Positions 1 through 64,000 of a stretch of DNA of 64,000 nt are shown piece by piece. The position numbers and the translations under genes are program-made. Under the pieces are notes generated by a model. It saw nothing but the letters and a program-made list of their open reading frames with translations. It searched no databases and was not told where the DNA came from. Within the stretch, counting starts at the first letter, position 1. The number at the start of each line of letters is the position of its first letter. Source of the stretch: Candidatus Rifleibacteriota bacterium (GTDB taxonomy: Bacteria > Muiribacteriota > Ozemobacteria > Ozemobacterales > Ozemobacteraceae); the NCBI GenBank assembly GCA_018818125.1, contig JAHISQ010000021.1, positions 1 through 64,000 on the forward strand. The letters are read 5' to 3'.

Positions 1-2
1 GA

Positions 3-941
3 TTCAGCGAAGTCGATTCGGCTTATGACTCAAAAGCTTCTTCTAGCGGCGGCGGTTACGATGGTTATCCTTACCCAGGCGACGGCTACCCTGGCTCTTT
101 TCCTGGCATGCCGGGCATGGGTCACCCGCATTTTCCGATGCAACCGATGCCTTTCTCAGTTGACGCCGATCGTGAATCTGCGAGCCGAACTTCCCTTAAG
201 GATAAAGTTTCCGCCACAGTTAATCGCGGGGTTTCTCTGATAAACTACATGGGACATGGCTCAACTACCGCCTGGTCAACCACTGGCTTCAGCTCTACCG
301 ATTGTGAAACCCTGCAGAATGCTCTCCGATTGCCAGTAATCATCAGTGTGGCCTGTGTTAATGGCAATTTTGTCGGTAAGGACAGCTTTTGCGAAGCCTG
401 GATGAATGCCGGCAATATCGAAAACCCGCGTGGTGCCGTGGCGATTTTTGGTTCGACAACCAACCAGTCGTGGGTCCCTCCGATCAAGGTTCAGGCTGCA
501 ATTGTCAGCGATTTCATCGTTAATGACAGTTATAAGACAGTTGGTGGGCTGATGACAAATGGCATTATCAAGGGCCTCGAAATTTATGGCGTCGAGCCAA
601 ACAGCGAGGGAGTAAAAATGATGGAACAGTGGCATCTGTTCGGCGATGGCACCACCATGATCAGAACCCGAAAACCCGAAAAAATTACTCTTAAAATCAG
701 CAGCGAGTCGATAGCCGGCGAAAGTCAGGCGATTGTAAGCATTACCGACAGCAATGACAAACCGGTCGAAAACGCCAGAGTAAGCTGCTATACAAAAGAT
801 CTTGGCCAGATGTCATCTGCCAGATCTAATTCACAGGGTATTGCCCGTGTTAACATCGGCGTGGAAAAGGGTGACGAAGCCTGGCTGACAGTTGTTGGTG
901 CCGACCTGATCCCGATTGTCGATCAACATATCAAATTCTAA
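3..941 (+). CDS. Gingipain-like C25 family cysteine peptidase, C-terminal part
   Basis: The frame is open from base 3, so the gene starts before the window. An internal ATG at 108 is not the start. The translated segment carries the two catalytic blocks of family C25: NYMGHGS, holding the catalytic His, and SVACVNGNF, holding the nucleophilic Cys, about 45 residues apart. These are followed by GAVAIFGST and by a C-terminal beta-sandwich-like domain of about 85 residues (KITLKISSESIAGESQ onwards), as in gingipains. Known members are secreted and cleave after Arg or Lys. Specificity cannot be read here. Just before the catalytic His is a Gly/Pro/Tyr/Met-rich stretch (GYPYPGDGYPG and following) that is not typical of the fold. 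The family call is firm. The protein's substrate and secretion route are unknown. Confidence 0.85.
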   Translation, partial: FSEVDSAYDSKASSSGGGYDGYPYPGDGYPGSFPGMPGMGHPHFPMQPMPFSVDADRESASRTSLKDKVSATVNRGVSLINYMGHGSTTAWSTTGFSSTDCETLQNALRLPVIISVACVNGNFVGKDSFCEAWMNAGNIENPRGAVAIFGSTTNQSWVPPIKVQAAIVSDFIVNDSYKTVGGLMTNGIIKGLEIYGVEPNSEGVKMMEQWHLFGDGTTMIRTRKPEKITLKISSESIAGESQAIVSITDSNDKPVENARVSCYTKDLGQMSSARSNSQGIARVNIGVEKGDEAWLTVVGADLIPIVDQHIKF

Positions 942-980
942 GGCGCTGACGTTAAATAGATCAACCGTTTCGGTTAAATG

Positions 981-1019
981 TGTCGGGGTTCAACATGTTG
1001 AACCCCGACATTTTATAAT
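981..1019. terminator. Bidirectional intrinsic terminator between convergent genes
   Basis: Bases 981-1010 are a perfect 30-bp inverted repeat (15-nt arms starting TGTCGGGGTT) followed on the plus strand by TTTTATAAT. It sits between the peptidase stop (941) and the convergent phosphatase stop (1029), so it can end transcripts from both sides. Confidence 0.85.
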
Positions 1020-1028
1020 ATTATGTGA

Positions 1029-3944
1029 TCATGCATTGTCAGGGACATCTGGCCCTTTATATACCAGCATTATCAGAGTGAGATCGTCCTGAGTATCACA
1101 GCCGGCAAGCCATTGCAGGTATTCATCATAAACAGCGTTGTAATAAGCGTCGGCATCGCTGCTGTAATGTTTTAGCAGCCATTCTTTGAATCGATCATAG
1201 CCAATTTCGGCGCCGGCAGGGTTTTTGGTTTCGATAATGCCATCAGTGTATAGCACCAGTGCCTGGCCTGACTGCATCAGCAGTTCCACTTCAGAGAATT
1301 TTGATTTTTTAAAACCTCCCAGAACCGGACCGGCCAAGGTTACTTCGCTGGTCGAAGCTGTTTTGGGGCAGACAAGAATGGGTGAGCAACCGCCGGCGTT
1401 GGCATATTTCCCGCTGCCACTGGTTTTATCGAAGCAAAGATACTGAAAAGTCATGATTTTGCGTTGCGTCTTGCTGCGGGTTGTGCAGATCAGGCGATGC
1501 AGGGCGTCAAGTACTTTGAGTGGCTGATTATGCCAAGGTTCACAGCAGACAATTGCGGTTTTGGCCATGGCCATGATCAGTGATGCGCCAACTCCGTGTC
1601 CGGCGACATCACCGAGCAATACCGCAAAGCGCTGCTCATCAATGCTGAAATAGTCGTAGTAATCGCCGCCAAGATCGGCCATTGGAACGCTGCGTCCGAA
1701 GACATCAAAGTGCCCGGATTCGATGGTTTTAACCGGCATGAGCCGGCTCTGCACTATGCTGGCAATCGAGAGTTCTTCAAGCTCGGCAATACTCTGATTA
1801 AAGATGCGACCCATTTCGCCGAATTCGTCACGACCAAGACTGGGCAGTCGAAAACCAAACTCGCGCTTTTCTACCGCTTCGGCGGCCGTCTGCAACTGAG
1901 TCAGCGGCACTGTAAAGCTGTGACCAAACAGCAGAGTCAGGCTGACCAGTATAATCAGCGCTGTCATCCCGGAATAGACGATAAACTGGCGCTCTCTTTT
2001 GATCGCCTCATTGATTCCAGACATTGGGTACATTGCCAGAATCTTGTAATTGTCGAGCAGCCTGCCCTTAAACCCGGCGAGAATCCAGTTTTCTTTATCA
2101 TAACTGCAGAATTGTGGTTCAAGCGCCGGGTGGGTGCCTATTCTGGCAAATATATCGTTTAACTCGCCATCATTAATAATTTTCTGACCACCAGGGAACA
2201 CAATGTGGTCATCAGAAAAAAACACATTGAGCCCAAATTCGTTGCGGCGGATATTGTTGGCCTGTCGCAAGATAAAGGCGCTGTTAATCTGATGCGGATT
2301 GTATGCCGCCATAAAATAGAAATCAAAAATTTGCGGATCATGCAGCGCCAAAACTGTTGAATAAACTGGAAAGTCTATTGAACCCCAGCCCATTGCTGCA
2401 ATACAGCCTCTGAGCAATAGCAGGTCATGAACTATTTCTGGCAGATCTTTCTGGTAGAACATTTCAGTAAGCAGCTCAATCTCTGCATAATGATCGGGGT
2501 TTATCTGAACTCGATTCAAAAAGTTCAAAAAGTATGAGCCAACATCGTTGATCATCTTGATTTCAGCTGGTGTTTTTTTAAAACGACTGGCGCCTTGCCA
2601 GTATTCTTTGAAAAGGCCATCTTTATAAATGCCATTCTGAGCAATTATGTATTGCGAAGAGCTTGCCACCGCTCGAAATACGTTCCTGCTTGTATGCATC
2701 CGTGCAAATGTATTTTCAGAAATTTCCTGTTCATTTTTTTCCTCTTTAATCAGCTCTTCGAATGTTGCCACGGCATCATAGGATTTTTGCATAACCAGCG
2801 AAAGTTCACTATGGCTGCGTCTATCGATTTCCTGAATATATTCAATGCAGGTCTGGTATGCAGATCTGATAAGGTATTCGCGGTGCTGATTGAGATGCTC
2901 GAATGCGCCCAGCGCGAGTGAGATCAGTGGCAGGCCTGAGCAGATAAAAAGCAGTATTAACAACTGAAGTTTGATTGAAATATTGTTTGACTGCAGGAAA
3001 TCAGGTTTTGAGCGTAGAATAATGATCAGTGCAAAGAATGATATAAGTGTAACCAGCTGGGTGTTACGGCCACTTTGCTCAGAATAATCGCGAATTTCTC
3101 TTATGTTGGCGATAAATTCTGTCTGACCAGTACGAACTATGCCAACCAGTTTATTGCCAAACTGAGTGATCTCGCGACCAGTATCTATGTAGTTGTTGCG
3201 GGCCGTTTTAAGAAAAGTTGCCTGTTTACCGGCAAGCCGGTGAACATTATTTAAATCAAGATATACCAGTTGATTATCTGTGTTTTGCCACTGACTGAAA
3301 AATAGCTTGAGCCTGTGATCCCTGATGAGACTGTCAGATTTGAACAGAACAACCGCACTGAGCGACTTTTTACAATTGAGCCAGATCAGCGGGAACCGAC
3401 CGGCGCTGTCTGCCCTTATAAATCGAGGCGCGCTGTTATTTTTTGCTATGGTGAAATGCTCGCCAAAGTAATGCGGGCCAAGCAGTTTTTTGACTCTATC
3501 CAGGGCCCTCCGCCTGTTTTTATCATCGTTTGAAATCTGAGCTTCTCTGGCGTCTTTTATGAGATTATCCCATTGTTTAAACTGATCACTGGTAAGAAAA
3601 TTAGAAACCTCGACTTTTTTGTCCTGATGCCATATCGCAAAATTGAGCTGTTCACCAGTAATTTTAGCCAGTTGCTCTATACTTTTTACCAGTTCGCTTG
3701 AATCTCTGCTTTCTGTAAATTCTCTGTTGAGAGTCGCGCAAAAGAAAGTTTCACTGTCTTTGTAATGTTTCAGCTGATTTAGCGGTTCCATCAACTTCTG
3801 ACGAGCAACTTCGATTAATTTCGTATTTTTCTGTGTTTCAAAATAGCCAAGTGCGAAATATAGCATTATGGCTGGGGCGAGCAACAGGCTGATGATTAAA
3901 AAAAGATATTCTGTGCTCGTCAGTTTGCCTGATTCAACTTTCAT
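1029..3944 (-). CDS. Membrane receptor PP2C/SpoIIE phosphatase, A-type (pair 1)
   Basis: Predicted receptor Ser/Thr phosphatase. Order (numbered from a TTG at 3956): TM1 17-39, extracytoplasmic domain 40-297, TM2 298-315, TM3 329-352, second extracytoplasmic domain 353-657, TM4 658-680, HAMP about 680-725, PP2C from about 745. Metal ligands are intact: GGDYYD (D765), GDVAGHG (D783), YTDG (D905) and QDD (957-958). A-subfamily marks are LLGPH near 160, EIELL in domain 2, KIMTFQYL and NAGGCSP in place of the usual NAGH. I prefer the ATG at 3944 because GGTGA lies 5 nt upstream; it overlaps the preceding B-type gene by 11 bp, which suggests translational coupling. Family members of this kind (RsbU, SpoIIE) dephosphorylate STAS-domain anti-anti-sigma factors; the target here is not visible. 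Confidence 0.92.
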   Translation of the reverse strand: MKVESGKLTSTEYLFLIISLLLAPAIMLYFALGYFETQKNTKLIEVARQKLMEPLNQLKHYKDSETFFCATLNREFTESRDSSELVKSIEQLAKITGEQLNFAIWHQDKKVEVSNFLTSDQFKQWDNLIKDAREAQISNDDKNRRRALDRVKKLLGPHYFGEHFTIAKNNSAPRFIRADSAGRFPLIWLNCKKSLSAVVLFKSDSLIRDHRLKLFFSQWQNTDNQLVYLDLNNVHRLAGKQATFLKTARNNYIDTGREITQFGNKLVGIVRTGQTEFIANIREIRDYSEQSGRNTQLVTLISFFALIIILRSKPDFLQSNNISIKLQLLILLFICSGLPLISLALGAFEHLNQHREYLIRSAYQTCIEYIQEIDRRSHSELSLVMQKSYDAVATFEELIKEEKNEQEISENTFARMHTSRNVFRAVASSSQYIIAQNGIYKDGLFKEYWQGASRFKKTPAEIKMINDVGSYFLNFLNRVQINPDHYAEIELLTEMFYQKDLPEIVHDLLLLRGCIAAMGWGSIDFPVYSTVLALHDPQIFDFYFMAAYNPHQINSAFILRQANNIRRNEFGLNVFFSDDHIVFPGGQKIINDGELNDIFARIGTHPALEPQFCSYDKENWILAGFKGRLLDNYKILAMYPMSGINEAIKRERQFIVYSGMTALIILVSLTLLFGHSFTVPLTQLQTAAEAVEKREFGFRLPSLGRDEFGEMGRIFNQSIAELEELSIASIVQSRLMPVKTIESGHFDVFGRSVPMADLGGDYYDYFSIDEQRFAVLLGDVAGHGVGASLIMAMAKTAIVCCEPWHNQPLKVLDALHRLICTTRSKTQRKIMTFQYLCFDKTSGSGKYANAGGCSPILVCPKTASTSEVTLAGPVLGGFKKSKFSEVELLMQSGQALVLYTDGIIETKNPAGAEIGYDRFKEWLLKHYSSDADAYYNAVYDEYLQWLAGCDTQDDLTLIMLVYKGPDVPDNA

Positions 3945-6825
3945 GATTGTCACCAAATTTGGCCAGCAGCAGAGTCATGTCATCCTGACGCTCTGCTTCC
4001 CATCTGGAAATAGTCGCAAACATGCTCTGAGCGAATAATTCGAGATTACTGTCGCGACAGTTCAATAATGCCTGTTCAAATCTGCCAAATCCAAATGCCA
4101 GGCCCGTTCTTGATGTGCTCTCGACCCAACTGTCAGTATAAAGAGCTATGAAATCACCGTTTTCGAGTCTGCCGTTCACAGGTTCTTCCGAATACTTCTC
4201 TTTAAAGCCAAAATACAACCCCTTGCAAAGCAGTTGTTCTACTTTCCCGGTAGCGCCCCTGATAATAATGGGCGGACAGTGTCCAGCATTGAATACGCTG
4301 AATTCCCCGGTGTTGCTGTTTATGAATAGCGAAAGACCTGACATATACTCTTTAGCACCAGATTTGCGCATTTTGTAGATAACATTGTTGACAGTCTGCA
4401 TCAGATGTATCTGTTCCGGCTCAGCAAAATTCTCAAAAATAATGGCGGAGCGTGCCATGGCCATAAACAATGCCGACGAAATGCCGTGACCTGAAACATC
4501 TCCGATAAAGATTCCGCTGAAATCCTGATTTATCGCAAAGAAGTCGTAGTAGTCACCGCCGATATGCGACATCTGGGTCAGACTGGCCAGCAGTTCGAGT
4601 TTGTTTTGTCTGTACTCACGGCCGGGCAGAAGGTTTTCCTGAACTATTCTGGCAACTTCAAGCTCGCTGAGATTTTCGAGAGTATGATTTAAAGCTCTGC
4701 TCAGCTTACCGAATTCATTGTTTCCGGAAAATCCAGATCGGTAACGGAAATTTCGTTGCCCAATCGCTTCAATAGCCTCTTTAAATTGGTGCAAAGGCGC
4801 CAATAAGCGGTGCCTCATCATTAGAATTCCGCCCGTACAAAAGAACAGAAACAGTATTGCTATCACTGCAAAATTAATGTATATAGCCTGCATTCGGGTA
4901 TCGATTCTGGAAAACGGAACAGTCACAGCCAAGCAGGATTTATCGAGATTATTACCACGCATTGCTGCGGCCAACTGCATTTCACCATGGTTCATGATTT
5001 CGGCCTCTCTGACGACCAGCAGTGACTCGGTTTTTTGCAGCATTCTGCCAAGTTGTCCACCTGGTCTTACATTTTTCCCCAGAAAGCGGTCAGTCTCTGA
5101 AAAATAGGCAGAAAGAGAGGGAGTATCTCGCACAACCTGTTCAAGATACCTCCTTTGCAGGTCTTCCTGGCGCCAGAACATATAAAAAAAGCCATTTGAT
5201 GCATACTTTTCGCGTTGACCGATATAATCATAGAATGAATAAGTTTTATGATCTCCCAGCGAAAAATTCGAAATTTTGCCAGCTCTGAAAATTATCTCGA
5301 CAGCCATTGGTTTGGCAATAGCTGTCAGTTCAAATTTTTCAGTTGATGCATGATTTATGAATTCGAGCACCTCTTGACTGATCTGACCGATCACAGTTAC
5401 GTCAGGAAAAGGCATATTCTCTTCTTCACCGACCAGATTACGGCCCTGCGAATCGAATAACATTATGCTGCCAGGCTGATATTCGGCAACAAATTGCCGA
5501 CGCATGACTTTGATCTGCGCCCGGTCAGTCAGAGCGTTCTGGTTTTGAGTCTGCTGCCGCAGCTGTCGACTGATTTTCTTTGCGCTCATGGCAAGAAAAT
5601 CCATGAAACCATCGTCGATATGCCGCAGAATTTCGAGTCCTTGTGACTGTTCAGCGTAGATCAGCTCAGTGCGCTTCTGTTGCAGGTAATCGGCTCCTAT
5701 AATAAATATGATAAGCACTGGAATGCCACCAGCATAAAGAAAAAGAGCAGATAGCTTGAGCCTCGCCGGAATAAAGCTCAGTTGATACTTTTTAACCGCT
5801 ACAAATGCTAGAAAAATCAGCACAATCAGCCATTTAACCGTTTTTCCCATTATCAGACGCTTATTGTGACTTACCGGAAACAGCGCATTTTCAGCAATAT
5901 GACAAAACGCTCTGATCGTCGGGCTTATATAGCGATATGAAAACACGCGATTTTCGTAATGCAGCATGGAAGTTGGATGCATGTTATCAAACCTGCTGAT
6001 TGCGAGGGCAATGACGACAGGACTGGTTTCGCTACCATACTGATAAACATTTTTCGGTTCTATGGGAAATTGACTGTATCCGGCTTTTATTTTGGGGTTG
6101 ATAGCCTGCAATCTTTTTATCGCAAACTCCAAACCTGATTGGCCAGCAAAGAAATCACTGTGGATGAAGGCCAGCATGCTGATTCGCTTGTCGACGCTAT
6201 ACCAGACATGGCTTTTCGCGCCATCAGGCTCGGCAATAATAGCGCTGGAAAGTTTGCCGGTCTGCAATGGTCTTTGAATCCATTGGTTAGAGATAACCCG
6301 ACCAATATAGTGGCGTACCATTTTAAGACGTCGCGAGAGTCCTGGTATTTTCTCGGGAGCGCCCGGATAATAGCGCTGGCAGTTCTCAGCAAGATCATGC
6401 AGCAGTTTAAATGTTTCGCGAAGAATGTAGGCAAACGAAGTCTCGTCGGTCAATTCCTGGATTATGCGCCCTTTATCATCCCAGACCACGAAAAAAAAGA
6501 CACCGGGATACCTGTTTTTGAGTCCGCTGAGATTCTGTTTCAGACTCAGCGCAGGGTTGTCGTTTTTGAGCGCTGACTTGAATGCGTGACTCAGCAAAAG
6601 ATGGGCAAAATGTCGATTATCACTGCAGCTCTCAAGAATATCCAGAGTATTTTCGAGCTCTTGTCGGGTTTTATTGAGACTGCCATCGTGTTTTATCTGC
6701 AAAACCCGGTTGGCAGCGGCATTTATCAGAAAAAGAGGAAACAGAACAAAGCAAATGATAACTGCCAGACCGGTAAATACCGGAAAGCGTTTTTGCAGAG
6801 TCTGCTGTTCTACCCGCTCTGGCAT
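3934..6825 (-). CDS. Membrane receptor PP2C/SpoIIE phosphatase, B-type (pair 1)
   Basis: 963-aa partner of the following A-type gene. TM1 15-37, extracytoplasmic domain about 38-328 with the B-type marks VVWDDKG (114-119), LTDE and YIGR (173-176), TM2 about 329-345, TM3 357-379, a second extracytoplasmic domain, TM4, HAMP (FSGNNEFGKLS region) and a PP2C domain from about residue 740. Metal ligands: GGDYYD (D758), GDVSGHG (D776), YTDS (D898), QDD (948-949). It keeps the usual NAGHCPP motif. It is the most divergent B member: TDSWVE replaces TDGI.E, and FMAMARSAI replaces the LIMAMAKA.. seen elsewhere. The ATG at 6825 has a weak GAAG upstream. First gene of a two-gene unit ending at the 981-1010 terminator. 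Confidence 0.9.
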   Translation of the reverse strand: MPERVEQQTLQKRFPVFTGLAVIICFVLFPLFLINAAANRVLQIKHDGSLNKTRQELENTLDILESCSDNRHFAHLLLSHAFKSALKNDNPALSLKQNLSGLKNRYPGVFFFVVWDDKGRIIQELTDETSFAYILRETFKLLHDLAENCQRYYPGAPEKIPGLSRRLKMVRHYIGRVISNQWIQRPLQTGKLSSAIIAEPDGAKSHVWYSVDKRISMLAFIHSDFFAGQSGLEFAIKRLQAINPKIKAGYSQFPIEPKNVYQYGSETSPVVIALAISRFDNMHPTSMLHYENRVFSYRYISPTIRAFCHIAENALFPVSHNKRLIMGKTVKWLIVLIFLAFVAVKKYQLSFIPARLKLSALFLYAGGIPVLIIFIIGADYLQQKRTELIYAEQSQGLEILRHIDDGFMDFLAMSAKKISRQLRQQTQNQNALTDRAQIKVMRRQFVAEYQPGSIMLFDSQGRNLVGEEENMPFPDVTVIGQISQEVLEFINHASTEKFELTAIAKPMAVEIIFRAGKISNFSLGDHKTYSFYDYIGQREKYASNGFFYMFWRQEDLQRRYLEQVVRDTPSLSAYFSETDRFLGKNVRPGGQLGRMLQKTESLLVVREAEIMNHGEMQLAAAMRGNNLDKSCLAVTVPFSRIDTRMQAIYINFAVIAILFLFFCTGGILMMRHRLLAPLHQFKEAIEAIGQRNFRYRSGFSGNNEFGKLSRALNHTLENLSELEVARIVQENLLPGREYRQNKLELLASLTQMSHIGGDYYDFFAINQDFSGIFIGDVSGHGISSALFMAMARSAIIFENFAEPEQIHLMQTVNNVIYKMRKSGAKEYMSGLSLFINSNTGEFSVFNAGHCPPIIIRGATGKVEQLLCKGLYFGFKEKYSEEPVNGRLENGDFIALYTDSWVESTSRTGLAFGFGRFEQALLNCRDSNLELFAQSMFATISRWEAERQDDMTLLLAKFGDNHES

Positions 6826-6909
6826 AAAACTTCACATACTCTAATCTTTGCGCACAGTTGCAACATTTTACGACAATAAAACTGCAATTGATCGGAACCT
6901 TTCTGCCTA

Positions 6910-6955
6910 AAATAAAAATGGCTGCTTCATAAGCATATGTCTTACGAAACAGCCA
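6910..6955 (-). terminator. Intrinsic terminator downstream of glgB
   Basis: On the minus strand, arms TGGCTG / CAGCCA (6919-6955) extend inward through CTTA/TAAG and GAA/TTC with two mismatches. The hairpin is followed by TTTTTATTT (6910-6918). It lies 21 bp past the glgB stop. Confidence 0.8.
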
Positions 6956-6975
6956 CCTTAAAAATCACAGATTTT

Positions 6976-9192
6976 TTATATCGAGAGCTTAAAACCTATT
7001 ATAGCCAGCGGCGGGACATCAATCAAAATCGACTGATCACGATAATGCCAGCCATATTTTTCGGTCCAGCGACCACCGTAGTTGCCGACATTCGAGCCAA
7101 AATACATTTCTGAATCTGAATTGAGAATTTCTTTGTAATAGCCTTCTTTTGGCACTCCGAGGCGGTAGTCGGTGTGCGGTACAGGTGTAAAGTTGGCTAC
7201 AAATACCATCATGTCGTCAGGGTTGTCACCTTTGCGCACCCAGCTGATCAAACTGTTGCCACTGTCGTCGAAATTGATCCATTCAAAGCCGGTATGGTCG
7301 CAATCTTTCAGATGCAGACATGTCTCAGTGCGATAAAGGTGGTTGAGGTGGGTAAGAAGCCTCTGCAAGCCCTTGTGCGAATCGTATTCGAGCAGGTGCC
7401 AATCGAGGCTCTGGTTGCTGTTCCATTCGTTCCACTGCCCGAAGTCACTGCCCTGAAAGAGCAGCTTTTTGCCAGGCATTGCCCACATCATGCTGAATAG
7501 CAGGCGCATATTGGCAAATTTCTGCCAGAAGTCGCCGGGCATTTTGTTGATCAGGTTTCCCTTGCCGTGCACCACTTCGTCATGCGAAAGCACGTAGACG
7601 AATTTCTCGTGGAAGGCGTAAATAAGGGGAAAAGTCAGGTTATTATGATGAAATTTGCGATAAATTGGGTCTTTCTGAAAGTAGGTCAGCGTGTCGTTCA
7701 TCCAACCCATGTTCCATTTGAAGGTGAATCCCAGACCGTCTTCGCTGCAGGGGGCGGTTACGCCCGGCCAGGATGTTGATTCCTCGGCGACATTCATGAT
7801 ACCAGGGTGTTTGATCTGGCAGATACTGTTGAGATATTTAACAAATTCGACTGCTTCTAAATTTTCGCGACCACCATAACGGTTAGGAACCCATTCGTCG
7901 GCTTTGCGCGAGTAATCAAGATAGAGGATCGAAGCGACAGCGTCAACACGTAGGCCGTCGATGTGATATTTTTCCATCCAGAACAGGGCGCTGCTGATCA
8001 GGAAGTTCTTAACTTCGTTGCGGCCAAAGTTGAATATCAAGGTTGACCAGTCTTTGTGCTCGCCCTGACGTGGGTCAGAATGCTCGTAAAGAGCAGTGCC
8101 GTCAAACTTAGCCAGACCATGTGCATCTTTGGGGAAGTGCGCCGGAACCCAGTCAAGCAGGACGCCGATGCCTTCCTGATGCATGTAGTCAACAAAATAC
8201 ATGAAGTCTTTCGGACTGCCAAAACGGCTTGTAGGCGCAAAATAGCCGGTAACCTGATAACCCCATGACATATCAAGCGGGTGCTCGGTAATCGGCATAA
8301 GTTCTATATGCGTGTAACCCACGCTTTTAACGTAATCAGCAATCAGCGGCGCCAGTTCGCGATAGGTAAGAAAACGGTTGCCTTCTTCGAGATTGCGGAT
8401 AAACGAACCGAGATGACATTCATAAAACGATACCGGCTCTCGCTTCCAATCGCGGTTAGGGCGGCTCTCCATCCAGTCTTTGTCTTGCCACTCATAGCCA
8501 GAAATATCATAGATCTTGCTGGCAGTTTTTGGTCGAACTTCGCCATAAAATGCAAATGGGTCGCTCTTTTCGAGCAGTTCCCCGGCTTTGGTTTTAACTT
8601 CAAATTTGTAGTTCTGGCCAACACCGAGACCAGGCACAAATATTTCCCAGACACCGGAGGTGCCGAGAGAGCGCATAACGTGCCTTCGGCCGTCCCAGCA
8701 GTTGAAGTCACCGACCACACTTACTCGTTTTGCGTTTGGTGCCCAGACGCAAAAAGAAATGCCACCCAGCTTGTCTCCGAAGTAATCCATGTAGCGAATA
8801 TGCGCACCCATCTTCTCATAAAGCTCATGATGGTTGCCTTCGTTAAAGAGATACTGGTCAGTTTCGCCAATACTGGGCATGAACGCATAAGAATCATAAA
8901 ATTCGGCACTGGCACCATTGGCGTAGTATGTTTTCAAGCGATAAGCAAAAACTTCAGTGCGATCAATGACTGCTTCAAAAAAGCCGGCATCGTGCAGCTT
9001 GTTTGCTTCAAAAGCCTGCCCATTACTAATATCGACGATCTCGACCTTTACCGCATCTGGCAGAAAAGCTCTGACGACAACGCACTTTTTCCCCTTCTGC
9101 TCGGCGACATGTGCGCCAAGAGCCTGAAAAGGATCATGACTGTCAGTTCTTACAATGGCTTCTACAGCATCGTTATTGATGATTCGGTTCAT
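6976..9192 (-). CDS. glgB: 1,4-alpha-glucan branching enzyme (GH13)
   Basis: Makes the alpha-1,6 branches of glycogen by cutting an alpha-1,4 chain and transferring it. At 738 aa it is the usual GlgB length. N-terminal beta-sandwich domains (DPFQALGAH, then the CBM48-like [21 protein letters not shown] region) precede the GH13 barrel. The catalytic Asp is D417 in GLRVDAVAS and the acid/base Glu is E470 in VAEEST, with the same 53-residue spacing as in E. coli Glg[11 protein letters not shown] supplies the third conserved Asp region. AGGAG stands 6 nt before the ATG. trxA lies 32 bp upstream on the same strand, so the two are probably co-transcribed. No other glycogen gene is in the window. 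Confidence 0.96.
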
Positions 9193-9224
9193 GCACTGCT
9201 CCTGTTGAGTAGTAGGCTCTGTGA

Positions 9225-9545
9225 TCAGAGCAGGTTGGCTTTGATCTGATTTTCGAGTTCTGCTTCTGGAACGACGCCGATAGAAGTATGTACCGCCTTA
9301 CCATCCTTGAAAAAAATCAGGGTAGGAATGGTAGAGACATTGAATTTTGCCGCAATATCCGGGCTTTCGTCGACGTTCAACTTGGTGATTTTAACCTTGC
9401 CGGCCATCTTTGTGGACAGGCTTTCTAGAATCGGAGTCATCATGCGACACGGGCCACACCATGGCGCCCAAAAATCGACCAGAGCGGCCCCTTTAAAATC
9501 AATAATCTCAGCCTGAAAAGTCTTGCTATTGAGTTCCATTGCCAT
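9225..9545 (-). CDS. trxA: Thioredoxin
   Basis: Cytoplasmic dithiol-disulfide reductase of 106 aa, the standard size. The active site WCGPC has C30 and C33, the cis-proline loop STIPT is present, and so is the VDFWAPWC strand. AGGAG lies about 10 nt upstream of the ATG at 9545; a second ATG at 9539 would remove two residues and fits almost as well. It precedes glgB by 32 bp. Confidence 0.96.
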
Positions 9546-9581
9546 ATTACAAGCGCTCCTGTTTTGGTTTAATAATCACCA

Positions 9582-9610
9582 AGAATACACCCTTTGCCAT
9601 AATATTACAA
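9582..9610 (-). promoter_or_regulatory. Candidate sigma-70 promoter for trxA-glgB
   Basis: On the minus strand TTGTAA (9605-9610) and TATTCT (9582-9587) are separated by 17 bp. Each box matches the consensus at four of six positions. It lies 37 bp upstream of the trxA ATG and just downstream of the preceding gene. Confidence 0.35.
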
Positions 9611-9625
9611 CTTGTACAATCTCTC

Positions 9626-10111
9626 CTATCTGGACTGCTGTACCAGAATTTTGGAATCTGCGACAGCATGGCTGTACGGCACAAGATCGTCGGGTTGCTG
9701 CATCGGTTCAAACACCAGCGGTGCATTGATACAGGTTGCCGCACGCCTGACCCGGCTGCGCAACCATTGCCATGAAAGGTTTTCTGGAGCATAAAGACAG
9801 ATCTCGGCTTCGCCTTGTCGTGGATAGCTGATCAATATAAGCAGGTTGGTATCCCTATATTGGCTTCCCACAACCGGCTGCTCGATGAAAAAACAGCGAT
9901 TATCGACATCATAACCAGCGTCAAGTTCGTCTAGATAATTGCCGTTCTGCTCGATTATCCGATTGAGGTCGAGCCCGGCAAAGCTTTCGAGCAGCAGCTG
10001 CCTGGCTTTAAATAGTTTGGCGCTCTGAAACTGCTGCGCTTTAAGCTGGCTCCAGAATGATGTCATAACTATCATGCCAACCAAAATAGCAAACCCCACT
10101 AAATTTTTCAT
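9626..10111 (-). CDS. Small membrane-anchored protein of unknown function
   Basis: 161 aa, unrecognised. A short N-terminal hydrophobic segment (residues 4-19) is followed by a long amphipathic helix (KAQQFQSAKLFKARQLLLES) and a mixed alpha/beta domain with two Cys (CFF, ATCI). The N-terminus resembles a pseudopilin in shape, but there is no Glu at position +5 of a GF cleavage site, so I do not call it one. AGGAGGT stands 4 nt before the ATG, a strong ribosome binding site, which supports this as a real gene. It is divergent from the binding-protein gene at 10361 and lies 80 bp upstream of trxA. Confidence 0.65.
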   Translation of the reverse strand: MKNLVGFAILVGMIVMTSFWSQLKAQQFQSAKLFKARQLLLESFAGLDLNRIIEQNGNYLDELDAGYDVDNRCFFIEQPVVGSQYRDTNLLILISYPRQGEAEICLYAPENLSWQWLRSRVRRAATCINAPLVFEPMQQPDDLVPYSHAVADSKILVQQSR

Positions 10112-10235
10112 ACCGACCTCCTGATTTTTTTTGCATTCATAAGAAGATCAAATGAAAAACCCTTTGGGGAAAATTTTTTATCAATGCGTTTGCCCTGAAA
10201 GCAGGTAAATTGTCGGGTAGCATTTTGTTTTTCTG

Positions 10236-10244
10236 TGGTAAAAT
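10236..10244 (+). promoter_or_regulatory. Candidate extended -10 promoter for the binding-protein/kinase operon
   Basis: TGGTAAAAT fits an extended -10 element (TGnTATAAT). No good -35 box is visible 17 bp upstream. It would start transcription near 10251 and give a leader of about 110 nt that contains two hairpins. Confidence 0.3.
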
Positions 10245-10266
10245 TAGTTTAGAAACGAATCCGCTT

Positions 10267-10298
10267 GGCTGGAGAAACAGCCTTACCGAGAAAGGGTA
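10267..10298 (+). promoter_or_regulatory. Leader with two tandem hairpins sharing the loop GAGAAA
   Basis: Hairpin 1 is GGCTG-GAGAAA-CAGCC (10267-10282). Hairpin 2 is TACC-GAGAAAG-GGTA (10284-10298). The purine-rich loops are almost identical. They lie in the untranslated leader 63-94 nt before the ATG at 10361. I cannot match them to a known riboswitch class; they may be a cis-regulatory RNA or chance. Confidence 0.3.
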
Positions 10299-10360
10299 CC
10301 GGCAGAGCAGAACCTTTTCTTTGTCTGATGTTCTGGATTTTAAGAGGCCGAAGGTGTTCA

Positions 10361-11431
10361 ATGAATAAATTTTGGCAGATTGTTTCGCCAGTAATGCTAT
10401 TCGTCTGTTTTTTGTTTTGTACGGTTTCCCTATCAGCCGAAGAAATTTCGCCTTTCCGGGTTGGTGTTCTTTACTGGTCTATGAATATTCCCGGTCAGGT
10501 TGCAATGAGAGCTGGTCTTGAGGCAAGAGCTGAGCAGCTTAATGAAAATGCTTCCGCCTCAGAAAGCAGAGGCCTTGATCTTATCTGGCGTGTTGCCGGC
10601 GACGGTGAAGAAGGCATTCTCAATCAGATCAGACAGATGAACGAATTGATTGATCTGAAAGTAGACCTGCTGATTGTTCAGCCAACCGACAATGTAGCTC
10701 TTTCTGAGGCGCTCCAGCGGGCAAACCAGGCAAACATTCCCGTGGTAACCTATGACCAATACATAAGTTCCGGCAAGCTTGCTGCTTATCGAACCTCTGA
10801 CAATTATCAGGCCGGCTGGTTGAACGGCGAATTTATTGCCTCGCTTTATGCGGCCAGCAGGATAGTTCGACTGATCCTTGTCGATTACCCGCATGTTTCC
10901 TCAACGGTAGAAAGGCTGAATGGTTTTCTCGACGCCCTGTCGAAGGCGGGCGTGAATTATCAGATTCTGCAAACCTATCAGGCTGTTGAACCCATTTCCG
11001 GCAAACTGGTAGCTACAAGAATCCTTAATGATTTTCCTCAGCCGGGCAGTGTTGATGTTGTTTTCACAGTTAATGACGGTGGGGGCGTAATAATTGCAGA
11101 AGAGCTTTTTAAGGCAGGTCGCACCGAGATTCTGCATGCAACCATTGATGGCGACCCGAAATCAGTAAACAATATAAAAGAAGGAAGGATCACGGTAATC
11201 GATTCAGCCCAATTCTGCGGCCCACTTGGTGAAGAGGCCATACAGGCCAGCTACGACATTCTGTGTGGAAAAAAAGTACCGTATCATGCGCTGATTCCAG
11301 TGTTCCCGATTACCCGTGAAACTTTGTCGCAATATCCTGGCTGGGCTGGTCCGATTCCCAAAACCATTACAAAAAGCTGGGAATCTCTGAATGGAGAGTG
11401 GTCAGGGAACCTGAGCGTTGTAAAAGAGTGA
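10361..11431 (+). CDS. Periplasmic sugar-binding-like protein (RbsB/LuxP/TorT fold)
   Basis: 356 aa from the ATG at 10361, which has AAGGTG 5 nt upstream; an upstream in-frame start at 10265 would run through the leader and spoil the signal peptide. Signal peptide 1-25 (VSLSA then EEISPF). The mature part is a type I periplasmic binding protein: FRVGVLYWS, LLIVQPTDNVAL, NIPVVTYDQY, VFTVNDGGG and ATIDGDPKSV are the usual strand and hinge blocks. No permease or ATPase gene is adjacent. The next gene starts close downstream and encodes a hybrid kinase with a periplasmic domain, so the protein more likely presents a ligand to that kinase, as LuxP does to LuxQ and TorT to TorS, than feeds a transporter. 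Confidence 0.85.
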   Translation: MNKFWQIVSPVMLFVCFLFCTVSLSAEEISPFRVGVLYWSMNIPGQVAMRAGLEARAEQLNENASASESRGLDLIWRVAGDGEEGILNQIRQMNELIDLKVDLLIVQPTDNVALSEALQRANQANIPVVTYDQYISSGKLAAYRTSDNYQAGWLNGEFIASLYAASRIVRLILVDYPHVSSTVERLNGFLDALSKAGVNYQILQTYQAVEPISGKLVATRILNDFPQPGSVDVVFTVNDGGGVIIAEELFKAGRTEILHATIDGDPKSVNNIKEGRITVIDSAQFCGPLGEEAIQASYDILCGKKVPYHALIPVFPITRETLSQYPGWAGPIPKTITKSWESLNGEWSGNLSVVKE

Positions 11432-11492
11432 TTGTAAAAAAGAACAGGTGGCAATAAATCGGCTTCTACAGGCAAAACGGAGGATCCTGGGC

Positions 11493-14039
11493 TTGAAAAA
11501 ACACAAAAGTTACCAACTTGAGAGAGTAGATCAGAAGCTGGCCGTCTTCATGGGTCTTATGCTTCTTGTGTTGATGATTATCGTCCTTGCAGCATCCAAT
11601 CACCTGTTTAATCGCCTTCAGAAAGAATACAATGACCGTCTGTCTATTGCCATAGCTGTAACCATCAGCGAGTCAATCAGTCGGGTAAGTTTTTCGGGCA
11701 AGTTTCACACAAGAAAACTGGCAGCAGAACTGACCACAAAGGTAAAGGAACTTGCCTATATTTCTGTTGAAAGCCTTGATAACAAAGTGTTTGCGCATAG
11801 TGACCAGGCTCGAAACGACACTCCGGTGTTGTCAGCAGACCAGAAGGAAAATAGTCGCTGCCTGACTTTAAAACAGCCGATCGTAGCAGAGAAAAACCTG
11901 AACAATCTAATGGTGAATGAAGTTATCATTCCCTATCGCGGCGGTATTGATGATGAGGTAATGGGGGTTGTCAAAATTGGAATTGATTTTACCGATCTGC
12001 GCAAAAGTCAGACTGAGAATTTTTCGAAGCTGTTGTTTTTGATTGCAGTTTTGACGATTTTCTCGATTTTTCTTGCTCACCGACTGAGCAGGTATTTTGG
12101 GCGCAGCGTCAGATATCTCGCCAGTCAGCTACAGGGAATCCTTGACCATGCTCCCATGGGACTGGTTATCAGCAAGTCAGATGGCAGTATAGCCTTGGCC
12201 AGCAGAGAAACTGCAACCCTTTTCCCATCAACCGGGCTGGCTGAGACAGTAGCAGAATTGAATCAGTCTCTTGACAGCCCAATAGTGGCTGAAAAACTCA
12301 ATGAGCTCGAAAAGAGCGCTTTTTCCGGTCATGGCTATGTAGAAGCAGAGTTTGAAGTGCCAAAAAATGCTGAAAGAAAGGCATACTGGCAGATCAGCAA
12401 GTTTCCTATTGCCTTAAATGAAAAGGGAGAAAGCGCTTTAATCTGCTCATTTTTCAGGGATACCACCGAAAAACGTCTTGCAGCCGAGCGGTTGCAGGAG
12501 AGTGAAGAAACTTTTCGCCGTCTGTTTGAAAATTCTTCTGATGCCATAATGCTTTTAAAAGAAGGGCGTTTTGTTGAATGCAACCAGGCAACACTTGATC
12601 TCGCCGGAATGGCGACAAGAGATCAGTTCCTCGGGCTGACTCCTGCCGAAATTTCACCCGAAAGTCAGCCTGACGGCCTGCCGACGTCAGAGGCCATTAC
12701 CCGGAAATATGAAGAGGCAACCGGGCAAGGCTATAATCGTTTTGAATGGCTCTTTAAGAAAACTGACGACACGACTTTTTTCGTAGACGTTGCTCTGATG
12801 CCAATTGTCATCAGGGGTAAAGAAATGATTCACATGACCTGGCGCGATATTACTGGTTATAAGCAGGCCGAGCAGGAGAGGGAAAAGCTGCAGAAACAGT
12901 TTTTGCAGGCACAGAGAATGGATGCGGTAGTGCAGCTGGCTGGTGGGGTTGCGCACGACTTCAATAATCTTCTAGCTGGCATCATGGGAGCGGCAGAGCT
13001 TTTAAAGAAACCTGAACTGACCGTTCAGAAGCATGAAACATATCTGGAAATGATTCTAACTACCACAGTCAGAGCAGCTGATCTGACCAAAAAACTTCTT
13101 ACCTTTGCCCGCAAACGTGAAAGAGAAAACAAGCCAGTTGATCTGCATAGAACAATTGCTGATTCTATCGAAATTCTCACGCGCACTTTGAACAAGAATG
13201 TCATCATCAATTTTGAGCACAAAGCCGAGTCCTGTGCCATTGTTGGCGACGAAACCATGTTACAGAATGTCTTCTTGAATCTCGGGATTAACGCGAGTCA
13301 TGCGATGCCAGATGGTGGCACCTTAAGCTTCCTGGTGCGAAACGTTTCTCTTGATAGCGATTATTGCAGCATAAGTCCGTTTGATTTGACTCCAGGAACC
13401 TTTGTTGAAGTTGAAATCAGGGATAATGGTTGCGGCATGACCATGGATGTTCAGAAGAAAATTTTTGAGCCGTTTTTCACGACAAAAGACCGCGATAAGG
13501 GCACTGGCCTGGGCTTATCCATGGCCTATGGCGTCGTTAAAAGCCACGCGGGCGCCATAAATGTATACAGCGAAGTCGGCGTTGGCACCGTTTTTCATGT
13601 TTACCTTCCGCTTGCGCCACATGCCGACATCAAATCAATCGAAGATATGCCTGTCATTCGCGGCTCAGGGAAAATCCTGCTCGTTGATGACGAAGAAATG
13701 CTGCGGTCTCTCGGGCAAACAATTCTTGAGTCCCTGGGCTATGAAGTAATTGTTGCGGCAGATGGTCGAGAAGCTGTAGAAGTTTTCGAAAAGGCGGCCG
13801 ACGAAATTGAGCTGGTGATTCTTGATATGATCATGCCGACAATGGGCGGAAAAGAGACATTAGTTCGTCTCAAAGAACTGAAGCCAGACTGCAAGGTTAT
13901 TGTATCATCAGGTTTTGCAAAAGAAGATGAGCTGTCAGAAATGGAAAAAATCGGGATTTGCAGCTTTCTGCGCAAGCCTTTCCGGATTGCAGAGATGAGC
14001 CAGATGATTGCAAAGGTTATTGGCAACGTAGCTGATTGA
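11493..14039 (+). CDS. Hybrid sensor histidine kinase: periplasmic domain, two PAS, HisKA, HATPase, receiver
   Basis: 848 aa from the TTG at 11493, chosen because GGAGGA stands 8 nt upstream; a GTG at 11448 in the same frame has no such site. Numbering from the GTG: TM1 31-51, periplasmic domain 52-193, TM2 195-213, PAS 228-345, PAS 355-475, HisKA with VAHDFNN (H503), HATPase with NLGINASHAMP, DNGCGM and GTGLGLSM, then a receiver from 742 with phospho-acceptor D793 in VILDMIMP and the conserved Lys in FLRKPF. It belongs to the PAS-HisKA-REC group with HDFNN rather than HELRTP H-boxes. No HPt or DNA-binding partner is nearby. It starts 61 bp after the binding-protein stop and probably shares its operon. 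Confidence 0.92.
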   Translation: MKKHKSYQLERVDQKLAVFMGLMLLVLMIIVLAASNHLFNRLQKEYNDRLSIAIAVTISESISRVSFSGKFHTRKLAAELTTKVKELAYISVESLDNKVFAHSDQARNDTPVLSADQKENSRCLTLKQPIVAEKNLNNLMVNEVIIPYRGGIDDEVMGVVKIGIDFTDLRKSQTENFSKLLFLIAVLTIFSIFLAHRLSRYFGRSVRYLASQLQGILDHAPMGLVISKSDGSIALASRETATLFPSTGLAETVAELNQSLDSPIVAEKLNELEKSAFSGHGYVEAEFEVPKNAERKAYWQISKFPIALNEKGESALICSFFRDTTEKRLAAERLQESEETFRRLFENSSDAIMLLKEGRFVECNQATLDLAGMATRDQFLGLTPAEISPESQPDGLPTSEAITRKYEEATGQGYNRFEWLFKKTDDTTFFVDVALMPIVIRGKEMIHMTWRDITGYKQAEQEREKLQKQFLQAQRMDAVVQLAGGVAHDFNNLLAGIMGAAELLKKPELTVQKHETYLEMILTTTVRAADLTKKLLTFARKRERENKPVDLHRTIADSIEILTRTLNKNVIINFEHKAESCAIVGDETMLQNVFLNLGINASHAMPDGGTLSFLVRNVSLDSDYCSISPFDLTPGTFVEVEIRDNGCGMTMDVQKKIFEPFFTTKDRDKGTGLGLSMAYGVVKSHAGAINVYSEVGVGTVFHVYLPLAPHADIKSIEDMPVIRGSGKILLVDDEEMLRSLGQTILESLGYEVIVAADGREAVEVFEKAADEIELVILDMIMPTMGGKETLVRLKELKPDCKVIVSSGFAKEDELSEMEKIGICSFLRKPFRIAEMSQMIAKVIGNVAD

Positions 14040-14192
14040 TTGCCTGTATATCCAGGTCTCTCTGTTTTTTTATACTGATTCCGGTCGACTCGGTAACCGG
14101 CGGAGCGTAGCCGAATTCAGAGTTAAAAGCATTTGCCCACAGAACAAATTGTTGTATCCTGAAGGAGTAACAATTGATCAGGCGGTGTAAAA

Positions 14193-15155
14193 ATGAGAAC
14201 AGTAATCATGGTCGTTCTGCTAAGCTTTATTGGGGCCGGGGTTTTGAGCGCCCAAAACGTTCAGGAAGCAAGGGTGTTTCCACTTTTCCGAGAAAAATTG
14301 CTGTTCATTGAAGGGCGGGTAGATAATCTCAAATCCCGAGAAGGATTTTCCACCAGAGATCGGCTCAGAGGATTACTGTCCAAATTCGTGGCTTCCATGC
14401 CCCTGGATATCTATTTCAACGATGGCTTTCATCTTCCGGCGCAGGTTTCAGAAAATGGATATTTCCGTGCTACGACTCCTATAAGGACTGGAGTAAATTC
14501 CTTAAAAATTAGGTCTGGAGATACGGTCTTGTTCACCCACGACTTTCAGATCCCATCCAAAGTTGATTTTATCATGGTAAGCGATATTGATGACACCGTA
14601 ATGCTAAGCGAGGTTACCAATAAAGCCAAACTTGTATGGAATTCTCTTTGGAAGAACTTTGACAAGAGATCGGCGATTCCCGGCACTCCTGAATTGTATC
14701 GCCGCCTGGCAACGGGAGAGTCTATTTTGGGAAATCCGGTAATAATTTACCTTACCGGTTCACCGGCATTCATGTCAAAATACCTTCAAGGCTTCTTCAA
14801 GAAATGTGAGTTTCCAATGGGTACCATCATCACCAAGTCTTCGATCAAGAGTAGCAAGCAGCACGACCATAAGGGTGAGTGGTTGAAACATCTAACGGCA
14901 ATCTATCCTGGCAAACCATTTCTACTGTTCGGTGACAGCGGCGAGCATGATCCGGAAATCTACACCACCTTTGCGGAAAGTTGCAAAGCACCTGTCCTGG
15001 GAGTGATAATCAACCACGTCAAACCGACAAAAGAGAACAACCAAAAGCTTGAACGCTGTCGAACCCGCCTGAATGCTTTGAAAATACCGTTCCTGATTTG
15101 GGATAAGGAAAAGGATCTTAAAGCCGCCACCGAAAAAGCCTGGTTTACCAACTAA
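14193..15155 (+). CDS. Exported App1-like phosphatidate phosphatase (DUF2183)
   Basis: 320 aa with a signal peptide (1-20, ending SAQN). An N-terminal beta domain precedes the App1 catalytic domain, a HAD-like fold: DIDDT at 131-135 carries the nucleophile pair, YLTGSP holds the second motif, a Lys-rich stretch follows (KSSIKSS, KQHDHKGEWL), and FGDSGEHDPEIY gives the final acidic motif. Yeast App1 removes phosphate from phosphatidic acid; bacterial homologues are mostly unstudied. The signal peptide places it in the periplasm or outside. AGGCGGTG lies 5 nt before the ATG. It is a single gene, convergent with the next. Confidence 0.85.
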   Translation: MRTVIMVVLLSFIGAGVLSAQNVQEARVFPLFREKLLFIEGRVDNLKSREGFSTRDRLRGLLSKFVASMPLDIYFNDGFHLPAQVSENGYFRATTPIRTGVNSLKIRSGDTVLFTHDFQIPSKVDFIMVSDIDDTVMLSEVTNKAKLVWNSLWKNFDKRSAIPGTPELYRRLATGESILGNPVIIYLTGSPAFMSKYLQGFFKKCEFPMGTIITKSSIKSSKQHDHKGEWLKHLTAIYPGKPFLLFGDSGEHDPEIYTTFAESCKAPVLGVIINHVKPTKENNQKLERCRTRLNALKIPFLIWDKEKDLKAATEKAWFTN

Positions 15156-15290
15156 CAAGGTTTTTTGGACTTCGCTTTAGAACGCAGAAGTTTCACCCGG
15201 TCGCGAACAGCCTCGAAATACCCTTTGATTTATGACTATTGGAACCAGCAATCCTGATTATTCGTAAATTAGGTTTCCGAAGTTATTGCA

Positions 15291-16424
15291 TCAGGGCTTT
15301 GAATTTTCTGGCTGTGATTCGTTCAAAAGTGGCTGCATAATGTAATCAGTGCGATCATCAGGTTTGAGAGGCTCAAGCCATGTCTTATCGTGCATCATCC
15401 GGTTCAGCTTCCGACCAAAAATGGCACCATAGCGATTGATAAAATCTTCTTGTTTATCAAAGCCTTCGAGAACTATAGAGCCAAGACTCTCGATTTCTGC
15501 TACAGCTCGACTGATCATTGGTGCACGTACTAACCCATACATGGCGATTCCATAAAAATGGTACCAGGCACCGTAGTTATCGCCGAATTGTGCAGAATCA
15601 TTGCGGATATAGGAAAGTTTTTTCTGCAGGGGATCTTTTTGTCGATCAGCACGGTAGACATTGCCGGCCAGAATGTTTTCAGCTGCCAATAATGTCAGAT
15701 ACAGATCACCACGGTTCAGAACATAGCTTTCCATGAAAACGTGATGAATCTTGACCTTATGGTCAGGGTAAAGCATCAGACGATCAATAAGGGCCTTTTC
15801 TGTGCCAGTAACGGCATAACGGGAAGTCCAGCCGCATCCAAGGAGAAGGAATAGTTTTGACCGAAAAAACAATGGCAGAGGAACTTGTTTCTGACGGCCA
15901 ATTGCCAGGCGCCCAAGTCTATGCCAGAATCCATACATGAGGTAGCGGCTAGCCTCAGGTGACCATTCATGCTCAGCCCCGATATGTGGGGTAATCATTG
16001 GGTAGTAGCGTTGAATAATCTGTCTAACAACGTTTATCAATCTATCGGGATGAACAGAGGGGGTTTTTCCTGTTTTATATGGAGTTGCCCCTGTCTTCAA
16101 TTGCTCTTCAAGAGCCTCTAACTCTTTTTCTGCTTCAATTTCCGCTTGTGGATAAGAACCTTCAAACAACACCTTAAGGAATTTCGTCGGCATGTGGTCA
16201 AGCTTTCGCATCAACCACGCGTCACCTTTCGGGTCGACAAGCATTTTGTCAGTCTGCTGATATTCTGTTTTGTCATAGGCGTCAATCCAATTGCGGAATT
16301 CCCGGTTCTCTTCCTTGCGGATTTGTCGTTTTGCCATCCATTCCTTGAATGTTCCTGCTTCAGCCTGTGCCCATGAGGACAACAGGATTACCACAAGGAA
16401 AAAAAAGCATCTTATACGATACAT
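15291..16424 (-). CDS. Secreted protein of unknown function
   Basis: 377 aa from the ATG at 16424, which has AGGAGG 7 nt upstream; an upstream ATG at 16448 adds eight residues without a site. A clear signal peptide (1-24, ending AQAEAG) leads into a charged segment (KEWMAKRQIRKEENREF) and a helical domain rich in Trp, Tyr and Arg (EASRYLMYGFWHRLG, WYHFYGIAMYGL). I recognise no catalytic motif. The tail holds DRTDYIMQPLLNE. It is convergent with the App1-like gene. The strong start signals support a real, exported protein. Confidence 0.7.
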   Translation of the reverse strand: MYRIRCFFFLVVILLSSWAQAEAGTFKEWMAKRQIRKEENREFRNWIDAYDKTEYQQTDKMLVDPKGDAWLMRKLDHMPTKFLKVLFEGSYPQAEIEAEKELEALEEQLKTGATPYKTGKTPSVHPDRLINVVRQIIQRYYPMITPHIGAEHEWSPEASRYLMYGFWHRLGRLAIGRQKQVPLPLFFRSKLFLLLGCGWTSRYAVTGTEKALIDRLMLYPDHKVKIHHVFMESYVLNRGDLYLTLLAAENILAGNVYRADRQKDPLQKKLSYIRNDSAQFGDNYGAWYHFYGIAMYGLVRAPMISRAVAEIESLGSIVLEGFDKQEDFINRYGAIFGRKLNRMMHDKTWLEPLKPDDRTDYIMQPLLNESQPENSKP

Positions 16425-16521
16425 ATTGCCGCCTCCTGACCTATACATTTCTTATCAATACTGAATACTCACTATCTCTTTAAGAATACCCCAATTCAAT
16501 ATTAAAATTCAATCTTTCGAC

Positions 16522-16613
16522 TTCTTGAGTCCCTTGGGGTATGAAGTAATTGTTGCGACAGATGGTCGAGAAGCTTTAGAAAATTTCGAAAAGGCAGCCG
16601 ACTCGGTAACAGG
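16522..16613 (+). pseudogene. Decayed fragment of a receiver-domain gene, copy of 13723-13802
   Basis: Bases 16522-16602 repeat bases 13723-13802 of the hybrid kinase with 7 differences over 81 columns, including one inserted T that breaks the frame. The encoded peptide in the intact copy is SLGYEVIVAADGREAVEVF. The copy then continues as CTCGGTAAC, which in the intact locus lies after the stop near 14089-14097, so the fragment carries an internal deletion of about 285 bp whose ends share CGAC. Confidence 0.8.
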
Positions 16614-16733
16614 TTTTATATCGGTTTTATATCGCTGAGATTCTCAGTTGTTGGAAGAGCGGAAAACGAATATAATGCTTTCTCTTAATTTCGCGCAAAA
16701 TTGCCATACAACCAATTATGAAAAGAGTTTTTT

Positions 16734-17348
16734 ATGAAATTTCTGCAAAGAATTCTACCTGCATGCCTTATTTTTGCCTCGCTGAGCATACCGTCTTTGA
16801 TATTCGCGCAGCAGGCAACTACTATTCCCGGTCAGTTCTCAGGCAACATTGGTCGTGGACTTAAAATTGAGCTGAATGCATCAAAGGCCGGAAAATACCT
16901 TTTTAAGCATAAGGTTATCGATGCCGAAAGAAAGGGCAATATTTCGATCAGCCCGAAATTTCAGAACAATATTAAAATTATCCTGCTGAACGAGGGCAAC
17001 AGCGAAATTGCCTCTAACTATTATCCTGAAGACAGAGACAACAACCGCAAACCACACTACAGTGATTACTTTGTTGTGAACCTGAAAGCGACAGGAACAT
17101 ACTTTCTGCAGTTGTCACCCCTATCAGAAGCGGCAAATGACAAGAATTTTCAAGTAGTTACCGAGTTTACTGCGCCACCAACCACGATTATGGGCATGGA
17201 GCTGTATAACCTTCTGTCGATGATAGGTACCGTTGTATTGCTGAGCTTCATGCTGGTCTTTTACAAGTTTGTTATCAAGCCATTCAAAAACATGAATGTC
17301 GAAGAAATCATGAAAAAAAGCGAAGAGCTGCGACAGCTTCGCAAATAG
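16734..17348 (+). CDS. Exported beta-rich protein with C-terminal membrane anchor, unknown function
   Basis: 204 aa. Signal peptide 1-25 (ending FAQQ), a beta-rich extracytoplasmic domain of about 120 residues (GKYLFKHKV, IKIILLNEG, YFVVNLKATGTYFLQL), one C-terminal TM (about 161-182, LSMIGTVVLLSFMLVFY), then a short charged cytoplasmic tail (MKKSEELRQLRK). The domain layout resembles pre-peptidase C-terminal type beta-sandwiches (GTYFLQL), but that is only an impression. AGAG lies 6 nt before the ATG. The next gene follows after 62 bp. Confidence 0.65.
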   Translation: MKFLQRILPACLIFASLSIPSLIFAQQATTIPGQFSGNIGRGLKIELNASKAGKYLFKHKVIDAERKGNISISPKFQNNIKIILLNEGNSEIASNYYPEDRDNNRKPHYSDYFVVNLKATGTYFLQLSPLSEAANDKNFQVVTEFTAPPTTIMGMELYNLLSMIGTVVLLSFMLVFYKFVIKPFKNMNVEEIMKKSEELRQLRK

Positions 17349-17410
17349 ACAAAGGGCAAAATGCTATAATGACATGGCAGATTTGTGTAATTAAGTGAGG
17401 CAGGGCCCGG

Positions 17411-18238
17411 GTGGTCAAAATCGATACTGGCATGGCAAGCAGGTCGCCGCGCGAAAGCGTAGCGATGATTACTCATACAACTTATCTGGGACATTCACAG
17501 ATGCTGGGAGCAGCAGTTTTTCTAGATCGCGTCATGCCGCCGCAGATACTGTTCAGGTTTAACGGCTGCCGCCCGCAAAAAATACCCTGGCAGCATTATG
17601 ACGAACTGGTCGCCAAACTCAAAGATTTCGACGAAAAAATCAGCGAAGCGCTCATAGGCCATTCAGCCGCTTTGACAACGCCAGAGCTACCCTGCGACGT
17701 GTCTGTGGTTTTTCTCGAAAGCCGGCGCATCAGACTGCGCTGGCAACAGCAAAACCTGGTTTTGACGCCGGCTGAATTCACGCAGGCGGTGCAGGTGCTG
17801 GAGGCAACGCACACCAAAGCCCGGCCAATTGTTCGGCGTATGGTCGAAAAAGCTGAACTGCTGAAGGAATCTGGATTTTTCACGGCACTCACCAACTGGG
17901 GCGGCTTTGCGCTGTTTATGCTGTTAGCCGCCTTTGACATGTTACTTTTGGTCAGCATGCTGTTTCAGCCCGCGCTGTATCTGCCATGGACAGCTTTGAG
18001 CATTTTTCTGGCGCTCTGGCTGTTGCTGTTGCGCCCGGACTGGAGTCACAAAGTGCTGCCGGCATTGCTCGACTATGTCAACGAGCAGTTCCTCGCCGAT
18101 CTCGCCAACTTGCGCCTGCCACGCAAAAGCATTGAGTTTTTCCTGATTATTTTTATGGGAATCGTCTATATGCTTTGCTTTGGCGGCGAAGCCGCCAAAT
18201 ACATTTTTGAATTCTACAAGGGTGTCTACATGCCATAG
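17411..18238 (+). CDS. Membrane protein of unknown function
   Basis: 275 aa from a GTG at 17411 with GAGG about 12 nt upstream; ATGs at 17432 and 17465 are alternatives without better sites. The first 150 residues are soluble and mixed. Three hydrophobic segments follow at about 157-180 (FALFMLLAAFDMLLLVSMLF), 185-202 (LPWTALSIFLALWLLLL) and 242-262 (FFLIIFMGIVYMLCF). I recognise no family. Probably transcribed with the preceding exported protein. Confidence 0.6.
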   Translation: MVKIDTGMASRSPRESVAMITHTTYLGHSQMLGAAVFLDRVMPPQILFRFNGCRPQKIPWQHYDELVAKLKDFDEKISEALIGHSAALTTPELPCDVSVVFLESRRIRLRWQQQNLVLTPAEFTQAVQVLEATHTKARPIVRRMVEKAELLKESGFFTALTNWGGFALFMLLAAFDMLLLVSMLFQPALYLPWTALSIFLALWLLLLRPDWSHKVLPALLDYVNEQFLADLANLRLPRKSIEFFLIIFMGIVYMLCFGGEAAKYIFEFYKGVYMP

Positions 18239-18605
18239 ACAGGCCAGTGCGCGCACTTAATCGTGGTGGCCCTATTCTTACGACTTCACTGGAGAAAAAC
18301 GTGCTGCCATACAGAGCCCACTACGGGGCCCTATGCCAGCTTCGTTTCGCCAATCCCTATAAAATCAGTCTGGTTGCAAGACTCCGAACAACTCAGGAAA
18401 TGCCGGATTCAACAAACAAGGACGCTCTGGAAAATTCAAATCCCCTTTGAATTCTCAAAATGCGAGGAAGACTGCCGCCTGAGGCCGCAGACAGTGTACA
18501 TCAACATTCCATTCCTCGCGCCTCACCACTATCATCTGACGCGATCATCTACGAGGATTTGGAAAAACAATATCCTTTGAAGGCATAATGCAAGCCGGGA
18601 AAGGA
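18239..18605. other. Intergenic region with a possible gene remnant
   Basis: 367 bp without a supported gene. The frame 18460-18588 (42 codons, plus strand) ends in a protein-like tail (SDAIIYEDLEKQYPLKA then TAA), but it has no ribosome binding site and starts in unrelated sequence. It may be the 3' remnant of a lost gene. No tRNA, hairpin with U-tract or repeat was seen. Confidence 0.3.
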
Positions 18606-19499
18606 TCATGTCATTGAGGCTTGAAAGATTGCCTCAATGGATTTATCCAATGTTGCATTAAATACATCTTCTGACTGCTGCGCGAAGAGCCCCTCAGATA
18701 AAGCCCGTGAAAAGCTGGCAACCAATCGATTGTTTTTTGCCAACCTGGCATTGGCTTCTTTACGGCTATAACCGCCAGATAATGCGACAACTTTCAATAC
18801 ATTCGGGTGATCAATGCAATCTGCGTAAAAATTATTCTCTTCAGGCAATGTGATCTTCAACATCACCAACTGCCCTTTCGCCAGTTTATTCAATTCATTC
18901 AGAATTTCCTTCTTCAGAAGAATTTCTGCCTTTGCTTTGTCTGGACAGTGAATATCAACTTCCGGTTCAATTATTGGCACCAGACCGGCTTTAACTATTT
19001 GCAGACCAATCTCAAATTGCTGTTTGACTATCGCGGAAATCCCTGCTGAATTTGCCTGCTTGATGACAGAGCGCATCTTCGTGCCAAAAACCCCTTTCGA
19101 CTTCGCTTTATTCAGCAATTGCTCCAATCCTGGGATCGGCTTCATAATTTGAACACCGTTTTTCTCATCAGCCAAACCTCTATCGATCTTTAAAATGGGT
19201 ACGACGTTTTTCACTTCCCATAAGTAAGTCGCGGACCCTTTGCCCTCAATGTCCCGATCCATGGTGTTTTCAAATAAAATCGCAGCAAGGATTTTTTCAC
19301 CAGTAAAGCTCGGGCTGGTTATTATTCGCGTTCGCATTTGATGGACGATGGTGAACATTTCTTCGTCATTAGACCAGGCATCCTCATTAATGCCATACAG
19401 GCCCAATGCCTTGGGAGTGCTCCCGCCACTTTGGTCGAGTGCCGCAATAAAACCGGGTTTCGTTTTAATTTTGTCCAGTTGTTGTCCAAAAATGCTCAT
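18606..19499 (-). CDS. fda: Fructose-bisphosphate aldolase class I (bacterial type)
   Basis: Cleaves fructose 1,6-bisphosphate to dihydroxyacetone phosphate and glyceraldehyde 3-phosphate, or runs in reverse, without a metal. The length of 297 aa matches the short bacterial class I enzymes such as staphylococcal Fda. The Schiff-base Lys is K215 in VMLKITLPEE; ALDQSGGSTPKAL at the N-terminus, ILFENTMD, IEPEVDIH and ALSGGYSR (phosphate loop) are all present. GGAGAGG lies 6 nt before the ATG. It stands alone, with a divergent kinase gene 369 bp away. Assignment is firm. Confidence 0.95.
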   Translation of the reverse strand: MSIFGQQLDKIKTKPGFIAALDQSGGSTPKALGLYGINEDAWSNDEEMFTIVHQMRTRIITSPSFTGEKILAAILFENTMDRDIEGKGSATYLWEVKNVVPILKIDRGLADEKNGVQIMKPIPGLEQLLNKAKSKGVFGTKMRSVIKQANSAGISAIVKQQFEIGLQIVKAGLVPIIEPEVDIHCPDKAKAEILLKKEILNELNKLAKGQLVMLKITLPEENNFYADCIDHPNVLKVVALSGGYSRKEANARLAKNNRLVASFSRALSEGLFAQQSEDVFNATLDKSIEAIFQASMT

Positions 19500-19868
19500 G
19501 ATTTACCTCTCCGTTTAAGCTATTTTATGATTTACCCTAAATTAAGAATAGAAGAAATTCAAGTTTACATCAATCTCGTTCTGAAAAACCAAAAAACAGC
19601 AATTTTGCCCAAACTCTCTTTTGTTAATCAAGCCCCCCCTATTTTTTTGATTATCCTGAATTTACCAAGGGCCGGGCAAATGCCATAAGCGATCAAGGCA
19701 AACCCTTGTTCAAAAGAAGGGGAATATGATAATTTGGTTTATCAAATATGCCGCTTGAAATTTTGATCAGTGTAAACCTCTTATTGGCGGAAAGAGAAAT
19801 CCCTATCCAGGCCTCGAGTGGTACTTTATTATAGATGAGTTCTGGCTTCAGAAAAAAACGAGGTAATT
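19500..19868. other. Divergent intergenic region between aldolase and kinase genes
   Basis: 369 bp, AT-rich, holding the upstream regions of both flanking genes. TATTAT near 19827 could be a -10 box for the kinase, but no fitting -35 box is seen. A run of seven C (CCCCCCC) near 19626 is a place where sequencing or slippage errors are likely. No RNA gene or terminator seen. Confidence 0.4.
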
Positions 19869-20378
19869 ATGCTTCACATCGCTGACATTATTGAAACCAT
19901 CGGTGATCCCGTCTTCGTTAAAGATTCTCATTTCCGGTTTGTCCTCGTCAATGCTGCTTTGTGTGAGATGCTTGGAATGAAACGTGAGGACATTCTCGGG
20001 AAAACCCTTGGCGAGTCCTTGCCAAAAGACCAGATGGACCATTTTCTGGAACTCGATCGGAGTGTCCTCGAATCAGGACAAGAGACCTTATGCGAGGAGC
20101 ATCTTACAGGTCGTGGTGGGGTGATTCTGACCATCCAGACAAAAAAGACACGTCATCGTGATGAGCAAGGCAATCTGTTTTTGGTGGGTGTAATCCGTGA
20201 CATCACTGAGCAGAAAAAAGCTGAGGTTGCACTTCAAGAGAGTGAAAAACGATTGAGCGATATAATGTTCAGCGTGGTCGATTGGGTGTGGGAGGTTGAC
20301 GAGAAAGGCGTTTACTCTTTCAGTTCACAGAAGGGCTTTGACTATTTTGGTCCAAATATCATCGGAAGACGTTTTTAG
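19869..20378 (+). CDS. N-terminal part of a frameshifted multi-PAS hybrid kinase
   Basis: 169 aa with GAGGT 4 nt before the ATG, so the start is genuine. It encodes one complete PAS domain (IIETIGDPVFVKDSHFRFV to VIRDITEQKKAE) and the first third of a second (FSVVDWVWEVDEKGVYSF), then stops at TAG 20376 after GRRF. The rest of the second PAS continues immediately in frame 2 (TFLDFMPPEE), so one base appears to be missing around GGAAGACG at 20364-20371 (for example GGAAGAACG). Either the gene is recently broken or this is an assembly error. Confidence 0.75.
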   Translation: MLHIADIIETIGDPVFVKDSHFRFVLVNAALCEMLGMKREDILGKTLGESLPKDQMDHFLELDRSVLESGQETLCEEHLTGRGGVILTIQTKKTRHRDEQGNLFLVGVIRDITEQKKAEVALQESEKRLSDIMFSVVDWVWEVDEKGVYSFSSQKGFDYFGPNIIGRRF

Positions 20379-20383
20379 ATTTC

Positions 20384-22498
20384 ATGCCACCCGAGGAAGT
20401 AGAGAGAGTCTCAACGAAATTCTCTGAACTCATGGAAATAAAAGCACCCATCAAGGATCTTGAGAATTGGAACATCCGGGAGAATGGCGAAAAAGTTTGT
20501 TTCCACACCAATGGTTTGCCTGTTTTTGACAGTCAGGGGAATTTCAAAGGGTATCGCGGCGTGAACAAAGATATCACGGAATGGAAGCAGTCAGAAAAAG
20601 CCCTCCTGGATAGCGAGACCAGATTGCGAGCAATTTTTGAGCAAGCAGGAGTTTCAATTGCCCTGGTGAACACAAAAACAGGCCAGTTTATTCGTGTGAA
20701 TCAGAGGTATTGCGATTTTGTCGGCTATTCCATGGACGAGTTCTTGTCAAAAACATTCATGGACATTACTCACCCTGATGATGTTCAAGCCAATGTCGAT
20801 ATCAATGAGCTGTTGATGCATGGCAAAGGAAGGATATTCTCAAGTGAAAAGCGATACATTCACAAGAACGGATCCACCGTCTGGGGAAATCTCACAATTT
20901 CGCCCTTGTGGAAAATGGGAGAGACGCCTCAGGAGTTTTTTCATATTGCAATAGTTGAAGATATTTCTGTGCGCAAAAGCGCAGAAGAATTATTGAGAGC
21001 AAGCGAGGCTCGATTCAAAACCATATTCAATGAGTCCCCCATAGGCATTGCCTTGATTGACTCGCTTTCCGGCAAAATCTGTTCCGTGAATCCCATGTTC
21101 TGCAAAATCGCGGGAAGACCTGAAAATGAAATGTTACAGCTAGACGGAATGAGCATTACGCACCCGGAGGATGCGCAAAAAGATCTGGAAAACATGGCAT
21201 TGTTGAACGCCGGAAAGATCAAGGGATTCCAGATGGATAAGCGCTATCTTCGGCCCGACGGCTCCTATTGCTGGATTTTTATGACCGTCGCTCCCTTGCT
21301 TATTGAAGATGAAGATAAGCCCCGTCATCTCTGTATGATATCGGACATTACCGAGCGAAAAGGCATGGAAGTACAACTCCTGGAGAGGGAAAGGTTGAGT
21401 GCGGTCGGCGAACTTTCCGCCGGTGTTGCGCATGATTTCAACAATTCGATGCAGATCATTCTGGGCAACATCGAGTTGGCGTTTCTTGCCGAGGGAGTCA
21501 GCGACGATTTGGTGGAGCATCTTGAGACCATCAGGTCTGCCACCATTGGGGCCGCCGCACGCGTCAAGCATCTTCAAAACTTCGCGCAAAAAGAGACTGT
21601 TGCCGGAAAAGCATCTGGAGTGGATCTTGGAGCCCTATTGGATGAAACCATCCTGCAGACACAGCCTAAATGGAAGGATGAAGCCCAGAAGCGTGGGATA
21701 GTCATTAACATTGAGAAACACTATCACGCTGTAAATTTTATTGATTGCAATATCGGTGAGATCAGGAGTGCATTTTACAACATTATCAAAAATGCCCTGG
21801 AAGCAATGCCGCAGGGCGGAACGCTGGTTTTTGAGACCTGCGATTCAGAGAAGGGTGTGTGGGCCCGTATCAAAGATACCGGGAGCGGAATGACTGAAGA
21901 AACGCGCAAGAAGGTTTTCCAGCCATTCTTCACGACGAAAGGCTTTGAACAGGGCAAAGGCCTTGGAATGACCGGGGTTTATTCCACTATCAGGAACCAT
22001 GGGGGAGAGATCAATGTAGAATCGACCCCTGGTAAAGGGACGACCGTTGCGCTGCTGTTTCCGGTTGGAACGAATTCCCGGAAAAACTTACCGACGGAGG
22101 ACTCAAACGGCCATGATCGCCATGCGAGAGTGCTCTGGGTGGATGATGAAGCCCAGATCAGGAGGCTTGCTAATAAGTTTCTGGAGAAACTTGGCCACGA
22201 GATTGATGTGGCGGAAAGCGGCACGGAGGCTCTGACGATTTTAGAGAGGAAGCAATTCGACCTTTTGATTACAGATGTTGGAATGCCCGGAATGAGCGGA
22301 TGGGAACTCGCGAAACAGGTGAAGAACAAATTTCCTTGCTTAAAGATCGTCATAGCGAGCGGTTGGGCCGGGGATGTAACGGATTCTCAAAAAAAGGAAT
22401 CCGGGGTAAGCTATTTGCTCCAAAAACCAGTGAGTCTGAACTCGATCAAAGACGTCATTCGAGAAGTCATGCAATCACGAATCCCTTCTGACAACTGA
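20384..22498 (+). CDS. Main part of the frameshifted PAS hybrid kinase: PAS repeats, HisKA, HATPase, receiver
   Basis: 704 codons, continuing the preceding frame. After the end of a PAS (GYRGVNKDITEWKQSEK) come two full PAS/PAC units (each ending VEDISVRKSAEELL or ISDITERKGMEVQLL), a HisKA with GVAHDFNNSM, an HATPase (NALEAMPQGG, DTGSGM, GKGLGMTG) and a receiver with WVDDEAQ, phospho-acceptor Asp in LLITDVGMPGM and Lys in LLQKPV. No membrane segment in either piece, so the sensor is cytoplasmic. The ATG at 20384 has no ribosome binding site, which supports a frameshift rather than a separate gene. No partner regulator nearby. Confidence 0.85.
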   Translation: MPPEEVERVSTKFSELMEIKAPIKDLENWNIRENGEKVCFHTNGLPVFDSQGNFKGYRGVNKDITEWKQSEKALLDSETRLRAIFEQAGVSIALVNTKTGQFIRVNQRYCDFVGYSMDEFLSKTFMDITHPDDVQANVDINELLMHGKGRIFSSEKRYIHKNGSTVWGNLTISPLWKMGETPQEFFHIAIVEDISVRKSAEELLRASEARFKTIFNESPIGIALIDSLSGKICSVNPMFCKIAGRPENEMLQLDGMSITHPEDAQKDLENMALLNAGKIKGFQMDKRYLRPDGSYCWIFMTVAPLLIEDEDKPRHLCMISDITERKGMEVQLLERERLSAVGELSAGVAHDFNNSMQIILGNIELAFLAEGVSDDLVEHLETIRSATIGAAARVKHLQNFAQKETVAGKASGVDLGALLDETILQTQPKWKDEAQKRGIVINIEKHYHAVNFIDCNIGEIRSAFYNIIKNALEAMPQGGTLVFETCDSEKGVWARIKDTGSGMTEETRKKVFQPFFTTKGFEQGKGLGMTGVYSTIRNHGGEINVESTPGKGTTVALLFPVGTNSRKNLPTEDSNGHDRHARVLWVDDEAQIRRLANKFLEKLGHEIDVAESGTEALTILERKQFDLLITDVGMPGMSGWELAKQVKNKFPCLKIVIASGWAGDVTDSQKKESGVSYLLQKPVSLNSIKDVIREVMQSRIPSDN

Positions 22499-22687
22499 AA
22501 ACGACGGTGTCCATCCTGCCAGGTCCGGACCTGCCGGCTGGATAAATCTTTCAGCCAGCGGACCTTCGAGAATGCTAGTATTGCCGGCATTTGCATACAA
22601 GACTAATACGAGAAATCGGTTTGAAGGATCTCTGAATTCAGCATAAACCGGCATTTCTTTGATGTAAAAACACCATTGACACCCGTT

Positions 22688-23824
22688 TTAGCGTTTTTTG
22701 AGAAAAATGCGAAGCTGACCGGCGTTTTTTTGCAGATACCAGCCACTGCCGGTCGGAGGACGCAGACGGCGCAGCTTTTCTGCCGGCAGGTAACCGCGCA
22801 TGGCGAGTTCGTCGAGGCTGATGAAACCCTCGGCCAGATCAATGGCATTAGCCTTGATCAGTTCGCGCAATTCTTCGGCCAGCGGGTCTGAGCTTTCTGT
22901 TTCAGCAAACATCTCATCGCTGAGTTCAAACTTTTTGCCTTTGCCTTCTGAAGCTACCTGTGAGGCAGACATGCGGGCACGGATACTGCTGACCGGCGGT
23001 GGCGGGGCAAATCTGGCCGGAGACGCAGGAGCGACTGATTTAGTCATTTCACGGTTTTCTGAGGGGGCCATGGCCAGCTGCATATCAGGTTCAGATGCTG
23101 CCGGCTGGTCAGCGAAGGTTGCTCCGCCTGCGCTGCTTTCAGGAACAAAAGAATCTTCACTGCTGTCGAGCGCAAAGGTCATGGCACCGGGTATCCGCTC
23201 TTCGTTCAAAGACTCAGCATCGCTGTCTTCTTCAGTTGCTGGCAGACGAGATGCCGATTCGGCCAACGGCATAAGTTTGTCAGCCTTTTCAGGCTGATCA
23301 CTTTTCTTGAGCATTGCCAGTTGCATTGATTTGTCAGCCATTTCTGCCTGTTTCTCTTCTGGTTTCATTGCCAACTGTCCGATCTTGTCTTCGACCACGG
23401 CTGGCGCAGTCTGTTCACGGCGCGTGGCAATTTCGGCCGGCTTTTGTACTGTTGCAAGCTGTGGCTGGTGCAGTATCAGAATGGCGGCAAAGAAGCCTGT
23501 CAGTCCTGCAGCGAAAGCGATCTTAAACGGAAAGCCCTGCAAAGAACGCAACAGCAGGTCGAACCAGTCCGGTTCGGCCGCAGCCTGCGTAAGACCGGTT
23601 TCTTTAAGCTGTTCAGCCTGAATTGCCATAATTCTGGCGGCCAGGTCTGGTGGCGGCGCTTCCGTTGCGATACTGGCAAAACCCTGACGCAGCTTTTCTT
23701 CGTAGCCGAGTGCTGCCCGACAGCCGGCGCAACTCTTAATATGCGCAGCAGCATCTGGCATCTGGCTGAGATCGGCCAGATTTTTGCATTCGCTGAGCAA
23801 GTTTTTGATTTCGTCGCAGTTCAT
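22688..23824 (-). CDS. Zinc-finger anti-sigma factor
   Basis: 378 aa. The N-terminal cytoplasmic domain has the ZAS zinc motif H28-x3-C32-x2-C35 (HIKSCAGC) preceded by MNCDEIKNLL, typical of anti-sigma factors that hold an ECF sigma. One TM at about 99-118 (PFKIAFAAGLTGFFAAILIL) is followed by a long low-complexity extracytoplasmic stretch rich in Ala, Glu, Met and Ser (150-300) and a C-terminal segment with LISLDEL-like character (EGFISLDELAMRGYLP). Its start overlaps the sigma gene stop by 4 bp, so synthesis is coupled. The C-terminal half has no recognised domain and may be the sensing or protease-cleaved part. Confidence 0.85.
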   Translation of the reverse strand: MNCDEIKNLLSECKNLADLSQMPDAAAHIKSCAGCRAALGYEEKLRQGFASIATEAPPPDLAARIMAIQAEQLKETGLTQAAAEPDWFDLLLRSLQGFPFKIAFAAGLTGFFAAILILHQPQLATVQKPAEIATRREQTAPAVVEDKIGQLAMKPEEKQAEMADKSMQLAMLKKSDQPEKADKLMPLAESASRLPATEEDSDAESLNEERIPGAMTFALDSSEDSFVPESSAGGATFADQPAASEPDMQLAMAPSENREMTKSVAPASPARFAPPPPVSSIRARMSASQVASEGKGKKFELSDEMFAETESSDPLAEELRELIKANAIDLAEGFISLDELAMRGYLPAEKLRRLRPPTGSGWYLQKNAGQLRIFLKKR

Positions 23825-24396
23825 AAGCCCTGTTCAACCCTTTTAATCTGCATTTTTTCGCATAGCATGGCATCGAGTTTAAGCCGCGCCGAGCGCACCC
23901 GTGTTTTGGCAGTGCCCAGCGGCGTTTCCATCACTTCTGCCAGCTCCGGGATACTCAAGTCGGCCAGATATACCAGGCAGACCGTCATTCGACTGTCTTC
24001 GTCGAGAAGCTGCAGGCACTCATCGATCAAAGCTTTCATCTGCGCGTGCTCGATCGCGTTGATTACTTCTTCTTCGACCTGTATCGAAGGATCCGCGACT
24101 TCTGGCAGGTGCTCCGAAAGCACTTCACGATGTCCTGAGCGCCGCCATTCATCGATCAGTAGATTGCGGGCAATGCGAAAAATCCAGCTTTTCAGTGAAC
24201 CTCCGCTGAACGCTTCGCGACTCTTGAATATGCGCAGAAAGACTTCCTGGGTCTTATCTCCCGCCATCTCGACGTTTCTGGTATTTCTGAGAAAGAACTG
24301 ATAAACCGGACCACCGAATAACTCATAGAGTTTTTGCCACGCCAGCTGATCGCCGCGTATGGCCAGTTTCCAGAGTTCTTCAGGTGTCATCTTCAT
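23821..24396 (-). CDS. ECF-type RNA polymerase sigma factor
   Basis: 191 aa with only sigma regions 2 and 4. Region 2 spans about 10-85 (LAWQKLYELFGGPVYQFF, DKTQEVFLRIFK, SWIFRIARNLLIDEWRR). Region 4 spans about 125-180 (LLDEDSRMTVCLVYLADLSIPELAEVMETP, then GTAKTRVRSARLKL). It directs RNA polymerase to its own promoters once released by the downstream anti-sigma factor. No strong ribosome binding site before the ATG; MKM offers a second start two codons later. It follows the DUF2325 gene by 34 bp. Confidence 0.93.
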   Translation of the reverse strand: MKMTPEELWKLAIRGDQLAWQKLYELFGGPVYQFFLRNTRNVEMAGDKTQEVFLRIFKSREAFSGGSLKSWIFRIARNLLIDEWRRSGHREVLSEHLPEVADPSIQVEEEVINAIEHAQMKALIDECLQLLDEDSRMTVCLVYLADLSIPELAEVMETPLGTAKTRVRSARLKLDAMLCEKMQIKRVEQGL

Positions 24397-24430
24397 AGTT
24401 TAAAACGAGACAGCGTAAACCAGGATTTAG

Positions 24431-26065
24431 TTATTTTTTGAAAGCTTTAAGAACTTCTTTGCGCAGTGACCCGGCGCCACTCTTGTGAATTTTGAAAAAA
24501 TGTTGATGCGGCTGTATGCATGGTCGAACCTGATACAACAGCAGGTGCCCGGCATAGCTGGTCACAACGACGACGAGGTCGCAGCGCCCGACTATCTCGG
24601 CGGTGCGGGCCTGACTGATGGTATGATAGCCCTCATACCATTCATAATCTTCGTTGTCAACGCCAGCTTCTTTAAGAATCGGCCAATAATGATCGCGACC
24701 TACGCCACCGAAAATTGCGACATGTTTGCCAACCATGAGATTTTCAACCGAATAGGCGCTTTCGTCCGGTATGGCGTGCAGCTGTTGCAGTTGGCGCGTG
24801 AGTTCCTGGTTCTCTTCATCTAGCTTGCGCATATCACTGCGCAGTTCGGCCTCTTCTTCGAGAGTTTCCTGCAGTTCTTTTTTGGCAGCGTTAATCTTGG
24901 CTTCAGCTGCCAGCATCTGTTTTTGCACCTCAGCCGGATCAAAGCGCTCAAGCTTCTGCTTGAGCTCGTCATTGCTGTTCTTGAGAGTGCGTGCCTCAGA
25001 CTGTGCCCGATCTTTTTCGACGTTTAAGTTGTGCGCGCTCCGACGCAGTTTGTCACTTTCTTCGCGCAATTCCTCAATTTTTTCCTGCAGTTCTTCTGTG
25101 GTCAGCTCGAAATCCTTGAGTGAAATCGCCGGGCGCGTCTGATGATAACGTTTGAGCACGAAATGGTGATAAGTGTACACTTCAAGAATGTCTTTAAGAT
25201 AGTCTTCATAGGCATCCTGTTTTTCTTCGCTAGGCGGGAATTCTTCCTGCACATCCTGAAGAACAAGTTTAAGCAGCTTTTTTGCGTCACGATAAGCCTT
25301 GTCGAGATCTTCATAAAAATCTGGCCTGACCAGATGCAAATCTTTGGTCTGCCCGAAAAACCATTCGAGATGTTTGAATGTATCAGCTTCGAGCAGAACC
25401 CAGGCTCTGACTACATCATGTTGATGTATCTCGTAACGCAGTTCGCCTACTATTTTTTCGAGCGCGGCGCGACGTTCATCATCGCTGGATGGAACCGGTT
25501 CGCCACCGCTTTCGCGGCAAACGATTTCGATCTGCTTGATCAACTTTTTATAGGACTGGAACTCTTCGCTGTCGAGAAACAGCGCAGCTAAAAAGGCTTT
25601 GCGCTTTAAAAAATGCTTGGAAAAAATACGCTTTTCGCCGCCAATACTGACATCATATTTTGAACTGCGCTTGGCCTGCACCTTTATCTTCTGGGTCGAA
25701 GGCTCGGCTGCGGCTTCTTTAGCCTTGCGCATGCGATTAATCTTGTCTTCGATCATCTCATTAACAAGTCTTGTCTGCACCGGGCCACTCAGCATAATAT
25801 CGAGCAGGTCGCCAACAAAAAGAGCGAAAGAGCGCCCGGACTTATCATAATTGCGCGCAAACTCTTTATGAATCTGCCAATGATTGTCTTCGCTACCGTC
25901 TTTTGTCTGATCCGAAGCCTGGTCGGCTTTTTTAACAACTTTTCCAGCTACCTCGCTGAATTTGTTAGAACCACTTTTGCCCGGCGAGAAACCGGCCAGT
26001 TTTTCGAGTTCATCAAGGCTTTTCTGGTTGCGTGAAGTAATTAGATCGTCGATCGGATTAATCAT
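24431..26065 (-). CDS. Coiled-coil protein with C-terminal DUF2325 domain
   Basis: 544 aa, no signal peptide or membrane segment. An N-terminal helical domain (about 60-320) leads to a long coiled coil at about 325-430 (ELQEKIEELREESDKL, KNSNDELKQKLERF). The C-terminus (about 443-540) matches DUF2325: VAIFGGVGRDHYWPIL, EWYEGYH, CDLVVVVTSYAGHLL, FFKIHKSG. DUF2325 is a small Rossmann-like domain without a known reaction. The gene sits between a FHA-GAF-GGDEF protein (38 bp) and an ECF sigma factor (34 bp), so it may be part of the same signalling unit. The function is unknown. Confidence 0.75.
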   Translation of the reverse strand: MINPIDDLITSRNQKSLDELEKLAGFSPGKSGSNKFSEVAGKVVKKADQASDQTKDGSEDNHWQIHKEFARNYDKSGRSFALFVGDLLDIMLSGPVQTRLVNEMIEDKINRMRKAKEAAAEPSTQKIKVQAKRSSKYDVSIGGEKRIFSKHFLKRKAFLAALFLDSEEFQSYKKLIKQIEIVCRESGGEPVPSSDDERRAALEKIVGELRYEIHQHDVVRAWVLLEADTFKHLEWFFGQTKDLHLVRPDFYEDLDKAYRDAKKLLKLVLQDVQEEFPPSEEKQDAYEDYLKDILEVYTYHHFVLKRYHQTRPAISLKDFELTTEELQEKIEELREESDKLRRSAHNLNVEKDRAQSEARTLKNSNDELKQKLERFDPAEVQKQMLAAEAKINAAKKELQETLEEEAELRSDMRKLDEENQELTRQLQQLHAIPDESAYSVENLMVGKHVAIFGGVGRDHYWPILKEAGVDNEDYEWYEGYHTISQARTAEIVGRCDLVVVVTSYAGHLLLYQVRPCIQPHQHFFKIHKSGAGSLRKEVLKAFKK

Positions 26066-26103
26066 AAGTTATTTCCTGTGTTCATGCTGATTGCAGTTCT
26101 GAA

Positions 26104-27546
26104 TCAGGCGACCTGATTGCCGCCACGTTTGCGCGCCTGTTTAAGCGCCTTTTCGGCTAATTTGAGCAAATCGCCAGGCTTGGTAGTAGTTTTAGAGCTA
26201 CTCGAAATACCAAAGCTACCGCTCACCTGGATGCTGCGATTGCCTGCCCTTATCTTGGTGGTACTCAGCGTGCTGCGCAGCTTGGCGGCGGCCGTTTGTG
26301 CTCCAGCAAAACCGGTTTCCGGCAACAGCATGGCAAAAGAATCTGGGCCAATACGTGCTACCAGATCGTTTATACGCATCGCATTTTTAAATATTCTGCC
26401 AACCTCTTTGAGCACGCGGTCGCCGTTATTTTCGCCGTGCGTTTCGTTAATAGTAGCAAAATGATCTATATCCATCAAAATCAGCGAAATGTCTTTCTGG
26501 TGCCGCTGCGCCCGGCAGAATTCTTCGGTAAGTCTGCGCAAAAAAAGGTTCTGGTTAGCAATACCGGTAGTCGGATCACTTGTCGCGGCATGGAACATTC
26601 GCGTGCGGTTGATCGCCACCGCGGCCTGGGCGGCAAAAACTTTGAGAAGCTGATCAGTGCGCGAGGTAAGCACGTTGCCGGTATGCTTGGTGTCGATGTA
26701 AAGCACGCCGGTATTGGCTGTGCCCTCTTTTAAGGGAACTACGGCAATCGAAACTATGCCGGCATCTTCGGGATTCTTGCCTCGTCGGCCAGGCTGTTTG
26801 AATTTAGGCGTTGGACCTATCAGGGATTCGCCATTTTCGAAGCACCTGCTGACCACCCCGGCGGCAGCCTGCATATCGTTGGTAATCTCGGCCTGAACAA
26901 AACCATGCATGGCAACGGTCTCAAGACGACTGAGTTCTTCGTTAAACAACATGATCATCGCGCGCTCGCCACCGGTTACAGCCAGCGCCATTTCGAGCGT
27001 AAAGTCCAGCAATCTCGGAAAGTTGCTGATCGAATTAAGCGCATAAGTTACTTCGAGCACAGCCGCCAGCTCTTTTATTCGGCTGACCAGCTCACCTTCG
27101 GCGGAGCTAAGAGCTGCATAGTGCTGTCTGGGTATTTTGCTGCGCATTGTCGAAAAGCACTGACGCACAAAGCTTTCATTACTGTTCAGAAAAAACGGAA
27201 AAAGCTTCTCGCTGCTCACCGGCTGAATAGCCTCACCAGCCTCGATCTGCAGATGGATAAACACGTCATCAGTCAGTTCAATGAAAGTTCCCGGTTTAAC
27301 CGTAGTAATGAGACCGGGCTGCAGTCTGGTCTTGTTTACCAGAATGCCAAATGGGCTCTGAAGATCCTGCAGCGTCAGATGGCCATCACTGTTATAACGC
27401 AGCTGCAGATGATTGTGCGCGATGCCCATTTTATTGAGTTGTATATCACAGTCGTTGCCGGTACCGATTCTAATCCCGTTACCATGCAAGCTCGGACTGC
27501 CCTCGTAAAGTATTTTACCGCTCTTGTCGGTTATTACAATTTTCAT
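26104..27546 (-). CDS. FHA-GAF-GGDEF protein with degenerate active site
   Basis: 480 aa, cytoplasmic. FHA domain about 1-100 (GIRIGTGNDCDIQLN, HNHLQLRY, SPFGILVN), which binds phosphothreonine in other proteins. GAF about 150-315 (ERAMIMLFNEELSRLETVA, VAVVPLKEG, GVLYIDTKH). GGDEF about 320-478 with MDIDHFATINETHG and VARIGPDSFAML. The signature GG(D/E)EF is GPDSF near residue 400, so the second Gly and the catalytic Glu are replaced and diguanylate cyclase activity is unlikely; it may bind nucleotide or partner only. An FHA reader next to phosphatase receptors is suggestive of phospho-signalling. Confidence 0.88.
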   Translation of the reverse strand: MKIVITDKSGKILYEGSPSLHGNGIRIGTGNDCDIQLNKMGIAHNHLQLRYNSDGHLTLQDLQSPFGILVNKTRLQPGLITTVKPGTFIELTDDVFIHLQIEAGEAIQPVSSEKLFPFFLNSNESFVRQCFSTMRSKIPRQHYAALSSAEGELVSRIKELAAVLEVTYALNSISNFPRLLDFTLEMALAVTGGERAMIMLFNEELSRLETVAMHGFVQAEITNDMQAAAGVVSRCFENGESLIGPTPKFKQPGRRGKNPEDAGIVSIAVVPLKEGTANTGVLYIDTKHTGNVLTSRTDQLLKVFAAQAAVAINRTRMFHAATSDPTTGIANQNLFLRRLTEEFCRAQRHQKDISLILMDIDHFATINETHGENNGDRVLKEVGRIFKNAMRINDLVARIGPDSFAMLLPETGFAGAQTAAAKLRSTLSTTKIRAGNRSIQVSGSFGISSSSKTTTKPGDLLKLAEKALKQARKRGGNQVA

Positions 27547-27630
27547 TTACAGGTCCTGATAATATTAATCTGTTCCAGACGCATCAGTATACTGTAAATC
27601 ACAAGATTTTGCAGCCCGACGCTTAAAAAA

Positions 27631-30606
27631 TCAAGAATCTCTGCTATAGCAGATCACTACAAGAGTGAGATCATCCTGCGCTTCCTGCCCGGCAATATGG
27701 CGATAATATCCGACACAAATGCGGTTATATACTTCTTCTGGATCGCTGCCAGCGCTTTCCTGAACCAGTCTGGCAAAATTAGTGTAACCAAGTTCAACAC
27801 CCTCACGATTGCGCGTCTCGATTATGCCGTCTGTATATAACACCAGCATGTCACCTGGCTTAAAAACAATCTCGCGCTCCTGAAAATTGGCCTTCTTAAA
27901 AGCGCCCAAAGCAGCACCTGCCAGTGTTATTTCTTCGACCCGTCCGTTACTGCAGAAAATTGGCGAACAGCCACCGGCGTTAGCATAAATTGCTGTACCG
28001 GTAAGACAATCGGCCATCAGATACTGAAAAGTCATGATTTTTTTCTGTTTTCGCGTTTTTGAACCATAAATCAGCTCGTGCAGGCGTTCGAGCAATTTAA
28101 CCGGCGATTTCAGCTGTTCACGGCTTTTAACAATCCCGGCTTTCGCCATTGCCATAATCAGAGCCGCACCAACCCCGTGTCCGGCCACATCTCCGAGCAA
28201 GGCAGCCATACTGTTGTCATCGACGGCAAAGTAATCAAAATAATCACCGCCAAGTTCGGCCATGGCAAGACTTTTGCCGTAGACGCGAAAGCCGCCTTTG
28301 TGCAGAGCGCTTTGCGGGAAAAGGCTCTCCTGAACCACTTTAGCAACTTCAAGCTCTTCGAGGCCGCCCATCACTTCGTCAAAAATGGCTGCTGCTTCGC
28401 CAAATTCGTCTTTGCCCATGTCACCGATCCGATGCCTGAAATTCCGCTTTTCAACGGCAAGAGCGGCGGACTGAAGACTGTTGAGCGGATTCAAGAAGCT
28501 CCGCGAAAGAATCTGCGCAAGCCATGCCGCAAGAATCAGGCAAAACAGTGCAAACAGGAACAGATCGACTCTCTGGCCTGCAATCATTCTGTCCAGGCGC
28601 TCAAGCGGGTAAAGACCAAGAATTCTGTAACGCGACAGATGCTTTCCGTTGAACCCAAGGACCATATATTCCTGGCCATCCATCTGTAGAATTTCTATTT
28701 CTTCGGTAGGCTGGTCAGTCAGTCGACTAAAATAGCTCTGGAGCGCTTCTGGAACTTCGTAATAATGCGGATAGAACTTCTTATCGAGCTGGTTACAGAC
28801 TATCACCCGAAGCCCCATAGGATTGCGATTGATCTCATCAATAGTTTTCTGCAAATATTCGAGCTGAACAGACTGACTGTTCCAGATCATCAATGCCATG
28901 AAATCTATTTGTTCGTCACGATTGGCCGACATAAAATTAAGCAGAGCCAGATTCAGGTTCTGCCCAAATCCCCATGGAGTCAGGCCACCCATTGCCTTGA
29001 TAAAGCCATGGGTAATTTCGGCAAAAGATTTTTGCATCAGAGATTCAAAAAGCAGTTCGAGACGATCGGCCTCTTTGTTGCTACGGGCTACACCATTTAA
29101 CTCACTCATTATTCGCTTGCCAATAATATTGGCAACCTGGGCATTCTGCGAGTCATTGCTTTTGTCGGCAGGATTTTCTCGGTGCCGCTGCTCCAGACTC
29201 TCATTTATACGCTCGATTCCATTGTAAGAACCAGCTATTATCGACGAACTTGCAATCAGGTAATAACTATCGACCAGAAGTCCGCGGCAGGCTCTAATCA
29301 TCTGTTGATTGCCGGTTTCGTCAATTTCACGACCGCGCATTGTCTTTACCCATTCTTCGAGATATTTTTTGGTGTTGTACTCAACTTTGCTCCAGAAAGA
29401 TTGCAGGCGCTCATCATAATTTTGCAGAAGCACAAGTGAGCGGCGGTGGGTTTCTTTGAGAATAGCATCGTGTTTCTGTGCATAGTGTTCGCGCGCAAAA
29501 ATTGATATAGCCATGAATGGAATAGCACTGGCAAAGAAAAATATAAAGGCTATGCGCGGCCTTATTGAAATTGAGCCAGGCTGACCTGCGATGGTAATGC
29601 GCCACGAATAAACTAAAAATGGCAACATCAGCACCGCGAACAAAAAAGCACCTAATAGAGGGTAACCTCTGCGCTCGCGGGCACTGTAGTATTTGTCTGC
29701 TTGAGCAAAAACCCTTATTTCAGGCGTTAAAAAGGCAGTCGCCAGAAACTGGCTCTCTGTTTCAAGAGTTGTTGCATTACTTTGTTCAAGCTGTTTTAGC
29801 TGGATCAGCAGACTGTCAGGGCTGCCAACGGACCGGGGCGACCAGAAGCCTGAAATATCAGCACCGGGCCTGAAAATGCCGAAAACCTGCTGCCGGTTGT
29901 GGGCGAAGTTTTTGAGCTGCATTTTTATCCCCATATCTGATTTAATGATCGCCGGATCGAACAAAATCAGATAAACCCGCTCAGCGTAGGAATTAGACCA
30001 GACCAGAGGGCGGTGCAATGCACTGTCTGTCCAACAGAGTGTGTAGCGTCTGGGTTTAGCGTTATCTTCGAGCATGCGTCTCACATACTGTGGCCCCAGA
30101 ATCAGTCGCACCTTGGCAAGATCTGTTTTTACGATTGCTCGCTTTCGCTGCCTGCATACGTTGCCATGGCAAGCCTGTGCAAGCTCGACAAAAACCTCAC
30201 GCCATTCCGGACTCGCAAAGTATTCGGGTATATTGTGCGTGATGACTCTGCCATCTGAATCCCAGATAAGGTAAGAAAAAAGGTTGTCAAAAACCTTTCT
30301 TTCATTTTCGAGCCATTCAATAATCAGGCTGTCTGTCGCCAAATTGTTGGAAAAAAGCATAAACTGCTCGTCAAAATGCCGAGCCAGGTAATTTTCGATG
30401 CCGACACCACGATTAGCTTCGTTGAGTGCCTGTTGCAGGCTCATCTTCAGTTCTTCGCCACGTTCCTGCTCAACAAGCTGGCAATATCGATCTACAGCCG
30501 TAAAAATCAGCATTGCCGGCACACCGACAAAACATGCAGCCATAAGCAGCCAGGCCACGACTCTTTTGCCCGTAGCTGCCCATCCTACACTGCCTGCTGC
30601 CTTCAT
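27631..30606 (-). CDS. Membrane receptor PP2C/SpoIIE phosphatase, A-type (pair 2)
   Basis: 991 aa from the ATG at 30606, with GGAGG 5 nt upstream (a GTG one codon earlier also fits). Four-TM receptor as in pair 1. Extracytoplasmic domain 1 carries the A-type marks YLIWDSDG, LGPQ and CWTDS..RPLVW. Domain 2 has LELLFESLMQKS, WGFGQ and NRNPMGL. HAMP (MGKDEFGEAAAIF) leads to PP2C: GGDYFD (D789), GDVAGHG (D807), YTDG (D927), QDD (979-980), all intact, with NAGGCSP and KIMTFQYL. The preceding B-type gene ends 13 bp upstream. The FHA-GAF-GGDEF gene follows after 84 bp. Confidence 0.92.
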   Translation of the reverse strand: MKAAGSVGWAATGKRVVAWLLMAACFVGVPAMLIFTAVDRYCQLVEQERGEELKMSLQQALNEANRGVGIENYLARHFDEQFMLFSNNLATDSLIIEWLENERKVFDNLFSYLIWDSDGRVITHNIPEYFASPEWREVFVELAQACHGNVCRQRKRAIVKTDLAKVRLILGPQYVRRMLEDNAKPRRYTLCWTDSALHRPLVWSNSYAERVYLILFDPAIIKSDMGIKMQLKNFAHNRQQVFGIFRPGADISGFWSPRSVGSPDSLLIQLKQLEQSNATTLETESQFLATAFLTPEIRVFAQADKYYSARERRGYPLLGAFLFAVLMLPFLVYSWRITIAGQPGSISIRPRIAFIFFFASAIPFMAISIFAREHYAQKHDAILKETHRRSLVLLQNYDERLQSFWSKVEYNTKKYLEEWVKTMRGREIDETGNQQMIRACRGLLVDSYYLIASSSIIAGSYNGIERINESLEQRHRENPADKSNDSQNAQVANIIGKRIMSELNGVARSNKEADRLELLFESLMQKSFAEITHGFIKAMGGLTPWGFGQNLNLALLNFMSANRDEQIDFMALMIWNSQSVQLEYLQKTIDEINRNPMGLRVIVCNQLDKKFYPHYYEVPEALQSYFSRLTDQPTEEIEILQMDGQEYMVLGFNGKHLSRYRILGLYPLERLDRMIAGQRVDLFLFALFCLILAAWLAQILSRSFLNPLNSLQSAALAVEKRNFRHRIGDMGKDEFGEAAAIFDEVMGGLEELEVAKVVQESLFPQSALHKGGFRVYGKSLAMAELGGDYFDYFAVDDNSMAALLGDVAGHGVGAALIMAMAKAGIVKSREQLKSPVKLLERLHELIYGSKTRKQKKIMTFQYLMADCLTGTAIYANAGGCSPIFCSNGRVEEITLAGAALGAFKKANFQEREIVFKPGDMLVLYTDGIIETRNREGVELGYTNFARLVQESAGSDPEEVYNRICVGYYRHIAGQEAQDDLTLVVICYSRDS

Positions 30607-30619
30607 CACTGCCTCCGCC

Positions 30620-33535
30620 TCAATGCTCAGGATAGCCGATGATTACCATCGTACAATCGTCGTCACTGCTTTTGCCTGACCAGTCGAGATATTCCTGATA
30701 CATACACCTGTAGTAATACTCTGAATTTCCCTTGTAATTATGCAGAGCCATCTGCGCAAAGCGCTCATAACCAAGGAATTCGCCGGCGACGCCCCGTGCC
30801 TCGGCAATACCGTCTGTGTGCAAAATCAATGCCTGGCCGGGGCTCAGCTTTAAAGCAACACTTTTATGATGCGGCGATTTGCTTATTCCCAGCGGCAGAC
30901 CGGTAAGTTCGACATATCTTGCTTCACTGCGTCTGCTGTCAACCAGCAACGGGTAGCAATGTCCGGCATTGGTAAGCTGAATATTCGCAGAAACTTTGTC
31001 GAGAACCAGATATTGAAAGGTCATCATGCTTTTGAGCTGACCTGCCCTGAGGCTATAGATTATTTTATGCAGCTCTCCGATAAATCTGGCACCATCCAGC
31101 ATCTCTTCGCGGGTCGCCATTTTAACGCCAGCTTTGGCCATAGCCATGATCAACGCTGCCGAAATTCCGTGCCCGGCTACGTCGCCAATCATTACACCCA
31201 GTCTGTCATCGTCGATCTCGATATAATCGTAATAGTCGCCGGCCAGAGTTGTCATTGCCACGCTCTGCCCGTAAATATCGAAAGGCTTGAACCTCGGCTG
31301 TTTCTCAGGCAAAAGGCTCTCCTGAACGATCCTGGCAATTTCAAGCTCACCAAGTCCCTCGATCATACGGTTCATGACCTGTCCAAGATGCCCAAATTCA
31401 TCTTTGTCTCTGATCTCTATGCGATGTCGATAATCATGGTGACTGATCGCGGTTGCCGCAGCACTCAGTGCCTTCACCGGCGCAAGAAACTGGCGTGCTA
31501 CTGCTAGCGCGATGATAATTGTCAGAATAATACTCATTGCCGCACCAGCAAGCAGGCGCATGGTTATATCGGTGATTTCTGCCTCAATCATGGAGGTCGG
31601 ATAAACAACTGCAAAACAAGTGCTATTCATATTTTTGCCAAGCCAGCCAGTTGCCAGATGCGGTTGCCCGGCAAATTGCAAACTGCCATAAGTGTTGCCG
31701 CTTGAATGTGCAGCAGCAGCAAGAAAAGACGACAATTCGTCACCAGCTGAGCCAATATCTGGAACAATCTGACGACTGTTTAGAGTTTTAGCGAAAGCTC
31801 CGGACATCAGACTGTTGCGTGGTATTTTGCTGAAATATTGATCGAGAAAAATTTTCTGAAATTTTTCTTCATCCCACAGCAGCAACAGAAAATAATTGTT
31901 GATATAGGAATCAGGGTCACCCAACATGCTCCAGTAGCTCATTTTCATTCTGTCGCCAATAGTCATCGGCCATATTTTGCGACTATCTCGAATCGAGTCG
32001 CGTACAAAATCTGATTCCTCTGGATCAGCGATCTTTGATAAAACATCAGATTTATCAGCGGTCACAATAATGCGGTTTTGAAACTTGAGAATCGCATCAG
32101 CAAGATTTTTCACATAAGAGTTAGAATGATTTACGTCTTGCCCATCGGCACCGAGCGCGAAGTTCATTTTACCATCCCGCCCAATGAGAAATGCCTCTGA
32201 AGGACTATACTCCATGATTGTGGCTCTGATACGTTTGAGCTGAGCGGCAGTCAGTATTTGTGCCCCGTTCTCTTTGTTTATACGCTCAACCATCAAGTTC
32301 AGCTGTCGCGTATATTTTTCGCTCTGAATTACAAATCTGTTATCCAGGTCACGCAATAATCTCGCAGATTCAAGCTGAATCTCGTTGCGCAGCGATACTT
32401 TTCTATTCTGAAGATAATCATAAGCTATGGCACCAAGCACCGTCAGCGGCGCGATGTTCGCGTAAAGAAACAGCAGCAGCAGCTTCCATCTAATAGAGAA
32501 AAACGCGCGACGAACCTCAAAGTTAAAATAAAGTAGCAACCCGACCAGAAAATACACCACTACTGACCGGGTAATTATGCGCACGCGAATAGTCTCTGGT
32601 GAATAAATTTCTTTGTCTTTAAGGGTCAGCGCAAATATGCGGGTATGCGGATTGAGCATCTGGACAACGATTTGAGCATTGGCAGTCTCAATCGTCTGTT
32701 CTGATGAATTTTCGTATTTTGCCAGAGCCAGAACAACTTCGTTTGAAATATGAGCATTTTTGCACATATATGGCTCAGTAAGGGCATGTAAAGAGGCAAA
32801 ACCGACACAGATCTCTTTGTTGCTCTGGTTTACCGATCTTACAATGCTTTTAATGCCATGATTGTCTTTTATAACATCCCAGCTCATGAAGCAGAGCATG
32901 CTGACTTTGCTGTCGGTGTGATACCAGAAATACGGGCGGTCTTTGCCATAATCGGCAAGAATTACCGAAGATCTGTCATCATCGAGATATGGCAATTCAA
33001 GGGTGTCTGGCACGAAAACCCGGCCAAGAAAATGTTTGATCAGATTAAAATTGCTTTTAACAACTTCGAGACTCTTGATTTCTTCCGTGCTGTCGGCGGC
33101 GAGATGCGCCGTAACACCACGCAGAACGTCATATAGACGGCGCACAACAAAACGAAAGCGCTTTTCATCGGTGAGCTTTTCGACCACTGCCCCGGATTTG
33201 TCCCAGACGATAAATTCGAAGCAGCCCGGGTGATTTTTTTTCAATCTTGCGATGGCTTTTTCGAGATATACGACAGGATCTGCCTGCTGCACAGCTATGT
33301 CAAATGATGTCTGGAGCATAAGGTGGTAATAGCGACGTTCATCGTTATAAGGCATCAGAATTTTGAGGCGTTCAGACAGCTCTTGATACACCTGATGCCG
33401 ATGATTATCGAGTTTCAGCTCTAAAAGGCTTGCCAGACTGGAATTAAAGACAAAAAATGGAAACACAAAAAAACAAAACACCAGCCCGGTGTATTGCAGC
33501 CATGATGCAACTCGGCTTTTTTTTGATTCCTGCAA
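30620..33535 (-). CDS. Membrane receptor PP2C/SpoIIE phosphatase, B-type (pair 2)
   Basis: 971 aa starting with TTG at 33535; GGGAG lies 5 nt upstream and the N-terminus then aligns with the other B-type proteins (TM1 from about residue 13). B-type marks: FIVWDKSG, LTDEKR, FLGRVFVP, FWYHTDSKVSML in domain 1; RDS..DSRKI, YWSMLGD and LLLLWD in domain 2. HAMP with DKDEFGHLGQVMNR. PP2C: LAGDYYD (D767; Ala replaces the first Gly), GDVAGHG (D785), HTDG (D908), DDD (959-960), NAGHCYP. The 70-bp gap to the upstream cyclase-like gene contains no clear terminator, so read-through is possible. Confidence 0.91.
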   Translation of the reverse strand: MQESKKSRVASWLQYTGLVFCFFVFPFFVFNSSLASLLELKLDNHRHQVYQELSERLKILMPYNDERRYYHLMLQTSFDIAVQQADPVVYLEKAIARLKKNHPGCFEFIVWDKSGAVVEKLTDEKRFRFVVRRLYDVLRGVTAHLAADSTEEIKSLEVVKSNFNLIKHFLGRVFVPDTLELPYLDDDRSSVILADYGKDRPYFWYHTDSKVSMLCFMSWDVIKDNHGIKSIVRSVNQSNKEICVGFASLHALTEPYMCKNAHISNEVVLALAKYENSSEQTIETANAQIVVQMLNPHTRIFALTLKDKEIYSPETIRVRIITRSVVVYFLVGLLLYFNFEVRRAFFSIRWKLLLLFLYANIAPLTVLGAIAYDYLQNRKVSLRNEIQLESARLLRDLDNRFVIQSEKYTRQLNLMVERINKENGAQILTAAQLKRIRATIMEYSPSEAFLIGRDGKMNFALGADGQDVNHSNSYVKNLADAILKFQNRIIVTADKSDVLSKIADPEESDFVRDSIRDSRKIWPMTIGDRMKMSYWSMLGDPDSYINNYFLLLLWDEEKFQKIFLDQYFSKIPRNSLMSGAFAKTLNSRQIVPDIGSAGDELSSFLAAAAHSSGNTYGSLQFAGQPHLATGWLGKNMNSTCFAVVYPTSMIEAEITDITMRLLAGAAMSIILTIIIALAVARQFLAPVKALSAAATAISHHDYRHRIEIRDKDEFGHLGQVMNRMIEGLGELEIARIVQESLLPEKQPRFKPFDIYGQSVAMTTLAGDYYDYIEIDDDRLGVMIGDVAGHGISAALIMAMAKAGVKMATREEMLDGARFIGELHKIIYSLRAGQLKSMMTFQYLVLDKVSANIQLTNAGHCYPLLVDSRRSEARYVELTGLPLGISKSPHHKSVALKLSPGQALILHTDGIAEARGVAGEFLGYERFAQMALHNYKGNSEYYYRCMYQEYLDWSGKSSDDDCTMVIIGYPEH

Positions 33536-33605
33536 GCACTCTCCCGATCAGACCCAACCTCATTACCATGATAATTGGTTATCTGCTCAAACGGCAAGAT
33601 TTTGA

Positions 33606-36545
33606 TTATTGAGGTGCGCGCGTTCGCAGGTTTATCAGCTCATATATCGGGTATCTGCGACTCTTGCCTTTAATCGGGATTCTATCGATAAAACTTACTC
33701 TTGCCTGGCCTTTTGCTTTTCTTATAGTCGAAGGAGCGATAATAATGCCGGTATTTAACGCCTTATCAGCCTGACCCTTAAGTCGAGCGGCCATGTTTAC
33801 CGCATCTCCTATTACTGTGTAGTCAAGTTTTCCTTTGCGAGAACCAATTCGGCCGGAAAGAACAATGCCGCTGGAAATTCCGATGTGAGTGTTGATTCCA
33901 GCTGCCAGCAACTCCTGCCTGAGCATTAAAGCGGCGGCACAGGCAGAAACTGCGTGATTACCGCCGGTAGATTTCGAGCGATAAACTATCATCAATGTGC
34001 CTTCAATTACCTTGTCAAGACTTCCGCCCGCCGCTCGGCTGACTGTGTCGCCAACATAAATCAATCGATCGAGCAGCTCCATTACGTGATTTCCCTGCAT
34101 CGTTGCGATATTCTCAGTAAAATCCGCCACTGACGCGAACAGAATCGTTGCCTCCAGTCGTTCTCCTCCTGGCTGCAAACTTGCTTCGTCTTCCGATTTA
34201 ACCGCATTTATTACTTCTTCAGAAACGAACTGAAAAAGCCGTTCTTTCTCGACGACTCCGATCAACATAGAGTCAAAAGCAACCTTCAGCTCTTCAAATT
34301 CGTCGCCGGATCTGATAACTGCAGTTGCATCAAAATTTCCCTGACTGACGCAGTCTGCAAGACCAGCAAGCTTTAGAATCGGCTCAATATAGATTTTACC
34401 AAAAAGATTGAATATGAAAACAAGCAATGAAAGAGTGTAGAACAGCAACAGCGCCAAACTCCAGTCAGTGCTGAAAAGATTTTTTCTATTTGCAGTAACT
34501 GCGATCAACAAAGGGAATCTAGGCACATAGTCAATATATGTTGTCAAATTTTTCTGATTTACAATGCACGAAGAGTTGGTGCGACTGACCACCGCAAGCT
34601 GTTTTTTGATATTCTCAACATCAAAACTGGAAATGAGAGATTTAATCGAGAATATGCCATTGTCTTGATCATAACTCAAAATAGCGGCAGCTATTGAAAA
34701 ACCGCTGAATTCTGAACGAAGATCAGATTGATTAAGCTTGGAAGCAAATTCATGCGCCAGTTCTTTTCGATCAAAGCGTAAGGTCAAATACCCTGTTATA
34801 TCACGTTGAAGCGATGAAAAAATCGGTGCGACCGAGTAGGAATTATGACTTTTAAACGTATCAAAATCTGTGAGACTGCCATAGCTGTTTAATATCGAGT
34901 TTACAAATTCAGATTCCAGATAAGATGATTCTTTTGATTGAACTACTGACTGTGCAATGTGTTCTGTTTGTTTTCTGGGCGACCCGGATACTTCTACGAT
35001 TATCGAAGCAAGTATGCCTCTCTGAAAGTTCTCTTCGCGATTTTCAACGATATTTTCAGAGTACCGACTATTGGTCAGTCGAAGCGTTTCCTTCTCCTGA
35101 CGGTCAAAAAACATGGCGCTTGCCGAACTCTGTTGCAGATTGTTTTCAAGAAATGCCAGAGTTAAGTCATCAGATTTGTCTGCAAAATTTTCCAGTCGGC
35201 CGGCCAGATCTACGGTCGTTTTCTTTATATCCAGCAGATAAGAAACAAGCTGTTGCTGAATCTCATTTGACTTGATCTTGAGCGTCTGCTCTATTTCAGC
35301 CTGAGTGAATCGTTCGTTAAATTCGCGCCAGGTAAGATAAGATGCAGTAAGCAAAGACATTGGCAAAAAAGAGACTATTGCGATACCAACAGTTACTTTT
35401 AGCCTGACACCTGCTTGAAATTTGAATCCATAGAGAAAGATATGTAGAATAAAAATCAGACCTGCCATGCATAACAGTTTACTGAAAAATGAAATTGCAC
35501 TGGCATACTTACGAAGCGGATGAGCAAGCAATTCAACCGGATAAGACACTTTCATCAAAGGCATTTTTGCTTTGAATTTTTCCAGGTTTTCGGGATAAAA
35601 GGCGCCATTCTGTATGTAATGAACAATCAGGGGCTGTGGTAGAGTCGTCTGTAGATGCACTCCGCCAATATCCTGGCTGAAAAGTGTTATGGATTCCGGA
35701 TCTACAGAATTTGAATCTGAGATGCCGTGTGAATGTCTGACAAAGGTTCTCTGTAAAGTTTTATCAGCCGAAGAAATGCTATGTTTCAAAACATGTGAAG
35801 TAGATATGGCGTTGCCCATTATTATGAGCATTGCTCCGCCAGATATTCGTTTTGCCTGATTATGTTCGCTGTAAAATGGAATATAGTGGAAATAGACAGT
35901 TCCGCCGAGTTTTGATGAAACTGAACGGGTTGTAATATCTGCTGCAAGGGGAATTATAGAAATCAGGCCAAATTGTCTTTGCCAGAAACTGTCGGAATCA
36001 CTACGCAGTTTTTCCCAGTTGTTCTCATCTTTTAAGGTCGTTGATTTTGCTGCATTTTGCCGGTCAATATAATCCATAAAGGGCTGGTTGTTGCGAGACA
36101 TAAAGTATTTCAGTGTAAGACTTCTAGGTATCGTTTTTATGATTTTGTTGTAATTGGAATCACAATAGATATCAGTGATTTTCTCGGTATCCGGTCCATG
36201 AATAATCACTCCGGCAAGCTTTATGCGACTATGAACAAAAAATTGTGCTGCAAATGATTCTGCATTGAGTGAGGAAACATTCTGCTCATTTTTGCTTACA
36301 AATCCCGTGATTTGCCGATCCAGATAGTTGCAGACGTCTACATCCTCTCGAAACATTTCCATCTCAATCATCAGTCTGGACTTGTTAATTCTGGCATTCA
36401 TCTGTTCGGTAATGCTGAAAAGCTTTTCAAGAGAGAAGTTCAGGACAAGCGCCGGAAAAGCCAGCAGGAAAAGCCATGAACAGATCAGAACAGTGCCGCT
36501 TATTCTGCGGTTTATGATTACAGCACTGCTTTTTGTTGTATTCAT
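33606..36545 (-). CDS. Membrane receptor with class III cyclase domain, C2-like half (lacks metal ligands)
   Basis: 979 aa. TM1 about 14-37, a first extracytoplasmic domain, TM2/TM3 (LKVTVGIAIVSFLPMSLL), a second extracytoplasmic domain, TM4 (LALLLFYTLSLLVFIFNLF), HAMP about 725-775 and a class III nucleotide cyclase homology domain from about 795. The two metal-binding Asp positions are lost: ILFASVADFT has Ser805, and LDKVIEGTL has Gly849. By contrast the adenine-selecting Lys845 and Thr910 and the transition-state Asn917 and Arg921 (YTVIGDAVNMAAR) are intact. Alone it should be inactive; it fits the C2 role in a heterodimer with the preceding gene, which it overlaps by 4 bp (ATGA). Confidence 0.9.
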   Translation of the reverse strand: MNTTKSSAVIINRRISGTVLICSWLFLLAFPALVLNFSLEKLFSITEQMNARINKSRLMIEMEMFREDVDVCNYLDRQITGFVSKNEQNVSSLNAESFAAQFFVHSRIKLAGVIIHGPDTEKITDIYCDSNYNKIIKTIPRSLTLKYFMSRNNQPFMDYIDRQNAAKSTTLKDENNWEKLRSDSDSFWQRQFGLISIIPLAADITTRSVSSKLGGTVYFHYIPFYSEHNQAKRISGGAMLIIMGNAISTSHVLKHSISSADKTLQRTFVRHSHGISDSNSVDPESITLFSQDIGGVHLQTTLPQPLIVHYIQNGAFYPENLEKFKAKMPLMKVSYPVELLAHPLRKYASAISFFSKLLCMAGLIFILHIFLYGFKFQAGVRLKVTVGIAIVSFLPMSLLTASYLTWREFNERFTQAEIEQTLKIKSNEIQQQLVSYLLDIKKTTVDLAGRLENFADKSDDLTLAFLENNLQQSSASAMFFDRQEKETLRLTNSRYSENIVENREENFQRGILASIIVEVSGSPRKQTEHIAQSVVQSKESSYLESEFVNSILNSYGSLTDFDTFKSHNSYSVAPIFSSLQRDITGYLTLRFDRKELAHEFASKLNQSDLRSEFSGFSIAAAILSYDQDNGIFSIKSLISSFDVENIKKQLAVVSRTNSSCIVNQKNLTTYIDYVPRFPLLIAVTANRKNLFSTDWSLALLLFYTLSLLVFIFNLFGKIYIEPILKLAGLADCVSQGNFDATAVIRSGDEFEELKVAFDSMLIGVVEKERLFQFVSEEVINAVKSEDEASLQPGGERLEATILFASVADFTENIATMQGNHVMELLDRLIYVGDTVSRAAGGSLDKVIEGTLMIVYRSKSTGGNHAVSACAAALMLRQELLAAGINTHIGISSGIVLSGRIGSRKGKLDYTVIGDAVNMAARLKGQADKALNTGIIIAPSTIRKAKGQARVSFIDRIPIKGKSRRYPIYELINLRTRAPQ

Positions 36546-39520
36546 TTCTTACCCACTGGCGTAAATGCTTTTTGCTGCTGCGTCAGCTGAATAAATGAAA
36601 ATTCTGAGCAAATTTCTGCTGTTTTTTCACAGACAGCTATTTTTTCTCCGGATAAACTTGCGGTCAAAGCCTCCAGTTCATTGGCGCGGGGAATAATTGA
36701 ACCAATGACCATAAAAACCTGTCTACCAGATCTGGCTCCAGTTACTCCTGCCATTGCCTGATCCGTAACGATACCGATTCCGTTTTCTACAGTAAATTGC
36801 CCATTTTTTTGCCGAACACTGTTCAATTTTTTTAACCGCCGTCTCATTTCAAAAGCGCTATTTAAGGCTCTTTTCGCATGATTTTCCGCTGTCGTATCAG
36901 GATAGAAAACAGCAACGACAGCATCTCCGATAAAACGTTCGACGCTACCGCCATATTCTTTTACAGCGGTCTCCATCTCAGAAAAATAGTCGTTTAACAG
37001 AGTTACAATCTCTTCTGGCGGATGTTTTTCACTCAGGCTGGTAAAACCTCGAATATCAGAAGAAAGAACTGACAATTCAATGTTTTCTGCCCGGCCTTGT
37101 TCCTGAATAGTCTCATTTGCTACACGTTCTATAAGCCTTTCGGGAACGAATCTGCGCATTTTCTCTCTTTGCTGCAGGCCTTGCGCCATAGAATTGTAAG
37201 ATTGTGCCAACATACCCAGTTCATCAGTTTTTTCTATGATTATTCTGGTCCGGTACTCACCTGTGCTTATCTTCTGGAGAGCAGGAATGAATTCTTTTAC
37301 TGGCCTGGCAAACAGCTCCCACAGGAAGTCGGCAAGCAATATCAGACTCAAGATTGAAAAGGCTGCACAGGCAAATGGCAGCAGCTGGAGCAGGAAAATC
37401 AGCCACAGGTCAGGCGAAGACTCAACAATTCCAGCAAATACATAAGGATTCTCAGCAGAGTATTTCCAGCTGGCGGCACGAATTATGTTGTCTTTCTGCT
37501 TTACTTCACTGCCAGAATAACTTTTGAGCGAAGCATACTCAAGAAGTTGCTTCTCAGGATCGATTCCGGTCAGGGTTGCAGGCCACCATTGTTCGAGGTT
37601 TCTCTCGGCATTTCTTTGGCCAATAGCGAAATTTGCGCTGGAAAAAGCGCTGTTATCGCGAAATGTCTTATTTGAGCCCTGGCTTATTGAGTCAAAAGCG
37701 CCACCAAATTTGCTCAGGTCAAAATTCAGTATAAAGCTTATTCCAGCAACTTGCTGAATTGAACCCATCGCAGCTGGCAGCAGAAAGTAAGTCATTCTGG
37801 AAAGAGGAGATATTCTGATCAGATTCTTAACTTCGCATCCTTCATAACTCAGGATTTTTCCATTCTCATATTCATGCCTAAAACCTGATAGAAAGCCAGA
37901 GGCCAGATTAGCCACCTCTAGCTCTCTCTTAATCTCATTGCTTTTGTTTTGCAGCACGCCTAAATTGTCGAGAAACCTGTAACCTGAATAGCGAACCAGT
38001 CTCATTGGCATTTTTGCGTTGGAATTAGCTGGACTCAGAACTTTAATTCGGCCATCATCAAGAAACACCGAAATTTCTTCCCGACTGGTAGCTGGCAACA
38101 ACAGTTGCGCCGCTGTGGGCGGGAAAAGGCCCTCCCTGGCCTTCATAAGCTGGTCAGCAATATGCTTCTTGGCAGTCAGCGCTATCAGCTGTCTCTTCAA
38201 TGACAGATCTCTCACAAACTGTGTTGCCTCATACATTTTGCTTTCGGCAATTGCCTGTATTTCAATTTTGCGGATTTTTTCTGTCTGATCAATTATCAGA
38301 GCGGCAAAACTGGCAATGAGAATGTAAGGCAGCAATATAATCAGACCAGAAATAAGCAGTATTTTGCGCCTGAGTTTGCCAGCAATTGTTAAGCCATGAA
38401 TCCATAGATAAACGCCTGCCAGAAATAGAAAAAGGATCAGAGCTTTTTGTGCAAAGCTGATAGCTGGGCGATAAAACAACAGGTTTTTATTTAATTTGGA
38501 ATTGGAAGAAAAGACACGGAGGAAACAGTTATCCAGATTGGCAGAACTGATCTTGCTTGATCGATTTGCAAGGTGCATTTGAAGGGGTTCTGGTAGTCTC
38601 CGCAACAATGACAGACCATCTTTTTCCTCTATAAGTGTGGTTTTCGGCTGGAGTTTGCAGCGAACAATTCTTCTGGCAAAATCACCACTGCCTTTGCAAG
38701 CTTCTTTTAGAATAGCGTTATAAGAAATGTCTCTACTGGCAAATACTGTAAAATAGCCGCCCAGGGTATGATTTCCCTGCTGTGTGGCGTTGAAATAGAA
38801 GTAAAGCTTTTGTGAGCCAAAGCTGGTGGTAAAAATTTCACGGCAAGTTCCTGATACTCTAACTATATATGCGACTGGCGAAAAAAAGTTGCAGACAAGA
38901 GCCTCTAAATACTCCTCGCGATGACCTGCCAATTTGTTACCATATATTTCAAATGAATTCATCCGTTCCTTCAAAATCGGGTTCGACCAGAATTTATTTT
39001 TAAGAACTTCTATAATCGTTGTAAAAATCAGAGCATGCTCAAGTGTTTTTTTATCAAGAGGTGTTCGAGCGGCAAAGTCTTTACTGTAAAATGAATAGCT
39101 CTTTTTAGCGTCATACTCGAATGAAAGCAGAAAAATTGGCTTGATGCCAAAATTCCCGGCAAGATAGCTGAGTATTTTTGAATTAGTGTCAGAATTGTAT
39201 ATGCCGGGATCATTACCCTCTTCGGCCATCAGATGCGTTCTCAGCGTAAGATCTATTTCCATCTTATGCAGCGCGCGCTCAATAAAATTTCTCGGAATAA
39301 GAGCCTCAGAGAAGTCGTTGATCTCTGTCTCAAAAGAACTTCGTCTGAGGTTATCTGCTCTCAACAGCAGGTCTGAAGTGTTCTGACTCAGGTGATTCAG
39401 AGCAAAAAATGCTGGCAAAAACACGATAACAATAAGTGTTAATGAGTTAAAAAATCCTATTCCTGCTGCTGTTTTGCTCGTATTCAAAAAGACCTGTTCG
39501 CTGCGCCGCTTCATAAACAT
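36542..39520 (-). CDS. Membrane receptor with class III cyclase domain, C1-like half (lacks Asn/Arg)
   Basis: 992 aa, same four-TM plus HAMP chassis: TM1 about 25-43, TM2/TM3 (LILFLFLAGVYLWI, KILLISGLIILLPYIL), TM4 (LLQLLPFACAAFSIL), HAMP (EKTDELGMLAQSYNS). The cyclase domain begins near 812. Both metal Asp are kept: D822 in SSDIRGFTSL and D866 in RFIGDAVVAVF. The Lys position is Arg862, the Asp/Thr position is Met937, and the Asn and Arg positions are Pro944 and Glu948 (MVIGSIIPRANELE). This mirrors the C1 half of animal adenylyl cyclases. No ribosome binding site is obvious before the ATG; a second ATG lies two codons in. A good promoter stands 40-70 bp upstream. First gene of a possible long operon. 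Confidence 0.9.
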   Translation of the reverse strand: MFMKRRSEQVFLNTSKTAAGIGFFNSLTLIVIVFLPAFFALNHLSQNTSDLLLRADNLRRSSFETEINDFSEALIPRNFIERALHKMEIDLTLRTHLMAEEGNDPGIYNSDTNSKILSYLAGNFGIKPIFLLSFEYDAKKSYSFYSKDFAARTPLDKKTLEHALIFTTIIEVLKNKFWSNPILKERMNSFEIYGNKLAGHREEYLEALVCNFFSPVAYIVRVSGTCREIFTTSFGSQKLYFYFNATQQGNHTLGGYFTVFASRDISYNAILKEACKGSGDFARRIVRCKLQPKTTLIEEKDGLSLLRRLPEPLQMHLANRSSKISSANLDNCFLRVFSSNSKLNKNLLFYRPAISFAQKALILFLFLAGVYLWIHGLTIAGKLRRKILLISGLIILLPYILIASFAALIIDQTEKIRKIEIQAIAESKMYEATQFVRDLSLKRQLIALTAKKHIADQLMKAREGLFPPTAAQLLLPATSREEISVFLDDGRIKVLSPANSNAKMPMRLVRYSGYRFLDNLGVLQNKSNEIKRELEVANLASGFLSGFRHEYENGKILSYEGCEVKNLIRISPLSRMTYFLLPAAMGSIQQVAGISFILNFDLSKFGGAFDSISQGSNKTFRDNSAFSSANFAIGQRNAERNLEQWWPATLTGIDPEKQLLEYASLKSYSGSEVKQKDNIIRAASWKYSAENPYVFAGIVESSPDLWLIFLLQLLPFACAAFSILSLILLADFLWELFARPVKEFIPALQKISTGEYRTRIIIEKTDELGMLAQSYNSMAQGLQQREKMRRFVPERLIERVANETIQEQGRAENIELSVLSSDIRGFTSLSEKHPPEEIVTLLNDYFSEMETAVKEYGGSVERFIGDAVVAVFYPDTTAENHAKRALNSAFEMRRRLKKLNSVRQKNGQFTVENGIGIVTDQAMAGVTGARSGRQVFMVIGSIIPRANELEALTASLSGEKIAVCEKTAEICSEFSFIQLTQQQKAFTPVGKK

Positions 39521-39558
39521 TCAAAAAGTCTGGAAAAATATTTAGTGGCCGCTTCAAT

Positions 39559-39587
39559 ATTAAATCAGGTTCTGCGACTTTGGTCAA
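39559..39587 (-). promoter_or_regulatory. Sigma-70 type promoter for the cyclase-receptor operon
   Basis: On the minus strand TTGACC (39582-39587) and TTTAAT (39559-39564) are separated by exactly 17 bp. Five of six bases match in each box. The predicted leader is about 30 nt. Confidence 0.6.
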
Positions 39588-39673
39588 GATTACAGGTTTG
39601 ATCGGGCGAGGACAGACTAAGACACCGGATCCCGGGGCGGCGCCCTTTTATCATTGATACAATCTGGCTATTT

Positions 39674-39943
39674 TCAGGCGGCGCGGCAGAGCATCTCAGT
39701 CTGGTTCAGTTCGAATTTAAGGTGCTGCAGACAGGTCAATTTTTCGTGCAACGCTGGCAGGCTCAGCTCGCCGATGGATAAATGCCTGAATGTATTCTGA
39801 ACAAGTAGTTTTTGCAGCGGCTCAATGTGGAGAACCAGCTCGTTTTCGAGCCGGTCAATCTGCATCTGCAGCAACTGGTGATTCAACTGTGCAGTCTCAG
39901 AGAGCAACCGGCTAAGTGTAAGGAGGTTTTCGGTGTCAGTCAT
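39674..39943 (-). CDS. Small helical protein of the lexA-dinB cassette, unknown function
   Basis: 89 aa, almost wholly helical and Leu-rich, with coiled-coil character (ETAQLNHQLLQMQIDRLENEL, then LHEKLTCLQHLKFELNQ). No membrane segment or catalytic motif. Its ATG lies inside dinB, overlapping it by 8 bp, so translation is likely coupled to the polymerase gene and expression is probably SOS-controlled. It could be a polymerase accessory or simply a conserved small partner; I do not recognise a family. Confidence 0.6.
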   Translation of the reverse strand: MTDTENLLTLSRLLSETAQLNHQLLQMQIDRLENELVLHIEPLQKLLVQNTFRHLSIGELSLPALHEKLTCLQHLKFELNQTEMLCRAA

Positions 39944-41111
39944 ATCTGCGCCCCCTTATTGTCGAGCGTGATCGCAAAATAGAGCTGAAGCCATATTTTG
40001 CCCTGATTATCTGAAGAACATCGGGCAGAGCGCGACGATATTCAGGGAGAAGCGAATCAAAAAGGTCGTGGGTAAAGACACCGGGTCGCAAATCGCTGAG
40101 ATGAACACCGACGAGGCGAATCTTGATGCCGGGTTTGAAAGTACGATTGAACAGGGCAACTGCCGCCTGATAAATGTCGCGGTCATCATTTGTTCGGCTT
40201 ATTTTCACCGAATGCCCGTCACTGGCAAAATTGGAAAACCGCAGCCTGACACTGACACAACCACAGATCAGCTGCTCACGGCGAAGCTTATGCACGGTTT
40301 TCTCGACGAGATGCGAAAGATAGTTCAGCAATAAAGAGCGTGAACCGGTATTTTCCGGCAAGGTAACACAGTGCGATATGCTTTTTCGAAGCGGCTTGTT
40401 TTCGGCAGCGATAACTCTTACATCGCCGATCCCATGGGCGCAGTTAAAAATATACTCGCCGGACTTACCCATCGCTGCCTGCCAGGCATCGAGCGGAATG
40501 CGCAAGATATCTTTTACTTCGTAAACCCCCATTGAATTAAGTAAAGGCACGGTTTTGCGGCCGATGCCAGGGATCTCGTCAAGAGGCAGATGCGAGACAA
40601 ATGCCTTCTCTTCGCCGGGCAGTATCTCTAAAATACCAGCCGGCTTGCCGAGGCTCGAAGCAATCTTACTGATAAGTTTATTGGTGCCAAATCCTATGGT
40701 TGTGGGCAGGCCAGGGCTTCTGCCTATTTCGCGCACTATATGTTCGGCAATGGCCAGATTAGTCGGATATATACGGTCGCAGCCAGTAAAATCAAGATAA
40801 AACTCGTCGATCGAAGCGGGTTCGACCAACGGGCAAAACTCTTTGAGCCTTTCGTGAACAGCATTTGACAGTGACATTATGTTGTCTGGCGTCGGCAAAC
40901 AGGTGAGTTCTGGGCACTTCTGGCGGGCTATCCACAATGCCATGCCTGCCTTTACGCCAAATTTGCGGGCTTCGTAAGAGGCCGAGCAGACAACGCCACG
41001 ACTGCCGGTTCCGCCTACTGCCAACGGCTTGCCACGGAACTCCGGGTGCACCTGCAGCGCCGCTTCAACGAAAAAGGCATCGAGATCTATACAGGCAATG
41101 CGCTTTCGCAT
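39936..41111 (-). CDS. dinB: Y-family DNA polymerase IV
   Basis: 391-aa translesion polymerase. Metal ligands: D9 in CIDLDAFF and D102-E103 in ASIDEFYLDF. The palm and fingers (VVCSASYEARKFGVKAGM) are typical DinB, the helix-hairpin-helix is DEIPGIGRKTVPLL, and the little-finger region includes SISHCVTLPENT. The C-terminus ends in an Arg-rich tail (RSTIRGRRYD) with no clear beta-clamp motif. GAGG lies 8 nt before the ATG. It starts 10 bp after lexA, so the pair forms an SOS operon under the lexA promoter. Confidence 0.94.
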   Translation of the reverse strand: MRKRIACIDLDAFFVEAALQVHPEFRGKPLAVGGTGSRGVVCSASYEARKFGVKAGMALWIARQKCPELTCLPTPDNIMSLSNAVHERLKEFCPLVEPASIDEFYLDFTGCDRIYPTNLAIAEHIVREIGRSPGLPTTIGFGTNKLISKIASSLGKPAGILEILPGEEKAFVSHLPLDEIPGIGRKTVPLLNSMGVYEVKDILRIPLDAWQAAMGKSGEYIFNCAHGIGDVRVIAAENKPLRKSISHCVTLPENTGSRSLLLNYLSHLVEKTVHKLRREQLICGCVSVRLRFSNFASDGHSVKISRTNDDRDIYQAAVALFNRTFKPGIKIRLVGVHLSDLRPGVFTHDLFDSLLPEYRRALPDVLQIIRAKYGFSSILRSRSTIRGRRYD

Positions 41112-41121
41112 GGTAATAACC

Positions 41122-41745
41122 TCAGTGACGGCGATACTTGCGTAAAACTCCGATTACGATGCCCTTGATCGTTACATCCTGATTTTCGATAATAATCGGT
41201 GACATGGCAGGATTTGAGGGCTGTAGTCGAACACGGTTGCCTTCTCGATAAATGCGTTTGAGAGTAACCTCTTCGTTCTCAATACAGGCGATGACCATCT
41301 CGCCATTGTTGGCAGTGCTGCGCTTTTCGACAATCACCAGATCGCCATCTTTTATCGCCTCATCGATCATCGACTCACCACGAACCTCCAGAACAAAAGT
41401 CTCGCCTTTGCCGATCATTGACTCAGGCAGGTTAATGGTCTCAGGTATCTCGTTGATCTGAATCGGCTGGCCGGCAGTTACCCGGCCCAGCATGGGCACC
41501 TCAACACTGCGCCCGACACTGATCACCTGCGGCTTTACTGAAAGACCACGCGAGCGCCGCGGCAAAGCGTCGAGATGACCCTTATCGACGAGAATCTTGA
41601 GATGTTTGTGTACAGTAGCGGTAGATGACAGCCCAAGGCCATCGCAAATTTCGGCGATGGTGGGAGCATAACCCCACTTGGCGAAAAAATGACGAACGAA
41701 ATCAAGTACGCTTCTCTGCTTGGGAGTTAATGGATCAGGGGTCAT
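41122..41745 (-). CDS. lexA: SOS repressor LexA
   Basis: 207 aa. The N-terminal winged helix (QRSVLDFVRHFF, STATVHKHLKIL) binds operators, and the C-terminal S24 peptidase-like domain self-cleaves when RecA filaments form. Cleavage site A91-G92 (RVTAGQP); catalytic Ser125 (RGESM) and Lys163 (VTLKRIY). The recognition helix region (TIAEICDGLGLSSTATVHKHL) differs from the E. coli protein, so a non-enterobacterial operator is expected. GGAGGCG lies a few bases before the ATG. The promoter directly upstream carries direct repeats that probably form its own operator. Confidence 0.96.
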   Translation of the reverse strand: MTPDPLTPKQRSVLDFVRHFFAKWGYAPTIAEICDGLGLSSTATVHKHLKILVDKGHLDALPRRSRGLSVKPQVISVGRSVEVPMLGRVTAGQPIQINEIPETINLPESMIGKGETFVLEVRGESMIDEAIKDGDLVIVEKRSTANNGEMVIACIENEEVTLKRIYREGNRVRLQPSNPAMSPIIIENQDVTIKGIVIGVLRKYRRH

Positions 41746-41777
41746 AATTCGCCTCCGTTCAGCTTTTCTACACCATA

Positions 41778-41806
41778 ATTATAGGCGAATAAAAGGCGAA
41801 TGTCAA
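41778..41806 (-). promoter_or_regulatory. Perfect consensus sigma-70 promoter of lexA-dinB
   Basis: On the minus strand TTGACA (41801-41806), a 17-bp spacer and TATAAT (41778-41783) match the consensus at all 12 positions. The leader to the lexA ATG is about 26 nt. A promoter this strong fits a gene kept in check by its own product. Confidence 0.9.
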
Positions 41807-41811
41807 GCGAA
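41783..41811 (-). promoter_or_regulatory. Probable LexA operator: direct repeats of ATTCGCC at 11-bp period
   Basis: Reading the plus strand, AGGCGAAT starts at 41783 and again at 41794, and the weaker AAGCGAAA at 41805, an 11-bp period that places all three on one face of the helix. The first two fill the spacer between the -35 and -10 boxes. One inverted copy (41747-41754) overlaps the lexA ribosome binding site. Direct-repeat operators are known for alphaproteobacterial LexA (GTTC-N7-GTTC); this sequence is different. Confidence 0.6.
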
Positions 41812-41854
41812 AAAAGCACGAAAACACAACAGCCGGGGCGACGCCGCCAGGTGC

Positions 41855-44854
41855 TTAATCAGATGGTTTGCATACCGTGATAATGAGAGTAAGGTCGTCC
41901 TGTGCCTCACTGCTACCTATGTGACGGCTGTAGGCCGCAAAAACATTCTGATAGAAGACTTCCGGATCAGGGTTATAGTTAGCCTGCAACAGCTCCTTAA
42001 ACCCGTCGTAACCGATTTCGCTGCCATCTGGCGCGCGTGCTTCGATAATCCCGTCGGTATAGAACACTATTGCATCGCCAGCACCAAACTCTATGGCCGC
42101 CTCACTATATTGCGCCTTGTTAAAAGCACCCAGAGCCGAACCAGTCAGAGTAAATTCCTCAACCGACATGGTCGCAGCTCTTATCAGCATCGGCGAACAG
42201 CCGCCGGCGTTGGAGTATGAACCCACGCCACTCATGGAATCGAGATAAAGATATTGAAAAGTCATAATCTTCTTCTGCTGCTTGCTCTTAGAGGCAAGAA
42301 TCATCTTATGCAGCTCCAGCAATAAATTGCCAGGAGTGCTCAGAAGATATGGTGAGCTGAGAATTCCCGCCTTGGCCATTGCCATGATCAGCGCAGCACC
42401 GACGCCATGCCCGGCAACATCTCCGGCTAGAACGGCAAAATGCTGATCATCAACCACAAAGAAGTCAAAATAGTCGCCGCCAAGCTCGCTCATACTCACG
42501 CTTTTTCCAAATATTGCGAAGTTCCCATGCTCAAAGCGCGGCGGCGGGAAAAGACTATCCTGAACAATTCTGGCCACTTCCAGCTCTTCAAAGCCCACCA
42601 TAACTTCGTTAAAAATAGTCGCAACCTCGCCGAATTCATCTCTACCGACTCCAGCAACCCGATGAGTGAATTCGCGGTTTTCTATCGCCAGCGCTCCGTC
42701 GCGCAAAGCATGTAGTGGTTCGACAAAGCTCTTAGCCAATATTTGAGCCAGGCTGGCTGCAAGGACAATGCTGAAAAGTACAAATAACAACAGTTCGCTT
42801 TTCTGCTGACCAATAACGCGATCGATATTGCGCATCGGGTAAAGGACAATCAGCTGGAAAAAGCTGAGATTATGACCATTGAATCCGACAGCTATGTATT
42901 CTTCGTCGGCAAGATTTATCAATTCTATTTCTTCGGTTGGCTTCGGGCCAAGCCTGCTGGCAAATTCACGCAAATCCAGGGCTCGGCTGGCCAATTCCGG
43001 AAGATATTTACTATCCAGTCGACTCCGCGTAATCAGGCGCGAACCAATGGCATTGCGATTAGCCAACGCCACGGCCTTTTGCAGGAACCTTGTCTGAGCC
43101 ATAACCGGCCGCCACGAAATGATGGTCACATAATCGGTTAAGCCAGGTTCGACAACCGTAAGCAGCTTAAAAAAGGACAACTCTGCAACCCTGCCAAAGC
43201 CCCAGTTATTAACATGTCCAAGGTTACCGATCACCGAATTGGTCATTTCGAGAAATGTCTGCTGCAAAAGCGATTCTGCGATCAGTTCCAGCTTACTGAG
43301 GACCTGCGCCTCGATTTCAACACGATTGAGATCACTCATAACCTTTTTAGCAATCAGGTTGGCCGCAATTACGTCAGATTCTACCATGCCTGAAATTTTT
43401 CTATTTGGCTGCGAGGCCTCGCGATCAATACTGGCATTATCCAGGCTTCCTTTGAGAACATAAAGCCCGTTGCGATTAATTAACTTGTTGCTGGAGCTGG
43501 CAACTACAAAATAGTTCCCAGGCTGAAAGGCAGCCAACCTCTTTTCCAGATCAACCGTCAAATCAATATCCAGATTTTTGCCTCTCGATTGCAACGCCCA
43601 TTCGTTAAGGAGTTTATCCAGAGAGACAGCATCATTATTCATAAAAGATAAGAAACGCCGATCGAAGCTCAAAAGCTTATCAACTGAGCTTTGATGAGCA
43701 TCTGCCATTAAAATGCGGCGTTTTTGCGAATAGTGTTCGTGTGAAATCAAAACCATGGCCAGCAAGGGAATGCCGCAGGCAAAAATGAAAAGGAAAGCAA
43801 GCCTGGTTTTTATGGTAGCTCGTCCTGGCCTGCCGGCAACAACAGTCTGCCAGGTATAAATTAAAAACGGCAGCATGAACAGGAGACACACCATAGCACC
43901 TGCCAAAGCTCTCCAGATAATGACAATCTCGTCATGGCCCCTTGGAATTAAAGCAAAAATTCGAAGTGCAGGCGCAAGAAAAGAATAACCAAGATATGCG
44001 TGCTGCATTTCTACAAAGCTCAAAGATTCATTCTCGCAACGTGCAAATGTTTCGCCTGGGATTTCAATATTTCTGGCATCACCTGTATACCAGATACTGT
44101 CGGTGTAACTGGAATTCGTGTTGATAAGTCCGAGGGATATGCCGCTGCGATCGGCAAATTTTTCCAGAGAATTCTTCAGACCATTTTTTTGCGCGAGTTT
44201 GTCCTGGTTAAAACGCAGTAAAAGTGCGATTTTCGAGACAAAATACATGGCAATCGGAGGACGCACCAGCGAGCTATCCAGCCATGCAAGTGAAAACCTA
44301 TCCGGATCAATGTGGCTGCCTACCATTGCCTGCATCAACTGAGGTCCAATAATTTTGCGGGCAACCTCAATGTCACCGCCGACTTTCCCGTATAATCCAG
44401 GATCGCCCATAACCGGATAATTGCTGAGAACTTTAAAAACTTCCAACCATTCTTCAGGACTATTTTCATCAGAAAATGTCTTCTTAATTTCTACGCCAGC
44501 GGGTGTCCAGGCAATAAAGTCGAATTCATCAGGAAACAGTCGCTGCTGCTCTTCAATCCAGGCCAGTATAAGTCCAGTCTCGGTGCCTTCTTCTTCAAAA
44601 CTTCGAAATTTCTCATAGAAAAGGCGACACCAGAAAACCTCCTGTTCAAGGTTGCCAACAGCCTCATTGGTAGCTCTCTGCAGCTGAGTTTTCAGTTTAA
44701 ATTTAATCTCGTCCTCAGCAACATTATAAAACCTGAAAACAGCAAAGGATACCAGCGCAGCCGGAATACCAGTCAGGCATAATACCATCAGCAGCCAGCG
44801 GAAAAGCCGGCGCGATCGTGAAGCTATAGAGTTATTTTCAGCTGTTTGCGTCAT
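41855..44854 (-). CDS. Membrane receptor PP2C/SpoIIE phosphatase, A-type (pair 3)
   Basis: 999 aa, the longest A-type. TM1 about 18-42 (RWLLMVLCLTGIPAALVSF), domain 1 with FIAWTPAG, IIGPQ and LAWLDSSLVRP, TM2/TM3 (TRLAFLFIFACGIPLLAMVL), domain 2 with LELIAESLLQQT, WGFGR and NRNAIGS, TM4 (LLLFVLFSIVLAASLAQIL), HAMP (GVGRDEFGEVATIFNE), PP2C with GGDYFD (D794), GDVAGHG (D812), YTDG (D934), QDD (986-987), NAGGCSP. The ATG at 44854 has no ribosome binding site and lies 17 bp inside the preceding B-type gene, so it probably depends on coupled translation. Last gene of the long phosphatase block. Confidence 0.92.
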   Translation of the reverse strand: MTQTAENNSIASRSRRLFRWLLMVLCLTGIPAALVSFAVFRFYNVAEDEIKFKLKTQLQRATNEAVGNLEQEVFWCRLFYEKFRSFEEEGTETGLILAWIEEQQRLFPDEFDFIAWTPAGVEIKKTFSDENSPEEWLEVFKVLSNYPVMGDPGLYGKVGGDIEVARKIIGPQLMQAMVGSHIDPDRFSLAWLDSSLVRPPIAMYFVSKIALLLRFNQDKLAQKNGLKNSLEKFADRSGISLGLINTNSSYTDSIWYTGDARNIEIPGETFARCENESLSFVEMQHAYLGYSFLAPALRIFALIPRGHDEIVIIWRALAGAMVCLLFMLPFLIYTWQTVVAGRPGRATIKTRLAFLFIFACGIPLLAMVLISHEHYSQKRRILMADAHQSSVDKLLSFDRRFLSFMNNDAVSLDKLLNEWALQSRGKNLDIDLTVDLEKRLAAFQPGNYFVVASSSNKLINRNGLYVLKGSLDNASIDREASQPNRKISGMVESDVIAANLIAKKVMSDLNRVEIEAQVLSKLELIAESLLQQTFLEMTNSVIGNLGHVNNWGFGRVAELSFFKLLTVVEPGLTDYVTIISWRPVMAQTRFLQKAVALANRNAIGSRLITRSRLDSKYLPELASRALDLREFASRLGPKPTEEIELINLADEEYIAVGFNGHNLSFFQLIVLYPMRNIDRVIGQQKSELLLFVLFSIVLAASLAQILAKSFVEPLHALRDGALAIENREFTHRVAGVGRDEFGEVATIFNEVMVGFEELEVARIVQDSLFPPPRFEHGNFAIFGKSVSMSELGGDYFDFFVVDDQHFAVLAGDVAGHGVGAALIMAMAKAGILSSPYLLSTPGNLLLELHKMILASKSKQQKKIMTFQYLYLDSMSGVGSYSNAGGCSPMLIRAATMSVEEFTLTGSALGAFNKAQYSEAAIEFGAGDAIVFYTDGIIEARAPDGSEIGYDGFKELLQANYNPDPEVFYQNVFAAYSRHIGSSEAQDDLTLIITVCKPSD

Positions 44855-47777
44855 GATTATGATTGATAATGATCAGAGTAAAGTCGTCGTCAGCCGATTT
44901 TGCCCACTCCTGGTAAGCTGCATAAACGCGCTTGTAGTAGACTTCGGGATCAGGGTCATAGACTTCGAGAAGAAGTTTTCTCAGCCTTTCGTAGCCAAAT
45001 TCTTCGCCATTTGCATTATTAGCTTCAGCGATACCGTCGGTATAAAGAATCAGCGCTTCACCTCTGGCAATTTTGAATTCATAATTGCTGTATCTCGGCC
45101 TTCTGCCAATTCCCAGCGGAGTGGCAACATGCTCAATATACTCGGCAGATTGAGTTTGAGGTCTTACAATCAGCGGAAAGCAGTGACCGGCATTGGAAAA
45201 ATTGAAATCGCCAGTCTTTGGATTAAAAACAAAGTATTGTAAGGTCATCATTCTCTTGAGTTTTTCGTTTTTGATCGCAAAAAAGATCTTGTGCAAACGC
45301 ATCAACAACGATGCGGGATCAAGCTTTTCAGCATTTGACGACATCAGGACTCCAGACTTGGCCATTGCCATCATCAGCCCGGCGGGTACGCCATGCCCGG
45401 CAACATCACCAATAACCACGCCCCAGTTGTTATCATCAATTTCGAGGCAATCATAGTAATCGCCGCCAAGTGTGGTCATGACAACAGTATCACCAAAAAT
45501 TGCAAAATTACCGGCCTGAAAACGATTTCCCGGCAAAAGGCTTTCCTGGACTATTCTTGCAACCTCCAACTCGCCGAGTCCCTCTATTACGCGGTTGAAT
45601 ACAGAACTCAAATGGCCAAATTCATCCTCGTCCCCAGGTGGAATACGATGCCGAAAATTCTGCGCTCCAATTGCCAGGGCACCCTCACCCAGACGATGGA
45701 TGGGAACCAGAAACTGCGAAGACAATGCATGACCGATAATAAAAGTCAGCAACAAACTTATAATGGCGCCAACTACAATATTATTGCGAATCTTGTCGAC
45801 ACGGATTTTTATCTTCGATTCCGGATAGGTAAAGGCCAGAATCAGATGATTGAGATTGCGCCCGCGAGCGCAGGCAAAGATGCTTGATTGCTCATCAATA
45901 ATCAGATTTCCGCTCTGACTGTCACGAAAACCTGCAGCTCTTTCGAATTCCGGCAACAGCGCAGGAGGTATCGCAGAATTCTCAGGCCAAACACGACTGC
46001 CGGCAGCATTTCTAGCAACAAAGTTTGCCTTGAGCGAGTTTTTTTGAGCGGACACACAATATTGATCAATATATTGCTCCTGAAGATCATCGCTGTCCCA
46101 GATCAGTATTAAAATGTGAGTGTTGTTGTAATTACGCCGATCACCAAAAATGTACCAGTAACCGATTTTTGTAATGTTACCAAGATTAATCAAGGTAATT
46201 TTGCGGGCAAGCCGATATGAATCTCTTATAATATCTGCGTTTTCTGGAGAAAGCATTGAGCTGAAAATATCTTTACTTGCCTGTTTTGCGAATATTCCGT
46301 TATTAAACTTAAGAATCGCCTCACCAAGCTGCACTATAAAGGTCGAATTTTGCCGACTGCCGCCTGTAATATCCTGCTGTTTACAAATCAGCCGGGCATC
46401 TTTAGAGACAAAATAGGTTTCGGCCGCCTTGAACTGTCGCGTAAAAGTCTTTATCTGTTCAGCTGTATTTTTTTCGAAATCCTCAGAATCAGTATTCTGA
46501 TTCAGCTGATCAAAAAAGCTGTTCAGCTTTCCAGCTACATCAACCTTTATCTGCGCATAGCGCATGTCGAAATCACGGATCTGCCTCAGCAGATCGGACT
46601 TAACTTCATTCCGCAAAGAAACTTTTTTATTATTGAGATAATCATGCGCAATGAAAGCGAGTATTGCCAGAGGAGCAAGATTGGCCAACAGAAAAAGCCC
46701 GGTCAACTTCCATCTGATAGATATAAAAGACATGCGGTAATTTATATGAAAATACAGAAGCAGATGCAAAAGCAACAAAAACAGGGTTATCTGAGTGAAT
46801 CTCAAATCGAGCTGTATCGCTTTAGACCAGATCTGCGGCTGTTTTTCGAGCAGAGAGAAGCTGCGGATACCTGGCTGCGCAACATCCAGCATTATTAAAA
46901 GTTTATCAGTTTCAAAAATTTGTTCAGAAAGGTTTTCAAATTCGGCGAGAGATCTGACTAGAACCGGCAAAAATGTCTGCGGAACAGGAGTTGCCGGATT
47001 TGTAATATCGGGACTTGCTGAAAACCCGTTAATTATACCGGCGTTCTGCTTATTAAGCACCTCCACAATCTTGTTAAGCCCAATGTGATTATGCAGAAGA
47101 CGGTCACTTAAAAAGCATAGGAAGCTGACTTTACTGCCAACGTGGTACCATACCGAATTTAAATTGTTGTTAAAATCTGTCAGCAGTGGACCAGCATTTT
47201 GCCCAGCCAGATAGGGCCGGTCGAGATGGTTTGGCAGAAAAATCCTGCCCAGATATTTTCTGACAAGATTCAGATTGCTTTTTATCAGCGGCAGCTCTTT
47301 TATATTGCACTGACTGTCGATAGCCATGTTTTCGGCCACTTCTTTGAGAACCTGATACAAACGTGACAAGATATAGTTATAACCCTTGCGGTCGGTTAAA
47401 TCCTGGACAATTTTGCCCTTTGCATCCCATACAATAAACTCAAAATCGCCGGGATACTGCTTTTTAAGATTTTCGATATTGCTCTGCATGTATGAAAGTG
47501 GTCTGGCATGTGCCTGTGCATTATCAAATATTTTTTTGAGCAATAAATGCAGGTATCTCGGCCGACTGCTGTATTTTTCTATCTGCTCAAGATTTTTCCG
47601 CATAACCTCAATGGCTTCAGACCTTAGCGTAGAGGTTTTTAGCGAATGCAGATGTTCGAGCCCGGAATAAATTATATAGAGCGGAAAAATCAAAAAACAA
47701 AAAGCGTAGATCAGCAGCGGGAAAAAATTTCCAGCTAAACCGCTTTTATGTGCGACTGTAGATTCAGGCGTCTTCAT
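44838..47777 (-). CDS. Membrane receptor PP2C/SpoIIE phosphatase, B-type (pair 3)
   Basis: 979 aa. TM1 about 17-36 (FPLLIYAFCFLIFPLYII). Domain 1: FIVWDAKG, LTDRKGYNYI, YLGRIFLP, WYHVGSKVSFLCF. TM3 region IRWKLTGLFLLANLAPLAIL. Domain 2: RDSYRLARKI, YWYIFGD and LILIWD. HAMP with GDEDEFGHLSSVFNR. PP2C: GGDYYD (D773), GDVAGHG (D791), YTDG (D914), DDD (964-965), NAGHCFP, PLGIG. Its start overlaps the stop of the upstream A-type gene by 14 bp, so pairs 3 and 4 are joined without a gap. The nearest purine-rich site, GGGAG, lies 13 nt upstream, farther than ideal. Confidence 0.92.
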   Translation of the reverse strand: MKTPESTVAHKSGLAGNFFPLLIYAFCFLIFPLYIIYSGLEHLHSLKTSTLRSEAIEVMRKNLEQIEKYSSRPRYLHLLLKKIFDNAQAHARPLSYMQSNIENLKKQYPGDFEFIVWDAKGKIVQDLTDRKGYNYILSRLYQVLKEVAENMAIDSQCNIKELPLIKSNLNLVRKYLGRIFLPNHLDRPYLAGQNAGPLLTDFNNNLNSVWYHVGSKVSFLCFLSDRLLHNHIGLNKIVEVLNKQNAGIINGFSASPDITNPATPVPQTFLPVLVRSLAEFENLSEQIFETDKLLIMLDVAQPGIRSFSLLEKQPQIWSKAIQLDLRFTQITLFLLLLHLLLYFHINYRMSFISIRWKLTGLFLLANLAPLAILAFIAHDYLNNKKVSLRNEVKSDLLRQIRDFDMRYAQIKVDVAGKLNSFFDQLNQNTDSEDFEKNTAEQIKTFTRQFKAAETYFVSKDARLICKQQDITGGSRQNSTFIVQLGEAILKFNNGIFAKQASKDIFSSMLSPENADIIRDSYRLARKITLINLGNITKIGYWYIFGDRRNYNNTHILILIWDSDDLQEQYIDQYCVSAQKNSLKANFVARNAAGSRVWPENSAIPPALLPEFERAAGFRDSQSGNLIIDEQSSIFACARGRNLNHLILAFTYPESKIKIRVDKIRNNIVVGAIISLLLTFIIGHALSSQFLVPIHRLGEGALAIGAQNFRHRIPPGDEDEFGHLSSVFNRVIEGLGELEVARIVQESLLPGNRFQAGNFAIFGDTVVMTTLGGDYYDCLEIDDNNWGVVIGDVAGHGVPAGLMMAMAKSGVLMSSNAEKLDPASLLMRLHKIFFAIKNEKLKRMMTLQYFVFNPKTGDFNFSNAGHCFPLIVRPQTQSAEYIEHVATPLGIGRRPRYSNYEFKIARGEALILYTDGIAEANNANGEEFGYERLRKLLLEVYDPDPEVYYKRVYAAYQEWAKSADDDFTLIIINHNHDANS

Positions 47778-50733
47778 TATTCAACATAGCTCCCTGATTT
47801 TCCTTGCCCGTGTAAACAAGTATGACCACGGTAAGGTCGTCCTGCGCACTCTCGTCGCCAATGTGATTCATGTAAGCCTGAAAAACGCTATTGTAGAAAA
47901 CTTCGGCATCTTCGTTCCAGCAGTTTTTGAGAAGCGTTTTAATATCATCGTATCCCAGCTCTTCACCGCTGCTGTTTCGCGCCTCTACGATGCCATCCGT
48001 ATAAAAAACAATTGCGTCGCCCGGCTCAAAAGAGATCTCAATCTCTGAAAAATTGGCCTTTTTAAAGGCGCCCAGAGCGCCACCAGCTAGAGTAAGTTCC
48101 TCGACAAGCCCGCTGGCTTTTCTGATAATCATCGGCGAACAGGCTCCGGCGTTCGAATATCTGCACTTACCAGTATTAGAATCAACACATAGGTATTGAA
48201 AAGTCATAACTTTTTTCTGTTTTTTAGTTTTGGAAGCATGAATCAGAGCGTGCAGACGATTGAGCAGAGCGAGAGGCTGATCAAGCAGATCATCCGACTG
48301 AATAATACCAGCCTTTGCCATGGCCATGATAAGCGCAGCACCAACGCCGTGACCGGCAACATCGCCAAGTAAAACGCTGAATCTGTTGTTATCGACCTGA
48401 ATATAATCATAGTAATCGCCGCCGAGTTCGCCCATCGCAATACTGCGCCCAAACAGGCTAAACTTTCCGGTTGCGATCTGCTGCTGCGGCAAAAGTTGTT
48501 CCTGAATAGCACCGGCGACCGACAACTCTTCAAGCTCGACCATTACACTATTAAAGATCCCACCCATGGAACCAAATTCATCACGACCAAGGTCCGGCAG
48601 ACGATGTTTAAAATTCTTGTTCTCTATCGCATGCGCCCCAGCGGTTAAAAACCTGAGCGGCAACAGAAAACCATGCGTCAGCACCTGAGACAATGCAAAG
48701 GTAACCAACAGACTCAACAATGCAAATATTGTCAACTGCTGGCGCTGATTATTGATTATCTTGTCGATTCTGGAAACAGGAAACAGGCCAATGAGCTTGT
48801 AATCTTTGAGATACTTACCTTCGAAGCCCATTGCCAGACACTCCTCACCCTCGTAGTTGACGTATTTAATTTCGTCGCCAGGGTAAGAAGTCAAAGAATT
48901 GGCAAATTCCTTTATTTGCAAGCTATCGTAAGCCTCCAGCGGCACTGTAAACCTCTTGTCGTAAATTGCGAGAATCTTTATGCCAAGACTATTGCGATTC
49001 GCCTGGGGGATGTAGGTTTTGAGAAAAGCTGTCTGAAAATCAAGACGGCGCAGAGTGGCGATAAAGAAAAAATCAGCTTTATTGCTGTTTTCCAAAGAAA
49101 ACGTGTCGATTATGGCAGGATGAATATTACGGCCAAACCCCCAGTCGATAAAGTTTCCACGGTTTCGCAACATATCAAAGATAAAATTAACCAGAGGTCT
49201 CTGAGTAACGGACTCTATCAGCAACTCGATCTCGGTAGCAGTCTTTTCAGAAATCTTGGTGCCATTAATCTTGTTCAAAAAGAATTGCCCGATTTTTCTG
49301 GTGTAATCACGATTCTTCTTGCCATTATCCTCACCATCAATAAATTCCTTGGGAATAATGCCACGCTTATCGTCAACTATGCCATACTCCGTACCCAACA
49401 TGTCACTGCCATCTACAACAAGTATAACTCGCCAGTTCGGCTTATTTCCAAGTGTATCTACAAATTCACCCATATTTTTGTTATTCAGCTCTTCATGGGA
49501 TAGTTTCTGCATCAGTTCTTTTTGGGCCCTTTTTTTGGAAGTCAGAAGCTTGGCATATTCTATTTCGATTTTTTCGTCGAAATCCTGCACAAAGCTCAGA
49601 CCTTTACCATGCATCTCACGCAGGAGATTATCGCGTTTCTGATTAAGAAAATCAGTGCCGATAAAAAACAGCACGATCAGCGGCAGACCATTTGCGAAGA
49701 AAAACAAAAAGCGTAGTTTCCAGCGGAGTGAAAGCTCATCAGGTAAAGCCAGAACAATCAAGTTGTACGAGTATAGCCCGGCAAAAAACGCGCAGATTAA
49801 AAAGATAAAAGCTGCCAGCATTGCTGTTTTCAGTGGCAGATCTACGTTCAGTCGGTTTCTTTCGATATAGCCTATTATTGTTAAATTAGCATTTAGAAAT
49901 CTCGGAAAAACTACCAGATCATCCGTAACAACCTGTGATAATTTTTCATTTTCGTTCTGCAGATATGCTTTCTCTAACTGTCTCTGCAAGGCTGGATTTG
50001 CCGAAGAATGTCTGAATGCGCCGTTCTTTTCAGCAAGAGAAAATCTGTAAACTCCATCTGATTTACCGCTGAATTCCCCCAGAAAACTCCAGATCCCATC
50101 GTTTGAACTCAGTTCAGCTGGATCAATGAAAATAAGGATTTGATTGCCATGAACATAGTTTGTCCATAGCAACGGCTTCTGATAAGTGCTGTCTGTCCAG
50201 CATAGGTGGGGATCTTCCACATCAACACTGTTATCAAAATGCATCCAATTTAGCTGCGGGCCTAATAACCGACCTGTCACCAGAAAAGCCTCTTCACCTG
50301 GATCATAGCGACCAAACTGATAACCCTTGCTAATAGTGTCCATAGCCAGTTTCCATTCTGCTGGATTTTCTAGCTTAAAACTTGAGGTGGCGATTCCATT
50401 TTTTAAAGAATAGACAATGTAGTTGAAACGCAGTTTTTTTCGAGTTTCAACAAGCCTTGCAAAAATTTCGCCTATAGAGTTGTCCGGCTTGATCACTTCT
50501 CTATTGAATGTCACCCGCAAAAGACTGCACCAGAAACTCTCATTGTCTGCGAATGCCTGCAGACTCTGATATAAACCTCTGATTTCCTTGCTATGCTTTT
50601 CCAGCTGGTTCTGCCGACTCTGTTCGCTGAAATACAAGAAACCATAGACGATAAGTAATCCCGGTATAGTAACAAAGCAAAACATGAACAAAATCCAGTA
50701 GAACCATCTCTGTACAAGATTGTTCACATTCAT
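47764..50733 (-). CDS. Membrane receptor PP2C/SpoIIE phosphatase, A-type (pair 4)
   Basis: 989 aa. TM1 about 11-31 (FYWILFMFCFVTIPGLLIV). Domain 1: YIVYSLKNG, LLGPQ, CWTDSTYQKPLLW. TM2/TM3: RWKLRFLFFFANGLPLIVL. Domain 2: EIELLIESVTQR, WGFGRN, NRNSLGIK. HAMP with LGRDEFGSMGGIFNS. PP2C: GGDYYD (D773), GDVAGHG (D791), YTDG (D913), QDD (965-966), NAGACSP. GGAG lies 8 nt before the ATG, and the start overlaps the B-type stop by 4 bp (ATGA). The C-terminal tail of about 12 residues after the PP2C domain is longer than in most of the paralogues. Confidence 0.92.
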   Translation of the reverse strand: MNVNNLVQRWFYWILFMFCFVTIPGLLIVYGFLYFSEQSRQNQLEKHSKEIRGLYQSLQAFADNESFWCSLLRVTFNREVIKPDNSIGEIFARLVETRKKLRFNYIVYSLKNGIATSSFKLENPAEWKLAMDTISKGYQFGRYDPGEEAFLVTGRLLGPQLNWMHFDNSVDVEDPHLCWTDSTYQKPLLWTNYVHGNQILIFIDPAELSSNDGIWSFLGEFSGKSDGVYRFSLAEKNGAFRHSSANPALQRQLEKAYLQNENEKLSQVVTDDLVVFPRFLNANLTIIGYIERNRLNVDLPLKTAMLAAFIFLICAFFAGLYSYNLIVLALPDELSLRWKLRFLFFFANGLPLIVLFFIGTDFLNQKRDNLLREMHGKGLSFVQDFDEKIEIEYAKLLTSKKRAQKELMQKLSHEELNNKNMGEFVDTLGNKPNWRVILVVDGSDMLGTEYGIVDDKRGIIPKEFIDGEDNGKKNRDYTRKIGQFFLNKINGTKISEKTATEIELLIESVTQRPLVNFIFDMLRNRGNFIDWGFGRNIHPAIIDTFSLENSNKADFFFIATLRRLDFQTAFLKTYIPQANRNSLGIKILAIYDKRFTVPLEAYDSLQIKEFANSLTSYPGDEIKYVNYEGEECLAMGFEGKYLKDYKLIGLFPVSRIDKIINNQRQQLTIFALLSLLVTFALSQVLTHGFLLPLRFLTAGAHAIENKNFKHRLPDLGRDEFGSMGGIFNSVMVELEELSVAGAIQEQLLPQQQIATGKFSLFGRSIAMGELGGDYYDYIQVDNNRFSVLLGDVAGHGVGAALIMAMAKAGIIQSDDLLDQPLALLNRLHALIHASKTKKQKKVMTFQYLCVDSNTGKCRYSNAGACSPMIIRKASGLVEELTLAGGALGAFKKANFSEIEISFEPGDAIVFYTDGIVEARNSSGEELGYDDIKTLLKNCWNEDAEVFYNSVFQAYMNHIGDESAQDDLTVVILVYTGKENQGAMLNNEDA

Positions 50734-53681
50734 GACTGCTTCTCCGACAACCCAAACCTGATCAAAACCATGGTAATATCATCATCTGCTTCGGGAGACC
50801 AGGCGTAGTAAGCATCAAATATCCGCTGATAATAGGTTTCAAGATCGGATGAAAATTCATTGCGCAAAATGTCCAGAAACCTGTCAAAGCCCATTTCAAG
50901 GCCAGCTTTGTTCTGCGCTTCGATAATACCATCTGTATAAAGCAGCAAGATATCGCCCTCGGCAAGATTGAGTTCCAGGTCCTCGTAGCGAGGCTTTTTG
51001 GTAATACCCAGCGGTGAACCGATTGCCTGGATCAATGACACATCTTTGCCACCTGCCCTGATAAGTGCTGGAAAGCAATGTCCTGCATTAGAAAACAGAT
51101 AATTGCCGGTCACCGAATCAACGCAAAAATACTGACAGGTCATCATGCGCTTGATTTTGCTGCTCTTTACACGATAAATAACTTTATGCAAAGCTGCCAG
51201 CAGCAATGCCGGGCGCATTTTTTCCTGTTCGGCGATAAGAACCGAAGCCTTGGCCATTGCCATCAGAAGCGCCGCCGGAACGCCGTGACCGGCGACATCA
51301 CCCATGAGAATACCGGCTCTGTTTTTATCTATCTCAAAATAATCATAATAGTCCCCGCCGAGTCGACTCATTGAAACGCTTTTACCATAAACTTCAAGTC
51401 GATTCATTTTCAGGTTTTCGAGAGGAAACAGGTTTTCCTGAACAATTTTGGCCACTTCAAGATCTTCAAGACTCTCAATTGCGCGATTAAACACCGAACC
51501 AAGATGGCCAAACTCATCGTGCGAGTCAATTTTCAGGCGATAGCGAAAATCCTGGCGACCAATAGCCTGAACCCCTTTTTCCAGCTCTTTTACAGGCTCC
51601 ATAAACTGAGCCGAAAGCAGGCGGCCAATCCCGAGTGTCAGACTCAAACTCAACAGGGCGAATATTATCAGTCTTGATTGTAAACCGCCGATCTGACTAT
51701 CAATCTTTTCAAGCGGATAAAGCCCAACCAGTGCAACTTTATCAAGTTTTCTGCCGATTGTTCCGAAAGCTGCATAATCTTTACCATCAATTTTTAACAG
51801 GTCATTTTTTGCTATCTTGAGATTAAAGGTTTGTCTAAAAAGGTTTAACACTTCTCGATCTGCCACTTGTCCAGTTGGGAAAGCAACACCATTACTCTCA
51901 ACTATTGCAAAACATTTAATCTGACCAGAGTTTGTGTTGAGATCCTCAATTTTCATCTTCAAATAGGCTTCCTGGAGGGCGTCATGAGTCCAGGAAACAA
52001 CAAGAAGATTTGTAAAATTACGGCTCTTGAAATCTCCCAACAAGTGCCAGAAATACTGACGACCTTCTGAACCCATCTGTTCAGAACCTATTTTTCCAAC
52101 CTTTCTAATAAACTGATGAAATATCACCTTGTCAGTAGCAAGAAAGGACTGGGCACTAACCTCGCTATTTCGATTCAGTGTTTTATTACCTCGAAACAAC
52201 TCCGGCGGAGAATAAGTCTTGAGATTCATGTAATAAAGCAGCGTTCTACTCATGTTAGCAAAAAAAGCACCGGAACCGCCGCTGATAGTCGGACCCGACT
52301 GATATTTGCCACGCAGGTCAGATAAAATAAAATCGTAAGGTCTGGTGCTCATTACCAGGTCACTAAATTCTTTCAGATCATTAAGCTTTTTGGTTTCTTC
52401 AGGATGATACTGATTTACTTTATCAACAGCTTTATTAAGCTTTTCAGCATAATCCGCCTTTATCAGTTCATAGCGTGTATCGAACTCTCTGAGTAGATCC
52501 GCAGTCTGCTTATGAGCCTGATCAAGCAGAATCTGTCTGGTCTGCTGAAGATACTCAAAGCCAAGAAAACCCAGAATCATCAACGGCAGACCATTTGCGT
52601 AGATAAACAGTATTGCCAGCTTAAATCTGATTGAGATCAAACCAGACTTCTTAAAAAAGACAAATAAAGCAAAAAACAATACAAACAAAGCAACTATTGA
52701 ACCGATCAGAATCAATCTTCGGACTGTTTTGGCAGCAATCATGTGATTGCGTTTTTCTACCAGACTAAAACCGAGTGTGGACTGGTTAATCATACGCGCC
52801 AGAATAAGATAATGCTCTGTTTCGAGTCGGGGCTCAGCAAAGTGTTGAAACTTTTTGAGTTCAATTAAAACTTCTTCGGACCTTGGCAGAGAGCCACCCG
52901 TGAACATGACATTTTCGCCAGCAAGATCAACGATTCCGATTCTGAAACCGGTTTCATTACCACGATTTATTGCGACGACCAGTTTTTCCAGATATTTTTG
53001 CGACTCAATCGCATCATGATGAATCTGCGCAAATATGCCAAAGTTTTCGCCAATCCGATACCAGAAATTGGATTTTTCCCGGTCGGAAGAGGCAATAATA
53101 CATTCCCCGAGACTCGATCGCAACAGAGGCAGGTTCATGTGTTCAGGCACCAGAAAAGCACCGAGATAACTGCGCAAAAGGTTTATGCGTTGTGCAACAA
53201 CCGGCAGAAGTTCGGGATTACCAGGATAATTTGCTTCGTTATCATCCTTGATTTTGCTGAAAACTTCATACAGAGTTTTTACAATATAACGGTAACTCTT
53301 TTCGTCGGTCAGTTTTTCGATGATCTTGCCTTTATCGTCCCATACGATAAATCTGAAAACATCAGGATTTCTCTCTTTCAGATTTGCCAGAGCACGGTTC
53401 AGATAGCTGGCAGGCTGATTCTGCGCCTCAGCAATGTCAAAGATCTTTTTGAAAAGAGCATGGTGATAATGTCGGCTGTTGCGGTACTGCAGCAGTTTTT
53501 CGAGATTCTGTTCGAGCTTGTGATATAACTCCTGTTTTTGCAGGTTCTGACGTGTCTCGAGCATGCTGTCGAGGCCGACGTCAAGCAAAAACAACGGGAA
53601 AACTACAAAGCACAATATTGCTCCGCTCCAGAAGGCGATAGGCCATCTGTGATTCAGCGGCAGCTGTGCATTAGAACTCAT
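50730..53681 (-). CDS. Membrane receptor PP2C/SpoIIE phosphatase, B-type (pair 4)
   Basis: 983 aa from the ATG at 53681. The frame is open up to a TTG at 53795, but the extra 38 residues are absent from every other B-type protein; from the ATG, TM1 begins near residue 16 as in its paralogues, and AGGT lies 9 nt upstream. Domain 1: FIVWDDKG, LTDEKSYRYIV, YLGAFLVP. TM3 region IRFKLAILFIYANGLPLMIL. Domain 2: FIRKVGKI, FWHLLGD, LLVVSW. HAMP with DSHDEFGHLGSVFNR. PP2C: GGDYYD (D777), GDVAGHG (D795), YTDG (D917), DDD (967-968), NAGHCFP. First gene after an intrinsic terminator, so it may have its own promoter. Confidence 0.92.
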   Translation of the reverse strand: MSSNAQLPLNHRWPIAFWSGAILCFVVFPLFLLDVGLDSMLETRQNLQKQELYHKLEQNLEKLLQYRNSRHYHHALFKKIFDIAEAQNQPASYLNRALANLKERNPDVFRFIVWDDKGKIIEKLTDEKSYRYIVKTLYEVFSKIKDDNEANYPGNPELLPVVAQRINLLRSYLGAFLVPEHMNLPLLRSSLGECIIASSDREKSNFWYRIGENFGIFAQIHHDAIESQKYLEKLVVAINRGNETGFRIGIVDLAGENVMFTGGSLPRSEEVLIELKKFQHFAEPRLETEHYLILARMINQSTLGFSLVEKRNHMIAAKTVRRLILIGSIVALFVLFFALFVFFKKSGLISIRFKLAILFIYANGLPLMILGFLGFEYLQQTRQILLDQAHKQTADLLREFDTRYELIKADYAEKLNKAVDKVNQYHPEETKKLNDLKEFSDLVMSTRPYDFILSDLRGKYQSGPTISGGSGAFFANMSRTLLYYMNLKTYSPPELFRGNKTLNRNSEVSAQSFLATDKVIFHQFIRKVGKIGSEQMGSEGRQYFWHLLGDFKSRNFTNLLVVSWTHDALQEAYLKMKIEDLNTNSGQIKCFAIVESNGVAFPTGQVADREVLNLFRQTFNLKIAKNDLLKIDGKDYAAFGTIGRKLDKVALVGLYPLEKIDSQIGGLQSRLIIFALLSLSLTLGIGRLLSAQFMEPVKELEKGVQAIGRQDFRYRLKIDSHDEFGHLGSVFNRAIESLEDLEVAKIVQENLFPLENLKMNRLEVYGKSVSMSRLGGDYYDYFEIDKNRAGILMGDVAGHGVPAALLMAMAKASVLIAEQEKMRPALLLAALHKVIYRVKSSKIKRMMTCQYFCVDSVTGNYLFSNAGHCFPALIRAGGKDVSLIQAIGSPLGITKKPRYEDLELNLAEGDILLLYTDGIIEAQNKAGLEMGFDRFLDILRNEFSSDLETYYQRIFDAYYAWSPEADDDITMVLIRFGLSEKQS

Positions 53682-53729
53682 TTGATCCGACCTGCCATGC
53701 AAATCATCAGTTAAGTTACTGCTTCCCAC

Positions 53730-53772
53730 GAAAAAATCTGCTAAAGCATACCGCAAAGCGGCGAATTTAGCA
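53730..53772 (-). terminator. Intrinsic terminator or attenuator between phosphatase pairs 5 and 4
   Basis: On the minus strand, outer arms TGCTAAA / TTTAGCA (53739-53772) enclose an inner perfect hairpin CCGC-TTT-GCGG (53751-53761), followed by TTTTTT (53731-53736). It begins 10 bp past the pair-5 A-type stop, in a 100-bp gap that appears once the pair-4 start is corrected to 53681. Confidence 0.65.
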
Positions 53773-53781
53773 AAAACAGAC

Positions 53782-56703
53782 TTAACTGAAAACAACGATA
53801 ATCATGGTTGAGTCGTCTTGCAGCTCATTATTGCCGGTCATCAAGCGATGGGCAGACATGAGGTTATTGAAATATTTATGTGGGCAAACATCATAGCTTT
53901 GCACTGCCAGCCGTTTAAAGGTGTCCAGTCCTACCATCTGCCCGCGCATGTCCCTGGCTTTTATCAGGCCATCAGTATAAAGCAACAATGCTTCGCCTGG
54001 CGAGAAGGACATTTCAATGCTTTTGAATACAGGTCTTTTTAAAGCGCCCAACCGAGGACCAGGCAGGGAAATCTCGCTCACACTCTGCAACTCAGGGTGA
54101 ATAATCAGCGGCGGCCAGCTTCCAGCATTAGTGTAGCAAGCCTTCAAATTCTGCATATCAACATTGAAGAACTGGAAAGCCATCGTTTTCACCTGATCCT
54201 GCTTGGTTGCAGCTATAAGCCTATGCATTCTTAACAGTAATTCAGCCGGCGAATTGTGCAGGTCTTCAAGCTTCATTATGGCAGCCTTTGCCATCGCCAT
54301 TATCAGCGCCGCGCCGACTCCATGCCCCGACACATCACCGGTTAACAGACATAAATTTCCTATATTGCTTGTAAAGCAATCGTAGTAATCGCCACCGAGA
54401 TCACCCAGTGAAAAACTCTGAGCATGAATGCTGCAGTTGGCAAATTCTGGCAGCTGCTTTGGCAATAGATGCTCCTGGACAGCCCCAGCCACTTTCAGCT
54501 CTTCAAGATCAATCATCGTGGTATTAAAGACTTCCGCCATTTCGCCAAATTCGTCACGACCCAGTCCAGGGAGACGTGCTTCAAAATTGCGTAGCCGAAT
54601 TGCATCAGCACCTTCTGCCAGTATGCGCAAAGGAAACAGAAAGCTATAAGACAGGATCTGCCCAAGAATTAAAGCCAAGACAAGCGAAACAATGCCAAAT
54701 GTAACCAGACGACTTTTTTCACGATATATCTGATCCTTAATTTTGCTGACAGGATAAAGGGCAAACAGGCTGAAATTCGCAAGAGATTTGCCGCGCAAAC
54801 CCATTATCAGATAATCCTGATGATCCAGAGTGACAAACTGTCTGGGAGGAACCGGGCGGTGGGTAAATTGCCCAACATAGTCACGCAAAACAGTATTTTT
54901 CACAACACTTTTCGGGAAGTAAAGATCGGATTCTTCATTGATTATGCCAAGCTGTAGATCAGGAATATTTCTATTGGCGTTAAGAAATTGCCTTTTGATG
55001 TAACCATCTTCCAAAATATCAGGACCCCAGATCGTCATTTGCAGAAAATCATATTTATTGCCGGAAAATAGTGACATCAGCTCAATATAGGCCAGATTGC
55101 TGCGCTGGGCCAAGCCCATGAGGGTTATCTGCCCATTTGCCCGTAAAAATTCACTCTGTACCTCTAAAAGCGACTTCTGCATTATTGATTCTGCCAGCAT
55201 TTCGATTTCTGTGGCGGCAGCTGAATCTGATGGATCCCCATTAAGATTTGCCAATATAAACCGAATGAGTGTTGTGATAGCCTTTGCTTCATCGTCACGC
55301 TTTTTCCGGCTGTCTTGTTTGAGTTGTTCGGTTAAAAATGAAGTGCGTTGCCCATTAAGATACACAGCGTCACGGGTGCCAATAAAATCTGCGGCACTGG
55401 CAACCATATACTGCCGCAGATCAGTGGGGTCTTCTATATCCTGCACGAGCTTTTCGGAAAAGATTTTATAAGAAGCCGCGGTAAGCCCTCTGGTGAGAAT
55501 GCTTTCTTTTAAATCGGCAATTGCATCTTTGATGCGAAAAACTCTAAGAGCCTCTTCTGATTTGAAGCGCTCATCAAAATTCTTTAAAAAATGTGTACCC
55601 TGCGCATGGAGATCATCAAACATTGCGTATTGCTTCTGATTAAGATAGTCATAGCCAACAAAAAACAACATGGTCAAAGGCAAACCGCTGGAGTAAATGA
55701 ACAATAGAAAAAGTTTGCGTGAGATGGAAAAACGTATGGACAATACCTTAAGTTCAGCAAGTCCACTGACCAAAAAAGCAGACAACAGCATCAGCCAGAC
55801 AAATGAAGCATTTACTTTACCGGCAGATATTTTATTCTTGCTGACGCAGGCAAACAAAGTAAGATCTTCTCCGACAATTCTTAAAAAAAAGTGCGCCTGC
55901 GGCGTTGCAAATTTCACACCGTTTTTAAGACTATGCTGCTCAAGAATTCTGGTTGCAAAATCCTTGTCTGGAATCTCTCCACTGGCCTTAACCTTATCAT
56001 TGCGAACAAAACCCAGAATATATGAAGCACTGTTGTCATGAAGATAGTTCATATAGTAATCCAAGCCTTTGCTGGCACCTTTAACAATCTCCGGTTTAAC
56101 CAATATCACAAGCGTAAGCCCTTTGAAGCTTCCAATCCAGCACAGTGGACTTTGCCTGGAACTGTCAAACGCCAACAGCCGCCGGTTTTTTTGTGATAAA
56201 CAACCAGTCATGGATGAAAAAATCACTTGCGGCCCGAAAAGACGCCGGGCGTTGTCGATTTCTTCATTACTCGGCTCGAAATCCTTTGCTTTTTTAGTAA
56301 ATAAATCATTTATGCTGCGCAACCCCATTTTCCAGTCGCCAGAAAAACTTTCTGGATCAACGGTTGAATCGAGCAGTCGATTGGATGGGGCCCAGAGCAT
56401 ATAGTCAAATCCGGCGTCCAGACGCTTATGATAGTTCCTTATTACAGCCACCGGGTTACCGCGCAGCATTTCATAGAATGCTCGATAAAATGTTTGAGCC
56501 ATAAATTCTTCGGTAGCAGCATGAGTAGCAAAGCTGGCCAGGGTCTCCTCGATTTTCTGCTCTACCGCGATTAAGCCATCGTTGTATCTGAGCTGATCTA
56601 TGTGACGAAGACCGGCATGAAACAACAAACCAGGAATAAGCAGAAAAACAGCAGTTTGCAGCAACCACAGACTTAATCGTTTTAATGCCGCGCCAGAAAT
56701 CAT
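53782..56703 (-). CDS. Membrane receptor PP2C/SpoIIE phosphatase, divergent A-type (pair 5)
   Basis: 973 aa. TM1 about 11-30 (SLWLLQTAVFLLIPGLLF). Domain 1: YMLWAPSN, RLFGPQ, LAFDSSRQSPLCW. TM3 region RKLFLLFIYSSGLPLTMLF. Domain 2: EIEMLAESIMQKS, NRNIPDLQ. HAMP with LGRDEFGEMAEVFN. PP2C: GGDYYD (D772), GDVSGHG (D790), YTDG (D911), QDD (963-964), so metal ligands are intact, but several subfamily positions differ: NAGSWPP replaces NAGGCSP, TMAFQFF replaces IMTFQYL, and TDGLIKAR has Lys where all others have Glu. It is the most diverged A copy. AAAGGAG lies 10 nt before the ATG; start and the B-type stop overlap by 4 bp. Confidence 0.91.
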   Translation of the reverse strand: MISGAALKRLSLWLLQTAVFLLIPGLLFHAGLRHIDQLRYNDGLIAVEQKIEETLASFATHAATEEFMAQTFYRAFYEMLRGNPVAVIRNYHKRLDAGFDYMLWAPSNRLLDSTVDPESFSGDWKMGLRSINDLFTKKAKDFEPSNEEIDNARRLFGPQVIFSSMTGCLSQKNRRLLAFDSSRQSPLCWIGSFKGLTLVILVKPEIVKGASKGLDYYMNYLHDNSASYILGFVRNDKVKASGEIPDKDFATRILEQHSLKNGVKFATPQAHFFLRIVGEDLTLFACVSKNKISAGKVNASFVWLMLLSAFLVSGLAELKVLSIRFSISRKLFLLFIYSSGLPLTMLFFVGYDYLNQKQYAMFDDLHAQGTHFLKNFDERFKSEEALRVFRIKDAIADLKESILTRGLTAASYKIFSEKLVQDIEDPTDLRQYMVASAADFIGTRDAVYLNGQRTSFLTEQLKQDSRKKRDDEAKAITTLIRFILANLNGDPSDSAAATEIEMLAESIMQKSLLEVQSEFLRANGQITLMGLAQRSNLAYIELMSLFSGNKYDFLQMTIWGPDILEDGYIKRQFLNANRNIPDLQLGIINEESDLYFPKSVVKNTVLRDYVGQFTHRPVPPRQFVTLDHQDYLIMGLRGKSLANFSLFALYPVSKIKDQIYREKSRLVTFGIVSLVLALILGQILSYSFLFPLRILAEGADAIRLRNFEARLPGLGRDEFGEMAEVFNTTMIDLEELKVAGAVQEHLLPKQLPEFANCSIHAQSFSLGDLGGDYYDCFTSNIGNLCLLTGDVSGHGVGAALIMAMAKAAIMKLEDLHNSPAELLLRMHRLIAATKQDQVKTMAFQFFNVDMQNLKACYTNAGSWPPLIIHPELQSVSEISLPGPRLGALKRPVFKSIEMSFSPGEALLLYTDGLIKARDMRGQMVGLDTFKRLAVQSYDVCPHKYFNNLMSAHRLMTGNNELQDDSTMIIVVFS

Positions 56704-59657
56704 ATGCTGGTTGCTCCTTTGAAACGAATCAGAACAATAGTGATATCGTCTTCCACACTTGCTGACCAGTCCAGGTTTGCCTGATAGATATTATTGTAAT
56801 ACTGCTCCACATCCTTATGCCAGGCATGTTTCGCCAGTTCCAGCAATCCATTCGGCCCGTATTCAACATCATCACTATTTCTGGCTTCGAGCATGCCATC
56901 ACTGTAAAGAATTAGCGTATCACCTGATTTAATATCAAGATCGTAATTCTTATACCGGGCACGCCGCGAAATCCCGACCGGAGAACCAACTATCTCAACA
57001 AAAGCTGATGTCTTACCAGTATCTGAGACAACTATCGGATAACAGTGCCCGGCGTTTGCAAAACTGCATGCCCCGGTATTGTCATCCATTACCAGATACT
57101 GACAGGTCATCATACGCTTAAAGCTATCACTCTTTAGTCGATAAAGAACATTGTGCAATGATGTGAGTAATAGAGCCGGGTCGTGCAGACTTTCCTCGTC
57201 TATCATTACAATTGCTTTGGCCATAGCCATTATCAAGGCAGCCGGAATTCCGTGCCCGGCGACATCGCCCAGAAACACTCCAGTCTTGCCTGATTCCGGC
57301 CGGCAATAATCAAAATAGTCACCACCCAGCCTGGTCATCGAAATGCTTTTTGCGTATATCTCAACATTGCCACTCTGGTAATAAGCCTCTGGCAAAAGTG
57401 TTGTCTGAACAATCTTGCCAATCTCAAGATCGCGCATGCCGGCCATGGTTGAATTAAATACCCGACCAAGATCCCCAAATTCATCCTCACTGCAGATAGT
57501 ATTTCGAAAACTGAAATTGCGCTGGCCAATCTGTTTAACGGACTCAGCCAGTTGGCGAACTGGCTCAAGGAATTGTCGAGTCAATGCATAAACCACGCCG
57601 GAAACAATCAAAAGACTCAAGATGCTCAGCCACATCAACTGTGTTTGTGCCTTTTCAACGGCAGTCTCTATTGCATCTGCGGGAATTACAGCGGCCAGAG
57701 AAAGATTGTCGAGCTGACGACCAGCCAGAGCGGTTACAATGTATCTTCTTCCAGCATGGTACAGAGCATTCTCGTTGGCAGATTGCAAGTTAAAAGCCTT
57801 CTGAAGAACAGGTCTGAGCTTCACGTCAGGAATCCCACAATTTCCAACCAGATTGCTACTGTGTTGAGCAAGGGCAAGAAGATACATTCCACTGCCCTCA
57901 AAATTGTTCAGTTCTTTAGCCTGATTCTTCGCATAAAACTCCTGCACCTGGTTCTGAATCCATGACAATATCAACAATGAATGGAAAGAACGGTTCTCTT
58001 TATCGCCCAAAAAAGTGATATAACAAAAGCGTAGTTCGGTGCCGAAAGCAAACATTTCAATCCTGTCAGTGACTTGCAGCAGCGATTGAAGCATGACAAG
58101 ATCTGCGCCGGTCATAGAGTTTTTCGACAACTCAAAGTAACTGGAAGTGCTTGTCATTTCGTTCGCATCTTTTTGCCCACTGTCAAAGGTGCGATTTGCA
58201 AAATTCAAGGCATGCCCGGCAAAGAGTTTGAGCATGGTCTGCGACTGTGCTTTGCGGGATCTGCGATAACCCAGCTTCACTTCACCGTCAGCTCCAAACA
58301 CATAAGCGTCCTCGGCATCAAGCGCTTCTACCGTAGATTTGAAAAATGGAATATCGTCGGTATTCGGTACCCTGTTTACTACCTCGGCAGAATACGAAGC
58401 AAGCCTGGCTCTTGTTTGCCCTTCAAGAACATTGCGAAACCTTTTGAATCCTGTATCTACTTCTTCGAGCAGTCGAGCTTGATCTCGATGCACTGCATGT
58501 AACAGTGAGCCTTCCAGTTGTTGTAAATATTCATGTCCGATTGTGCCAAGAATCAGCAGTGGCAGGCCATTCGCATAGATAAATAGCAATGCAATACGAG
58601 TTCTAATCGAAAAAGTTATGCGCTTGAGGCGCAGAGCGTAACAATAAAAAACAAACAGCATAATCAGCACTGCTGATACCAGCTTTGCAAAAAATCTGGC
58701 CTTTTGCTGCTGCGGATATCCGTGCAGTAGTTTCTTTTTATCAACCAAGCAATAGCCGCGCAAATATGGGTCGAGCAGTTTGAAAGCAACCAGATAATCT
58801 TTTAGCTCCCGGTGCGGAAGTGAGGCATTTTCAAATTTACCCAGCTCTATCAGCAAATGTCTGTCAAAATCTGATCTGGCCTGATAATCCTTTAACTTTC
58901 GAATATCGATAAATGAGGTGCTAATTTTATCGCCCTTGCTGTTGAGTTCAGCTCTGGCGTTTGCCACACCTATGTGTTCATGCTTTGACTGTGGATTGGC
59001 AGCACAAAAAATTGTAAAATCACGGCGGGAGTCAAACCAGAAAAGTGGAAATCGCTCAGGTGTGTCAGCAAGAATAAAGCGGCCATTGTCACCTTTTTGA
59101 AAAGGCAGACGTAAATGAGAAGGAACGAGAAATCGCCCAAGATAGGCTCGAAAAAGATTGATGCGCTTTTCCACTACCGGCAATAGCTCGGGAAAGCCTG
59201 GATAATCAGCATAACAATGATTAGCAATTTCGCAAAAAAAGTCATACAGATTGTTAACTATGTATCTGTAGCTCTTTTCATCAGTAAGTTCATCAACCGT
59301 TTTGCCACGAGCATCCCACACAATAAATTTCAGCAGCCCAGGATACTGAGATTTGATGCCCTTTATGCTGCTTTTTAGACTTGTCAGAGGTTGTGAACTT
59401 TTATCTGCCTTATCTACGTGCCGTTTCATAAGTTTGTGCAGATAGGAGGCAAGCTCGACGTTCTGACTCAAATAATCAAGCCGCGTATCCATTTCGGCAA
59501 ATGTCTGCTGGCATTCATTCTCGCTACGAAGCCGCAGCATGCTATCTATAAGGACATTGACAAGAAGCAACGGGATCAGGATAAAACACAAAAAAGCACT
59601 CAACCAGGATAACGTCCGGTATCTGCTGAAAATATTGCTTTCTTGGCTCTCTCTCAT
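56700..59657 (-). CDS. Membrane receptor PP2C/SpoIIE phosphatase, B-type (pair 5)
   Basis: 985 aa, first gene of the long block. TM1 about 16-37 (LSWLSAFLCFILIPLLLV). Domain 1: FIVWDARG, LTDEKSYRYIV, YLGRFLVP, FWFDSRRDF. TM3 region IRTRIALLFIYANGLPLLIL. Domain 2: CYITFLGD, LLILSW. HAMP with CSEDEFGDLGRVFNS. PP2C: GGDYFD (D780), GDVAGHG (D798), YSDG (D920), EDD (970-971), NAGHCYP, VGISRR. No ribosome binding site precedes the ATG; upstream are TATATGG and TAAAAT close to the start, so the message may be nearly leaderless. The transcription unit begins just past the rubrerythrin terminator. Confidence 0.92.
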   Translation of the reverse strand: MRESQESNIFSRYRTLSWLSAFLCFILIPLLLVNVLIDSMLRLRSENECQQTFAEMDTRLDYLSQNVELASYLHKLMKRHVDKADKSSQPLTSLKSSIKGIKSQYPGLLKFIVWDARGKTVDELTDEKSYRYIVNNLYDFFCEIANHCYADYPGFPELLPVVEKRINLFRAYLGRFLVPSHLRLPFQKGDNGRFILADTPERFPLFWFDSRRDFTIFCAANPQSKHEHIGVANARAELNSKGDKISTSFIDIRKLKDYQARSDFDRHLLIELGKFENASLPHRELKDYLVAFKLLDPYLRGYCLVDKKKLLHGYPQQQKARFFAKLVSAVLIMLFVFYCYALRLKRITFSIRTRIALLFIYANGLPLLILGTIGHEYLQQLEGSLLHAVHRDQARLLEEVDTGFKRFRNVLEGQTRARLASYSAEVVNRVPNTDDIPFFKSTVEALDAEDAYVFGADGEVKLGYRRSRKAQSQTMLKLFAGHALNFANRTFDSGQKDANEMTSTSSYFELSKNSMTGADLVMLQSLLQVTDRIEMFAFGTELRFCYITFLGDKENRSFHSLLILSWIQNQVQEFYAKNQAKELNNFEGSGMYLLALAQHSSNLVGNCGIPDVKLRPVLQKAFNLQSANENALYHAGRRYIVTALAGRQLDNLSLAAVIPADAIETAVEKAQTQLMWLSILSLLIVSGVVYALTRQFLEPVRQLAESVKQIGQRNFSFRNTICSEDEFGDLGRVFNSTMAGMRDLEIGKIVQTTLLPEAYYQSGNVEIYAKSISMTRLGGDYFDYCRPESGKTGVFLGDVAGHGIPAALIMAMAKAIVMIDEESLHDPALLLTSLHNVLYRLKSDSFKRMMTCQYLVMDDNTGACSFANAGHCYPIVVSDTGKTSAFVEIVGSPVGISRRARYKNYDLDIKSGDTLILYSDGMLEARNSDDVEYGPNGLLELAKHAWHKDVEQYYNNIYQANLDWSASVEDDITIVLIRFKGATSI

Positions 59658-59690
59658 TGAATGATTTTACCATATAGAAGCTGGCAGGTA

Positions 59691-59723
59691 AAAAAAGACC
59701 GCCAGTTTCCCGGCGGTCTTTTT
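59691..59723. terminator. Intrinsic terminator after rubrerythrin
   Basis: GACCGCC (59697-59703), an 8-nt loop and GGCGGTC (59712-59718) form a perfect 7-bp stem, flanked by A6 on one side and T5 on the other, so it works on both strands. It separates the efflux/rubrerythrin unit from the phosphatase block. Confidence 0.85.
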
Positions 59724-59796
59724 ATGTTCAGAATTTGTGGGCCATTGCAAGGAACTCTAGCCCCGAGCAATCTGTTCAAACTCAGTGGGCGATAGA

Positions 59797-60390
59797 CTAG
59801 TAGTTTTCGACCCAGACCTCAAAATACTCGCGGCCGTGGTCGCAAACCGGGCATTTCGGCGGAGCTTCGATGTTTTCAACAATGTGTCCACAATTGACGC
59901 ACTTCCAGTAAACCTTACCATCTTTCTTGAAAACGGTATGATTCTGTACGCTATCGTGCAGCTTGCGATAGCGTGCTTCGTGCCTTGCTTCAACCTTGGC
60001 GATATTTTTGAAAACGGCGGCGATATCTTCAAAACCTTCTTCTTTGGCAATTTTGGCGAAGCCGGCATAGAGATCTGTCCATTCTTCCTTTTCGCCATCA
60101 GCAGCATACTGAAGATTTTTCAGAGTATCTGCATAAGCTACCGGGTAACCGGCATTGTTTATAACGACTACTTCTCCGTCCATGCCGTATTTGAGAAGCT
60201 GTTTCATAAACAGTTTGGCATGTTCCTTTTCGTTCTCGGCGGTTTCAAGAAAGATGCCGGATATCTGCAGAAAACCTTCCTTTTTAGCTACTGATGCGTA
60301 ATAGGTATAGCGATTGCGCGCCTGTGATTCTCCAGCAAAAGCTTTCATGAGATTCTCAGCAGTACGGGTACCCTTTAACACTTTGCTCAT
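59797..60390 (-). CDS. rbr: Rubrerythrin
   Basis: 197-aa non-haem diiron peroxidase of anaerobes and microaerophiles, reducing hydrogen peroxide in the cytoplasm. The four-helix domain has the iron ligands in [12 protein letters not shown] (E21), [11 protein letters not shown] (E51, E54, H57) and [10 protein letters not shown] (E134, H137). The C-terminal rubredoxin-like domain has C164-x2-C167 and C180-x2-C183 (CVNCG, CPVC). AGGAGGA lies 8 nt before the ATG, a strong site. The adaptor gene of the efflux system ends 50 bp upstream, and a terminator follows. Confidence 0.96.
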
Positions 60391-60440
60391 AAACTTGTTC
60401 CTCCTGGTGTAATATTATTGATATAAGCAGAAGCCTGTGA

Positions 60441-61616
60441 TCAGCTTCTGGGATTACCCTGAATTATCTGGCCGGCCTTGAGACCTGAAATGACTTCACG
60501 CATGCCATTGCCGACATCGACGCTTCTGATCTGTCTTCTCAGCAGTCGACCATTTTCGACCTCAACCACAGATTCGAGCTGACCGGTTTTGATTATAGCA
60601 GATTCCGGAATTATTATGACCTTTTTGTCTGACTTGAGCGGAATGCGAATTGTACCAAACATTCCCGGCATCAAACCATCAGCATTATCGATGCAGACCT
60701 TAACCAGAAAAGTTCGGCTGCGTGGATCGACCGAAGGAACGATCTCGCGGACTGTACCCTGATAGCTGGTGCCGAGAGCGGGAACAGCATAATCAACCTT
60801 GGCGCCGATGACAACTTCTTTAACCAGTGATTCGCGCACCGGCACTTCGAGCAGCAGGCTGTTGGGATCGAAAAGCCTGAGCATTACCGAGGCAGGATTG
60901 CCAAGATCACCTGGATCAGCAAGTCGTTCCGCGACCAGCGCATCGATAGGACTGTTTAACGTAGCATAACCGAGACCGGCCTGTGCCTGCTTTATGCCCT
61001 GCGCGGCGGCAGCAGCGTTGGCAGCAGCTCCCGTGCGGTTCTGGCTGGCCTGATGTAATCCTGCTTCAGCCTGTTTAAAGGCGGATATTGCCTGATCGTA
61101 ATCCCGGCGGGAAATAGCATTCTTCTCGAACAATGATTTATTTCTTTCGAGATCCTTGCTGGCCATGTCAAGAACTGCCTGTGCGGCCTTAACCTGTTCG
61201 TCTGCTGCAGCAACAGCAGCGTTGGCGGCGCGGAGCTGATCCTGCCCCTTCGAAACGCCCGCAGAAAGATCCTGCGCGTCAAGCACAGCGAGAACATCAC
61301 CGATCTTTACGCTATCGCCGCTGCGAACCTTTATTTCTACGATTCGCGCTACTATTCTCGGCATTATATCTACTTCATTGCGACTTCTGACCGTGCCAAT
61401 TGCCTTGTAAAAATCTGGCTTTGCAGTGTCTTCGACCTTTATCGTCGCCCCGATGTTTTCTGGCTTTTCCTGATTCATTCCCGGTAAAATCTGGCCGGTG
61501 GCAAAGAAACCACCCTGGAATAACATCAAGAAGAGCAAAGCGCCAACTCCGACCATTGGCCCGAAGTAATGCCCTAGTTTAGTATTTGCTGAAGTTTTAT
61601 TCTGGGTTTCGCTCAT
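60441..61616 (-). CDS. RND efflux periplasmic adaptor (membrane fusion protein)
   Basis: 391 aa. An N-terminal membrane anchor at about 20-42 (VGVGALLFLMLFQGGFFATG) is followed by the usual adaptor parts: lipoyl half (VRSGDSVKIGDVLAVLDAQDL), a helical hairpin of about 90 residues (rich in Ala/Gln, DLERNKSLFEKNAISRRDYD), the second lipoyl half (GLGYATLNSPIDALVAER) and beta-barrel (VDPRSRTFLVKVCIDN, LMPGMFGTIRIPL). It links an RND pump in the inner membrane to an outer-membrane channel, which implies a diderm envelope. Its start overlaps the pump gene stop by 4 bp. No outer-membrane factor is in the window. Confidence 0.92.
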   Translation of the reverse strand: MSETQNKTSANTKLGHYFGPMVGVGALLFLMLFQGGFFATGQILPGMNQEKPENIGATIKVEDTAKPDFYKAIGTVRSRNEVDIMPRIVARIVEIKVRSGDSVKIGDVLAVLDAQDLSAGVSKGQDQLRAANAAVAAADEQVKAAQAVLDMASKDLERNKSLFEKNAISRRDYDQAISAFKQAEAGLHQASQNRTGAAANAAAAAQGIKQAQAGLGYATLNSPIDALVAERLADPGDLGNPASVMLRLFDPNSLLLEVPVRESLVKEVVIGAKVDYAVPALGTSYQGTVREIVPSVDPRSRTFLVKVCIDNADGLMPGMFGTIRIPLKSDKKVIIIPESAIIKTGQLESVVEVENGRLLRRQIRSVDVGNGMREVISGLKAGQIIQGNPRS

Positions 61617-64000
61617 GACTTAACCTCCTGATCAGTTGTGCTGGCAGTGGCAGTTTGTCTGCCGACCTGACTGAAGTAATAAAGGGTCGGAACAACAAGT
61701 AGAGTAAATGCAGTGCTGGCAAGCAAACCGAAAATCAGCGACCATGCCAGCCCCGAAAAGATTGGATCAAGCGTAATCGGCCAGGCTCCGAGAAGAGTTG
61801 TGGCCGCAGTCAACATAATCGGTCGAAAACGCACAGCGCCGCTTTCAAGAATGGATTCTTTGAGGGTTTGCCCCTGTTTGACTGAATCTTGAATAAACTC
61901 AATCAGAACCACGCTGTTGCGGATAACAATGCCGCCGAGCGCGATCATTCCAATCATCGCGGTTGCGGTAAAGAATATCGGATCAGGGTAGCCTCCGACA
62001 ACATCGGCCGCTACCAGATTAAGCAGATAAAAGCCAGGTGCAATGCCGATTATGGTAAGCGGAATCGCAGACATAACCAGCAGGGGCATGACAAAATTGT
62101 TCATCTGCACTGCCAGCAGCAAGTAAATGCCGATCAGAGCTATACCAAAAGCGATACCAAGGTCGCGAAAAACGCGAACGGTGATTTCCCACTCGCCTTC
62201 GCCAGCCCATTCGACGTTGATGCCGGGCGGCAGCGGGTTCTTCTGCAACCGGTCCTGCATATCAAAAACTATCTCGGCCGGGGGACGGCCAACACATTCG
62301 GCAGTTACAAAAACGACCGGGCGCATATTTTTATGTTGAATAACCTGTTCTTCTTTTTCGATTTTAAATTCGCCCAGCTCGCCAAGTGGCACCAGAAGTC
62401 CGGAACTGTCGCGCAGGCCGATCTCGCTGAGTCGCTGCAGACTATTGCGTTCAGCCAGTGGCAGCCTGATCTTTATGAGCACTGGCTCGCGCTCGTTATC
62501 GATATGAGCGATGCCAACGACACTGCCTCGGACTGCCTGAGTCATCGCCTGCTGAATTGATGTGGCCGACAGGCCATGCATGGCCGCTTTCTGGACATCG
62601 GGAATGAAGATGACACGGTCATGTTCAGTCTCATTCATATTATCAATCTGGGCAATATGAACACTGTCTTCTTCTTTAAGCTGCTGCTGCAGGAATTCGG
62701 CACCAGCTACGATTTCATCGTAACTGCGATCTTCGTCGCCGTAGACTTCAACGGTGAGCGTCGAAAACACCGGTGGGCCTGGTGGAATCTCGACGATGCT
62801 GACAATGGCCTTGTATTTTTCGGCAATTGCGGTAAGATCGTTGCGCAGTCGCAGGGCGATAGCGTGGCTCTGCTGTTTTCGGGAGCTTTTTCCTGCCAGA
62901 TTTATGCGGATATCGGCGTTGCTGTTTTTTCGCCGCAGGTTATAGTGTCGTACCAGGCCGTTAAAGTCTATTGGCGCCGGAATACCGACATAAGATTGAA
63001 TGCTTTCGACCTCGTTAACCCGGGACAGGAATTTTTCGAATTCGCGCACAGCCTTGTCTGTATGCTCAAGGGAAGACCCCTCCGGCATATCTACAATCAG
63101 CTGCAGCTCGTCTTTATTGTCGAACGGCAGCATCTTGAGCGGCACTTTTCTGAACAGCAGCAGCAGCCCGGAAGTGCCGAGCATCAAAAAGATTGCGATC
63201 ATCAGCAGAATTGCATTGCGCCGCTGCAGAAACGGGCTGATCAGCCATCGGTAGAAGCGCCTTACCCATGGCGGAACTCCATCGTTCACATCGCCGGGTT
63301 CGGCTTTTACGCTCTTCAGCAGTTTATAACCGACCCAGGGCACGAAAGTGAGCGCGCACACTGTTGAAAATGTTACGGTAAGAGGCACGTTGATTGCCAT
63401 TGGCCCCATGTATGGGCCCATCATACCGGTAATGAAGAACATCGGAGTGAATGACACGATGATCGCAAGTGTTGACATGATAACTGGTACGATGACTTCC
63501 ATTACCGCTGTTACCGTAGCTTTTTCAGGTGGTTCCTTACCCATCTGCAGGTGGCGTTGAATGTTATCAACATTGGTGATCGGATCGTCGACAACCAGGC
63601 CAAGGCTTAGTATCAGTGCAAACAGAGTAACGCGATTGATTGTAAACCCGGCTACCAGATTAATGAACAGCGCCAGTGCAAAGCTGACCGGCACCGAAAG
63701 GCCAACAACAACAGCAGCGCGCCAGCCCATGGTGAAGGCCATCAGTCCGACGACGGTGAGAATCGCGAACAGCATGCTCGACAGCAGCTCATTAACCTTG
63801 TCGTTGGCTGTTTCGCCGTAGTTGCGACTGACAATCATGTCGATTTCCGGGGGTATGACTTTCCCTTTAAGTTTTTCGGCTTCGGCGATTACTTCACGGG
63901 CTACATCTACCGCATTAGTGCCCTTCTTTTTGCTGAATGAGAGAGTCACAGCCTGTTGGCGTTCACCGGTGCCATCACGTTTCGAAGCCTCACCGTAGGT
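61613..64000 (-). CDS. RND efflux pump, AcrB/MdtB-like family, C-terminal part
   Basis: The frame is open to the window edge at 64000, so the N-terminal part lies outside; the GTG at 63949 is internal (the reading continues upstream through TYGEASKRDGTGERQQA). At least 795 residues are present, covering the end of the first porter domain (TLSFSKKKGTNAVDVA), TM2-TM6 with LGLVVDDPITNVDN, the second large periplasmic domain and TM8-TM12 (MIALGGIVIRNSVVLIEFI). The VVDD pair in TM4 and GIVIRNSVVL in TM10 are typical of proton-driven RND pumps. Substrate cannot be told. It forms an operon with the adaptor and rubrerythrin. Confidence 0.93.
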   Translation of the reverse strand, partial: TYGEASKRDGTGERQQAVTLSFSKKKGTNAVDVAREVIAEAEKLKGKVIPPEIDMIVSRNYGETANDKVNELLSSMLFAILTVVGLMAFTMGWRAAVVVGLSVPVSFALALFINLVAGFTINRVTLFALILSLGLVVDDPITNVDNIQRHLQMGKEPPEKATVTAVMEVIVPVIMSTLAIIVSFTPMFFITGMMGPYMGPMAINVPLTVTFSTVCALTFVPWVGYKLLKSVKAEPGDVNDGVPPWVRRFYRWLISPFLQRRNAILLMIAIFLMLGTSGLLLLFRKVPLKMLPFDNKDELQLIVDMPEGSSLEHTDKAVREFEKFLSRVNEVESIQSYVGIPAPIDFNGLVRHYNLRRKNSNADIRINLAGKSSRKQQSHAIALRLRNDLTAIAEKYKAIVSIVEIPPGPPVFSTLTVEVYGDEDRSYDEIVAGAEFLQQQLKEEDSVHIAQIDNMNETEHDRVIFIPDVQKAAMHGLSATSIQQAMTQAVRGSVVGIAHIDNEREPVLIKIRLPLAERNSLQRLSEIGLRDSSGLLVPLGELGEFKIEKEEQVIQHKNMRPVVFVTAECVGRPPAEIVFDMQDRLQKNPLPPGINVEWAGEGEWEITVRVFRDLGIAFGIALIGIYLLLAVQMNNFVMPLLVMSAIPLTIIGIAPGFYLLNLVAADVVGGYPDPIFFTATAMIGMIALGGIVIRNSVVLIEFIQDSVKQGQTLKESILESGAVRFRPIMLTAATTLLGAWPITLDPIFSGLAWSLIFGLLASTAFTLLVVPTLYYFSQVGRQTATASTTDQEVKS

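Follow-up and report, generated by a model that had tools for sequence, protein, structure and literature searches.

Overlapping receptor genes with complementary halves of a class III cyclase active site in a Riflebacteria genome

Two overlapping receptor genes and their active-site residues

The window, a 64,000-nucleotide stretch of contig JAHISQ010000021.1, contains a tandem receptor array in which two neighboring genes end in class III cyclase domains. All window features given with coordinates below lie on the reverse strand. Open reading frames, Pfam matches and hydropathy define partner A (36542..39520) as a 992-aa receptor with HAMP and Guanylate_cyc domains, and partner B (33606..36545) as a similarly built receptor of 979 aa whose Guanylate_cyc domain is C2-like. 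The stop codon of A and the start codon of B share the sequence ATGA (36542..36545), in agreement with the 4-bp overlap described in the original prediction; this arrangement suggests translational coupling.

From N terminus to C terminus, A contains a transmembrane (TM) segment, a long loop, mid-protein TM segments, a second long loop, a further TM segment, a HAMP domain, and a C1-like cyclase domain. Hydropathy peaks are located at residues 23-41, 354-372, 379-410, and 710-728 of A and at residues 19-37, 353-371, 378-406, and 697-715 of B. The HAMP domain of A (residues 738-784; 37169..37309) matches PF00672 with 35.3 bits; the Pfam listing contains no HAMP domain for B. The cyclase domains, residues 815-976 of A (36593..37078) and residues 798-969 of B (33639..34154; Pfam match 798-962), match Guanylate_cyc (PF00211) with 53.4 and 49.1 bits, respectively (Pfam cut-off, 21.9).

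The catalytic residues were placed by pairwise alignments to solved cyclases (2w01, 6fht, 3r5g, and 5mbh; also 3r5g with OaPAC) and by direct reading. Specifically, A retains the first and second metal Asp, D822 (37055..37057) and D866 (36923..36925), and has lost the other four residues: P944 and E948 (36677..36691) occupy the positions of the catalytic Asn and Arg, and R862 and M937 occupy the Lys and Thr/Asp positions. B has S805 (34131..34133) and G849 (33999..34001) at the first and second metal Asp positions and keeps the adenine-selecting K845 (34011..34013) and T910 (33816..33818) together with the transition-state N917 and R921 (33783..33797). In the order first metal, second metal, Lys, Thr, Asn, Arg, A is therefore of type DDRMPE and B of type SGKTNR. 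Direct reading also finds a KGK motif in B (K959-G960-K961; 33663..33671) that is absent from the C terminus of A, a seventh feature in favor of the split.

The original prediction had assigned the same residues by hand alignment, and alignment to solved cyclases puts every one of them, in both proteins, at the same position. A complete set in a single chain, as in a bacterial homodimeric class III cyclase, is found in neither A nor B. As had been proposed, the full set of two Asp, Lys, Thr/Asp, Asn, and Arg at one interface site is reached by residue typing only when A and B are taken jointly, and jointly they are a member of the class III cyclases (PF00211).

The remainder of the window provides an internal control. 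Ten further receptors (963-1021 aa), likewise arranged in tandem, have a C-terminal SpoIIE-like (PP2C) phosphatase domain, which was confirmed by Pfam in three and assigned by motif in seven; they include the next gene in the array (30620..33535) and a further tandem gene (27631..30609). The GDVxGHG and DDxT Asp motifs are kept in all ten, and a third motif is altered in two (TDG to SDG or TDS). A PP2C active site lies within one chain, whereas a class III cyclase site lies between two chains. As read from the sequence, the split in this window hits only interface-type sites and not one-chain PP2C sites.

Complementary pairs in the genome and in its relatives

The assembly that contains the window (Candidatus Riflebacteria; 6.06 Mb, 196 contigs) has 63 class III cyclase domains, all of which we typed at the six positions on one alignment. 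Pairs account for 38 of them: 15 pairs of neighboring genes and 4 single open reading frames (1985-2022 aa) that carry both domains. In all 19 pairs, one partner has both metal Asp and has lost Asn and/or Arg, and the other partner keeps Lys, Thr, Asn, and Arg and lacks one metal Asp or both. None of the 19 A domains departs from the two Asp, and none of the 19 B domains departs from Lys, Thr, Asn, and Arg. The remaining domains comprise 22 with both Asp as well as Asn and Arg, one B-type relic (C90, 183 aa), and two divergent cyclases, C77 (ENKDKL) and C175 (EGRSAH), that are of neither A nor B type.

The best-matching named relatives are Candidatus Riflebacteria, and one relative, G004, is classified in the genus of the window. 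We typed every PF00211 match in the own genome, G004, G010, G014, and G023 (198 domains) and linked cyclase domains of whatever type that lie on the same strand no more than 4500 bases apart. All 64 neighbor links join an A with a B. The linked domains form 42 blocks with even numbers of alternating A and B, corresponding to 53 pairs and 106 of the 198 domains. All 84 complete domains are solitary, as are four domains of other type, two B, and two A. Of the lone B domains, one is the C90 relic and the other an incomplete B-like piece in G023; the lone A domains are two low-scoring A-like matches in G010. The co-occurrence of complementary losses, and the scarcity of either partner alone, are thus as the original prediction anticipated. 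Under a stricter distance rule, a G010 pair (L149) whose members lie 186 bases apart and the B gene of C117, which has an in-frame stop, would be unpaired; both are counted within the 53. A comes first in 39 pairs and B in 14; 16 of the 53 are fused into single proteins of ~2000 aa, always with A first.

Residue counts per partner over the 53 pairs join A to B by construction, the unbiased figure being the type-blind 64 links, and they separate a constant from a variable part of the split. All 53 A partners keep both metal Asp; 32 keep Lys, 5 keep Asn, and 3 keep Arg. Among B partners, Lys, Asn, and Arg are kept in 53/53, Thr in 52 (Ser in one), and the second metal Asp in 29. The KGK column has Lys or Arg in 48 of the B partners and a gap in 51 of the A partners. 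The complementary division claimed for the window pair therefore stands as a rule but is often less clean elsewhere, and its constant core is the first metal Asp on one partner versus Asn and Arg on the other.

A sixth genome, G017, has four further complementary pairs as well as an A and a B that lie on different short contigs (10 of 25 matches typed). By coordinates, there is no neighboring pair in G016, G018, and G019 (two of 24 matches typed in G018; coordinates alone in G016 and G019); the pairs were thus seen in some families of the phylum but not in all. Two domains each were typed in G020 and G021. The G020 neighbors, KDKTNR and DDKSSR, are 46% identical and are mutually nearest rows; with one complete own-genome cyclase they make up a starred group of three, apart from the main A and B rows. 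In G021, two fused domains read DDKLRA and -QKTNR; the kinship of this pair is uncertain.

A database search with the fused protein of C21 yielded 224 proteins. Among the best 120 of these, the first 112 are fused-type proteins, most near 2000 aa and all with two domains, which were typed, and the last eight have other architectures. All 112 keep both Asp in their first domain, and in every one the second domain has Lys, Thr, Asn, and Arg together with the KGK Lys. The order is A then B in 111; the exception, P0112, has two complete residue sets in one fused protein. Where named, the organisms are Candidatus Riflebacteria, Rifleibacteriota, Ozemobacteraceae, or uncultured bacterium. The proteins, where they have been given names, are called hypothetical, HAMP-domain, or generic cyclase proteins.

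All trees were of a quick type, and the diagnostic columns were removed for the clade tests. In these, the B rows group as one clade with support of 93, a single clade of A rows is not rejected (p-AU 0.657), and A and B form a joint clade with support of only 62. In one tree, the B rows did not group until constrained to do so. In the first tree (outgroup loci up to L072; L050, L052, L053, and L055 skipped as repeats or fragments), A is set off by a branch whose support is only 3, and B required three changes. The clade-test and sAC-comparison trees left out the long or odd rows L047, L032, L062_other, L046, and L151; the tree with the G020 and G021 rows also left out L042, L044, L019_full, L043, L030, and L141. 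The nearest neighbors of the A and B rows are single complete Riflebacteria receptors and one Oligoflexia bacterium cyclase. Over the 53 pairs, A-A distances correlate with B-B distances (r = 0.76; none of 2000 permutations as high). Together with the clade results, these mirrored distances point to one old split followed by duplication of pairs as units, with fusion on top, as the simplest history, its deep branches being weakly supported. Because the 53 pairs largely derive from one old split, they are not independent trials. A claim of origin independent of the sAC-like group was dropped, as the tree favors neither a common nor a separate origin (p-AU 0.777 for A with the first and 0.369 for B with the second sAC domains; 12 of 114 and 12 of 67 rows sampled).

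A predicted composite site and its alternatives

When a fused paralogue is modeled with AlphaFold, 364 of its residues can be overlaid on both catalytic domains of human AC9 at 2.6 Å, and the paralogue is thus predicted to adopt an AC9-like C1·C2 arrangement; in its C-terminal region, it is 31% identical to A and 26% identical to B. The Foldseek whole-chain TM score of the model to AC5 is low (0.27). The model of full-length A has pLDDT of 71.6 and pTM of 0.49, and the matches listed in a fold search with it are to cyclase domains, mostly through residues 804-992, and include VC1 and sGC alpha. In profile searches, A prefers C1 and B prefers C2, except in AC9, where the best stretch for B is C1; sGC alpha resembles A and sGC beta resembles B.

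The residue split, its conservation, the gene overlap, the A-B fusion in paralogues, the mirrored divergence, and the C1·C2-like predicted paralogue fold all argue for a heterodimer, and sequences and models together make it very probable that A and B are complementary half-sites, likely of an obligate 1:1 heterodimer whose one composite site would produce cAMP. The complementary half-site reading of the original prediction is thus supported. In such a heterodimer, A and B would be co-produced in equal amounts through the ATGA coupling and meet in the membrane, where HAMP and stalk helices would bring the C1-like and C2-like domains face to face. A, as the C1-like half, is predicted to hold the metals with its two Asp. 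B, as the C2-like half, would select adenine with Lys and Thr, stabilize the transition state with Asn and Arg, and hold the phosphates with KGK. The mirror-image pocket should be dead, since there B has no metal ligands and A has no Asn or Arg, and it may be regulatory. The signals of two different receptor moieties would thereby be merged into one catalytic output.

Because A alone and B alone each lack essential residues, they could also be pseudo-cyclases, homodimers that bind nucleotide or relay signals and make no cyclic nucleotide. Consistent with this, 6yii from Pseudomonas, which matches both domains of the fused-paralogue model over 361 residues, is by its title a class III adenylyl cyclase-like ATP-binding protein. 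Against it, exactly the complementary set is kept over the 53 pairs (Lys, Asn, and Arg in B, both Asp in A) while the other half varies, and the split recurs in 111 of the 112 typed fused proteins. On this contrast between the kept and the lost halves we rejected the pseudo-cyclase explanation, which we regard as very unlikely. Still harder to credit, and likewise rejected, is that the split simply reflects decay once receptors had been duplicated in tandem, with no functional pairing. The locus is indeed a tandem receptor array, and a B relic and a B gene with an in-frame stop do occur in the genome; but decay would be expected to leave A next to A, B next to B, or full next to dead domains, and none of the 64 links in five genomes is of that kind. 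Moreover, the SpoIIE receptors of the window keep their Asp motifs throughout, and the two families, A and B, are of old date and diverge in mirror fashion.

A third alternative accepts the heterodimer but changes its chemistry, for example from GTP to cGMP. Guanylyl cyclases do exist within class III, and 2w01, which among solved structures is nearest to A in sequence, is titled guanylyl cyclase Cya2. Lys/Thr, however, is an adenylyl-type pair, guanylyl cyclases having Glu/Cys, and it is kept in B nearly without exception, which points to ATP as the substrate and cAMP as the product and makes another substrate improbable. In the own genome, 18 frames contain 20 cNMP-binding matches, from which cAMP and cGMP are not distinguishable; these proteins are possible receivers of the signal.

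Evolutionary meaning and comparison with known cyclases

According to a 2022 paper, bacterial class III cyclases homodimerize and fused dimeric species are unknown in bacteria (PMC9552081). Homodimer versus fused dimer is described as a fundamental difference between bacteria and eukaryotes in another, which also reports chimeras with complementary inactive Rv1625c domains that regain activity together (PMC4821796). A literature search at the level of listings and opening lines of abstracts turned up no bacterial membrane class III cyclase described as heterodimeric or fused. Fused split cyclases as such are not new to bacteria, and we dropped that claim: a soluble sAC-like fused cyclase, L112, has 1392 related proteins. 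We typed the best 120, of which 116 have exactly two domains; four with three pieces were left out of the residue counts. Among these 116, the first domain has both Asp in 114 and is unaligned at the first Asp in two, and the second domain has Asn in 115 and Arg in 116 and never has Asp at the first metal position (another letter in 52, unaligned in 64). In view of these proteins and of the 6yii match, the new part is the receptor type, the two-gene form, the size of the repertoire, and the fused membrane form.

We consider it probable that Riflebacteria, apart from animals, invented a repertoire of obligate heterodimeric membrane-receptor adenylyl cyclases, with up to 19 A/B pairs per genome, two receptors merged per catalytic site, and the second pocket vacated for regulation; several pairs would have been welded into ~2000-residue TM-C1-TM-C2 proteins, the order found in animals, and the G020 tandem pair would have arisen separately, on its own. 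If so, complementary loss at an interface active site would be a path that evolution can take more than once, represented here by stages before, during, and after the fusion of genes, with split and fused heterodimers beside complete single receptors within single bacterial genomes. The pairs would offer natural paired receptor sets and a clean case of subfunctionalization at an interface site, and the predicted empty second pocket would be comparable to the one that binds forskolin in animal cyclases.

Rv1625c/Cya and other bacterial class III homodimers have the same fold, and artificial complementary Rv1625c mutants mimic the natural A/B split; unlike A and B, these enzymes have one gene, a full residue set, and two identical sites. 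The chytrid NeoR/RGC1 rhodopsin-cyclases are, like the predicted A/B pair, obligate heterodimers of receptor cyclases, but RGC1 and RGC2 keep all cyclization-relevant residues (PMC8815786). 6yii of Pseudomonas aeruginosa, compared here by title and match only, is cyclase-like and ATP-binding and is not described as a receptor. sAC (ADCY10) and the bacterial sAC-like C1-C2-ATPase-TPR proteins are fused with the metal half first; in these proteins, however, the cyclase domains adjoin, an ATPase and TPR tail follows, and there is no HAMP. Soluble guanylyl cyclase is likewise a heterodimer of subunits from separate genes, alpha resembling A and beta resembling B. In contrast, A and B are membrane receptors with Lys/Thr rather than guanine-type residues, and the Pfam listing contains no haem-NO domain for either.

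In its likely mode of working, the pair parallels mammalian AC1-AC9, which also have a C1-like half with the metals and a C2-like half with the adenine and transition-state residues, and AC9 is matched by the predicted fold of the fused paralogue. Mammalian membrane adenylyl cyclases are one polypeptide with six TM segments per half and have Lys/Asp as the adenine pair; the window pair has two genes, ~four hydropathy peaks per protein by a crude method, a HAMP domain, large inter-span loops, and Thr in place of Asp (T910). Judging from residues and models, the A/B pair is likely to work as the animal C1/C2 enzymes do without being one of them, because of its two genes, HAMP domain, fewer membrane spans, and Lys/Thr pair.

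Receptors and cyclases of the genome

The cyclic-nucleotide repertoire of the 6.06 Mb genome is very large, comprising 63 class III cyclase domains and cNMP-binding domains in 18 frames. The window also contains ten tandem receptors of 963-1021 aa each (1029-6825, 27631-33535 and 41855-59657) with SpoIIE-like (PP2C) outputs, assigned via Pfam for three and via motif for seven. These receptors overlap or abut head to tail, as in the cyclase pair, and all ten retain the two PP2C Asp motifs.

On contig C117 of the same genome, the B gene of the second pair (L021:9904-12756) is broken by an in-frame stop near L021:11796. Contig C90 carries a solitary cyclase domain of the B type (the type with at least one metal Asp lost and Lys-Thr-Asn-Arg kept) without a receptor part (L162:3840-4349), in an open frame of 183 aa, or 169 aa counted from the start codon. 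No A partner was found near this domain, which is probably a relic.

Split and degenerate sets elsewhere

In genome G020, a tandem pair (L220:294-4644; residues in the order Me1-Me2-Lys-Thr-Asn-Arg) has B KDKTNR adjoining A DDKSSR, with 46% identity between the two, and apparently split on its own. In genome G021, a fused ORF of 1550 aa (L221:3-2642), whose kin are uncertain, contains a DDKLRA domain closely followed by a -QKTNR domain. In other phyla, single cyclases with the degenerate sets DDETGK and SARTVA (L066:7752 and 10166; L062:5326) share a locus with complete cyclases, and no complementary pairs were found among the degenerate and complete cyclases at these loci.

Fused proteins

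P0112, a fused protein of 1971 aa from Candidatus Ozemobacteraceae, has both active-site sets complete and is the sole unsplit protein among the 112 fused proteins typed (from the best 120 of 224). A bacterial sAC-like protein (L112:4765-8394) is arranged as A-type cyclase domain, B-type cyclase domain, ATPase and TPR, and many of its relatives have a similar A/B split (best 120 of 1392 typed).
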